From positions 2,128,802 to 2,192,801 of the forward strand of contig NC_036445.1 of NCBI RefSeq assembly GCF_002775205.1: a DNA stretch of 64,000 nucleotides. Reading direction: 5' to 3'. This document shows, piece after piece, positions 1-64,000 of this stretch; the first letter of the stretch is position 1, and each line of letters begins with the position of its first letter. The position numbers and the translations under genes are program-made. A model generated the notes under the pieces. That model was not told the origin of the DNA. It did not search any database and worked only from the letters and a program-made list of their open reading frames with translations. The DNA is from Xiphophorus maculatus. Taxonomy: Eukaryota; Chordata; Actinopteri; Cyprinodontiformes; Poeciliidae.

Positions 1-10
1 ATCAGGTAAC

Positions 11-530
11 TTAAAGGGCACCTACTACATAAAAGTCACATTTTGCATGTTTCTGTGCTTCCATTTTGGTCTCTACTGTTTCAGAATACCAGCACAAATG
101 CTTAAAAAAACACCTATCTTTTTTTTTTGGCAATACGTTAATGTTTTTTGGTGTCTAGAAAATGAGCCATTTTGATTGTTGACTCATATTCATCAGGGAC
201 TGTTCTGTCACCTAGCAACCCCAGCCAAGCCCATCCCCGTCACCTAGCAACCCAAGCTGAGCTCCGTGATGTTTTGTCAGCTGGTTTTACCGCTGGATGT
301 GCTGTACAATGGCTTCTGGAAAAGACAAGTGTTGTGCTGTTGACTTACCAATCAGAAACCACTTGTTGTATTCTTGTTGATTGTGTAGGAGGCCCCAATT
401 CTGCTTTTCTAAGATGTACGGTTGTATAATTGCACATCTGTTCACAGCTATTTCCACGTGTGATTGTAAACTTTGAGTTTATTTAGATTTAAAGTGACAA
501 GACACCCTATATCAGCTCAGTCTGGTTTTG
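11..530 (+). repeat. TTAA-flanked MITE, truncated copy (family A, copy 1)
   Basis: This begins with TTAA at 11-14 followed by AGGGCACCTACT, then runs through the same internal sequence as the copies at 2554-3247 (+) and 10868-11479 (-). Shared landmarks are a CCTAGCAACC block, GCTGTACAATGGCTTCTGGA, GATTGTGTAGGAGG and AGTGACAAGACACCCTA. The 3' terminal inverted repeat is missing. The CCTAGCAACC block occurs twice here (207-219 and 239-251) through a local tandem duplication. It lies in an intron of ddr1. The short open frame inside it is not a gene. Confidence 0.75.
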
Positions 531-620
531 TATCGCCTACAGAGCTATCCTACCTATTCAAGAAAACTGTAAAGTAAACATCCTCAGCTACAATTCCTGA
601 CGTTTCCCTCCTGTCCTCAG

Positions 621-3557
621 TTATCCAGCGCTCATCTCCATGGCCAGCCAGATCGCATCAGGGATGAAGTTCCTGTCCTCTCTGAACTTTGTGCACCGGG
701 ATCTGGCCACTCGTAACTGCCTGGTCGGCGGTGAGAAGGGAGAGAGCGGAGAGGATCGAGGCGGAGAGCGTCACATCAAGATCGCCGACTTCGGCATGAG
801 CAGAAACTTGTACGCTGGAGACTACTACAGGATCCAAGGCAGAGCTGTGCTGCCGATACGATGGATGGCCTGGGAGTGCATCCTCATGGTGAGCAGGCAG
901 ACGGACACGATGGTCTGTGTGTTCACAGGTTATCATGAACTGTTTTTAGTTTTATCTGTAAATGGTTTTTCAACTCGAGACTTTTCCAGTCTGAACTTTC
1001 TGGAGTCTCACTGGTTTTAATGCATACATACAAAAGTTTGTGATAAATGCAGGGCAGATGTTTCTGTTGAGTTCAGGATTTAAATATAGAGGCTGAAAAA
1101 AACTGAATACATGGATGGATTAACAGATGCAAGGCCGACATCTTTGAACATGGCCTAAAATAGAGCTATATTCATAAGGAACACCTTATCAAAAAATATA
1201 TTGGAGATACATCAGAAGAATGAACTTCAACAGCTTTATGATGATATTGACTAGAAAAACAATCATACTCAATAATTCCTCATCTTTTATTGAGTAATAT
1301 TGATTGTGTTTGTATGTGTTGCTCAGTAAATCATCATCTTCCTGAAGAACAATCAGTTATCTAGTTATAAGTGAAATAATCTGCCAGTGGAACAAATAAT
1401 TTAACTTGTAATATGGGAAAAATGTCCACTGGCAGATAATTACTTATAACTTGAACTTTTTTCATCAATATTGATAAATTGTTGACTTAAATAAGCTCCC
1501 ATTTCTTACTGACAAGTTACATGTCAGTTGGTTTTGTCTTATTTCATGCCTACTAAGATATTTGCAGTAGAAACTAAACCAGAAATACTAGATTTTGTTT
1601 TTGCAGTGTGCATGCTTGGGTTCTCTCAGGGTACTCCTGCTTCCTCCCACAGTCCAAAACATGATGTCAGGTTACTGATCTCCAAATTGTCCTTAGGTGT
1701 GAGTGTGAGATTGTTTGTCCTGTGTGTCTCTGTGTTGTCCTGTGATGTTTTTTAATGTTTTAGTTGTATAATTTTACTCTTAGTGGTCCTGCATTAACTT
1801 GGTCCAGGCTGGAAGCCCCAGCTTCTCTCCAAGGATAACTGGATTTGCATGATGGATGCTATTTTTGTTACTTTTTCAGAAATTAAAAATGGTTAAATTT
1901 CAGTTTTCCAGACTGTGTAGAAAACACGAAGCTGTCATTTCTTTTAATTGCATTGCAATTTTTCACCACTTTAATTCAGGTCAAGGCTTTTTGGACCATT
2001 AATAGTAAAATTATACAAATAAAACATTGGAAAACAAACTAATGCACTCAAAAATGAAGCACTCACATGTGAAAAAAACCCATTAGACGTGTTATTCTTC
2101 TCCATCAGATTCACCTTTTATGATAATGATGCTCGTAGTTGTTGTGACACTAATGGAGGTCGTGACAGTGAAGGCAGAGGTTCAGGTGTGTGTGTTGGTA
2201 TGTGTCCTCAGGGGAAGTTCACCACAGCCAGCGACGTGTGGGCGTTCGGGGTCACTCTGTGGGAGATGCTGAGCGTTTGTCAGGAGCAGCCGTACTCCGA
2301 CCTGACAGATGAACAAGTCATCGACAACGCAGGGGAGTTCTTCAGAGACCAGGGCAGACAGGTACGACAAAAACATGAGCACAGCTCTACAGGTTTATAC
2401 TGAAACTGGGCATTTAGAAAGTGATTTGACTCCTAAAAAACACACATTAGTCCAGAGACTTTTTTCACAAAAGTATTTGGAATCATTCAAGACGGGCCTT
2501 TGTGTTATTTTTTGCCAGCATTGACTTTGTCCTTACAAGTTTAAGGTGCTTAAAGGTGACCTGCCATGCTTTATTGAACAGGTTAGCATAGATCTATGGG
2601 AAATACAAGTGAGAGAAAAAGTCAGTTTCTTCAATTAAATATGGTGTTTATGATTAAATGGGACCTATTATGCAAAATTCACTTTTTGCATGTTTTTGTG
2701 CTTTTGTTCGGGTTCTAAAAACAGCATATAAAAAAATGCTGTTTTTTGGTAATATGTTCATGTTAAATTTTTTGGGAGTCTGGACATTGAGCCATTTCAA
2801 AACCTTTCCAATTTAGTCACAATCGATGGGCGCTGCACCGTTGCCTAGCAACCCAAGAGGAGCTCCAGCACATTTGGTCAGCCGGTTTTACCACTATATG
2901 TGCTGTACAGTGGCTGCTGGAAAAGACAAGTGTTTTGTTCTTGACTTACATGTCAGAAACCACTTGCTGCATTCTTGCTGGTTGTGCAGGAGGCTCAACT
3001 ACTGCTTTTCAAAGATGTTTGGTTGTATAATTGCGCATCTGTTTGCAGCCATTTCGACATGTAAATGTTGAGTTGGGGGCGCGGTCAGCAGCAGCTCGTT
3101 TAGATTTAAAGTGACAAGACGCCCTAAAACAGCTCAGTCTGAAAGGATCTCAAAATATTCAGAACTGATCAGAATGAAACCTGAAAATGTAATGAACATG
3201 TTTTGTTTAGGCCATAGATCTGTTTAAGGTAGTATAATAAGTCACCTTTAATGTGAGCAGAAGAGTAAATGGCTACCCTGACTTGGCAGCACTTGGATAT
3301 GATGCGTTCACTGATTTGGAAAAAAACTGGTTTTTGAGTTGACTACTAATGAAGCTAGTCAGAATAACCCAGAGTGATCCAGAGATGTTCATCACATGCG
3401 TCTCTTTCTCTCTCAGGTGTATCTGAGCAGGCCGGCCGTGTGTCCTCAGGGTCTCTATGAGCTCATGTTGAGCTGCTGGAACAGAGACTGCAAGCTCCGC
3501 CCATCTTTCGCCAACATCCACTCCTTTCTTACCGAGGACGCCATGAACATGGTTTGA
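621..3557 (+). CDS. ddr1: Discoidin domain receptor 1, 3' part (tyrosine kinase C-lobe)
   Basis: Partial gene; the upstream exons lie before the window. Three coding exons are visible: 621-888, 2212-2361 and 3417-3557 (stop TGA 3555-3557), all with AG/GT borders and continuous frame. Together they encode the C-lobe of the receptor tyrosine kinase that is activated by collagen at the plasma membrane. Visible motifs are the catalytic loop HRDLATRN, the DFG of IADFGMS, the activation-loop tyrosines in AGDYYRIQG, the [10 protein letters not shown] segment, [12 protein letters not shown], and the C-terminal TEDAMNMV, which corresponds to human EDALNTV. The match to human DDR1 is close except for an insertion of about 11 residues, rich in Gly and Glu, between LVG and IKIADFG. 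Intron 1 (889-2211) and intron 2 (2362-3416) carry MITEs. The paralogue DDR2 is less likely, given the DDR1-like QLTDEQVIENAGEFF segment and the flot1/tubb/mdc1 neighbours. Confidence 0.93.
1350..1609. repeat. CACTGCAAAAA-type MITE, 5'-truncated relic
   Basis: It is similar over its length to the full copy at 62057-62457: both contain TAAGTGAAATAATCTG, TATGGGAAAAATGTC, TTGACTTAAA.AAGCTCC and TTTGTCTTATTTCA, and both end in TTTTTGCAGTGT or TTTTGCAGTGTA. The left terminal repeat is not recognisable. It lies in the ddr1 intron between the first two exons. Confidence 0.65.
1617..1745 (-). repeat. Fragment of a common fish interspersed repeat
   Basis: The stretch contains GGTACTCCTGCTTCCTCCCA, CAGTCCAAAACATGATGTCA and CAAATTGTCCTTAGGTGTGA. 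This is the reverse complement of a widespread teleost repeat whose other pieces appear in this window at 42749-42890 and 62515-62710. I recognise the family by its wording but do not name it. It is probably a retroelement tail. Confidence 0.6.
2554..3247 (+). repeat. TTAA-flanked MITE (family A, copy 2)
   Basis: TTAA occurs at both borders (2550-2553 and 3248-3251). The ends are inverted: AGGTGACCTGCCATGC on the left and GTAGTATAATAAGTCACCT on the right. Both ends also share a subterminal block, CATAGATCTATGG against CCATAGATCTG. A second internal start, TTAAATGGGACCTATTATGC at 2654, matches the end seen in copy 3, so the left end may be a nested or duplicated terminus. TTAA target sites and the lack of coding capacity suggest a non-autonomous piggyBac-type element, but the superfamily is inferred. 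It carries a perfect palindromic GTTGCCTAGCAAC at 2840-2852. It lies in the last ddr1 intron in the window. Confidence 0.8.
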
Positions 3558-6500
3558 CAGAAGAACGACAGGAAGAAAGTTGACCTTTTTGCTTGAGCGG
3601 TGAAGTGGGCTGGTGTGGTGGAGGGTGCGTTCACAGGCACAGTGGGGTTTGCTCGCTTTTGTATTTTGTACTTTTTGGGCGGGTGGGGCTGAGACACCGC
3701 TGGTTCGGTTTTTATTCCACCTCAGACCCCCCAAAAGACGTCTTTTTAGTAGGTAACAGCTACGTTACGTAGTAACTGGTGGTGGGTTCAGTCTTCAAAT
3801 CAGTTTTCTGTCATTTCAGATCGTGTCTCTTCTGATTCAATGCTGCAGAGTTAATATGCAGGAATCAGTGGCACAAATTACAGCTTCATGTCTGAAACAT
3901 TCAAATTATTCAGCATTTTAAATGTTATTTGTGGACTAACAGGTGAATACGCTCATATCACGAAGAACACCTGTTGTTTGGAGGTGAAAGGTCACACAGG
4001 GATTGTCTTAGTATTTATAGCTCACAGCATGCACTGTAACTCAGTGAGCTTACTCCCAGCTACGTCCCCTTCGGCCTACTTTTTATTACGTCTCTTCATT
4101 TGATCTCAGCCCCACGTTCTCGCCCAGTGACCCACATCCACAGTGTTTGTGGGGAAATAAAGAGGCGTGGACCAGGCAGGAGCAGCCTCCCCGTTTCGTC
4201 AGTGTGAACACGTTGAGTCTCCTGTCTTTAATCGTAACAATCTGACCTCCATCATGCACCCGACGCCAAACAAGAGGAAAAAGGCGCAGAAGATGAGAGT
4301 CTGCAGCTGCAAATTAACAAATAATTGTTTTGTTTTTCTTCCGTCAGAGAGACGTTGCTCTGGGACTCCTTTTCAGGCACCTTATCAGGTGTTCTTCTTC
4401 TTATCATCGTTTCTTTATTTGACTGCGACTCGGTCAAAAAGGATCGATTTTAAAATTCCACAAATCAGCAGCACTTTACCCTACATGCATTTCCCTGACT
4501 GTAATGAAACTCGTCTCTGTAATGGGTCTGAATGATGATTCTGATCAGGGCACACATCTCAAACATGCACACTCTCCTGTTAAAATGCCCGGCTTTTGTT
4601 ACCTAAAAAATATGATAAATTATTTAAAAAACTTCTTTTTTCCGCCTTTAAATGGCATTCATCTTGTACATTTCAACTAAATAAGCAGAAAGAAATCAGT
4701 GAAAGTAGAAAATATAAAAAAGTAAAACGCTGCAATAACCTGTGCACACCTTTTTAACAAACTTTTATTTTTATTTTGTTTCATAGCACATTCAAGGTTT
4801 GTCAGATTTCTAGCCAGGCCGGGATGTTTTCTTTAGACAACATTACTTGTCTTCCAGCCGTACTGCTTGGTCCATCATGTAGAGAAATAAAACTTCCTGC
4901 AGCTTCTTGTGTGTCACAACAGTAAACTGACATCTAGCTACATGGATTGACATTTTTTATGGCACAGATGTCTGGCATGTTAGCAGGAGGTGTGAAAACG
5001 TCCGAGACCTCCTCTCCCCTCCCCTGCTCTGCCAAACCATTAGATGTAAAAAAAATTGTTTTAAAACCTGGAATGGCATTCTGGATCCAAACAGCAATCT
5101 TATGTAAGCTTTCAGAGCGCTGAGATGTTACTGATCATATAATTTTCTTTTATATCACTGTAATTTTATGGCATTATTCAAACGGGGAATTCTGGGATTC
5201 CTGATTTTTTCTTTTGTTTTGTTTTTTGGAGTGAAAGTCGATCTCTGCGTTGATCCATGTGTGAGCTGACCGTGGTGGAACCAGTGCTTCTACCTTACCG
5301 TCTGTACAGCACTGTAAATCTGAGATCACCCTGATTGTGAAGTAATACATGTTTAGTGATGGGTTGTGCCATTTCATTCATTTTGATACACTGTAGTTCA
5401 TTTTTTCCTTTCTTTTTTGTTTTTAGCTTGGTTATAGTAAAAAGTTTGTACACTCGCTTTCAATTTAAGGGATTTCAAGAGATGTTGTTTTTGGTCGTCA
5501 CCAGATTATTTCCTGAAATAAACACAATCATATTACTGCATCATTATTTGTGATTAAGAAGCTGTAGCAGCAATAGCTTGAAGACCTCCATCCTGTTTGG
5601 GGTGCCTTGGTTCATTTTATTCCAACATTGCTTGAATTTGCCACATTTCTCCATCTCAGTTGTGTTCAGGCTTGAAGAGCAAAACAGTTTATATGTATTC
5701 ACAAAAGAAAAGTCGAGGAATATAAAATAAAATGGCATGAAAGAATAAGAGAAAGCGCATGAAAGTTGGCAAATAGAGACTGTGTGATGAATGTATTGCC
5801 AATTTATAAGGAGGATTGTCTGGTGAAGAGGAGAAATGTAGTTAGTGCAATAGCTTGGAGACTCAGCAAACCAGCACCCTACACAGGGGTGTAAAGGTAC
5901 AGTTTGATCTAGAAAATTATCTCCTTCTCACTAAAGCCGTAGCGAACCACTGGCCTCAAGGTGGCGCTGTTGCACCTTCATCATCCATATATAGAAGTCC
6001 TTCATGTTATTGATGGTTTCAACTCAAAATGTTTGTTTCAAAAAAAGTGTTTTAAAATTACTTTAAACAAAACATCGGAAAACCTGATTGATTTGTGTTT
6101 CATGCTGGTACAAGTTTTATCCTCTCTAAGGTCCTGAAACAATATTTCAATGAGCCAAACCAGAACAGAGTCGGTTTACTGTGAACACTTTGATATTCAG
6201 CTGGGCAATGACTTGAATTATTCAGCTTAATTTCAAAATTTGACTGAAATTTGGGGATTTCTTAGCTGATTTCTTGAGACACTTCTCCTCAAGCAGTACT
6301 GCACCAGATGTTTTTAGCATAAGCTCTTTTCTTTAACAGATGATTGTGTCGATATCCATATAAAATGTCCATCCAATTGTTGTTCAGCCTTCTAATTATG
6401 TTGTATTGAAGATCCCTCGTCCAGATTGAGGTGTATAAAATCTGAAATGGTTTTATTTGAATGATCTGATTCCAAATTGTGCAGAAATGGTTGTATAACC

Positions 6501-7015
6501 CTTCAATTTGATGGCCAAAAACATGTTTTTCTCAGGTCACTGGTACCATTACACATTAGCAAGCTGCTAAAACGTCAGTTTTCACATAAATACCTGATCA
6601 AATGTATTTGTTCAGCACTCAGTTAACTCCCACATGTTGAGTCTCTGCGGCGTCTCGATTTATTTAAGAATGTGTCTCGGTTCAGGTTGTAGCAACACAA
6701 TTTTAAAATCTGGTGACGACCAACACATTTTTGTCCCTTTTACTAAAATTATAATATTGAAGTTGGTTGTACGTAACATTTTACTATAATTCTTCCCAAT
6801 CTGTCTGATTTCATCTCTCTGTTCTGATTTTCACAGTATGTACATATTCAAAGGACAGGATTACAGTTTTCTTTGCTAATATATGGATAACTCCCTGTCA
6901 CATTTTCATCGTTGCTATAGAAACGCTTGTTACCTTCAAGCTGTTATTCATTGCTGTTCTATTTTTGTAGATGTTTTATTAAAGTTACCCTTTTCAAATA
7001 AAACTGAGCGGGCTC
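3558..7015 (+). other. Probable ddr1 3' UTR and tail region
   Basis: No convincing coding sequence and no transposon signature is visible in this stretch after the ddr1 stop. AATAAA hexamers lie at 4156-4161, 4886-4891, 5517-5522, 5726-5731 and 6997-7002, so several alternative 3' ends are possible. The gene on the far side (flot1) is read from the opposite strand, so the two genes are convergent here. The true end of either transcript cannot be fixed without RNA data. Confidence 0.45.
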
Positions 7016-7748
7016 ACACTGTGTATAAACACCAGGCTGTTTTCGGTGAGTTAAACATTTTATTAATCGTTCACTACAGACTATTTAGTACAAGCACTTC
7101 CATACTAAATATGATTTACGTTTACGTCAGTTTAAGTAGCCATGCAACAAACGTTTTCGAAGCATTCCTCACAAGAATCACATCGACAGCAAGAAGGCTT
7201 ACTGATGCAAAACCTTTGGGTAAAAGTCTATAAAGTCTGATACAGATGCAACTGGTAGTTAATACACATACAAAAAAAAAATAAGAATACACCTGTAGTT
7301 ATATTAGAACAGGTCTCAGCTAACGTCTCAAATATTCTGTACGATTTTACCATTTAAAGGTTCAGTGGAAAAACATCCCAAGTCCAATTTAAACTCCAAG
7401 AAGAAAAAAAAACATACATAAGCTGAGGTGTGAATTGTGACATTAGTTAGTGCAGATTCTGTCTAAAAAAAAAACCCCAGAATTTTGACCTCAAAGAGAG
7501 CAATGCTGCTGCAAAGAGACAACACGCTTTTCTGCAACCGCCAGACACTGTCAACACATCGAACAGGAAAACCTCAAAACTTGCTCCCATCGAACAGGAA
7601 AACCTCAAAACTTGCTCCCATCGAACACTTCTGCCGACATTTTGAGACTGAAATCCCTCTGCCTGCAGCTCAAACTGGTAAGAAATGTAGCCAATGGTCA
7701 ACAACGCTAACAGTGATTAGTAATTTAATTACCAAAGAGGATTTAAAA
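7016..7748. other. Intergenic spacer between the convergent ddr1 and flot1 genes
   Basis: No coding sequence is recognised. It contains a 31-bp tandem duplication at 7560-7621 and A-rich tracts. A TTTATT (AATAAA on the minus strand) lies around 7055-7070 and could be a distal flot1 polyadenylation signal, but this is only a motif match. Confidence 0.4.
7560..7621. repeat. 31-bp perfect tandem duplication
   Basis: Two identical 31-bp units lie at 7560-7590 and 7591-7621, each starting CGAACAGGAAAACCTCAAAA. The first bases of a third unit (CGAACA) follow. This is probably a recent slippage duplication, or possibly an assembly artefact. Confidence 0.9.
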
Positions 7749-8336
7749 CAGATGTGTCAAACTCAAGGCCCGGGGGCCAAATCTGGGCCGCCACAGCTTT
7801 TTATGTGGCCCTCTTGACTCTAAAGGGACACATAAATAGAACAGCCAAGATAGCAGCAAGTTTAAATATATCAATCAATTCAAAGCACTTTTTATCTGTT
7901 TACTGACAAATTGTATCAGTTTATCACTCCAGTTTTTTGTGAATTGGAAACTTGCGTACAATCAACAAATCCCTGCACTTTTTCACATTAACGCATAATT
8001 GTGAGTTTTTTGCAAATTTTTCGCAAAAATTTGTCAACCATTGGCTCTAAGTAACCTGCAGGTGGCAGTATTTCTACTATACTTCTACTAATTAGCTGGT
8101 TCAGCCTTACTTTATGTGGGATGATGTGGTGAGTAATCAAAAGTTTTTTATTGTAAATAAAAAATAGATTGTGAAATCTTGGAGTGACTGAAAATATGTT
8201 CAGTGTTTAATTTTAAGAATTTATTTATATTTTAATAGCTTAATGGGTTTCATCAACACATTCTGGCACAACCGGCCCTTTAAGAACATTTATAGTCTTG
8301 ATTTGGCCCAAAAGGAAAATGAGTTTAACAGCCCTG
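7749..8336. mobile_element. Non-autonomous hAT element (family B)
   Basis: The termini are CAGATGTGTCAAACTCAAGG on the left and, on the opposite strand, CAGGGCTGTTAAACTCAT. The flanking 8-bp direct repeat is nearly perfect: ATTTAAAA (7741-7748) against ATTTAAGA (8337-8344). An 8-bp duplication with CAG...CTG ends is the hAT superfamily signature. There is no transposase frame. The subterminal GGCCCGGGGGCC and GATTTGGCCCAAAA blocks recur in the copy at 54004-54613 and in shorter relics elsewhere in the window. Confidence 0.85.
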
Positions 8337-8344
8337 ATTTAAGA

Positions 8345-8919
8345 GCTCTACATAATCAACAGTCAGGACCACATAGAGAGCGACAATTGTTATAGTAAAC
8401 AAATGGAAAATTTGATAGATTTCCCTACATTTCAGACCTGAATTCAAACAGGGGAGAGGAGCCGCTTTTCAAGTGACAGGACAGTTCTTCCATTGTAGCA
8501 GCAGGTGTAATTCGGGCTCCCTGAACTTGCTAAAGCACTTTGCGTTCTGTTACAAATTAAAAAAGGCACAGTGACCTCTGCTCCGAGGAGTGATGGTTTA
8601 GTGGTCCAGCTCCTTCGCAGGAACGATGAGGAAAACCACAAGGCAAGAAGTTGCATATTGAAAATCAGGTATAAAAAGGCAGCAGCTCTGACTTCATGTT
8701 GAGCTACAGTGGGCTGAGCGGCTACGACTCCAACGGGCCCAAAAAACATCCGAGTGTTTCTGTGGTTGGTAACGACAGGGAGAAAAACAGCAGACATCCA
8801 GGAAATGAGCAGAAGCCACAGAAAGGAGGGGAAACGTCCATGGAGAGACAACAAGAGAAGAACGACGGTACAGATTGGACACGAGGAGGAGGCGTGGCGC
8901 TCTCAGATGATCACCCTTC
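8345..8919 (-). other. Probable flot1 3' UTR
   Basis: This follows the flot1 stop codon on the minus strand and shows no repeat signature. Short open frames on both strands overlap each other and resemble no protein I know. No AATAAA on the minus strand is obvious close to the stop, so the transcript end is not fixed. Confidence 0.35.
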
Positions 8920-11900
8920 CTAACGCACACGGGACGCCTTCGAAGTGACCTGAATCAGAGGAAAATAAGAAATCAGCATTCTCAGTTTACTCAGTCAGGT
9001 GAATTATCTGTTTTTTAACAGATCGGACTCAGGAGCACCTGTGAGATTTCAACTCCTGTGAGTTTTTCCACAGCCTCTGGCAGCCGGGTCATGATGTCCA
9101 GAACCTCCCCAGCCAGTTTGGCGGCTCCCACCTCTGAGCCGCCGCTGGACACCATGGTGATCTTCTGCGCCTTCGACATCGGCTTGCTGATCTCCTCAGC
9201 CATCTGCAGCAAAACGTCATCAGAGAAAGCAAAAAGGATAAGTGTTGGTTGTAATGAGGAATTTAAAATAAAATGACAAAATGTTTTCAGATAGAATCAA
9301 CAGTTTTAAGGAATGAAAAATATCAAAAAAGGTTAAAAATCCAATATTTTTGGTGTATTTTACAAAGCGGGCTGTCTGGGTTTCATAAAGTTGTTTGAAC
9401 ATCATCTAACATCCCTAAATTGCTAAATGCCACAATGATGAGAAAATATGTCAGATTTACTAATTATGTCTTCAAAATCTGGAGCTAGATACATTTATTT
9501 GGTAGTTTTGCGTCTGAACTGCATGACTTGTTTCAAACTTTTTGGTTTTCCTCCTCCATCTTCTGGCCCGTTCCTCCTGACAGGACTGAGTCGGGTTTGA
9601 AGTCCGCTTCGCTCGCGCGCCTTTTCAGATCTGACCATAAACTCCGTTCAGCACTGAGATCAGGACTTTAGGAGGGCCACGCCAAAACATTGAGTTTATT
9701 TTCCATGAGCCACTTTATAACCATGCTGTCCCTTTGGAACATAGTTAAATATTTCCACATAATAAATCTGAAATTTTTTGTTTCATTATTGTGGCGTTTA
9801 GCAAATATAAGTAATTTTTTTATTTTAACTGGCCTAAAACAGTAGAAGTTTGATTTGATTTAACTTCAGACAGTGAGAAAAAGAGGTGAATGTGTCTTTT
9901 GGTGTATGTAAACTTCTGGTTTCAGCTGTATTTCTAAAGGTAAATCTGCCTTGGTTCATACAGTAAACACACATCTTGCTCTGCTGAGGATCTTTGCACA
10001 GCGAGATGTTTTCAGATCTCAGGCTAAAGTTAGCTTGGTTCTTCTTTCTTTTCATATTCATGGTTATAATTTGTAATAATAATAATTAATGCCAAGAGTT
10101 TACTGCAGCTCTCTCACCCCTTTGATGTCCTTTCCATCATGCTCAAAATAAAAATTAAAGAGGACTAAAAAGTAATTTTGTTTTTGGCTAATTAAGTGAT
10201 TATTCTCTCAGCTCTAAGATTTGTTTAGATTATTTTATCAGAGAGAGTTAAACTGACCAGAGGAAGTTTCTCCAGCAGCATGTCCACCATGGCTCCATCT
10301 TTGTACTGCTTAAAGGCCTCGGCCTTTTTGGCCATCTGCTCTGCCTCAGCGCGACCTTTAGCCTCCACAGCGAAAGCCTCGGCGTCGCCCCTCATCTGAA
10401 TGAAAGCAAAAAAAAAACAAAACACAGACGCTCATTAGAGACCACAGCTCTAACAAAGTGTTAGACCTTCACTTCTCACAAAACCAAACATAATATTATA
10501 ATTAATAATAATATTAATACGTAATTGTCAGTTTTTACCTTAATCGACTCTGCCTCAGCTTCAGCCTCCATGATGAGCTGCAGGCTGAACAAAAGAACAG
10601 AACGAGTAAAATGCTCACTTTCAATCCCAGTTCAATGAACTCAACAAAATGGCGGCGTGCTGCTCACCGCTGCGCCTCAGCTAACTTCTCCATCCGGTAT
10701 TTCTCAGCTTCTGCAGGTTTCTTAACTTTGGCCTCCAGCTCCTTCTCTTTGCGGGAGATTTCCTGGTCCTGCAGCGTGATCTGCTGCGTTCGCTCCACCA
10801 CCTGAATCTGCATCTTCTCCTCCTCGATGCGCTGCTTGGTCTTGGCCACCTGATGTGGGACATTTAAAGGTGACCCATTATGCTTCCTTGAACAGTTTAG
10901 GATAAGGTCTATACAAAACATATTCATTGAATTTTTTGCACAAAATTGTGAGATTTAATTCTGCTCAGCTCTTCCTATTTTGAGCTCTTTCAGAATGAGC
11001 TGTTTTAGGGCATCTTGTCACTTTAAATCCAAATAAGCTGCTGCTGGCCACGCCCCCAACTCAACAATTACACTCACATATGAAAATGGCTGCAAACAGA
11101 TGCACAAACATGCAACCGTACATATTTGAAAAGCAGAAGGGGAGCCTCCTGCACAACCAACAAGAATGGAGCAAGTGGTTTCTGGATGGTAAGTCAACAA
11201 TAAAACGCTTCTCTTTTCCAGCAGCCATTGTACAGAGCATACAGCGGTAAAACCAGCTGACCAAATGTGCTGAAGCTCTGCTTGAGTTGCTAGGTAACCG
11301 ATCGGGCTTCACTGGGGTTCCTTTTTGACGGCTCATTTTCCAGATACCAAAACACATCAACTTATTGCCAAATAACAGCTGGGTGTTTTTTAAACTCTTG
11401 GGCTGTTTTAAGAAGAGGTGGAGACCCAAATGGAAGTTCAAAAACATGCAAAATGTGAATTTTGCCTTATAGTTCCCCTTTAAATGTGGCTGAAGCAATA
11501 AAATGTGTCGTTTACAAACTGTAGTGCACTGTGGTGCTGTAGGCACCTGAAGCTGGTAGGCCATCTCTGACTCGGCCTTCTTGGAGTTGACCTCGATGTC
11601 GTAGGCTGCTTTCTTCAGCTCAAAGTCTCTCTGAGCTTTCGCCATTTCGATCTCGTTCTTGTACTGCGCAGAAACCTTTTCCTGCATTGCATGAGCCTCC
11701 TGCGTACAGCCAGCGAGACAGGAACAGATCATGAGGAAATTATTCCAAATATATTCTTTTTCACCATTTATTTCCAGATTTGTAATTCTTTACCCTGATA
11801 ACAGCATCGCGTTTATACTGAGCCTCTCCGATCCTCGCGTCTCTCTGGACCTGGGCTGTCCGGGCTTTTCCCAGAGAGTGAAGGTAATCCTGCAGAGCAG

Positions 11901-14700
11901 ACAGAAAATGAAAGATTAGAAAACACAAACAACCTTACAAACCAAACAAGTTCCTATAAAAATGTAAAAGAAGCATTTTTTTTATTTATACTTTTAAATT
12001 TAGTACATTCATAGGTGGAACTAGGAAAGTTTAAATAATCAGTCACTTCCTGTTTTCACTGGCTATGAACTGACACGATAATATTTCATGGCCACTCTCC
12101 AAAATGGGAAAGACAAGAAAACATACCATTTAGGTTAGCCTGATGTCCTATTTACCTCCAAAACTCAAGAAATAGCTACAAAAAATAGATATTGGCCTAA
12201 AACTGCCCACATCTGTAGTCAAATAATTATGTCAAATAACATTTAAGATTATTTAAAACTTCTTGGAGTTTAAAATGCACATAATAAAATGCAATATTTG
12301 AAGATCCAGCAGTGGTGTCAAACTCATTTTTATTTCAGGTCAAATCAGCATCATGAATGCTCTCAATAAAATTACCCATTAGACTGTAAAAATGTGAATA
12401 AATTGGCATCTGCATCTAATGAATCCCTTTTAAAGTTAAATAAACTTTTTCAGATTGAATTCAGATAGAAACTGCTTTGATTCCACAGATAAAATATTTA
12501 GGCACACAACTGTATCTCTTTTTCTAGAGCCTAAATGGCCACATAAGAGGTTATGGTGAGCCGGATTTGGCCCCCGGGCCTCAAGTTTGACACATGAAAC
12601 AAAGTGCGAAACGTGGAAAAACACAACGTGCCCCCTGTAAGGTACAGTAAACAATTTGAGATGCTGTAGGTCTATTTACCTTCTGAAGGAATCTTGTTAA
12701 AACAGTGCCATAAAGGCAGCACCAGGAGATTTAAAATAAAAATTTGGTGGACAAAGTAAGTAAATAAAAATCAATCATCGGGAGTTTCATGAGGATAAGA
12801 ACCAAACATCAACACATAAAGAGTCACAAGATTCAAAATCAACCAATTTCATCCAACCTCGTGCTGATTGTGCAACAAAACAAAAAGGGAATTTATAACT
12901 GTGTGAATTAAAATGGCTTCTGCAAATAGGCAGAGAAGGATTTAAACTCCCTAAAAGCTCCCAGCGTTAAATGAGTTTGTCACTTTAACACACTGAAACC
13001 CCAGAGAGCGGACACGCAGTCTTTCGGATGTAGTGCATTAGTCAAACCAATGAAGAAATGGTTCTACTACCGCTGAAGCACTTAGGCCTAAACGAGGCTG
13101 GGAGTTAGCTGGGTCAAAATCAGTCACTCAAGTTCTTCAGCAGCGGAAACCATCTGAGCCAGAGAGCTTTCATTAGAGGCCAGCAGATGTCTTCTGCTTC
13201 CAGATGTTTGACTTTTATTTAGAGAATACAAACCTGATCATCGTGGACGTCTTTCAGGGTGTAGCTGACCACACCGATGCCCATGTTGACCAGGTCGGAG
13301 GAGGCCACCTTGAACACCTGCTCAGAGAACTTCTTACGATCCTGGTAGATCTCCTGCACAGAAAGCAAAACATTACCACAGATTTTACAACACAATACAT
13401 AGTTCTGACCCATGTGGCGTTAAAGTTCAAGTGAAAACATGTGAAGATGTTGGCGGACCGACCTCGACAGTCAGATGAGCGATGATGGCTCTCTGGTGGC
13501 CCTCCAGGGTCTCCAGAGCGATCTGAGCGACCTCAGCCTCAGACTTCCCCATAAACATCTGACAGGCTGTGGCCAGCATCTCCTTGTTCTGACCCTGAAT
13601 CTTCACCTGGGACAAAAAAAGAAAAAGATTTAGCTAAAACTGAAACTAAAGGTTTAAAAGAGGGAAAATATTTAGTAAGATTTGAGTCAGTAAAACAAAA
13701 AGTCACAGAAGTTCCTTGTCTTTCCACATTGCCTTGCAAATTTAATTTTATCCCTTGAAACTTTTTCATAAACTACATATGCCTTAAACAGTGATTTTAT
13801 TAAGTGGTATCAGAGTCAAGGGATCAAATATTTTAGATTTGTGCAACAATTTTTAACACACTGCAGTTTTAAAATTCCAATTAAATACAATGAAGTTTGA
13901 CGTCGTGCTAAAAGGATCAGTGAGTTTTTATGTTTTGAAAGTCACTAATTGTACATAAAAGTAAACATGTTCACAGAAGCTGATTTAAAGAACAAGTATG
14001 TTAAACTTTCTGATTATAAAGCATTTCTACCACACAACGGTCGGCGCTCACCTGTGCGATGCCCGTGACCGAGATGGGGACGCCATGACGAGTGTAGACT
14101 TTATCACTTTTCACGTTCAGAGTCAGGGTGTTGAGTGTGATTCTGCGGTAGTAGAACACAAAGCAAGCGTGACGAAGCAGAAATGATCATATTCTGATCA
14201 TGCATGTGCTCTCTTTTGTCTCCATTTAATTTGCCAGAGACTCTGAACCACAGAGGCAGAAGGCGTCTCACCTCTGGATCTGCTGGATACACGGGATGAC
14301 AAACACTCTTCCTCCAGCAATCATCAGAGGTGGAGAACGGCCGCAGCCTGGTGGGGAAAAAGAGAAATCATTTAACATTACAGTGCTGATTAGTGACAAA
14401 CAACCAGCTGCTTCACTATCCAGAGAAAGCAGAAACAGATCAGTTATAGATTCATTTCACAATACAGGTGAGTTAGTCGCAGTATATTAAAGAAAACTGG
14501 AAAATCCAATGTGAGCAAATAATTAGATCGCAAACCTTCAGTAAAAGCAGAACACATTTATAAACACGGCCATTAAGTATCATCTGTTTCTAGCAGCTAC
14601 TGAAAGGATTTTCTAAACATCCTGTGTTATTGCAGGAAATAAGCAGGAATCCATTACCAGACACCACCATGGCTTCATTGGGTCCACATGTGTAAAACAT
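8920..14700 (-). CDS. flot1: Flotillin-1 (reggie-2)
   Basis: Membrane-raft scaffold protein of the SPFH family, acting at the inner plasma membrane and endosomes as hetero-oligomers with flotillin-2. Coding exons (minus strand): 14658-14700 (ATG 14700-14698), 14272-14347, 14052-14142, 13463-13606, 13234-13353, 11794-11889, 11547-11699, 10668-10849, 10539-10584, 10258-10395, 9039-9203 and probably 8920-8949. Frames join without error and give 427 residues, the same length as human FLOT1. Features: N-terminus [13 protein letters not shown]; Cys34 in VFVIPC, the position of the human palmitoylated Cys; SPFH domain about 30-190; coiled-coil flotillin region with EAEAEAE and [14 protein letters not shown]. 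If the weak donor at 9038 is not used, translation ends at 9015 and the tail reads VLLSPIC. The 5' UTR is split: an acceptor at 14708 joins to a first exon near 17.25 kb. Confidence 0.95.
9204..10257 (-). other. flot1 intron without further features
   Basis: This intron of about 1 kb separates the two large 3' coding exons of flot1. I see AT-rich sequence and a short CpG-containing stretch near 9600-9640, but no repeat family, RNA gene or coding potential that I can support. Confidence 0.5.
10868..11479 (-). repeat. TTAA-flanked MITE (family A, copy 3)
   Basis: This is an antisense copy of the element at 2554-3247, inserted in the flot1 intron between exons 10668-10849 and 11547-11699. TTAA lies at 10864-10867 and 11480-11483, within ATTTAA and TTTAAAT contexts. 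The ends read AGGTGACCCATTATGC and, on the other strand, AGGGGAACTATAAGGC. The internal X-box-like block reads GTTGCTAGGTAAC at 11286-11298 on the plus strand. There is no coding capacity. An open frame that runs through it only joins intron sequence to the adjoining flot1 exon. Confidence 0.8.
12310..12596. mobile_element. Short hAT element relic (family B)
   Basis: It starts CAGTGGTGTCAAACTCAT and ends, read on the opposite strand, CATGTGTCAAACTTGAGG, with the family block GGCCCCCGGGCC next to the right end. It is about half the length of the 7749-8336 copy, so it is internally deleted. I see no clear 8-bp flanking duplication. It lies in a flot1 intron, next to a Tc1-like scrap near 12100-12150. 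Confidence 0.65.
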
Positions 14701-14869
14701 CTCGATTCCTGAAGGAATAAAATGTACATTTATGATTAAAAAAGGAATCCTTCAGCAGTCTGTGTGCAGTAAAAACAGGATTTCATATTAGTATAATAAA
14801 AATCACAATCTGGATAAAAGTATTTGTGACCAAGATGCAAATGAAAATCAAAAACCTTTACATTTATTA

Positions 14870-15210
14870 CCACATAAAAATAGATAAATTTATACATAAT
14901 ACATTTTGTTGGATGATAAATTGCGATAAACGATAATATTATTGAGACTATTTTTAAGTAATAACATGATAACGACATAATAATGAAAGTTTGCCATCTC
15001 AAAGAACAATAAACGCAAATTTTGAACTGGAAGATATTTTAAATATAAAAAAAGACAATTAAAAACAATAAATAAAATTGAAACAAATACCACACAATCT
15101 AAACCATAAATTAAATAGATTATTAAATCTATGTAAACAAAATTGGCCTTTAAAAAATATCAATAATCAAATCAGAAATGATCAAGCTGATATTTATTTA
15201 TCATGTGATT
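14870..15210. repeat. AT-rich interspersed repeat (family C), copy 1
   Basis: The shared signature ATACATTTTGTTGGATGATA, then AAATTGCGATAAACGATAAT and AAAACAATAAATAAAATTG, is paralleled at 32879-33385 (ATACATTTTGCTGGACAATA ... AAATTGCGATAAAGGATGAT ... AAAACAATAAATAAGATTA). The wording matches a common teleost DNA-transposon-derived repeat. I cannot see a clear terminal repeat. It lies in the long first intron of flot1. Confidence 0.6.
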
Positions 15211-15479
15211 AATTTATTATTGTGACAAGCTTCTTTATGACATGTGATAAATGACAGATTATGTAAAATAATAGATTATGAACTTTAATCTATTATTAAT
15301 CTTTAATCTTATTAGAAACATTTTCAAGACTAACTTCACAAGAGCATTGCTTTCCTAAAAGTGACTTAAATGAAATTAGCAGCTAAATTGTTTCACTAAT
15401 GATTCTAATCCAGGAATCTAAAAATAACCAGAAATTGCAAAAGAGTTACAGGAAAAAGCCCACTCATGTAAAATTATCC

Positions 15480-15790
15480 ACAGGGAAACACAGCGGGGGT
15501 ATCAGTTACATTCTGACTGGCAGATTATTACACATAAAACCATTTAATGTGCAGAGTTTAGTGTAGAGTGGAGGATCTGTGATGCTGTGGGCCTGCTTCT
15601 CTTTCACACAACATGAGAATCTTGGTAGAGCTCTTTAAAATACCGGGACATTTTAAATATTAAATAAAAACCTCAGTTAGAAACCTAAAAACTGGGTGTT
15701 TCAGCAGGATATTGATTGGAAAATGTAGACAAATGATTCATCAAACTGACAAATAGCTAAGACACATTTATCTTCCTATATATAGGATGT
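15480..15790 (+). mobile_element. Tc1-like transposase relic
   Basis: A degraded frame reads SGGSVMLWACFSFTQ and later NWVFQQD. These correspond to the GGGSxMLWGCF and VFQQDNDPKH stretches of Tc1-type DDE transposases. Stops and frameshifts interrupt it and no catalytic set is intact. It is a dead fragment in flot1 intron 1. Confidence 0.7.
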
Positions 15791-16040
15791 AAAAGATAGC
15801 ACGAGTCCCAAAGAATGTAGCAAAACAGTAAATAATATCAACATTTCTTACAAACATTTTTGAAGTCACTAACTTGCTAAGCGTTTTATTTAAATGTAAC
15901 TTTACTTCTTAAATCACCTTTATTACAGTCGCCAAGTCAAAACTAATATGAGCAGAGGAGTGTAGGAACAATATTTGCTCATTTGAGTAACATTTTGGGG
16001 AAAAATTTACTTTTAAGACTAGCTTTGCAACACTGTAGTT

Positions 16041-16518
16041 CAGGGGTGTCCAACGTGTGGCCCAGGGGTCATTTGTGGCCCTTAAACTGATTTTGTGCGG
16101 CCCATCAACTGCAATTCAAGAATGACAGAAATTTGAGCAGCACAGAGGCTTGATGCAGATGGAGACTTTTTATTTGTGATAAAGGTAAAAACTATAATTT
16201 TGTTTACAGCAACCCAAAGTATTCACTTCTTATAACCAAGCTTTTATAATAAATATGCTACTAAAAAGGCGACACTTGCATCCAAATCAATATTAATCTA
16301 ATTTATTAAACTTGGGTAAATAAACCAAGCATTTTGACAGAAAGTGACACAACTACATGCATTTATTTTAATACATCAAACATGCAAAAAGTTTCATTTT
16401 TTAGATCTACAACTACAAAAAAGAACTACTTCATTTGCTTGATTTGACTTTTTTAATTATCTTTATTTTATTGACTCAACGATTTTGGCCCATACGACAA
16501 TAAATGTGGACATTCCTG
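16041..16518. mobile_element. Non-autonomous hAT element with perfect 8-bp target duplication
   Basis: A perfect direct repeat CTGTAGTT flanks the element (16033-16040 and 16519-16526). The termini are CAGGGGTGTCCAACGTGTGG and, on the other strand, CAGGAATGTCCACATTTATT. At 478 bp with no transposase frame it is a deletion derivative. It lies in flot1 intron 1. Related right ends occur at 19130 and 43032. Confidence 0.9.
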
Positions 16519-17245
16519 CTGTAGTTTTTACTATAACTTGAGTAACGTTATTATGAAGTATTGCTCCTCTTACCTGAGCCAAATATTCACATTTTAACCA
16601 AAGATGTGTGAAACACAGATACAAGTGAGAACTCCTGTTTGTTCACAAGCTTTGTTATTCTAATATTTTTAAACAGCTGAACCTGTTGTACCATTTAAAG
16701 GTCAGGTCAACACAAGACAAATATTATAGCACAGAAGATATTATCACTGGGAGTATTTCGCAATATATGTTCACTACTGTAAATATTCAAAGGATTTGTT
16801 TTCACTTGAGCAAATTTCTTTGACTTCTCGAGTAAAAAAATAAGTACTGGTTCTCATACATGAGTCCACGTTGTGGGAACTACAGTTCACACATGTCAAC
16901 GGCAGTCAGAAGATCCGTCTGTGTGTTTGCAGCCTCACGGCTCCTCCCTCTTTCCCACAAACCCGCTGAAATCTTCCTTACATCTCCCCAAACAAAACCG
17001 TCGAGTCCAAACAAAAAGCTATTCCCGTGTAAAACAAACAAAAAACAACCTGACCAAACCGAAAACAACACCCTTTATCTAAAATCACGGCGCTAAGAAA
17101 GCTAACATTAGCTCGCCTTTAGCAGTTACTACACAGTAAAGGAAAACAGTAAGGGATTAACACAGCCACACTTCAGCGAAATAAACACCGGAATCGACTG
17201 TTTCTGTTTAAACCGCTCCTATTTGGTTTATAAAAGACGACAAAC

Positions 17246-17420
17246 CTTTTCAGGATGCAATTAAACTGGTTTCGTGCTGCTGCGGACAGATTGTACTGTA
17301 GCTCGGCGATCGTCAAATTGGAATCAGAGAAGAACGTCGTTGCGAAAAAGGAAGTGTCTGTTCACCACGCCCCGTTTGACTGGCGCCATCTTGTGGTGAG
17401 TCTGGTCTGGATCTGTTTTC
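17246..17420 (-). promoter_or_regulatory. flot1: flot1 non-coding first exon and promoter
   Basis: On the minus strand a good splice donor (AAAAG|GTTTGT, exon edge 17246) lies downstream of a CpG-containing stretch. That stretch carries a YY1-type motif CAAGATGGCGCC (complement of about 17383-17393), an ETS-like AGGAAGTG on the plus strand at about 17349 and a GC box (ACGCCCC). It has no TATA box. This fits a housekeeping promoter for flot1, whose start-codon exon has an upstream acceptor at 14708. The exact transcription start is not known. The ATG within the YY1 site would open a 21-codon upstream frame. Confidence 0.6.
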
Positions 17421-20400
17421 AAACAAGGTTTTTATTTTGTGTTTTTTACAGCTTTGATTAAGGAAATCGATCCATATTATTTCCAAGAGCACAAACAAAC
17501 AAAAAAAAATCTGTAAACACATATGAATATTGTGGGTCACTGAATAATTTTAAGTTATCATAAAGTGTATTTTTGTACCAGTGAATTTATTTCACATTCT
17601 GTGTTCTGTTCCTTGTTTTTTCTTTGTTTATGCACCAAAATGTTTTCTCAGTTTAAAAATAAAGTGTGACCAAACAAAGAATTTGACTCCACTTCTAATT
17701 GCTCAAATAATACAGATATTATGCATAATTAGATAAACATTAGAGGGAGTAAAGTTAAGAATAAAGTGGAAATACACAGCCATGTACGTACATGTTCATT
17801 TTGTGGTAGTGCAATGTCTTTATTTTGTTTTCTCTTAGCAAAAGGTATAGGTTAATTTTATTACATATGCTTAAACATAAAAGCACAGAAAGTATTACAG
17901 ACCATGTACCTGGGGTGTATTAGAAAATATACTAATATAATAGAATACAACTTTTTTTTAAGTTTACAAAAGTTTTTATTAAGTATACTTTAATAAAGTA
18001 ATTTTAAGATTAAGATATGCAACACATTGTTTAATGTACTAGATATATATGTGTGGTTCATGTTTTAGTTTATTGTAGCATATTTAATGAATAAATGTAA
18101 GCAATGATATGTATTTACTCTCTGACTTTTCTATATACTTTACAGTACAAGCCAAGTGTGTTTCACTATGCTGTTCTTAAGTATGTAAAATATAACTTAT
18201 TATAAGTAAACTACAAGTAAACAGCCAAACTAAGTCTTATTAAGGGTCACAGAGTTAGCAGACTACTCTGGCTGTAAGGAGTTCATTGTGTTCATCAGTT
18301 GGACAGCCTGGAGGAAGAAAACTGTCTCTGTGACGTCTGGTTTTTGTAAATGGCGTTTTGTAGATCCGACCTGAAGATAACAGTCTAAACAATTTGTGTC
18401 CAGGATGTGTGGGGTTGGGATAGATGTTAGCTGCCCTTTTCCTGACCTGACCTGACCTGTACAAGTCCTGGATGAAACGACGGTCGGCCCTAAGGATCCG
18501 CCCTGCAGACTTAATTGTTTGGTACAGATTGGACCTGTCCTGTTCTGTGGACAAGTCAAATCACACAATGTAAACCACAAAATTATGTTTTTGTTTTATA
18601 CATTTTAAAAAATAGTAATCTTATTGGGATTTTGTAATGATTATGTGTGCCTGCATTTTAAAGAAGCAGTGATTTAAAAAAAAAAATAAAAACACTCTTG
18701 CACATCACTTTATTAATGGAAATGCTTTTTTTTTTTATCTCAAGAAGTTGAATGCTTTCTGTTTTATTGACTGAGAACAAAACTATCTAAGAATAGGATT
18801 TGGGTCACTCTTTGTTCTTCATTACGGGTATTTTTAGCGACGTTGACTGAGTGGGACTGTTTTGGAGTATAAGTTGCTGGATGTTGGTAGTTCTGTTCAC
18901 AATTACACTAAAATCAAAGGAACAAACGTAGCTAATTAAATACTTTGTAATGTACCAAACATATTCCATTTTAATCAGCTTTAATTTTGTATGTAAAATT
19001 TTTCCAAAACATTTTTAACAAGAGTACATCTGCATCCGCTGCACTTTCTGGTCTTGAATTACTGAAAGGGGCCAAACAAATATTTTTCAAGGATCACAAA
19101 TGGCTCCTGGGCCACACTTGGGACACCCTGCTGCAACACAATAACTGGCCACTTTATTAGGCATACCCTGCTGGAAACATGCTGGAACCCCATTTGACTT
19201 TAGGACTGACTTCATCGTTGATGTCATGTATTTAACAAGGTGACGCAAAAATTTCAATGAAATTTTGTTCCCTATAGGCTTGATCAGCTGTGGATTTGTC
19301 ACAAGCTTCTCCCACAGACCAAATGTGCTCTGGTGGATTGTGGTCTGGTGACTTTGGAGGCCATTGGAGAACATAGAAGTTGTCAGATTTTAAAAACAGT
19401 TTCAGATTACCTTACAGGCTGGGTTAACATCTCAGACTTTGTGTTTCCTTCTTGGAGGTAGTTGAATTTTATTTGTGAAGCCACATTTTTCCCAGCAGAA
19501 CATCACTGAGCAACATAATAAGCAGGTTTTCATTTATATGACCTGTAAGCTGTAGAAACAATGTTGATCTCTGTTTGAACTATCAGATGCTAAGTTACAA
19601 TCTTAGTTCCCTAAAGCAGTTTTATGTGGTTTGAAACATGTTGACATTTACTGACTTTGCTCTCTGAATAAGCTGCTTGCTGACAAAGCAGTCTACCGCT
19701 TTCCCAAAGATTCACCCATTTCCTTATATAATGATTTTCTCTTCAAATTTAAACATAATAAAGGTAGAACATGCAAAACATTATGACTTTTAAATTTGGA
19801 TAATATTGTTGTAAATAAACGAAGCACCTCCAGCACTAAAGAATCACTTACGTTATTGTCATGAATCTCATATTTATTTTTAGCTTTTAATGGCAAATGT
19901 GACCTGTTTGTTACTAAGGTGCAACAATGATACAATAAAGAGCTTTAATGAACTTTTGTATATGGTGCATCTGCAAGTTACTAAAAGATATTTATTCAGA
20001 TATTTGATGGGGTGCATGTATATATTTTTGGCTGGACAAGCACATAAGAAATGAAAGATTTGCTTGGGGAATTTCCCAAGAGCGTTTTTTTGGTCAAGTC
20101 ATGCTGTCCCCACCTTCCAAGGCCTTGCCACCCTAGACAGTGATCCATATTGCTCTTATAAAAACTACCACTGATGATGAATGTGTGTAAACATCTGTCT
20201 CAAGCTGAATAGTGTATATTATTGCCCATCTTTAAATCCATTTATTTTTCTCCCATTGGCGTCCTACATTTAGCCACATTGTTCACAGCTCTACAGCTGC
20301 AGGATAGCTTCTTTTAAAAATGATCTCATCCATTTACATCCAGGCTTTTTAATAGAGGGTTGACTATTTTTCTGGCATTCTCCCTGCATTCAGAAGCAAA

Positions 20401-20784
20401 TAGGCAACTGGATGAGGCAAGGGAAGAAAATGCACATAATGTATGCTCCATCTGGAGACACTGACGGCATTAAATCCGACTTCCAAAATCAGTCAAATTG
20501 ATCTGGTAGTGAGATTCTTTCCCTCAACACATACTGAAGAGGGCTTGAGTGAAATTGTCCCCATTTCCCCCCAGTTGGACACGGAAATGTCCACCATCTG
20601 TTTCCTATAAAGTAGGCGATACGAGATGATTTGTTATGGCTGACCCAGAAAACAGCTGTAATAAATATTTCTGGACACCAGCTGGCAAAATTTTAGTCAG
20701 TCTCCTGTTCTCATTTCCACTCCCTGGTCTGCAACATCGTCGCTCCTCCCTACCCAGATCCCCGTCTCCTCCCCCAGTCTGTCC
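17421..20784. other. Intergenic region between divergent flot1 and tubb
   Basis: No coding gene is recognised. It holds a repeat-like fragment at 18245-18560 (with a short ACCTGACCTGACCTG run near 18445), a hAT right end finishing at 19130 (CAGGGTGTCCCAAGTGTGGC on the minus strand) and a Tc1-like relic at 19135-19376. The stretch 19380-20780 shows no repeat I recognise and leads into the tubb promoter. Confidence 0.5.
19135..19376 (-). mobile_element. Tc1-like element relic
   Basis: It begins AACTGGCCACTTTATTAGGC, the terminal wording of a widespread fish Tc1-like element. It ends with TCTGGTGACTTTGGAGGCCA, the antisense of that element's transposase around the PPQSPDLNP motif. Only the two outer pieces remain and the intervening frame is broken. 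A hAT right end abuts it at 19130. Confidence 0.7.
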
Positions 20785-24945
<4,161 letters not shown>

Positions 24946-25099
24946 AGATGTGAAGTCAAGAAGTCATTGCCAAAATTAAACTATGAAAGGAACAAACTAC
25001 AAGTAACCAACACCCCAGATAGACTCAATAGCATTACTAGTAAAACTTAACTGTGTTCAAACTTTAGGTTGCAGTAGAAATCCCCTGTCATTCAGTACC

Positions 25100-25105
25100 A
25101 ATAAA
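25100..25105 (+). terminator. tubb: tubb polyadenylation signal
   Basis: Canonical AATAAA, 155 bases after the stop codon, followed by a T/G-rich stretch (TTCTTGTGGTCTTTTT) about 30 bases on. The 3' UTR is therefore short, roughly 24946-25125. Confidence 0.8.
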
Positions 25106-25325
25106 GTTGACAAACTAAGCTGCCTGGTTCTTGCCTGATTCTTGTGGTCTTTTTCCGCTTACAGGTATTAAATGACATGAAGATTGATAGAGACTAGAAC
25201 ATGTACTAGACAAAAATCAACATCACCTGATGGTTATACATGAATATAGCCAATATATGAGCAAGATTACTTTCAGACCCACAGGCTGATCCTCTTTATG
25301 CCACACCTCACCAATACAGTGCAAG

Positions 25326-25871
25326 ACAGTGCATCCGAAGAATATTCACAGTTCTTCACTTTATCCCCAGTTTGTTACGGACATATTCCAAATTATATTA
25401 ATCTCTTTCCTCAAAATTCTGCACACAACTACCCCATTACGAGAATGTGAAAAATTTATTAAAAATAGAAAACCAAGAAAACACATTTACATAACTATTC
25501 AGTCATACTCGTGACGCTCAAATTGAGCCGTATCCACTGATTGGTCATCTGAGATGTTTCTACATCTTAAATGGGATGAACTTTATTTAGAAAGACACGA
25601 CTGTCTTTACAAGGGCCTATAGTTCATCGTGCAGGTCAGAGGTTGAAAAATTTATGCTGCTTTCAAGAATGAGACTATTGGCCTCCATAATTTGAATATA
25701 GAATAAGTTTGGCACCACAATGACTCTTCCCTAGAGCTTTCCGGCCATCTAATCTGAGCAGTCAGAGGATCTTAGTCGGCGAGGTGACCAAGAACCCAAC
25801 AGTCACTCTGTCAGAGCTCCAGCTTTCCAGGGGGACAGGAAAACATTCCTGAAAGACAACCATCTCTGATG

Positions 25872-25941
<70 letters not shown>

Positions 25942-26650
25942 GGCCTGTATGGTAGAGTGTCTGGACAAAAGCCACTCCTTAAGGCACATTGCAGCCCCTC
26001 TAGAGTTTACCAAAAGACACTTGGAGGACTCTGACCTTGAGATACAAAACTCTGGTTTGATGAGACAAAGATTGAACTCTGTGCTGTGAATGCCAGACGT
26101 CATGATTGGAGGAAACCATGCGTGGCTCATCACCAGGCCAATACCATCCCCAAAGTGAAACATGGTGGTGGCAGCATCAAGCTATGGAGATGTTTTGCAG
26201 CAGCAGGGACTTTTAGACTAGTCAGGATACTGGGAAAGATGTATGCAGTAATACAACCTGCTCCAGAGTACCATACCTTTATTTTCCAGCATGGCAATGA
26301 CCCAAAGGACATGGTCAAGATCTCAAAGGCTTCAGAATCACTCTGTGAATGTCCTCGAGTGGCCAAGCCAGAGTCTAGACTTGAATCTGATTGAACATTT
26401 CTGGAAAGATCATAAAATGGCTGTGCACAAACATCTCAACAAAGTATTAGGTAAAAGCTATGAATACCCACCTTTCTATTTTTAATAAATTTGCAAAAAT
26501 CTCAGAAACTTTTTTCCACATTGTCATAATAAAGTATTTGTGTTTAGAATTTTAAGGAAGGGGATTATTCAAACACAATTTGTAAGAAGGCTGCAACATA
26601 TCAAAAGGTGAAAAAGGAGAAGTGCTGTGAATACTTTCGAGATTCCCTGA
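25326..26650 (+). mobile_element. Degraded Tc1/mariner transposon
   Basis: The left end, CAGTGCATCCGAAGAATATT, and the right end, CTGTGAATACTTTCGAGATT, are inverted versions of one another with mismatches. Between them a broken transposase frame is read in pieces: SDETKIELFAVNARRHDW-like, KVKHGGGSIKLWRCF, and VLEWPSQSLDLNLIEHFW. These correspond to the DE, GGGSxMLWGCF and PSQSPDLNPIE motifs of Tc1 transposases, with stops and frameshifts throughout. The wording matches a widespread fish Tc1-like family. An (AATC)17 tract interrupts it at 25873-25940. It lies between tubb and mdc1. Confidence 0.88.
25873..25940. repeat. (AATC)17 microsatellite
   Basis: Seventeen uninterrupted AATC units, embedded in the Tc1 relic at the point where related elements carry a single AATCAGGCC. 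The tract therefore seems to have grown by slippage from the transposon's own sequence. Confidence 0.95.
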
Positions 26651-27329
26651 AATTCATAGGGGGCAGGGATGCACAATATTAGAAACATGTAATATGTGAC
26701 ACCATTGTTGACTGCCTTAGTAACATTACTTGTGATGAACAAAAATTTATTTGAGTATATGTTTCTGTTTGTGTCCATAACATAGACACCCAGGGAATCA
26801 CCCAGACATATTTTTATCTCAGCAGTAAGGTGTTGCTGAAAAAAATTGCTTCTGGCCAATAGCTACTGTTTTAGCAATAGAACAGTAATTTCTTAATGGT
26901 TTGATCATAACCTTTTCAAAAATGGTTTATATAGCTTTAAACAGGAGATCCCACAAGGAGAATTGTACTGAATTATACAATTGACAACTGAATTGTACTT
27001 AAATAGCAACCTTCTTTTATTGCAATCCAAAGCACACTACATATACATACTTTTCAGCAAGATATTTCTGTCTGACAAATAATTGTTAAATTGGTCTTAT
27101 TGTAACTTACCAAAATGCTGAATGGTGATTTTTTTAAAAAAAACAAAAAAAACTGTAAACCACAATCATTAAAAGTTCCAGTAGCAAACAATTGAAATTC
27201 ATCATTCTGGGTGTAATCAATCATAACATATGAGCTTTACTTTCTCACGCGAATTACTGAGGTAAAATAACTCTATGGAGATGTATGTTCTCTTTTTCTT
27301 CCATCATTTCCTTTGCTCTCTCTCTCTTT
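26651..27329. other. Intergenic spacer between the Tc1 relic and the mdc1 promoter
   Basis: AT-rich sequence with A/T homopolymer runs (for example near 27130). I see no coding sequence, RNA gene or repeat family here that I can support. Confidence 0.5.
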
Positions 27330-27690
27330 GCCTGGCGCGAAAATAAATGGACGAATGAATCCATTAAGAAACTGTTGGTCCAATCAGAAACGCTTCCGGA
27401 AAAAAACTATCCAATGAAAGAGAGAGTACGTCATAAGTGACACTTGTATTGGCCAATAGCTCTTTGCTTAAGAACCTATTGTGGGCGCGGTTGGGTCAGT
27501 ATTTACATTTTGTTTATGTCCACAGAGCAAAGCAAGACTCCGGGAAGCCTGTGCTAGAGCATGATCCCGTCACTGGTTGTCGGAATATTAAAACGCAACG
27601 CGTCCAGGGTAATGATCTGCAGATGAGCCCATCTGAGCTGTAAAGTCAGTCGTTAACAGACGGATGCTTCCTTTCTAATTTCAAGGTAAC
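27330..27690 (+). promoter_or_regulatory. mdc1: Candidate mdc1 promoter and first non-coding exon
   Basis: This is a CpG-containing segment in AT-rich surroundings. It has three CCAAT boxes on the plus strand (27380-27384, 27411-27415, 27453-27457), an ATTGG adjoining the last, and an ETS-type CTTCCGGA near 27392. A strong donor, TTTCAAG|GTAACA, lies at about 27686. The start-codon exon of mdc1 begins with an acceptor at 28184, so a non-coding exon ending here is likely. The transcription start is inferred only. Confidence 0.5.
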
Positions 27691-28186
27691 AGCCATGTGA
27701 TTTCCAAACGGGAACAGTTTTAGCCACAAAGTAGTAAACATTGTTGGAAAAGAATAAGGATAGTTGCTATAATAATCAGAAAGATTCTCGCGAAGCTAAC
27801 TGGAATATTATCATTTGAACTCACTAACGGCTAACAGGTTTACCGTTGACCGGAAGTGTAATTGCTGTGATTTCGACACTAAAAAACAATTATATACGCT
27901 TAATAAAAGTTATTTCTGTGTTGCTTGGGCTTATCTAGAGCAGACCTATAAATAGAATTTGATTAAGAACATAAGATTTCAACAAAAAGCTAGCTAAATG
28001 CTCACAGTGAAGCCTCTGTCTGTTAGCTGCAGATTACTAATGACCTAGCCACCAAGGCTAAAGTCAGTTTCATGCAGTAGCCCTGCAGAAGGCAAGCATG
28101 TTGCTAAGCTAACATTAGCAGGTTTTAGAAGGGGAAATTGTCTTTGTTTAGAGTTTATTGCCATTCTGCTTTGGTCTTTAACAGGA

Positions 28187-31100
28187 ATGGATGCAACTCA
28201 GGCGATCAGTGACTCGATCTTAGAGTCAGAGGAGGAGGACCAAGAGAAGATCCAAAATGAAAGCAGGAAGCCATTGGCCAAACTGTGCATCTTAAATAAT
28301 AAACACATCCCTGAAAAAGGTAAAGTGTCCTACTCTGGTATTTTTACCTGTAGTGTATGCTATGCTAGGGGAAAATGTGCATAAAACGCATTGAAACACC
28401 ATATTCTTTAGCTGTAGCAGCGTGATGTTACACAGAAAAGATTGTAGTACTAATTATCTTTAACAAAATCAACAGCATGTTTGCTGTTGATTTATGACAC
28501 ATGTAGAAAGGGATCTTTAAATTTTCTACATTTTAAATTGTTTGTCATTTCACAGATCTTCTAAATAGTAATCCATGATTGTCTGTTCTGTTGGCGGATA
28601 AATATGACATGGCTTAGAGTAATTTGTCCGAGCCACTTTACAAAATTGGAAAGAGGAGAAAACATACCATTTAAGTAAGGCAGGTGTGTGTTGATTATCA
28701 TGTCATAAGAAATGGCAACTTGCATATTTTTGCTGAAGTCTACAGTCAGAGCAATATTAAAAAGGTTAACACAGCAAATTTGGAAGAGGATTCATATGTA
28801 TCTTGCCACTACAAGCAGTGAGGAAGACAGTAAAGGAGGTCAAAAACTCAGAAAAGTAGCATTTTGTAGTCACCAAGTCTCTATAACCTCCATTAAATGC
28901 TATGTAAATGATAACCAGTTCTTTAAACAGGTCCATATTGTTTGTTCACACGAGAATTTCATCTTTTCACAAACTGGTATGAAATCGGGGATAAAAGTTG
29001 GAAAAGCATCATATGTCTGCTTAATACAATGGAGGATATTTGATGCTTTGGGTCTTTTTCTCTCCAAAAGATCCTGAATCCATGTCATCTTCGTCTCTTT
29101 AAAATACCAGCAAACTTTATGTTAAAATATAGTTCTGGAAATAAGATGAGAACAAATCTTCCCTGAATTAAATTATTTATTTTTTTCTTAAATTTTTCAG
29201 TGTAAGAGTAATAAACAATTCATTAATTAAAATTTTTTTATTCACATCTTTACTAGAGTCACAAATTTGTCTGTATGCATAGTCTGCCTTAACTACATAA
29301 GTCTTTCAAATAATATATTTTGTCTCTGTCACTTAGAGTTGCCCCTCTTCCTGGGACATAATTTCCTGGGTCGTGACCCAAATTTTTGCACAATACAGTT
29401 GTTGGCACCATCTGTGTCCAAGCAGCATGCTGCCATCAGCATCTCTGTTCACCGGAGAAGAGGCCGTGTCCATGAAGTGGACATGGAGGCCCTGGTTTGG
29501 GACCAAAAGAGTACGAATGGGACACGCAAGGGACGCCTAAAGCTGACCCCTAACGTGCGCTATGCCCTCAATGAGGGTGACAGCTTGGTTTTGGGGGACA
29601 TCCCATGTCGGTATGTGAGCTCCGGGATGGACTCTCCTTCTTCCCTTGGTGACATGGAGACACCAAGACAATCGGAAGCAAACGCCAGATTGTCAGATTG
29701 GGACGACGTTGACACAGGAAGCAAGAAATGTGTCAGTAGAGGCACAAAAGCTAAGAGGATTCCTGTCACAGGCAGTTGCCTCTCATTTGAGAAAACTCCA
29801 GTCCAGCCACAAGGGAGCTTGGTGCCAGAATCTGATTCTGAGTCAGAGAGCGAAAGAGAAGGGAGAGGAAACAGAAAACAGAAGGATGTTGGTATGTGAA
29901 ATTTCTGGCAATTTATAAACACAACCACTGTTTATATTTTTATTCACCAGTTGGCTTTGATTTCAGTGTCTGCTTCAGACTCCCACAATTCTGCATTCTT
30001 AAGCCCTCAAAGCAAAGTCGTTCCTGAAAGGTATGTTTTTATATCTGAATTTTTACAGTTCATTTCTAACACCTGCATATTATACTGAAAATTTACACAT
30101 TTTATTACACATTACACTACAACCTCAAATATATGTGTATCTTACCTGGACTTTGTTTAAGACATGAACACAAAGTAGTGTTTGCTTTTATTTAAACCAG
30201 TGGTTTATATATATTTTTTTCCAATGAAACACCACACATTTGGAGATTTTTGATAGGTATTTTCTTAATCTAGATAAAAAGAACCACAGACAATGTTACT
30301 TAGTTTTCAGCCAAATTCTTGCAAGAATTGAGAAGGCACAGAGGATCAGCTCCTACAAGCCGGTCTCCTTGCGTTCTGCCATTCTGCTGCAGAACTTGTC
30401 TTTTTATTAGCAGGGAAAGGAAGTGAATTGGATGTGGGAGAGTGATCTTAACAAAAAGGGGGGCTACCCTGATAACAAGCAAGGGAAACAGAAACTAAAT
30501 TCTACACACAGACAGTTTTACAACTAAGGAGTATCTCAGTAAGTTCTCCTAAAGAAGCACCTGCAAAAAAACATGATTGTGGTCAAGGAAAGGTTAGTTA
30601 TGTCTTACACACAGTTTAACAAGTTCTTCCTCTCTGGGGTGAGAACACTAAACCTTAAAATAAAAGACAACTAGTAATATAAAACTACTAATATAAGAAA
30701 GATAACAAAACATAATAATGCTAATGATTTTCCTGCTCAAAATCCACCTACCGTAACGTTATTTTAGTGAAACAAAGAAAGTAGTCATTCTTGTGAAAAA
30801 GTGTTCTCTAAATGAGTGCAGATCGAAATACTAAAAAGTGTCTTGTAGGTTTGCCTAATTAAAAAGTAATAGTTTCCAAATTTTAGGGGAATCAGTTGAT
30901 TTTTGCTTTCTTGTCTACTCTCAGCACGCTTTGAAAACATGTACTATAATTGGCAAAGTTTAGTGAATCACTTAAATGTACATTTTGCTGCAGAAAGGTC
31001 TGATTTTGTGTGTAAATGTTGCTCAATATTATTTAAAGATTTTAGGAAAATTTCAATTTGTCAGGAATAATTCGGTTCTAGTTAATGATAAAGTCTCCTC

Positions 31101-34100
31101 TAGGATTGCTCTGTGATTTGCTCCATCCGTTTTCCCAACAACTCTGCTCAGCTTTTCCAAAACAAAATCCCCACAGCATGATGCTGCCATGAGATCCCAA
31201 TAAAATACCTGGAAGTTTGTGGCATATGAACACTTTTTGAAAGGCTCTGTAGTACTAACAGAAAAGAAATCAGAAAGTGTGAGTTACTGACAGAAAATCT
31301 GCCAGTAGCTGCTTTCAGATCTTAAATGTCGTCTGGTCTTTTGCTGTTTTGCAGTGAAGATGAAAGCCCCATCACACCATCCTCCTCCAACAGAAACGGG
31401 TCAAGCAGACGCATCAGTTTCAGCTTGGAGAAGACAGATATTGACCTGGAGAAAAACAAGTCACCTGTGTTTGCGGAAAATGGTGTGGAGGAAGGAGAAG
31501 GAGCAGCCGAAGGAGGGATGTATTCGGAAGAAAGGGGAGATAATGTGAAAAGGGAAGCCGATAAAAGTCCTACAGAAAGCAGTGAATCACTCAGGTCGAC
31601 GCTACAGGTCTCCAGAGACGCCGTCCCTGAATTTAACCTGGACAGTGACACAGATGTGGAGGGAGAAGAGGAAGAGGAGGTGCCTGCTGGGAAAAGTGAT
31701 CAATGCCCAAACACAGTCCTGTCACACATGGACAGTGACACTGATGTTAATGAAGATGTCTCAGATAAAGCTCCAAGAACGTCGCCTTCAACTGATGAAG
31801 CAACGAAATGTTCTGTTGCTACTGGTATTCAGTTTGAGGGCATCACAGTGGACAGTGACACTGATGTGGATGGTGATGATGATGCTAACGTCACATCCAA
31901 AGCTGTGTTACCTCAGGGTGTGCACAGCGCTGACTCCGCCCCTTCAGTACAGTCTGTAGATTTCAACTTGGACAGCGACACAGATGTAGATGAGGAAGAG
32001 GAGGTTGGGAAATGGGGAAATCCCAAAACACTCAGTGAAAAATCTGATAAACCTCTGTCTCCTCACAATCTGCATCCAAACAGTCACACCTGTGATAAGG
32101 AGGTGACTGCAGCTGGTTTGGATATTTTGTCCGAAAGTGATACAGACCTGGAAGAAGACTCACTCCTCTCTGTCCCTGCTGCTGCAGCAGACCTGCCTGT
32201 GTCATCTGCTGCAGCAGCAGGAGCTCCCGAACCAGAATCTGATGCAGACACAGATGTTGATGAACTTGTTGCTCCCCAACCCGCAGATGAGGGCAAACCA
32301 GCTGACCTTAGGATGGAAAGTGATACAGATGTGGAGGATGAGGAGACAAGTCCTGGAGAGGAAGAGCAGGGGCAGATCCCCCACCTGCTGAGAGAAAATA
32401 CTGCAGAGTTTCCGGTTCTTCTTTGGCAGAACAGTTCTACTCCTGTTCATGTTTCAGGTAATCTTTCATAAATAAACAGATGCAGTATCATATAGTTTAA
32501 AACTCCAAGTGAAAACAACACAACTAACACTACAGCAACACACTGAAAGAAGTTCTTATATCTCAGAGATTAATCGTGAAATCTGAAGATTAATTTCTGA
32601 ATTGATTTTTGCATTTCTTTTTTACCAGGCAAATTATTTAAAGCCAATTTCAGTCTCCTAATAAGACAGATTTCCCTAAGGTTATGAAAAGTTTCAAAGA
32701 ATATTAAAATTGTCTTTTTTGTCCTTTTTTTGCAGGAGAAGTTGAACAGATGGAAACTCAGGCCTTCACAAGCCCCATTTCACATCCACGTAGATGTGGG
32801 TTTAACACATTTATTTTATATAGCCTGTTTTAGAAATATTAAGTAACTATACATAAACAATGGACACTGTTACTTGTCGGTTTGTCACAATAATACATTT
32901 TGCTGGACAATAAATTGTCCTAGAAATTGCGATAAAGGATGATTGCCATTTTGATACAATTTTCAACTAAAATAACGATAAAGCATAATGCGAGTACACC
33001 CTGTCAAAGATCAATAAACTTTAATTTCAAAAGGACCTTTGGCACTGGAACTGGAAGACATTTTGAATATCCAAAATACTTAAAACAACCAAAACAATAA
33101 ATAAGATTATTTTGGTTAAGAAAACAAACTTGCCCCTCAAAACATATTGCTTGTCAAACACCGGAGTTTGAACCGATTCTCTTTCCTGTTCTAGTATGGC
33201 CCTGCCATCTTTATTTCAGTATCAACTTGTTCTACTTAAGGATGATCAGTGGCTCCCTCTGCTGGATAGCCAAAGTACAACACAAAGAAGTTCTAAGTGG
33301 ATGTTGGTAGATAATCATTTGGAACTAATTTTAATCTAATGAGCCAATATTCGATAATTAGTAGATTAATTGTTTGCATTCCTACACACCACATTTCTCA
33401 GATTCTTTTTTTTTTTAAATGTGTGACAAGCTTAGATTTATTTTTCTTTGCTCCTGCAGATGCTGTACCTTCCTCCTTAAGACCAGCACTAATGACTTCT
33501 TGCTCAGACAGTCAGGAAGATGAAGATTATACTGTGGCTGAGACCCAATCTTTCATTCTTCAGACAAGAAGTTGCCACAAAGGCTTGAATCCAAACCGAG
33601 CCTCCATTCTTAAGTCCTCTGCTGTCAAACAAGAGGACCGATCCAAAAGAGATGATTCTTTCCAGCTGGGACTGTCTGACAGCAGCCACCTGCAGGGCGA
33701 GGTCAGGGAGAACACACAAGCTTACGCCGCAGTCGATGGTGGAGTAAACATGGAGGATACTCAGGATTATGAGGAAAGTGCAGAGAATGACTCGAGCCTG
33801 GAGGCCACGCAGCCCTACGAAGTCGAGCCTCCCAGATCTTCAGAAATGTCTAAAAAAGAAACCTGTGTTGACTTGACTATGGAGGCAACTCAGGCTTATA
33901 TCCCAGAACCTTATGATGAAGGTTCAGATGAAGATGAGGGACTAAACTCTGCCAGGACTGGTGTGGCTTCATCTGCACTTGCTATGGCTGAAACCCAGCC
34001 AATGTTCTCTTCTGCGGAGGATAATGAGCCAGATTGTTCCTTAGAACCTGTTAAGAATGAAACGGAGAGGCACGTCACCGATTCTGAGTCAGTAGCGGAA

Positions 34101-37100
34101 ACACAGCCCGTGTTTACAAGTGACAACGAGGAGAGCGGCGATGAAGAGTTGTCAGCGGAGTCCATGAAGTCTGCAGAGGAGCCGAAACATCCACTGACTT
34201 CTTCAGCCTTATGCCTCGCTGAAACCCAACCCGTGTGTCTGAGCGACAATGAGGAGAGCGGCGACGACGAAGAGTTGTCAGCGGGGTCCCTGCGACCTTC
34301 AAAAGTGGAGACACACCCAAACACTGATGCAGTTTTGTCGCTAGCTGAAACCCAGCCCCTGCATGTCAGCGCTGACGAAACTGAGCCGATGGACTCATGT
34401 GGAGACCATGAAAATAACTCGGAGATCCTTCTTCCACGAAAAAGAAAAGCGAAGCAGCTTCATATTGACGAAGAGGAGTCGCAGCAGCGCACAGACTCTG
34501 GTGAAACGCAGCCTTTGACTCCAGGTGAGGATAACGACGATTCTGAATCAATGCCAAGCCTGCGGAAAAGGAAAGCAAAGCCGCTGCAGCTGGAAGACGA
34601 GACAAAATCACTCGTTGGTTCTCAAGTCTCTGCAGTTGAATGTCAGCGTTCGGTTACATGCGAGGAAGAACAAAGCAGCCAAGACTTTATCTCCACCCAA
34701 AAAAGGAAAGTGAAGCCGCTGCACATTGTAGATGAGCAGACCCAGCCTCTGATAAATTGCGAAGATGAAGACGTCCTACCAGAAAGGGAGTCGAAAGCTC
34801 TTCCTCTCAGCTCTGCTGGAGTTCCTTCTGCTGAAGTTCAGACAAAAGGGAGGGATGGAAAAAGGGATGGTGATGAATCCGTCACATATCCATGGAAAAG
34901 AAAGGAAAAACGGCTTCATCTTGAGGAAGAGGAGACGCAGCCGGTCTCAGCTTCTGAATCTCAGAGAAAAACAGATGAGACGAAAGTTTCACCAAGTACC
35001 AAAGAAAAAGGAGAACAAACAAAGACTAAGGATGACAACAATCAGCAGGAAGTGAAGGTGGTTAATCAACAAACAAGAAAGAGAAGAACTACAAGAAAAC
35101 AGAAAGAACAAGATGAGGACAAAAACAAGAGAGCAGAAAATGAGAATCAGATAAAGGAGCAAAAAGGTGGGAAACTCAGAGGAGAACCAGAAATACACAA
35201 GAGGGAAGAGCTGATGAATGAAGGGACATCCAAGCCTCATCTTGAGGACGACATGCAGCCGGTCGCAGCTTCTGAATCTCAGAGAAGAATTGATGGGACG
35301 AAAGTTTCACCAAGTACCGAAGAAACAGGAGAACAAAAAAAGAATAAGAATGAGAGCGACCAGCAGGAAGTGAAGGTGGTTAATCAACAGACAAGAGGGA
35401 GAACTACAAGAAAACAAGAACAAGATGAGGACAAAAACAAGAGCCAGATAAAGGAGCAAAGAGACAGAAAACTTGGAGGAGACGAAAAAGAAACAGATAG
35501 ACACGAGAAGAAAGAGCTGATGAATGAAGGGGCATCCAAATCTCAGCTTGAAGAAGAGACGCATCCAGTCACAGTTTCTGAAATCTCTCCACCGAATACT
35601 GTAAAAAAAACCAATGTGTTTGATGTATCCAGCATTTCAAGTTCAATAGAAACTCGATTAGGAGAAGAGGAAGAGAAGGCACAATGTTCTTCACATCAAA
35701 ATAGACAAATGAAGAGTGAAAATAAACCATTACCAAGCACAAGAGGACAGAGAGGAAAAACCAAATCTAAGGATGACAACAATCAAGAAGAGGTGGAGGC
35801 GGCTAATCAACGGACCAGAGGGAGAAGAAGTACAAAGAAACAGGATGATGATGAAATACAAAGGAGCGATGAAAATAAGAGCCAGATAAAGGAGGAAGGA
35901 GACAAAGAAGAGAGAGAACATGTGGAGACAGAGAGACGCAAAGAGAGGGAAGGAAAATCAAAAGGAAAACCCAGATTAAAGGAGATGAAATCAGGAAGTG
36001 AAGTAGAAGAAGAAAAGGGAACAAGTGTGGAAACAACAAAGACAGACCAAGAACACCTTGCAAGTCTGGAGAAAGAAAAACAGCCCAAAGAATCACAAGA
36101 AGACAAGAACAAAGAGGAGAACCCCAAAGGTTCTGCAAGAGTTCGAAGAGCGGCAAGAAGAACAACCACAGCGGTGTGTGAAGCCTTGAGCGAGGATGTA
36201 CCAGCAAGGAGAACCCGCTCCCGCTCCAACTCCCTCAGCTCAGAGCGGTCGGTCTCCTCCATCAACAGCAACACCCTGGAGAACAAAGGGAGAGGAAGAG
36301 GAGTGAAGAAGAGCAACGAAGCCTCCCAGAGAGATGCTGTGAGAAGCAGCCGCCGAAGGACGACGACGGCGACTGCAGTGGAGCTGGAAGCTGAAGCTCA
36401 GGCGGTCAGTGCGAGCTCTAAGGTCTCCAGAGGAAGACCACAAGGAAGAGGGAGGAAGAGCTTGTCTCAGCCCGATGTTGTGATTAAAGAAAATGAACAG
36501 AAAGCCACTGAGGTTCTGCAGCAAGATGAGAAAAGAAAAGCAGACCCTAAGCTTGCTGGTACCAGTAGGGGGCAGTGGCGAGCCACTGCCAATTGTTCTG
36601 AAGCTTTAGTTTTAAATGATGAGGGCCTTCAGTCAAATCAGGAAAAAACTTCTGCTGATCTAACATCCCCTCTGCCCAAGAGAAACATGAGGGACAGAGG
36701 TGCAAAAGCTGTAAAGACCGAGCCTGTAGAGGAAACTGAGGCTCCCACAGCGACTGATGGTGACGAAACCAGAAACAAGAGAAAAGCAAAAACAAGTGAG
36801 GAAAAACCTGAAGTGGATAGAGTCCAAAAATCAACAGAACCAGGAGGGAAAGAGGAGCAACAGGAAGAGATTCCTGTTGGGATACAGGGCAGGAGAACAA
36901 GCAGAGCCTCAAGCACTCAGGTGAAGAAGAATGAAGAGTCGCTCTTTACACAGGAAGTGAAAGATGGAAAGAAGGCGGCGGCGGGGGCTGCTGGGAAGAA
37001 AGCCAGGGGTCGAACAACCGTGGTCCAGAAAAATAAAAACCAGGAGCTGCAGGAAACTCAGACGTCTGGTTCTTCCATGGAGCTGGCTGGAAACGAGATT

Positions 37101-40100
37101 GAATCAGAGGTGATTTTGTTATTTCACTTTAAAAATATGATTTATAGTCTACTGCGCACATAAGAACAAAGCTTTTAGCTTTACTCAAAGCTGCATTTTG
37201 CTCCATGAACCAGCCTTTTCAACTCCTATAATGTAATGCACTTCCTTCTGTAAGATGGGTTTCCAAGTGGTTTTTGTTTCTGGCCGCATCACAATTATGA
37301 ATGTCCTCAAAGGGCCGATTGTGGGAGAATGTATTCATGAAACTAACAGTTAACAAACTTAAAATTTCTCTGCATTTGATTACCACTTCTTAAAATGTAA
37401 CAATTTTAACATTAGACTGATGTAATTTGACCCTGTAAATGAAACCTGGTTTGATTTGACTGATAAAATACTATTTAAGCATACAACTAGAATAAAGTGT
37501 GTTGCCCTGTAGAATCTAGAGGGCCGCTTAAGTAGCTATAGTGGGCCGAATTTGGCCCGCGGACCTCAGGTTTACACCTGTAATCTATATGATGGCACAT
37601 ATTTTTCTTCTGCTCAACTTTGTCATGTATCTAATGGATTCAGTGAGTTGATGGTCGCCCACACTTTCTTCTTACATTTTGTCACTGTTGTTCTGAACTG
37701 AACTGATCTGATGTTGTGTCAAACATCAGAGAGGAAGATTATCAATTCACAACTTGGAAGAAAGTCAAAACGATCAATAGTTAAGACCAATATTATAAGA
37801 AGTATTCATATAAGTGTTATACAAATTACTAGAGCTCAGCTCCTGTCTTGTCCTATGTTCTTCTTCTCCTCTGTAACTCGCTCAGATCTCGGTCATGACT
37901 CCTTCCCGGAAGCGGCGGGTTTCCTCAAACTCCTCCCCCGTGGCTAAGACGCCGCGTTCCTCCTCTGCGTCTCCAGCTACAGTTAGCCGAGTACGATCCA
38001 GGAGCCAAACCTACAAGGTCTGTGTTTCTATCCTTTACCCAACAAATAAAATAGGCAGGATATTGGAGCGCCTATGAATCTTTCCTCTGAGGCCTTAAAA
38101 TGAAAGATTTATATCTTTCAGGATTGGGGCCACTGAAAAAAATCTGACTTGACTCTCAGTTTCAGACTTGGAAATAAATTTAAAAAAGTCAGAATTTCGA
38201 GCAAAAAGTGGATAGTAAAGGTGTGGATAGGTGGCAACAAATTAATTGTAATTTTTGTATTAGAATTAACACCAATAAAAACTGTGTGTGACTTTTTCAC
38301 CTCTTATAAATATGTTTTTTAAAAACTGTACTTCCGCTTTATTCATATTTGAGTTGATGACATCACATGAAGCAGCAACAAACAGTAACGGACAGGAAGC
38401 AGAAAGTGTCCATGTCTGAGTTGATCGGTGATATTTTTGAATTTCCTTGCTAATTTGTACCTTCTTTATTTTCTTTAACTACTTTATCCTCTATTTTGCA
38501 TTTTTCTGATTTGTTGTGTTTTGCCTCCAGAGACTACTCTCTTATCTCGGAAGGAAACTTGTATTATAACTTTTATTTAAAGTGGGAGTGTTAACATTTA
38601 TTTTTGGTTTGTGAAGGTCTCATTTCTCACTACTCACCAGACAAATGAAGAATTAAAAAAATCTGTTATAACAATGAAATTAGGCTCATATGTTTCCATA
38701 TTTGCTCAATCAGCTACCAGATAGATTTAGATCTCAGTTCATGAGTAAAACTGTCTATTGTCCGTGAAGTGAAGCTGCGTTGCTATTTTCTCAGGTTCTG
38801 TTCACAGGAGTGGTGGATAAAGATGGAGAGCAGGTGCTGGCTCGTTTAGGAGGCGCCATGGCCAGAGGTATCTCCGACATGAACTGTCTCGTGACAGATA
38901 AAGTGCGAAGGACGGTCAAATTCCTGTGCGCCGTGGCTAAAGGTGTCCCAGTCGTCACCACTCAGTGGCTGGAAAAGGTTATTAGCAGGAGCTGCTAAGT
39001 GCAACACAGACTTGTTCTTTCAGGTCGGCTCAGTCCCACTCAGACTCTCCTCTCTTGGTTTCAGAGCGGTAAAGCTGGGAGCTTCCTCTCTCCGCTTGAT
39101 TTTATTGTGAAAGATCTGGAGCAGGAGAAGAAGTTCAGCTTCTCCCTGCAGGAGTCTCTGAGGACTGCCAGCAGTCGGCCTCTCCTCCAGGTACTACCTC
39201 ATCCTCTTTAATTCTTCTCTTATATTCTCTGACTGAGTGGTTGACGGCGTGTCAGTGGCGTGTAGCGGGCATTTCCTTTAGCTGACAGCGCAGCGGCGCT
39301 GGTGAGAAAGACTGACTCACCGTAGACACGGAGAAATGTTTGAGTCATTCCCGGTTCTCATCCGATGTTGATGTGTGTGTGCCACCTTGCAAAGTGTTTG
39401 CAGTGCAGTGCATAAGTATTCATACCCGTTTTAACTTTTCCACCTCTTGTCAAATTACAACCACAAACCTTGGTGTATTTTGTTGGGATTGTTTGCCTGT
39501 CAGTCCACTTCACAAGTATTAATGGAAGCCACTTGATTCACTGTTTTCCAAAATGCTTAAAGGAAAAATTATGAGCAGGAGAGAAAATCTGACAATTATT
39601 ATTCCCTTTTACACTAAAAAGCATAAATGAATGTATTGTCAGCATAAATCCAAGTAAACTTAGACATTTGTTAGAAAATATTGTTAGTTTCTCCTTCCAG
39701 CAGAACAATAACCATAAACATTCAGTTCACAGGACTGTTTAGATCAGAACAAGCTCATGATAAAAATGGTGTAGTCAAAGTCCAGACTTAAATACAGTAA
39801 AATAATAATTCAATTCTGTTTTTAAATGGAAAAAAAGAAGATTTTATTGCCTAAAGCTCAATAATATAGCATTCCTTTAATTAATTTGAACCAGATTAAG
39901 CTAAGACTATTCTGCTTACAGAGTTTTGAGGGAAACATATATACAGACAAAAAAGTTTTTATCTTAAATGCAAAATACATATATATTTGTTACAGTTTTG
40001 CTCAATTGCTACTCTTCAAAATGGCCTTTTTTCACTCTGTGTACTCCACTTTACAATTAATGGATTATTAAATTATTTCAATAATCGATTCATCACGATG

Positions 40101-41099
40101 AATCCGATTAATCTTTTACTTCACTTTGCAGAGACAAATGGATGTGGAAATCTGGTTGAGACCAAAGTGACCTGCAGAGAAATTAGTTTTTACAAAGCAT
40201 CGACTCTGGTGGCCGAATGCAAGTGCAAGCATTTTTCAGACTTTTATTTGTAAACAAACGTCTAGAAACCAAATCTTTTTTTTCCCTTCCATTTTACAAT
40301 TAAGCAGTTTTTCTTTCTGATGTCAGATGACATCCTTGGTTTTTGATTGTAACGTGAGAAAATGTGAAACCGTTGGAGGGTTGTGGATATTTTTGCAAGC
40401 CACTGTGTTTCAGGTGGAGTTTCAGGAACCGGTGTGAATTAATTTGACATTTGCTGTTTGTGTTCTTATTATGTTTCATGTAGAGTTTCATCACCGTGGT
40501 AAGATGAGAACTGGAAACAACAAAGAAATGCTGATGCCAAGCTAAAATTAGGGTGTACACCTCATCAAACTCTGTTGCCAAGAGCTTTTTTATCGATTTT
40601 CTCATTCTCTGTTACAGAACCTAAATAAGAATAGACTAATCCTTCTGTATTTGCTTACAAGAATGCGCAACGTATCACTTTGCTTGTTTGTTTCAGGGAT
40701 ATGAGATCCACGTCACAAAGTCGGTACAGCCAGAACCGGTTCACATGAAAGACATCATCACCTGCAGCGGCGCTACCTTCCTGAAAAAGATGCCCGCGGC
40801 TCACAAGGTGCCAGATGAGTCCAGAGCTGTAGATGTTGTCTTGTGTCGTTATTCTGACTCACCGCTCCTCTGTCCCCCGACTCTCCATCTCTCAGCCTCG
40901 GACCGTAGTGATTTCCTGTGAGGAGGACCTGCGGCTGTGTGGCCCCGCCGTGTCTGCGTCTCTGCCTGTCGTCACTGCTGAGTTTATTCTCACAGGAATC
41001 CTGCAGCAGAGAGTCGATTTGCAGACTCATGCACTTTCTCCCTGTGCCACCAACCCGCATCCTGCTGAGGGCAGAGGCAGAGGCCGAAAGAAGACTTAG
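28187..41099 (+). CDS. mdc1: Mediator of DNA damage checkpoint 1
   Basis: Nuclear scaffold that reads gamma-H2AX at double-strand breaks and recruits NBS1, RNF8 and others. Coding exons: 28187-28319, 29337-29891, 29967-30030, 31355-32457, 32736-32789 (or to 32795), 33460-37109, 37886-38017, 38795-38977, 39065-39190, 40697-40807, 40896-41099. Frames join to about 2,104 residues (human 2,089). Domains: N-terminal MDATQAI, with Thr4-Gln5 as in human; FHA about 45-145, with LGRDP, SVSKQHA and STNGT; seven acidic SDTD-type repeats about 350-610; TQ-rich cluster from about 625; long charged tandem repeats to about 1,850; tandem BRCT about 1,898-2,090, with VLFTGVV and RRTVKFLCAV, which keeps the Arg and Lys of the phospho-serine pocket. 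The human PST repeats are not seen. Several introns contain dead Tc1 copies. The donor of exon 5 is ambiguous (32790 or 32796), and both keep the frame. Confidence 0.95.
28600..29105 (+). mobile_element. Tc1-like element relic in mdc1 intron
   Basis: It starts with AAACATACCATTTAAGTAAG, near-identical to a scrap at 12115-12140 in flot1 and like the start of Tc1 transposase genes. It continues as a degraded frame with SITSIKCYVNDNQ and a GGYLMLWVFF stretch corresponding to GGSxMLWGCF. Many stops are present. The longest open frame in it (121 residues) is transposon remnant, not a gene. Confidence 0.6.
31120..31250 (-). mobile_element. Tc1-like fragment, antisense, in mdc1 intron
   Basis: The minus strand contains CATGGCAGCATCATGCTGTG followed by GGGATTTTGTTTTGGAAAAG, the Tc1 GGSIMLWGF motif region. 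Only this short piece is recognisable. Confidence 0.6.
32879..33385. repeat. AT-rich interspersed repeat (family C), copy 2
   Basis: This matches the copy at 14870-15210 in order and wording (ATACATTTTGCTGGACAATA, AAATTGCGATAAAGGATGAT, AAACAATAAATAAGATTA). It extends further, through a unit with TTTCAGTATCAACTTGTTCT, to an end near GTAGATTAATTGTTTGCATT. It sits directly before the large mdc1 exon, so the open frame's first 40 codons upstream of 33460 are intron and repeat, not protein. Confidence 0.6.
37283..37580. mobile_element. hAT element relic (family B) in mdc1 intron
   Basis: The right end reads, on the minus strand, CAGGTGTAAACCTGAGGTCC, next to the family's GGGCCGAATTTGGCCCGCGG block. 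The left part has GGCCGCATCACAATTATGAA and GGGCCGATTGTGGGA. Its left terminus is not clear. It lies in the intron after the large mdc1 exon. Confidence 0.6.
39401..40407 (+). mobile_element. Degraded Tc1-like transposon between mdc1 BRCT exons
   Basis: The left end CAGTGCATAAGTATTCATAC and the right end GGATATTTTTGCAAGCCACT are the inverted termini of a fish Tc1-like family (compare GTATTCATACCC with GGGTTGTGGATATTTTTG). An internal scrap near 39700-39800 reads QQNNNHKHSV and SQSPDLN, matching the QQDNDPKHT and SQSPDLNP region of Tc1 transposases. Insertions and deletions have destroyed the frame. The element makes up most of this 1.5-kb intron. Confidence 0.75.
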
Positions 41100-41790
41100 C
41101 GCACAGTATCGCACTGAGAAAATGTTTGGGTTTGTGCGTCTCTTTGAGATTAAATGACAGACTTTCTGTCTGCGTGAAAAGTTAGGAATGTACTTACCAT
41201 CAAATGCAAACAAATTTTCTAGGTACGTTGTTTTTGCATCAGGTGATAGTGTTTGTTTTCTGTTTGCGTACAACATTTAGAAAGTGTCCCTAGAGGCTGG
41301 ACTCATGAAGCAGATTAGTTTCCGCCATGAAGTTTATGTTTGAATCGTGTGTGTGTGTGTGTGTGTGTGTTGAAGGCTCTTTATTGAAATCCATCTGCTC
41401 CAGATGTCTGTAGGTACAACAAGCTTGTTTCCTGTGCTGATAAAACGTGCGTAGTGCCTTTTATACGTCAAATGATCATGTGCTCACCACTGTGTCTAGT
41501 GCTCCTGTCTCCATTAAGCAGCTCCACTCCATTAAGGCGTCATTCAATCTCATCGCCTTCAGGGAGAGAGGCACACCATGATTTCCTTCTAGGTATGATG
41601 CTGCAGCAGCAACATTTCATCCTGTTGGCCCATCACACACCTTCACTACATGTGAAACTCTTTCTGGGTTTTTGCTGTAAGTGGCCTTTTAAATTGAAAA
41701 CAAAAGCTTGTTTTTTGTGCCTCACATGGGACTTTGACAGAGATTGTGTCAAATCATGAAAACATTAAAGGTTTTGTATATGTTGCAATT
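41100..41790 (+). other. Probable mdc1 3' UTR
   Basis: Sequence after the mdc1 stop without transposon features, apart from a (GT)n tract at 41347-41370. An ATTAAA at 41764-41769, followed by GTTTTGTATATGTTGC, is the first plausible polyadenylation signal. The 101-codon open frame at 41454-41759 has no coding features that I recognise. Confidence 0.4.
41347..41370. repeat. (GT)n microsatellite
   Basis: A short uninterrupted GT dinucleotide run in the presumed mdc1 3' UTR. Confidence 0.95.
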
Positions 41791-42748
41791 GTTTGTATTT
41801 AATCTTCTCGCTATACGTTGTTTGCATAAGTATCTTAATTATCTCAAATTCATTTTGCTTACAATGTGCCTCTTGTTTTGATGGTTTGTTAGGAATATTT
41901 CAAAAACAAAGTATAAAAACCTTCTGACAGTTGTACCTGAATCTCTCTAAGTCATAATTTTAACAGCTAAATCAAATTATGACTTTGAAAGTTTATTACT
42001 TTGACTTTTTAACATTTTTATATCTCAATAAAGAGATATCTAGCTGGTAGTTATGAGGAGACCCCAACATCATATTTATGATATAATATCTTAATAATAG
42101 TCTCATAAAATGCAATCAAATATTTATGATTCAACCATCTTGTCCATGGCACATATAATAGTTGACTTTATAATTTAACAAAAATATTATTAAATTTAAA
42201 TAATACCCTATCTTGGTGGTGTCCAAACATTTTGCCAGCGATTCCACACTCTACAAGTTTAAAAAAAAAACTTGTGGATGTCAGAATATGTATTTTTACC
42301 TTTTCATTATTTTTTCCTGCTCAACAATAATCTGAACATGTAATATTTGATTGAAACTAACAAAAAAAAATAGTTTTTTGAAAGGATTTGTAAATAATTG
42401 GAGCTCCAAAACATAAAAACTGTGTCAAACATAGAATGGAAATATTTTTTATTGTCCCACCATTGGAATGTCAGGTGTGCCAGCAGGAAGTTACAGGTAA
42501 ACAGCAAAAACAACAAAAAAGAAAACAATAAGGACAAATTTAAATATAGGGGAAGTAATACTATACAGTTATTAAAAATAGCATACTGAAATTCAAGGAA
42601 ATGGGCAACTGGGTGTATTTCTGCATTAAAGACCAACAGTCTATTTTCAAGAAATCTAAAAAACTGCAAATTGCAGCAAGAATTTATTTGAATGAGAAAA
42701 CCTGCAAATAATAGCATGGATGTGAAAACATATAAATGCTTTGTGTTG
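41791..42748. other. AT-rich intergenic spacer
   Basis: Very AT-rich sequence without recognisable genes. A run around 42251-42275 (AAGTTTAAAAAAAAAACTTG) forms a perfect inverted repeat. The long open frame on the minus strand here is a composition artefact of T/A-rich DNA. Confidence 0.45.
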
Positions 42749-42890
42749 TACCTAACTTCTTCCATCCATTTTCTAACACCTTTGTCCCTAGTGGGGTCAG
42801 GAGGGGTCCTGGTGTCTATCTCCAGCTAACTTTCGGGCGAGAGGCAGGGTCACCCAGGGCAGGTCGCCAGTCTGTCGCAGCCTAATTTCG
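42749..42890 (+). repeat. Fragment of a common fish interspersed repeat
   Basis: Contains CCATCCATTTTCTAACACCT, CCCTAGTGGGGTCAGGAGGG, TATCTCCAGCTAACTTTCGG, GGCGAGAGGCAGGGTCACCC and GGTCGCCAGTCTGTCGCAGC, the opening part of the teleost repeat whose later part is seen at 62515-62710 and antisense at 1617-1745. Confidence 0.75.
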
Positions 42891-42899
42891 TCCTTTTTA

Positions 42900-43032
42900 A
42901 TAAATATTTTTGATTTGTTAGTGAAAACATCTCGATAGTGTCTTTCAGCATGAACTGTTTTTGAATTGCAGTGTGAAACACACAAAATCAAGGGCCGCAA
43001 ATTGCCCGCGCACCGCACTTTGGACACCCCTG
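42900..43032. mobile_element. hAT element right-end relic
   Basis: The end at 43032 reads, on the minus strand, CAGGGGTGTCCAAAGTGCGG, the terminus type of the element at 16041-16518, followed by GGGCAATTTGCGGCCC wording. The left terminus cannot be placed, so the start coordinate is approximate. Confidence 0.6.
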
Positions 43033-43194
43033 GCCTGGCATTAATAAAATGGGACCAATAAAAGATTATCTTATTTTTACGAAATAAAAGCTATAACAGA
43101 AGGGACTATTCTACAGAAACAATGAAGAAAATATATTTCAAATATTATTCTGACGTAAATAATGTCGCCAAAGTAGCAGATGGCTTAAGCTAAC

Positions 43195-43453
43195 ACAGAT
43201 TTTAATCTGTGTAGTTCTGGACGCCGTGGCCCCGGTGTTTCCCGAACTCGAGTCGAGTGGTTCCGAGAGCGGAGCCCGACATATTCTGATCGTCTTCCAA
43301 ATGTTGGTGCCCGAGTCGTGAAGTGCAGCTCCTCAGAGGAGGCAGGAAGGGAGGGCGAGCAGGCAAGCATTCCTGCAGAGAATCACCTCTGAAAGGCATC
43401 CTTACATCAGCATCAGCCGGACTGCATCCCTGACCGGCCGGCGGGAGAGCGAG
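43195..43453 (+). promoter_or_regulatory. CpG-rich candidate promoter and first exon of the Ig-like gene
   Basis: A GC- and CpG-rich island (CGCCGTGG, CCCGAACTCGAG, GACCGGCCGGCGGGAG) stands out from AT-rich flanks. It ends in a strong donor, GAGCGAG|GTAGGC (exon edge 43453). The next gene on this strand begins with an acceptor at 49050, two bases before its ATG, so it needs an upstream non-coding exon, and this is the only good candidate seen. That implies an intron of about 5.6 kb. The assignment is an inference. Confidence 0.45.
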
Positions 43454-46400
43454 GTAGGCGGGTTATTGCTTTTTTATCCTTCCTGCATGAGCCGAGGAGT
43501 GTGTGTGCATCCTACAAATGTGTCTGGAGCGGGACGGGTTAAATTTTGCAGGGTTTTTTCTGTTGGATGAGCTGTCCCGACTCGGATGTGACCGATCCAC
43601 ACTTTGAGCTGCCATGCAGGTTTATCACCGGAGAGGAAAGGTGTGAAATGATCTTCAGCTCTTTTTAAACCATCCAGGTATGGAACCGGCTGCAGGAGAA
43701 ACCTAATTATAGTATAAGAGCTATAAATATATCTGAAAATATGCATATGGATGCAGAAATGTCTCTATATATTTTAAAAATATATGTATCATTATGCCAA
43801 ATATGTATTTAAATATATTTTAAAAATTCAAATATATAGTCATTTAGATTCTATTTGATATATTCGTTTTACTTATTTTTTCTCTGGTGTCATATAATGC
43901 AATTTTTCTGAGATTAATCTTGTAGGTTCTGGCCTGGAGCTTTCTCATCCTGCTTAATGAGACCTTAATGGTTCAAAGCAATTTCTTATAACGTGAATTT
44001 GTTGTATGCAGTCTTACTTTAGGCTTATACATATAAAGATATTCTGTTTTTCTGTTCATTATTCCTGCATGTATCTCCGACCCATCCCCTCGCTCCCGTC
44101 CCTCATGTCCTCTGATTTTAATGGAGCTGACAGGTGCAAGCAATATGGTGGAAACATGTCTGATCCTTTAGTTCACTGCAGCTGAAGGAAATAGGTTATC
44201 AGCAGCTACAGGCTTCTTCTGAGAGATAAATGTTGGAAATTAGAAATTTGTCCTGGCAGTATAGTTATTTCAGGTTTTTCTGCCCTGTGCGAGAGGAGTT
44301 GTTTCTGAAAATCTTGAGTTTGTTGCAAACATTAATCATTTCTTCCTTATATAACGAAGCCTTTATTCCTTTTTTTTGGTTCCTCATAACTTATAAATGA
44401 GCACTAGATGCATCCGAGCTGACTTAGAGTAGCCCTGCACATCATAGTTGCACTTGACCTCATGTCCTCCAACTCTTTTACAAAAGCAGCAAAGTGAAAA
44501 CGAAGAAGAAATGACGAAGGCACAGGGTTTGCTTTGTAGGCTCCCACACATCTGCAGTCACTGAAGGCCGGGGGGACAAAGACATGTCTGTCCCCGTTCA
44601 GCGAGCAGTGAGAGGAAAACACAGGAGCAGGCCTTGATTTCTGAGTGGGATTCACTGGTTTGGATTGTAGACGATCATGGTGAGGATGAGGAGGAGTGGA
44701 TTAAAGAGACTTGATAAAGAGAGAGGGATGGAGAATCAGGGAGAAACTAAAGAAAAGTGGGATATTTATAAATGAAGTTGGCCATATTGAGGGGAGGAGA
44801 TTTATGAAGGAGAAAGAGGATGGAAAACTAACACTCAGATATGCAAAAGAAAATAGAGGCTGTTGGAGGAAACAATGAAAATGTAATGATTTAAACAGAG
44901 TATAAATGATAGAAAATTCAAAAGTAAATTCAAATTCAATTCAAAAATACTTTATTTATCTCAAATATACTGAATAATAGGTTTCTGAGTGGTGTGTCAG
45001 CATGTGTGTATATAGAGATATACTGTATATACACACATCTTTTATGTTTCTATACAGATAGATATTGTATATGTTATATTATAGCAAATCATATTTATTA
45101 TCTAAGTCATAATTATTAGACACCTAATTAATAATTTTTTTTTTGTTTTCACATGTAGAAAGAATCAATGCAGAATATAAAATTCCAGATTTGTCCATAT
45201 ATTGGGGTTTTCATGCTTGCCTCAATAGATGCTGCTAATGTAAGAAAAGTACAAAAAATCCAGTGTTTTGTTTTCACGTATAGAAAAAAGTATTTCTAAT
45301 TATTCACCTTTTAAGATTAGCTCTAACAAGAGTCAGATGCTAACTTTAGCTTTAGCCGTTAATGCGTTGTCTATGTGTTTAAAAATCATTTGTCTCTTGC
45401 TTGTCTGTCTCACAATTAAGTCTTTTTTAGCCTTGAATATAAAATTTATAAAATTTTTGCCTGATTAAAAGGTGTGGAGACTCCTTTAGAGCTGTTGTAA
45501 CAACTTTGATGGGTTAGCAGCCCAACGAGCACTGTTAGCCTTTGTCAAGACAACGGAGCACTTCAGGAGCTACTTCCTTTGTAACTTCAAAATAAGAGCA
45601 TCAGATATAGTTACAAGTCAGGTTTAAAATCATGAGCTCATAATAACAGTCTGCACCTTTTACACAAGACAAAGTCAAATGCTGACAGCTGCTTATTTCC
45701 CGTCGACTGAATTGTGTCATTGTATTCTGCCACCTTTATCAATACATGAGGATCGCAAAGAGATAATTTGGTTTGATCAGGGGTCATAATCTGCCATGTT
45801 TCATACAAATTAACTTAATCAAAGAAGGATTAGTAACAGAAACAGGTTTTCCTAGAAAGATATACACTTAAATTAAATTGTATATCAGGTTTAATGAAAG
45901 TTTTTATCTCCATAACTCATGAAATTCTTAACTACATTGAAAAATAAAGTAATAAGTAAACAGTCACACAACGATTTGCTTACAGGAATAAAATTGTAAT
46001 CTGCAGTTCTGCACTGAGGGTATGAATTGACAAACTGAACCTTAGTCAATATTTTGTTGGTTTTTATTTTGACAAGGACTTGCGTCACCCAGCAGAACAT
46101 CCTACCCAAGACAGTGAGCCATGATGCAAGAATATATAATATATATGCATATATTTAGTTTTACAAGCAAAAAATGACATTGTAAAGGTATAAAATGTAG
46201 ATTCAAATTAGTGCGACTGCCTTTTTTTTGGTCAATTTTTTGGTTACGCCTTCCAGTCATATGCTCCATATTCATAGATACTACATCACCTGTATTTCTG
46301 TGTCGATATGTTTGTGCTCGGTTGGGACTCTTTTACTTCTTGCTTCAAAGCTTCCCAGAAACAGAAAAACATATTACATTTTTTTTTGTTCACATTTTGC

Positions 46401-49052
46401 TTCAGGATCTTGCTTTGAAACAGATTGCCAATGAGGCCAACTGCTGTGACAAACAGATGGACATGCTTCCCTTCGCTATTCCACCACAGCCAACCAATCC
46501 TGCACCTCACATTACTGCTTTAATTAAATGTTCATTTCTGTCAGGAGCAGCAAGCAGTCATTTGTTTTGTTGCTGCAATCAGAGCATGATTGTGCACCTA
46601 CACAGGACGTTTCAAAACCCCAGTATTAAGTTAAAAAGACAGATCGGGACTGATCTCATCAATTGTAAATGTATTAATGGTTTGTCTGGCAGGAAACAAT
46701 GCTTGGTGCAACACATTTGGTTTCAGATACAATAGAATGAGTGGGCTGTTAGGCTCCCTGCCCAGAGTGAAGAGGCTTTAGAAACAGCATTTCTGGCTGT
46801 CAGATTATGACAGTGCAAAATGCATTCATTAAATAACAGCTAACAACGAGGAGCTGCTGTTCTCTGGGAACCTGCTAATATTACATGTCTTAATTCTGGA
46901 GGTAGATATTAAAATTTAAGTTATCTCCAGACAGACTGGCAGGTCTTATGGCGTCTCTCGTGTTGCAAAGAGACACTTTAATCTTTGCCGCATGTTTAAT
47001 GGCCGCTGCAAAGTGTGACTGCAAGCACTGCAGGTGTCCCTCCCATTCCTCTTCTGGGCTGTGTAAGAGCAAACTGCAGCAAAACCTTTTCTCTACAAAC
47101 CTTCATCATGTTTTCCCCCCAGATAAATGCAACATCATCATAATTCCTCCTTTGGTGTTCCAGCTTAATTCTTCTGAGGAAAACAAACTTCCCGCTACCC
47201 TTTTTGGTTCTACACATTTCCTGATTTAAATTTAGCCAAGTCATTATTCTGCTCTCTATTACTTCATGTCTCAAGATTTATGAACTAATATGTTTTAATT
47301 CAGCCGAGCCATCAGCAGTGTATGGCAATGCCAGGTGGCCCTCATGAAAATGTGCATCCTTCTCCAAGTAATGACTTTTGGGAAGGTCTTTAAACTGTTT
47401 CTTTGCCAAACGTACAGCAGATTTTTAACTAAATGGAGGGTTTGCTGTGAAATCAAACAGCTTTCTCTACAGAATCTGCAATACAGAGAGATTTTATCCC
47501 TGTTGACCAACTGTAACCCAGAGACAGTGTCAGATATACTTAATTTGCAGAGGCTGCAAGAATCTCTGCAGACAGATCAGATGGCATGAAAAAGAAGGAA
47601 ATAAAGGATGGATTAAAGAAAGAAAGAAGGAAAGAAAGGAAGGAAGGATGCAAAGAGAGAAGCAAAGAAAGATAGAAAGAAGGTTTAAATTTCTTTTTTC
47701 CATTCTTGTTGCAGTAAACAACTCTTTCTGTCAGCTGTTTTCATGCTGCACTGTTCATCTTTCATCACTGCAGCTTTTTCTTTCCTCTCCTGAACTTGTA
47801 AAATCAGAACCACACATATCTGGAAAAAACTTAAGATACAACTTAAACTTATCAAATCCTTTGATTTTACTTTTTATAGGTTTATGTTTGAGTAAAATTA
47901 ACATTTTTCTTTTATTCTACGAACTACTACCAACATGTCTCTGAAATTCCCAGCAAATATTTTGTATTTATTTGCAGAAAATGAGAAATGGTCAAAATAA
48001 CAAAAAGATGCAGAGCTTTCAGACCTCAAATAAATCAAAGAAAACAAGTTCATATTTATGTAGGAACAACAATACTAATATTTTAACTCCGGAATAGTTC
48101 AGAAATTAGTATTTGGTGGAATAACCAGGAGGTTTTCAGTGGGGTTCAGTTCAGTGGGCTCTTAGTTTTTTCCAGAGCTGTGTTTCTTTAAGTCCAGTCT
48201 TGATGCCTGGACTTAGATGAGACTCTGGAATCCACAGGAACCATTCTCGTTCTGCTTGTTAATTGGGATTACTCACTTTGTTGCACTGAAAGTAATTCTT
48301 TCCTTATTAGGATTGCTTTTATGTGAGATCACAACATACATTTTGTAAGTTCACACACACATTCATTTTCAGCATTAATATAATTCATTTGGACTTTTAT
48401 TTATGCATTTCAATTACTCCTTCTCAAGAGTGAAATGTTTATACACACAAATTTTAAAAACAAAACTTGCCAGCAAAAGTTTGAATTTACTTGGGATTAA
48501 AAGAAAAATCGTACAAGTTTTGGATTGTTTGGATCCAAAACAGAACTCTGGTGTAATTCAGGATATTTGACCGCTATTCTTATGAGAAATGGAAGACGCC
48601 AGTTAAATTTAATTGTCTGGTTTTGTGGTAAGATGTGGGATGCTATGAAAAAGCACTGCATTAGTGGAAGATGAATTCGAATTATAAGATGTTTTTACCA
48701 AATGTTAGTTTGACACACTCATGCTACTGGCTAAACAAATTTGCTTGTTTGTCAGATTAAATTTTCCAAATTAAAGGTGGAACAGGATTTAAAGAGATTT
48801 ATATTGGTCTTATTTTTCTACACCACAAAAGCTATTTCATCGGGAATGTGGACACTTTATATTTTAAACATTTTATTGGATGATAGGTGTGGTTCTGAGA
48901 GCATATTTCATCTTTTTGTGTGTGATTAAGTCACTGCAGTAAAATAAAAAAAAAATTTAATTCAATTTTATGCATATCTACAAAGAGCACAATTAAAAAG
49001 TTTTTTTTGTTTTAAAAAATGTAATCATCTATATTTGTTTTCCTTTTCAGAT
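43454..49052 (+). other. Presumed intron 1 of the Ig-like gene
   Basis: No coding exon is recognised. It contains AT-rich sequence, a purine-rich AAAGAAGG tract around 47590-47680, and a repeat-like stretch at about 48000-48260 (GTATTTGGTGGAATAACCAG, CTCTGGAATCCACAGGAACC). The parts at 46390-46740 and 46930-47230 have mixed composition and no repeat signature, so they could be conserved regulatory sequence. The open frames there lack splice support. Confidence 0.4.
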
Positions 49053-52000
49053 ATGAGGGAATCTTCCAAAATGACGGCAGTCACAGTGATTGCGCTCAGT
49101 TTTCTTATCTCTGCAGGTATGTGGAGTAAAAATCAACGATTCTGATGCATTAACAAACATTAGAAACCATTTTTATCGTGCAGCTTCATTTTATGTTTTG
49201 ATTTAAAATTGAATGTTATACTAAAGAATGTGAAACAGTCTATTTATGGAAGTGATGTATAATTTTAATTAGTTTGTTATGCTAGAACTGATTAGAAATA
49301 GATAAAATGTTTTCAAATTGTTCTTTAACGCTGTTTTATTTGATCTTGCAGCTATCTCTGCCCCTCTAAAAGGTAAAAGTGCCTCTTATCACCACATCAC
49401 ATGATTCAGATGCATCACTTATGAGGTTTCCTCTCCCTCTGACGGGAAATGTTTACTTACTTTCTCTTTTTTTTCCGATCCAGAAACGAAGGAATCCGTA
49501 ACGCTATTCCATGGAGAGGATTTCCACATCCTGCTGCCGTCACAAGACGTGGATGTCACATTCAAGAACCGTTCCGACCCTCGGAAGACCTCGGTGCTGA
49601 TGAAGGGCGGCAAAGTGATCGGCACTCGGGCCAAACCCACCCTGCACCTCAACTACATCAACATAGAGGCTGTGGGTGAAGGGGACGAGGGGATGTACAT
49701 CCTGAAGGATTCCAAGGATGATAGTGTCATCAAGCAAATTTCACTAATAGTCCGAGGTACGGAGCAACACGACACATCTGGAATGCTCTGGAAGGGGCGA
49801 TAAAACAGAACTTTTTCTGCTGAAAATCGAAAATATGAAACACACTTTGATTTGATTTGATTTGATTTATTTATTTCAAACACGTCCCAAACAAGACAAG
49901 CAATCAGTAAGACAGAGAAAAAAAAATGTTGTTCTTGACTTTTTTGTCTGAAAAGGAGAAGGAAGAAGTGAACACCTACTGCGTATCTCAAGTTAATAAA
50001 ATATAAACTGAAATGTATTCCTTATCAACTCAATAATTATCAAAAAATTCTAATTAAAATAATTCTTATGTGCCTGTTCTATTGAACAGAATCGCCTCCC
50101 CCTTCCACTCCCAGCCACATTGTTGCTTGTATTTCTGTAAACATTTTGCTCTTCTTATTCTTGATGAGGAATTCGATTGGCTATAAGAGTTTGTGGTGAA
50201 TGAACAGGCAAAACAATAAACTTGATTTATATTGCAACAATGCAAATAAACAAATAAATTATTTAAAGGACATATAATTACCTACAGACAACAGTATATC
50301 AATGACAGAAACACAGCTGGAGGCTGGATGAATGGCTATGAAGTTGGCTAAATGTCTGTTACTTTATATTTTTCCTCTTGTTGCGTCCCCCTAAAGAGCT
50401 TTGGTGCCCCCTGGGGGCCCACACCCCACATTTTGAAAGGGCCTGTGATGCTCTGCACAGGGCATCTGCATCGCCAAGAAGTGCTTCTTTTATGCCTTAG
50501 TCACAGAAAGTTTGAGATTTTGGGCTTTTAGTGAGATGGATAGAGTGGGATTTCAAAACAGCAACTCACTGGTTACATGATAAACCTTCACCTTCTGAGC
50601 CATTGCACAAAAAAATTAATAAATCAGTAATTCTTTGTAACTTTTATACATTTGTTAAAACTGTCTTCATGTTGTGAAAGTATTGTATGAGAGAGATAAT
50701 CTGGGAAAAAATCAATCTCCTTGGCTTTCTCGCAGTGCTGCTATTGCTGTCTGAGGAAATGCGTCGCCCCCAGTGAAAAGCAACCAATCAGAGCCAAGAG
50801 TAAGGTGTTAGCGCTGTCAGTCATGCTCGTGTACATGTTGCTTAATGTGTTAATGGTGGGGGGAAAATTACAGTCACAGGAACACCATTGACTGTCATGC
50901 TAGTCTAAACATTCTTGGCTGGCTCTGTTGTGGTGAACCAGCTGTAGAGAGAAAGGGGAAAGGTGTGAGCAGCATGTACATGAGCTTGATTGACAGCACT
51001 AAGATCCTCCTCCTGGCTCTCATTGGTCGTTTCTCACCCAGTAGTTTATTTTTGTAGTTACTGAAATAATTTTAACAACTATGTATGATACAATTTTCTT
51101 TTTAAATTAAAGTTACATACCCAAACTTTAATGTGGATTTTTTTCCCCCCTAAATTGGGTTTTAGAGAGGAAACTACTGCCACAAAAGGTTTAATTTATT
51201 TAATTTATTCAAATCTTAACCAGAGGTTACAATTAAAGTGGAGGGCACTGAATGGTTTTCTACTTTAGGCCCCAGGCCAGCGTCAGAGTCAGTGTTGTCA
51301 CATCAATCACTTCTTTTTCCAGTCAGACTAATCCCACGCAAACACAAGAGACATTATCACGTTTTAAACTCAGAGTGTGGATGAAAGTGACTGTAGTAAG
51401 TGGGTACAGAGCCACATGGAGGGAATTATGTGAGCTAATGAAGAGGTGCATTTGGTTTTTGACAGTAAGAGCAAAGCTGGAGATGTCAGGCAACAATTAT
51501 CCAGCTCTTTACTTGTCCCTATTTCCGTCCGTCCCCTCTGTTTTCCTGTCCTTATCTTGTCTCTTCTGTCTTTCCTTCTGTTTAGTTTTGTTCATACCCT
51601 ATCATTCTCATTACCCTGATATTTTCGGGTCACTGCTCCTTTCCTTTTGTGCATTTAGTCCCTTTTTTTCTACATCTGCCAAGCTGTTTTTCCTTTCTCT
51701 TCCCTTCACAGTACCGTTTCCCTGTCATCTCTTATTTCAGCTCAAGCAAAGAATCCAACCTCATTGGCCTTTGTGAAATTGTCAGGCACTTTCCTGTCGA
51801 CTCTATTTAATTTTTCTGCTCCCGTTTACTCATAGATAAAATGCTCATCCCCTTGTTTTACCCTCCAGACTGCACCATCGAGCAAATCATCAAATATGGC
51901 GGGGACTTCCACATGCCAGTGGTGAATGTGAACGTCCCCATCACTCTGGAGTACAAACCCAGTTCAGTGGAGGCCAACCTGACGTCCAGGTACAGTCAGC

Positions 52001-55000
52001 AAAATCTCACTGACTTTCTGAACCCAAGAGTCAGAACTGACATTTTTCAGCCTTGACGCATATGCGCTGAGACAAGTCTGAGACGCATCGAGAAAAAGGT
52101 TGAGAAAGGTTCACCGTCTTCGACTTTCATCCCTGCAGACCGGCGCTCGTGGTGCTGACGGCCACTGGGGCCTCCACCGACGCTTACCGAGGTCGCATCA
52201 CCGTCAGCGAGCGATCCATCACCATCAGCGCGGTTACAGGCGTCGATGAGGGCAGCTACACCGTCAGGGACAACAAAGGGGTTATCAAACACAAAGTGTG
52301 CCTGAATGTCATAGGTGAGGACAGCAGATGAAGGCTGAATATTTATCTTTACCTGTGCATGATTTGCTTTAGTGTCTTCATTCAGGATGTTGTTGTTGCT
52401 CTAGTTTTATGCTCCCCCGGCAGGCTGTAATGGCTTTTTAAAGACTCAAATCTTAATGGTAGGCTAATGCACTTACAGTGTGTAAGCAGAGAGACTGTGA
52501 AGTTATCAGATTGCCTCCCTTCTCTATTGTCTCTTGCAGAGCACAGAAACTTTGTGTTCCTTTCTGCTGATGAGAGACTGAAGATCAACCTGATTCTAAA
52601 CAGCTCCTTGGTCAAACTCCACTACACCCGAGATTCAGACTCCTCAGCCGTCCTGCTGATGGACAAGGGAGAGTTCACAAGTGTAACTATATACAAACTC
52701 TTATTTTCTTCAAAGATATTGCAAGATATTAGAACCGTTGTGTTGGGTTGCATAAAGCAACCCAATCTGGGCTCTTTTTGGTTGGATGACAAAATTCACA
52801 GTTAATATGTGACACTATAAAATATCTGTGTTATGATGTGTTTGGGAAAGGACCAAAGTTCAGAGACTGACTGGAAAAGAAAGAAAACAGTGTTCTTAAA
52901 TGATGCGCAATATGGAGAACTAACAAGTTAGAGTCGCAGTTGGAGCGGGTCGTGGAGGTCAGACAGAGAAATATGGAAGAATTAAAAACCAGGAGCGTAA
53001 ACACTAATGATAAAAAACTAGACGAACTAATAGGAGGAGATGTGCAGCAGCTGCAGGGACACAAAGAGAGCTCAAGAAATTCACTAATGTGGCTACAACT
53101 TACCAATAATAACAAATACAGTCAAAATATGACAAGATGTCAAACGTAAATTACCAAATAAATGATCTAAACACAAATACCTGTGGATTGTGACCTTAAA
53201 TTCTCTATACTGATTTAGTTTCAGTATATTTGGTCAAACTGACAATGTTGAAATGTTGCCCATAGTTGCTAATTTCACTGACTAGATAAATAAATGTGAA
53301 AATCTTCTGAGTCATTTATTGTTTCTTAGATTTCATGCAACCAGTAATTAAATCTCTGATAGAAAATGGGACAAAATAATAAAACAATGTAATTGAATTA
53401 GAGTTTAAAGTATTTATTCATGTTGTTTTATTTTTATTTATCTTGTTTTATTACATCCCCTTATGGTGAGTTAGCTATGACAAGCTATAATTTGCTCATA
53501 TATTAAATACTAAAAAACAATATCTTTGTCTACTTTTATCACCTGTTTCAGTACTACAACTATTAATTATTAATCCCTATACATGCACTAAGATGTCAGC
53601 ACATCTTATTCATGTTTTCTAATTAAACATCGTTTCATTCCAGGCTCAGGCAGATCTTGGTTTTAAGGACCGGCTCTCTGTGGAGGGTTCGATGGTCTTT
53701 CTAGATCAGATCAAGAGCTCAGACGCTGGACTCTTTAAGATCACGGACTTGCAGGGATTCACCGTGTCCACCGTCCATCTGGGATTGAAAGGTAAGCCGG
53801 GAATAGAGCAAACTGAGACTAGATTAGTGCCACAAGTCATGACTTTTGGTTTAAAACTTAATAAATTATACAAAGTGCTAAACAAAATGTTTCACATACA
53901 CAGAAAAGACTGAAAAGATTTCTGTTGAGTCAAAATTGACAACTCCGAAATGTTGATCGGACTGCAAGGAATCTGAGACCTGGGCTGATGTGATCCACTA
54001 GACCACATGTGTCAAACTTAAGGGGCATGGGCCTAATCCGGCCTGCCATAGTTTTTTATGTGGCCTTCTAGATGCTAGACTAAACACTAAGTGTGCTTAA
54101 ACATTAAGTTATCAATAAAATCAATGCAGTTTTTATCCATTTACTGCCAAATTATATTAACCAGTCCCTCCAGTTTCTTGAGAATTATCATGGAAATTCA
54201 CACATACACAAATACATAGTTGTGAGTTTATTGCATATTTCTCTCAAAATTTGTCAAAAAGTTTCTTATTTGTACTAAACAGCTGCCTCAGCTTTAACTG
54301 ATGTCCACGATCTATACAGTGAGTAATAAAACGTTGCGTTTACCGTCATAAATAAGGGTAAATATCGCAAATATTTTCAAAATAGTACCACAAACACTGT
54401 GATTTGTGATTTTTATTGCAAAAAATCACAAAAAGTATCACAAATTCCTTAACGGACTGAAAAGATGTTCAAAAATTTCATTCAATTTGAAGAATTCATT
54501 GATATGTTAACAGTTTATCAACAGGTTTTATCAATACATTCTGGCACAACTGGCCCTTTAAGAGCGTTCATGATTTTGATTTGGCCCAAAATAAAAATGA
54601 GTTTGACATCCTGATCTAGACCACCCAATATTTCTAAGACCAGTAGCAGCCAGTAAAGTGATTTGAAGACTGGTGTCATGTGATGCATTTTCCTAGTGTT
54701 GGTCAGGACCCTGGCAGCAGCCTGACTGATGTCTGGCTGTAAGGGACTTTGACCAAGTGATGACTGGAGTATAACGTTGTGTGTCATCAGCATACACATA
54801 ACAAATTATTCTGTAATACTACTTAATTCAAGCCAAGGGAAGCATGCATGTATTGAATAAAAGTGTTCAAATGACTGAGCCTTGAGGAACTCCATATGGG
54901 ATTTTTTTGTTTGCATTCATAATGACCAAATGACACAAAGGAAGTCCAGTTTGCTTATTGAAATCTGAACCAGCTAAGCTCAGTACCAGTAAGTCACACT

Positions 55001-57543
55001 CATTTTTCAGAAGACTTAAGTTTTTGACGCCCCTTTGTTTAAATGTACGGTATAGTATTAGTATTAGTATTAGTATAGTATTTACCAGCACATGTTCAGA
55101 GCTGTGGTGTTGTTGAAAACCTGACAGTAAAAATTTTAAAGATTTTTCTTCTTTTTAATAAGAAGAAGTAAATTTGTTGCTAAACTGCCTTTTCAATTAT
55201 TTCTATTTTTCAAAATTGTTAGGTTAGATATTAGTCTACTATGTAACCTACGCATCCATGAGAGGTTTGAACATGACAGTTTTTGCCTGTAAAGAAATGT
55301 TACGCTCTGTAATTTCAACACACATCTTACAGAAATGAGGTTGTGTGTTTTTTCTCCTTTCTTGATTAGGAGGAATTTATCTTTGGTTGTTATAACTCAA
55401 TATGCTACTTCTCTCTGCCTCCCCACAGCCTACAAAATGGAGTCCCTCTATGTGGCTATCATTGCCCTGCTGGGCCTGCTGGCTTTCCTTCTGCTGGTTT
55501 GCCTTCTGTCCTGCCTGATCAAAGTGAAGAAGAGGGCCAACAGGGCTGCTGCACTGGAGAAACTGGCTCAGAACGCTGGCAAAGAAGACGAGGGCGAGGC
55601 CTTTAGACAGGTCTGATATATTCACAATCACATGTGACAACGAAGGTTTCTCCAATGCAATTATTAACCTTCATGTGTTTGTGCTGGATTGTAACAGGTG
55701 GTCAAGAACATCACTAAACTGAGCGAGGAGTCCAAGCATTCCCAAGCTGACAACACAGAGAAATCTCAAAGCACTGAGGTAGACATCAAGGTAAGGAGAC
55801 ATCACCCCCCATTCTTTAAGCTAAGACAGAGAAGTATTAATAATGACTGAATATTTTTTATGCTGTTTTCTGCGTTTAGACAGTTGCAGCTTATTCAGAA
55901 CGCTGCTGCTAGAGTCCTGACTAAGATCAAGAAAGTGGATCACATCAGTCCAGGTCTCAGATTCCTTGCAGTGGCTTCCTGTGCAACAAAGAATAAAAGC
56001 GTTGAATGATTTAGGGCCAAAATGTATCTCTGATCCGTTCACGTTTTATGAACTGTTCTGACTTCTCAGGTCTTCTGGGGGTTATCTTATTTTCCTGAAA
56101 AGGTTAAAGTAAACATGCAGATTTTCTGCACCACAACAAACTCCCAGAAAACCTGAGGCCTGCCCTAACCTTCAGTTCTCCTAAGTTAAAGCTGAAACTG
56201 TTTCTGTTTGCCGCGGCCTTTTATTGAGTTAAATATGTTTCAACCTCGATCCAAAGCCTGCAGCCAGCCCATGCCCGGTGCATTGTAGCTGAGCTATGAC
56301 TCGCTCTTCCTGTTCTATGCAATTTCAGCTTACTCCTTCCTTCTTTCCTTTCCTGCTCTGTCTGCAACAGATGGACTCAACTCCAGTTTGTCATGAATAT
56401 GAATATGATGCTAATTTAAGGCTTTCAAAGGTTAATTTGGATGGTTCTGCTTACAGGGTGAAGTGGCGATACAGCTTTTCAATAGGAAAGGGTGCACAAG
56501 ATTTAATTTATTGTGGCGTACAGGGTCTAAATTATACACAGACCCTCACTAATTTGAGGATAAAGGCCTGTATAATTTTGACCCTCTGTAGTTTGGAGAA
56601 ACCAATTCTGGTTTTAAGAGTCAATGAAGTTGGTTTAAATGTGTGTTTGAAAGCCTTAAGTTAGTGTAATACGCAAACCCATGATGAGTGTATGTAAACG
56701 TCTCACCTGGACTCTTCAAATTGAACAGCTAATAATGTTCACTCGTTGTCTGTGTGAATGCAGGGTCTGGAGGTTTCTTCTAAAGAGGTTGGCGTTGGTA
56801 ATCTAGAGACCAGTGACTCCGGCGTTGGCTTCAACACTGCTCTCCCACTCGATACTGACACTGATGTCCCCGATCAAATCCCCGATTCTGAGGCTGTAAG
56901 CATCTCTGTTGCTCCTGAAATCAAACCAAGCCCTCCTTCCGCTGCTGAGTCTAAGCCAGCTGCTCCACTGGTACCAGAACCTAAAGCAAGCCCTGTTCCT
57001 GAGACGAAAAAAGCCCCGGACCCGCCCATTGAAGCAATGCTGGACACACCCAAACCAGTAGATGCTAAACTTAGCCCAACCCCGAGTATGAAGTCTGGTT
57101 TGAGTCCAGCTGAAACAAAACCTGCACCCAGTCCAAGTCCAGAACCCAAGACTGGACTGAGTCCAGCTGATCCAAAACCTGCTGCTAGTCCAAGTTCAGA
57201 ACCTAAGACTAGTCTAAGTCCTGCTGATCCAAAGCCTGCACCCACTCCAAGTCCAGAACCGAAGATTTCTCCGCCTGCAGTCACCACTCCAACACCTGAC
57301 ACTAAGAGTCCAGCGGCTTCAACTCCTGAGCCCACCAAACCGAGCCCAGCAGAACCCATCACTAATGGCACACCAGATCCGGGACCCGATTCCAAAGCAA
57401 GCCCGGATCATGCAGAAATCATCAAAGACCCAACTCCAAAAGAGGTTTCCACTAAAACCCACGAAGTGGAGCTGAAGTCCAGCAGCGTCATTCCAGAGGG
57501 CAGCAAAGACGGCGCCGCAGCCAAAGATCCGACTACGACCTGA
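49053..57543 (+). CDS. Type I membrane protein with three cysteine-poor Ig-like repeats and Pro-rich tail
   Basis: Not recognised as a named gene. Exons: 49053-49116, 49352-49372, 49484-49756, 51869-51989, 52139-52314, 52540-52682, 53644-53791, 55429-55610, 55698-55790 and 56764-57543 (stop TGA). Frames join to 666 residues. A signal peptide ([12 protein letters not shown], cleavage near 25) precedes three repeats at about 28-119, 120-218 and 219-315. Each ends in an Ig F-strand-like motif ([29 protein letters not shown]) without the usual Cys. Repeat 2 has two Cys at unusual places (near its start, CTIEQ, and near its end, KVCLNV). Potential N-glycosylation sites are NRS, NLT and NSS. A transmembrane helix (about 322-346) is followed by a KVKKR stop-transfer, then a 320-residue tail with SGVGFN and acidic DTDTDVPD, a 19-residue tandem repeat, and many PxxP. 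The phase-1 exon borders around the repeats are typical of extracellular modules. It is probably a cell-surface receptor or adhesion protein; the ligand is unknown. Confidence 0.85.
54004..54613. mobile_element. Non-autonomous hAT element (family B) in the Ig-like gene
   Basis: The left end CACATGTGTCAAACTTAAGG and the right end, on the minus strand, CAGGATGTCAAACTCAT pair as terminal repeats. The flanks CACTAGAC (53996-54003) and ATCTAGAC (54614-54621) agree at six of eight bases. The same internal order (TTTTTTATGTGGCC ... CTGGCACAACTGGCCCTTTA ... GATTTGGCCC) is seen at 7749-8336, so the two are copies of one family. It lies in the intron between exons 53644-53791 and 55429-55610. Confidence 0.8.
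54620..55095. repeat. Probable retroelement fragments
   Basis: Stretches such as TTTGAAGACTGGTGTCATGT, GACCCTGGCAGCAGCCTGAC and TGAGCCTTGAGGAACTCCAT are wordings I associate with widespread fish non-LTR retroelements, apparently antisense to their coding direction. A (GTATTA)n run ends the segment near 55050-55075. Exact borders cannot be set. Confidence 0.45.
55860..56260 (+). mobile_element. Non-LTR retrotransposon (L2/Rex-like) 3' fragment
   Basis: A degraded frame reads [20 protein letters not shown], then [11 protein letters not shown] and [10 protein letters not shown]. This is the C-terminal part of the reverse transcriptase ORF of a common fish LINE (family wording [17 protein letters not shown], LxGLGPKYISD). 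It is 5'-truncated, as is usual, and full of stops. It sits in the last intron of the Ig-like gene. Confidence 0.75.
57097..57267 (+). repeat. 57-bp coding minisatellite (three units)
   Basis: Three in-frame 57-bp units (57097-57153, 57154-57210, 57211-57267) in the last exon of the Ig-like gene encode 19-residue repeats. Each has the form [GS]LSPA(E/D)xKPA and then P(S/T)PSPEPKx, with minor changes. Unit boundaries fall on codons, so repeat-number changes would keep the frame. Confidence 0.9.
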
Positions 57544-60500
57544 AAACCGCAGCTCCGAAAACACGAGGAACCCCCACAGATCCCCGTCTACCACCACCGC
57601 AGACAATCAAACACCCCCTACCAAAATGGTGAGGAAACCACAGCAAGCTGGGGCGATGGCGATACTAAACCCACAGTGATACTCTAACCTTTGAGACTTT
57701 CTGACTGACACAGTTTAAATAACAAAAGTGGCTTTTAATCTTTAACCGTTTCAGTTTTGTCGCCTCGTTTTCTATTAATTTTAGTGGAAAAAACTGCCAA
57801 ACTGCAAATTAAATCATTTGCAGAGTTTACAACTAAAATATTAACTCCATATGAAGTGTTTTATAGGATATCCAAAAAAAAAAAAAAGGGTTTACGGCAT
57901 TTTATCATATCAGTGTAGCAAAAATTTCGTATTAACTTTGAACTAACCACTGGTTCTCATTGAGAAGACTGTTCCTCTAACAGCATGTGGATAAAACTCA
58001 CAAAACAAAACTTCTTCAGCTTAAGCATGAATGGATTAAATGTTGACGTTATTGATACTGAAGTGTCCATAATAACAAGATTTTCAGAAATTTTACCAAA
58101 TAGAAAAAATTAGCACAAATAGTAATGTTCATTGTCTTAACCACTACTAATAGGCCTTTATGCAGAGATTCAGAAAACATCTTAGATCTTTCAAATGTGT
58201 TTTAGCAGAAAATCCCTGAAGTCCTGATGATCTAGTTTTGGTCAAACCTTTATATGGTTTTATAAATAACTTTGTTTAAATCCCAGCTGTATTACAGTTT
58301 ACTGTCCAAACTTTCTTTACTTCCTACTACCTTCCTGTTTCTGCTTCATATTGGTTTCCCAAGGACGAAATTCTGAAACAAATCCCAAACAGGTGGAACG
58401 GGACTCCTCTAGTAGCATGTTTATTTGTTTTTCCTTGCTAATTTTTCTTTTATGTCTGTTTTCTTTTACTTTAAAGCCATTTAACCAGATCTTTCCTTCA
58501 ATAGAACATGCGACTAAAACTTGAAAGTCTGAATTTATGAGAAGCCGAATACAAAACAATAAGAACAATGTTATCTACACTTTTAACCAGAGAGATTTGG
58601 ATAGTTTTGTCATTACGATTGAAAGGAATAAATGCAATTGTTTGAAAATAAATAGTTACAATCAGCCACTAACCATAGATTAAAGAAAGGCTTTTGTATT
58701 ATTATTCTAAAGACAGCGTCTAATTGAGTTGTATAAAAAATTAAATACAATGGCCGCCTTAAGCTGAAATCCTAGCTGGACCATTGGCAACATCAAGTTC
58801 ACTATGCAATGTGGTTTCTAGACATATAAAACTTACTCAAATCTGCAGGAGTAAAGGTTTGTATCTTATTAACCCACACATACAATCTTTATGTGATTGT
58901 GTTTGCTGGTTGAGAATGGGATGGAATATGTTTGTTAATGGTAGTTAGCAATAAGTAAAAAATCCCAGTGAATTCCTCCTACAGGACAAATTGGACCCAG
59001 CACATGTTGACATGTTTTGGTGGCAGTGACAAAAAGCATAAATCTCTCTCTGTTATGAGAATAGTTCAGCTTTTTAAATGAGGTTCTGGTGAAAAATTGA
59101 AGGAGTTAACATTTACCTTCAGTGTCCTTTGGTGTCTTTATTTTACATAAATACAGATTATTTTAGATTAGTCGGAGAGGGGCCAAGATTAAACTGAACC
59201 TCTACTATCCCAAAACAAATAACTGTAGGAACCTTTAAAACAGTTTCAATTGCATTAAATAAACAGAAGCTAATAATTATTGATCTGGGAAATGGAGATC
59301 TGTGGTCCACCACAAACCTTCAAATGTGAAACGAACTGAGAGAGCAACCTCCAAAGTGTTTAAGATCAGAGTAACTCACATATGAATAAAGTGTTGCATG
59401 GTGGAAAAATACTACAGCGGTTTATATTAGTGCTATTCTGTTGATTTTTACTCTTTCTTACTTTTATAATAGACAGTTTCTCTGATCAGAATCACTTTAC
59501 AAGTTTCATTCTGAGTCCATGTTTCACGGAGGAAGATTATTGGTGGTGCACGGCCTCCAAACTTTGCCACGTATACCAAACATTATATTTTTAGTAAATA
59601 ACCAATTAAAATGTGACAACAGTTTAAAGATTTCTAGGTAAGTGTTCACATTAACCAGTGTGTTTTTTTTTAAAGGAGTAGAAGTTCATTTTGGTCTTGA
59701 CATCAACTAATCTGAATTTATAGTAAATGAGTTATCTACTGCAGGTTTGATGTTAATTAGCTATAATCTTTAACTTGACTTCAAAAATCCTGAGCTGTCT
59801 CTTTAAGGTGAGTACAGTGTGAGGTTTTTATTTGTGCGTTCACACTGTCTCCTTTAAACTGGTTTGAGTGTGTCCGGCGGTATACCACTAAAACCAAAAC
59901 AATTTCCTTGTAAGTTTTCCCTAGTAAAAAATAGGTGCATAAATAATTACATATTTATGTAAGGAAATAAATTTTCTACCTCGTGTTTCCCTGGTACAGG
60001 TTTCATATCCTGGAATTAACTAAAAACCTTGGAAATACGGAAGCAGCACAAAATGATTCAAAGTAAATCACTCAGCTGGGCTTCCTTTGTAGTTTTTCCT
60101 GAAAGTTCAATCCTTAGAAGTAACAGATGATGATTTCTTAAAAAGCCATAAAAGAAGATGTCAGATTTGATACGAAGACAACACAAATTGAAATTATATA
60201 CGTATACAAATGTGCCTCAGAGTCGTATAAACCAACAACATCTACAGTCAGAATGAAAATTTGTAATGTAAATCACTGTATGGGACTGCCTGGATCTGTG
60301 TGGGAACCACTGTCACATTTGGCAATACTGACAATAACCTTTATATAAACACACACACACACACACATGAAAAACACACACTGTAAATAATGCATGTGTT
60401 TGCCAGTTTAACCCTTCAGTGGCTGAATGTTCCTAATGTATAAAGCACTTCTTGTCTCACATTAAACAAATAAAACCTGAACTAATTCAAATTTTCTCCC

Positions 60501-61599
60501 CAACCTTAAATCTAATATATAAATGCTTTTACAGATACTATATATACTAATCTTCACTAATGTCTTGAACTAATGTAACAACCCAGATATTAGCTCCTTT
60601 TAGCGCAGTTATCAATGAAACATATCTCTTACACTGTATTAAACATGCTTAGCCTACGTCACTTTAATCATCAACCGCAGCATGCCCAAAACATCTTCTG
60701 AGCTTCTTATCGTCCACAAGTCGTACCTGTGCGAAGTGATATATCAGTGTTGCAGTTATTGTGTGTCCGGGACCCGTCTGTTGCGTCTGTGTGCCTACGG
60801 TTTGGTTTATGACGTATAAATGATCAAACGTGTGCTGAAGCTATGCACTGGCGGTTTGTACAGAGTGAAATGTGTACTGTCTGTGTGTTTGGTATCCATG
60901 TGCCTGCTCAAACTGTGTTTCAAGCCAAGAGCGTGGATGTGTTCAGAACCACAAAAAGAAGAAAAAAAAAACTAAACACAAAGTAAAGTATTGATATTTG
61001 AGCTCGTTTTGTTTTTGTTTCAGTGCCTACGATGTTTATTGGATGGTCTTTAGTCACTTCCTGGTGGCAAACAGGACATTTTACATACACCTGAACGCCA
61101 CTTCTTCACCTAAAATGAGCTTCTATGAGTGAGTGACTGAAGCAAAGAGGAAAATGTAACTTTATTTTATGATGTGTAGCATGCAGATGGCTAAATATGC
61201 TTTATTTGAATAGCTTGAATCTGAGAGTTTATTTAGGAATTAACAATAGCAGCAAATTAATTTGAAAGATTGCTGTGGGTTGTTTGGTCAAATAGTGGTG
61301 GCTAAAATATAGCTATTATTAAGAATATTATTATTAAAATATCTTCAATGATTGATGATGTGTAAAAAGCATTATAATAAATACAATATTCTAGTGCAGC
61401 AGCATAATCTCATATTAAATATTTATAAAAATCCAACTTGACATTTAGTCAGAGAAACAAAAAAGCAAATTTAACAAAATCACAAGTGTCACAAACAAAA
61501 CTGACCCATACTTAAAAGTTTATGTAGATCAAAGAGTATATATAGTTTAAGTCATTAATCTATGACTTTCTGTTTTCCTTTATACATATGACATATTAT
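57544..61599 (+). other. 3' UTR of the Ig-like gene and downstream intergenic DNA
   Basis: No further coding exon is recognised. AATAAA occurs at 58627-58632 and 60469-60474 among others, so the 3' UTR may be long. An (AC)n tract lies at about 60350-60366. The region is otherwise AT-rich without a transposon signature I can name. Confidence 0.4.
60350..60366. repeat. (AC)n microsatellite
   Basis: A short AC dinucleotide run downstream of the Ig-like gene. Confidence 0.9.
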
Positions 61600-62056
61600 G
61601 GAGGTCTATTTTTTCTTGGCCACTTAACTTAAGAAAGATGGAAAGGATCAGAGAATATGTAATTCAAGAAAGGCATGTTTGTGATGGTCTTTAGAAATTA
61701 GAAAAGGTCTTAAAGAAATTAAGACAACATCTTAAGTTGTCTTAAGTTGAAGACAACTTAAGATTAGAGGCATTTTTGTATCATCAAGTTGCCATAAAAT
61801 CCAACAGACACTGTAAACATGACAAGCATGGCAGGAAAAAAAAAAGACTTATTCTAATCAGCGGTCACAAATTAAAACATGGGGGGTTTGCTACCCTGTG
61901 CCATTATCTGGAACTGTAAACTTTATCCAGATTGAGTCTTGTGAAAACAAACATTACTGGGGTTTTGTGAAAAACAAAAGACTGATATTAAAAACACAAT
62001 ATCTCTTTCCTGGTGTGAAGTACAGTGGGGGCTCTGTGATGATGTGGGGATGCTTA
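61600..62056 (+). mobile_element. Tc1-like transposase relic interrupted by a MITE
   Basis: A degraded frame includes MERIREYVIQERH near the left and GVKYSGGSVMMWGC immediately before 62056, which corresponds to the Tc1 GGGSVMxWGCF motif. Near 61730-61765 the DNA contains a self-complementary stretch (CTTAAGTTGTCTTAAGTTGA with GACAACTTAAG). The frame is broken by stops and then by insertion of the MITE at 62057. Confidence 0.65.
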
Positions 62057-62457
62057 CACTGCAAAAACACAAAATCTTACCAAGAGTTTTTGGTCTAGTT
62101 TCTAATGCAAATATCTTAGTTCACTTGGAATAAGATACAACTAACTTACAAGTAGCTTTTCAGCAAGATATAGTGACTTGTTTTAAATGAACAATTCCTG
62201 AATATTGATGACGAAAGTATTAGCGATAAGTGAAATAATCTGAAACACATTTCAACTTATATGGGAAAAATGTCTTATTGCATATCCATAACTATAACTT
62301 TTGCATCAATACTAAGGAATTATTGACTTAAAACAAGCTCCTGTATCTTGCTGAAATCTTACTTATGAATCAGTTTTGTCTTATTTCAAGGGTACTGAGA
62401 CATTTCCAGTAGAAACTACACTGAAAATTCTTGGTAAGATTTTGTGCTTTTGCAGTG
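62057..62457. repeat. CACTGCAAAAA-type MITE, complete copy
   Basis: This 401-bp element has matching inverted ends, CACTGCAAAAACACAAAATC on the left and the same string with small differences on the opposite strand at the right (CACTGCAAAAGCACAAAATC). It is flanked by TA (62055-62056 and 62458-62459). TA duplication suggests a Tc1/mariner-mobilised MITE. Internally it is loosely palindromic and has no coding capacity. A truncated copy lies at 1350-1609. Confidence 0.88.
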
Positions 62458-62514
62458 TAAGTGGATGGCATCATGATTTCTTTCTATCCTGCCCGTTGTG
62501 GGCCTGGTTCTCTC

Positions 62515-62710
62515 AGGATGTGTCACGAATTCATCACAGGGCGCCAAAATGACACACAGTCTCCCATACCTAAGACCATTTCAGAGTCAAACCAAAAGTC
62601 ATGTTCTCATGCCCAGAGAGAACCATAGCATGCTAAAGAAGAACATGCAAACCTGATGCAGAAAGATCCCCGACCAGGAAGGACCTTCTGATTCACCTCC
62701 ATGCTGCCTG
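62515..62710 (+). repeat. Fragment of a common fish interspersed repeat
   Basis: Contains ATGACACACAGTCTCCCATA, GAACATGCAAACCTGATGCA and GAAAGATCCCCGACCAGGAA, the later part of the repeat that also appears at 42749-42890 (opening part) and 1617-1745 (antisense). Confidence 0.65.
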
Positions 62711-63648
62711 TCTAAATGTTTGTCTATCAATAGTTGTTGTTAGAAGATTATGCTGCAGCAGTAAAAAAGTCATTTACTTTAAGGCTTTTTACTCGAGGGG
62801 TGTCTCTAAATTACAGGGCTGTTGTGTTAAGACGAAGTATTGAACATGACCAGCCTTTGTTTTGTTTTTTTCTTGCACCCAACGAAGGCTTTGTGTAGCT
62901 AGATCAGAGTTATCACATCATACCGGTTCCAGAAACATTCTGACGACTCAAAGAGAGAAACCTCCTCTGTTGCCACCACAGGTTCTCCTTACACTAAGCC
63001 AGTCGTGTCTGTCCTCTCTGATCACTGCTGCTGTGATGGACTGTTTGTGGTGTGGCGTCCCCACATGGTCTCTCTGTTCTTCCATTTTGCACAATTCTTC
63101 ACACGGATGTTTTGTATTGACAAATGGTCACTTTGTTTTTCTTTATTTCATGCCTAAATGAATACTAAGAATAAACAAAAAGGTTATGCCATCTTCTGTC
63201 TTCTTGTCTTCCTCTGTCACAGCAGCACAGCTGGTTTGATCCCAGAGCTTTTCCTTTCTATTCTCAGTTTAATAAATCATTTAGTGTCAACTATAATTAC
63301 ATTTTGGATATCAAGCACCATTCCCTCACCTCTCATTCCCTGCGCCATTTTCTGAGCTCCCACAACCTTGCAGGGAGGTGTCATAGCAACATAGCAGAGA
63401 TATTTATACGCAGGCCAAAGGTTACGTCATGAAGCTCTTTGCACCTGCTGCTGTTTGCTTCTATTTTCTAAAGAGTCCACTTTACATGTTAATAAAAGAC
63501 CAGTCTTAAAACCATTTTAATAAATGCAGACATTGTGTAACTTGGCTGCTCATTCTGCATTATAGAAAACAATCAGTCTGGAAATTAAATGTTTCTGTTT
63601 ACAATAGTTATTAGTAATAATTTACATTTCTTCTTGTTTCTGTTTTAA
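62711..63648. other. Intergenic sequence, no gene recognised
   Basis: Mixed-composition DNA from the repeat tail to the terminal repeat. An open frame at 62862-63161 has a good pyrimidine tract before it, but its translation shows no domain or similarity that I recognise, so I do not call it a gene. It could be the end of a neighbouring transcript. Confidence 0.35.
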
Positions 63649-64000
63649 ATTAAAGGGGCAGTGTTATGTAAAATTGACTTATTTGACCTTCATATCATGC
63701 TATAATATTATTCCCTCATCAAAACACACCTGGAGTGTTGCTTTTATTCTCTCATGCATGTTTGAGAAATCCTTTAATCTCCTGTGCTAAATATTCAGCT
63801 GAGCAAAGCGCCTGGGTGGACCTAGCTCCACCTTTGAGATGAAGCTCCTCCAGACTAGCCAGCAGCAATTAGCAAACACCTGGTAGAACACTAATGAGCT
63901 CATCACATGAGTCACTTAGGACAGTGACAGAAAGAAAAAGAGTTTCTTAAAGAGACAGAGGCCCAATTTAAAGGTGTTAGATTACAAAGTCAAATTTCTT
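63649..64000 (+). repeat. Interspersed repeat running off the window end
   Basis: It starts AATTAAAGGGGCAGTGTTAT and continues with GTAAAATTGACTTATTTGAC, CAAAACACACCTGGAGTGTT and AGCGCCTGGGTGGACC, the wording of a common percomorph-fish MITE-like repeat. The right terminus is outside or at the end of the window. Confidence 0.6.

Follow-up and report, generated by a model that had tools for sequence, protein, structure and literature searches.

The DNA analysed here, called the window throughout, is a stretch of 64,000 nucleotides from Xiphophorus maculatus (C3:2128802-2192801), and the 704-Mb genome to which it belongs was searched with the sequences found in it. The window holds genes in the order ddr1-flot1-tubb-mdc1, followed by the gene under study, which encodes a membrane protein with three Ig-like repeats (Table 1). 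The flotillin query matched C3 and C13 at 82-90% identity, as against 52-54% for its matches on C11 and C18. Fragments resembling Tc1/mariner transposases were noticed by eye at 26041-26394 and 61823-62095 (+).

Table 1. Features of the window, in positions counted from its first nucleotide
Feature	Position	Strand	Remarks
ddr1-like kinase frame	601-2400	+	Pfam
flotillin frames	10667-11789	-	no Pfam match; match a second place on C13
beta-tubulin frame (tubb)	24112-24942	+	Pfam
FHA frame (mdc1)	29231-29896	+	Pfam
BRCT frame (mdc1)	38768-40918	+	Pfam
coding exon 1	49053..49116	+	signal peptide; in-frame ATGs at 49053 and 49071
exon 2	49352..49372	+	signal peptide end / linker; 21 nt, equal in C13 copy
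exon 3	49484..49756	+	repeat 1, residues 29-119; Ig V-like, single exon, phase 1-1
exon 4	51869..51989	+	repeat 2, first half; Cys121; intradomain phase-2 intron also in C13 copy
exon 5	52139..52314	+	repeat 2, second half to residue 218; DEGSY, Cys214
exon 6	52540..52682	+	repeat 3, first half; donor AGT/GTAACT
exon 7	53644..53791	+	repeat 3, second half to residue 315; DAGLF
exon 8	55429..55610	+	TM helix (about 320-347), Cys340/344, basic juxtamembrane block
exon 9	55698..55790	+	cytoplasmic, 31 residues; 93 nt in both copies
exon 10	56764..57543	+	cytoplasmic tail: conserved GLEVS...SDSGVxF...LPLDxDT block, then Pro-rich; stop 57541-57543
tandem repeat	57101..57265	+	57 bp, 2.9 copies; encodes 19-residue Pro/Ser/Lys repeats of tail

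The gene and its second copy

The ten exons, all with GT-AG borders, join on the plus strand between 49053 and 57543 into 2001 nt encoding 666 residues, with no stop in the join; both the ten-exon model of a preliminary description of this DNA and its placing of phase-1 introns at the borders of the repeats are thereby borne out. Internal stops in the chosen frame were found in none of the ten exons, and in eight of them this frame had the best codon score of the three, the misses being the short exons 1 and 2; the score was trained on a small set, one mdc1 exon and the tubulin, both from the window. First-order Markov simulation produced an exon 10 with at least one of its three frames open in 2 of 5000 runs. 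The first ATG is directly preceded by a polypyrimidine tract and an AG, so a further upstream 5' UTR exon is likely. The donor of exon 6 is weak, but the exon must end at 52682 because only then does the reading frame run on. Debris resembling LINE reverse transcriptase was seen by eye in intron 7 (54867-55154, -) and intron 9 (55851-56009, +), the former frame giving no Pfam match at E 0.01.

The protein comprises a hydrophobic leader, repeats at residues 29-119, 120-218 and 219-315, one transmembrane segment near 320-347 and a tail of 319 residues. There is no Trp in the whole of its 666 residues, and of its five N-glycosylation sequons three lie in the ectodomain, one in each repeat.

The strongest backing for the exon model is a second copy of the gene. 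When the Pro-rich end was left off, the protein matched one other place in the genome, C13:12365449-12370844, exon by exon and in order, and a search with the C13 copy returned the C3 and C13 loci only at E <=0.1, with a match on C23 at E 0.32. The C13 copy has nine coding exons (12365024-12382261) and encodes 550 residues. The two copies have in common the phase-1 domain borders, the lengths of exon 2 (21 nt) and exon 9 (93 nt), and the phase-2 intron within repeat 2, which falls at the same R/P joint. Repeat 3 is encoded by a single exon in the C13 copy and by two (exons 6 and 7) in the window copy; the 961-bp phase-0 intron between them (52683-53643) is absent from the C13 copy and is a lineage-specific gain or loss between the duplicates. 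Its origin as a mobile-element insertion is unsupported, as the intron matches only itself in the genome.

The copies differ more outside the cell than near the membrane. Identity is 33, 39 and 32% in repeats 1, 2 and 3, 65% (39/60) in the transmembrane and juxtamembrane region, 32% in exon 9 and 59% (20/34) at the start of exon 10. The membrane block begins AYKM..L.VAI (18 further residue positions are not written out here) and is followed by the conserved blocks AGK.D, GEAFRQVV and TEV.IKGLEVS and by the tail motif SDSGV.F, with LPLD.DT three or four residues on. Beyond these the tails part company: the window copy has 56 Pro and no Tyr in 319 residues, whereas the tail of the C13 copy is shorter and not Pro-rich, with 12 Pro and four Tyr in 205 residues, one of the latter at the membrane.

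Ig-like domains and the missing B-F disulfide

The motif D-x-G-x-[YF], which lies ahead of the F strand, is present in all three repeats of the window copy and in 6/6 when those of the C13 copy are included. The place of the F-strand Cys is taken by Leu102, Val202 and Ile299 in repeats 1, 2 and 3; the preliminary description had given Ile, Val and Lys, its reading being off by one position, on the N-terminal side, in the first and third repeats. It was right that the B-strand Cys is absent as well: the B places, set by an ungapped count from the N-terminal end of each repeat and not from structure, hold Leu46, Val137 and Leu236. In the C13 copy the B/F places are Val/Ile, Leu/Val and Leu/Val. 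Cys therefore stands at 0 of the 12 B/F sites in the six domains, all 12 being Leu, Val or Ile, hydrophobic residues of the kind found in a core. The only Cys of the ectodomain are 121 and 214, both in repeat 2 and both kept in the C13 copy; Cys121 is placed where the A strand begins and Cys214 within the G strand. The earlier statement that the canonical disulfide is lacking thus stands for the B-F pair, found in none of the six domains, but it had overlooked the pair in repeat 2. An A-G disulfide between Cys121 and Cys214 is plausible by analogy with the A-G Cys pair of the zebrafish Cd2 type, although by residue count their register may be off by three or four positions. A B-F disulfide is the rule in V-like Ig domains without being indispensable. 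Three consecutive Ig domains of an extracellular protein, all without the B-F disulfide and in both copies, would make an unusual case.

The repeats were compared by shuffling. Repeats 1 and 2 are clearly related (0/2000 shuffles reached their score) and repeats 2 and 3 gave 4/2000, while repeats 1 and 3 of the window copy were not significant as a pair (192/2000). Among the 15 pairs of the six domains, with 500 shuffles each, the score was reached by none in eight pairs, by one in two, by six in one and by at least 43 in four, the last four pairs not being significantly alike. In the 64-kb window, the five frames of the gene itself were the only matches to the repeat under E 4.

A structure model of repeat 1, for which the other two repeats served as the alignment (five models, mean pLDDT 40.4 to 85.7), predicts a two-sheet beta sandwich with the V-type order of strands, and many Ig V domains were among its listed fold matches. 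When a profile of the repeats was run against the PDB, all 33 matches to E 10 were Ig-domain proteins by name, the best single-domain match of the first PDB profile being weak (i-E 0.042). The C13 copy scores just above the Pfam V-set cut-off (26.3 vs 26.0 bits); the window copy reaches 14.8 against a cut-off of 26 bits and lies below every curated cut-off in Pfam. A match to GAPT (Pfam, E 0.017) at the transmembrane region was taken as chance, and no NCBIfam match was found for residues 1-407. Of the 84 BFVD fold matches at E <=0.001, 50 were listed, and the ones with a name were for the most part membrane glycoproteins of herpesviruses, adenoviruses and poxviruses, which adds nothing past 'Ig', and two pattern scans for relatives in viral contigs gave 3 and 45 matches, none of which was confirmed. 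The structure model, the fold matches, the PDB profile and the V-set score of the C13 copy together support the disulfide-free Ig-like reading first proposed from the letters of the DNA, and we consider it highly probable that the protein has an Ig architecture and that its gene is one of a duplicate pair.

Comparison with known Ig families

The best structural and profile neighbours among the matches listed were antibody V domains, IgLON, nectin-like proteins, Robo, contactin, VEGFR and pIgR. No mammalian counterpart of the gene turned up in the searches run here, nor had the preliminary description been able to name one. Nectins and PVRL proteins have three Ig domains, each with a disulfide, and a PDZ-binding C-terminus; the domains of nectin-like, JAM and IgLON proteins likewise carry the canonical disulfide. 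The protein described here differs from the nectins in having B-F Cys in 0 domains and C-termini not resembling a PDZ ligand, and from the nectin-like, JAM and IgLON proteins in lacking the canonical disulfide, no specific sequence relationship to them having been found.

That the gene nevertheless descends, with rapid divergence, from the nectin/JAM adhesion lineage, and is perhaps related to the fish pvrl2-like gene in the same block, is unlikely, even if this alternative fares best of those considered. It would account for the three Ig domains followed by a transmembrane segment, for the presence of Necl-4, CRTAM, Necl-2 and JAM-A among the structural neighbours and for the recurrence of JAM in the sequence matches, and a pvrl2-like gene is indeed placed in the block by reports on salmon (PMC1971071) and tilapia (PMC12774591). 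However, numerous further Ig V domains tie with those structural neighbours (differences in Z of <1), none of the sequence searches run made a specific join, and the C-termini of both copies are unlike the PDZ ligand familiar from nectins.

A divergent member of the CD2/SLAM family, with a first Ig domain lacking the disulfide and a second holding an A-G Cys pair, is a distinctly improbable identity. The likeness lies in a V-type domain without the B-F disulfide and in an extra A-G Cys pair. In PMC5990624, the IgV domains of zebrafish Cd2 and Cd58 are said to lack the disulfide, and an extra A-G disulfide is reported for Cd2, both in a source that does not name and number the domains consistently. 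In both copies, repeat 2 carries one Cys close to the beginning of the A strand and another on the G strand, and SLAM (CDw150) is among the weak profile matches (E 0.30). In that family, however, the disulfide-free V domain precedes a C2 domain that has B-F (and A-G) disulfides, whereas here three V-like domains follow one another and the B-F Cys pair is in none of them; the PPLPRPR tail motif of CD2, a subset of the family, as given in the same source (PMC5990624), is absent from the translation of the window copy, and the best neighbours among the matches listed are other Ig families, not SLAM.

Receptors with ITIM or ITAM differ in their tail Tyr motifs, the window copy having 0 Tyr in 319 residues. 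The N-domain of CEACAMs is V-like and without a disulfide, and CEACAM1, CEACAM6 and CEA are among the profile matches (E 0.004-0.28). CEACAMs have disulfide-bonded domains after the N-domain and ITIM or GPI tails, whereas the window protein has no such tail. A search of the literature for disulfide-free CEACAM domains gave nothing useful, and one for the protein itself gave no description beyond an entry for Atlantic salmon, which is taken up below.

Duplicated blocks, MHC linkage and possible function

The order ddr1-flot1-tubb-mdc1-gene on C3 is matched by flot1-tubb-gene-tcf19 on C13, and flot1 (-) and tubb (+) flank both copies (+) in equal order and orientation. On C13 they lie at 12.344 Mb (flot1), 12.356 Mb (tubb) and 12.396 Mb (tcf19), the last being called from an FHA domain that is the sole genome match of its query, with a PHD domain just below the Pfam cut-off. 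A search of 100 kb at the C13 copy gave neither an mdc1 nor a ddr1 match at E 0.001. Ahead of flot1 on C13, BTB, kinesin and C2H2 frames were seen by eye.

At least 38 MHC_I matches were scored in the genome, 0 on C3 and all on C13. They form groups near 9.93-9.96, 11.81-11.90 and 12.09-12.27 Mb, within C13:9.93-12.27 Mb, and the nearest ends at 12269925, 95 kb from the C13 copy. Because the class I matches and the second copy are both on C13, the gene in the window is most likely the non-MHC ohnolog of the pair. The description of the window locus as MHC-linked must accordingly be withdrawn, and the reading of the gene as belonging to the fish MHC neighbourhood, which fails for the window copy on C3, is kept for the C13 copy, near the class I genes.

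It is very improbable that the window locus is a part of the fish MHC itself with a resident immune receptor. The neighbours ddr1, flot1, tubb and mdc1 do belong to the MHC class I region in mammals, human TUBB, FLOT1, DDR1 and MDC1 being tabulated under class I in PMC1309616, and the neighbouring kinase, tubulin, FHA and BRCT domains were confirmed in the window; but none of the at least 38 scored MHC_I matches is on C3, all being with the other copy on C13, and class I linkage on C3 is refuted in this assembly, barring misassembly or missed class I genes. Just past the window, after the gene, a PRY-SPRY (TRIM-like) frame was seen by eye at C3:2193040-2193606 (-), with frames resembling valyl-tRNA synthetase beyond it, so that the C3 block seems to retain more genes of the MHC type but no class I match. 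The same flank also shows, by eye, a retrovirus-like element's frames (C3:2228594-2232745, -). Least credible of all is an artefactual exon model or a pseudogene in decay, for which one might cite the prediction of the exons from genomic DNA, the weak donor of exon 6 and the LINE-like debris seen by eye in the introns, but against which stand the absence of internal stops from all ten exons, the agreement of exon phases and lengths with the C13 copy, and the conservation of the transmembrane and tail blocks across both copies.

Synteny in this one genome, together with published maps of other fishes, makes a pair of ohnologs from the teleost duplication the most likely origin of the two genes. 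For Atlantic salmon, PMC1971071 tabulates a gene named 'UNKNOWN' in the order TUBB - UNKNOWN - TCF19, described as possibly unique to teleosts, its relatives being placed in Tetraodon and on zebrafish chromosome 19. Its position equals that of the C13 copy, and by position we take it as the probable counterpart of that copy; the gene in the window is the non-MHC member of the pair. Zebrafish flot1 lies on chromosome 19, and flot1b and a ddr1-like gene on chromosome 16, according to a 2005 survey (PMC1309616), a distribution consistent with C13 and C3 being the two duplicated blocks. Not consistent with it are the positions of tubb on chromosomes 20, 14 and 23 and of a tcf19-like gene on chromosome 1, and the lack of an mdc1, in that survey (PMC1309616), so that the whole block is not seen in zebrafish. 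In Nile tilapia, one fine-mapped peak of resistance to tilapia lake virus lists flot1a, tcf19l and pvrl2l (PMC12774591); the C13 copy, which sits between flot1 and tcf19, would be a candidate missing from the lists for such intervals if tilapia keeps the same order.

Taking these results together, the product of the gene is probably a type I protein of the fish cell surface that belongs to the Ig superfamily, the C3 copy and the MHC class I-linked C13 copy being duplicates and the protein presumably working as a receptor or adhesion molecule. The zebrafish gene si:dkeyp-77h1.4 could conceivably be the same gene, a name that we offer as a lead only. It is reported as an unknown or uncharacterised fish gene with a fold change of 494 in Antarctic notothenioids (PMC7918649) and among the positively selected genes in annual killifish (PMC5418189).

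The way in which the protein would work is put forward tentatively, at somewhat less than even confidence. The three V-like domains may each rely on a hydrophobic core which stands in for the disulfide, domain 2 perhaps being pinned by a disulfide between its A and G strands, and the ectodomain, which would diverge fast, could be built as a rod with a binding site for a protein ligand of another cell. A signal might then pass through the conserved block near the membrane and the Ser/acidic tail motif, by which a cytosolic partner would be recruited, and the Cys pair at the inner end of the transmembrane helix may be modified in a palmitoylation-like manner. As its tail is without Tyr, the C3 copy would signal through neither ITIM nor ITAM. 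Its stretch rich in Pro may be a late addition to this copy, serving as a spacer or as a platform of the SH3/WW type.

A wider reading, rather unlikely as it stands, is that of a teleost-specific pair, with one member lying in the class I block of the MHC and the other elsewhere, in which an all-V ectodomain has traded the canonical disulfide for a single bond in domain 2, and which would be a candidate in disease resistance of the fish MHC region. If true, the combination of a fast-changing ectodomain with a conserved inner half would make the pair an unrecognised immune recognition system, one not working through Tyr.
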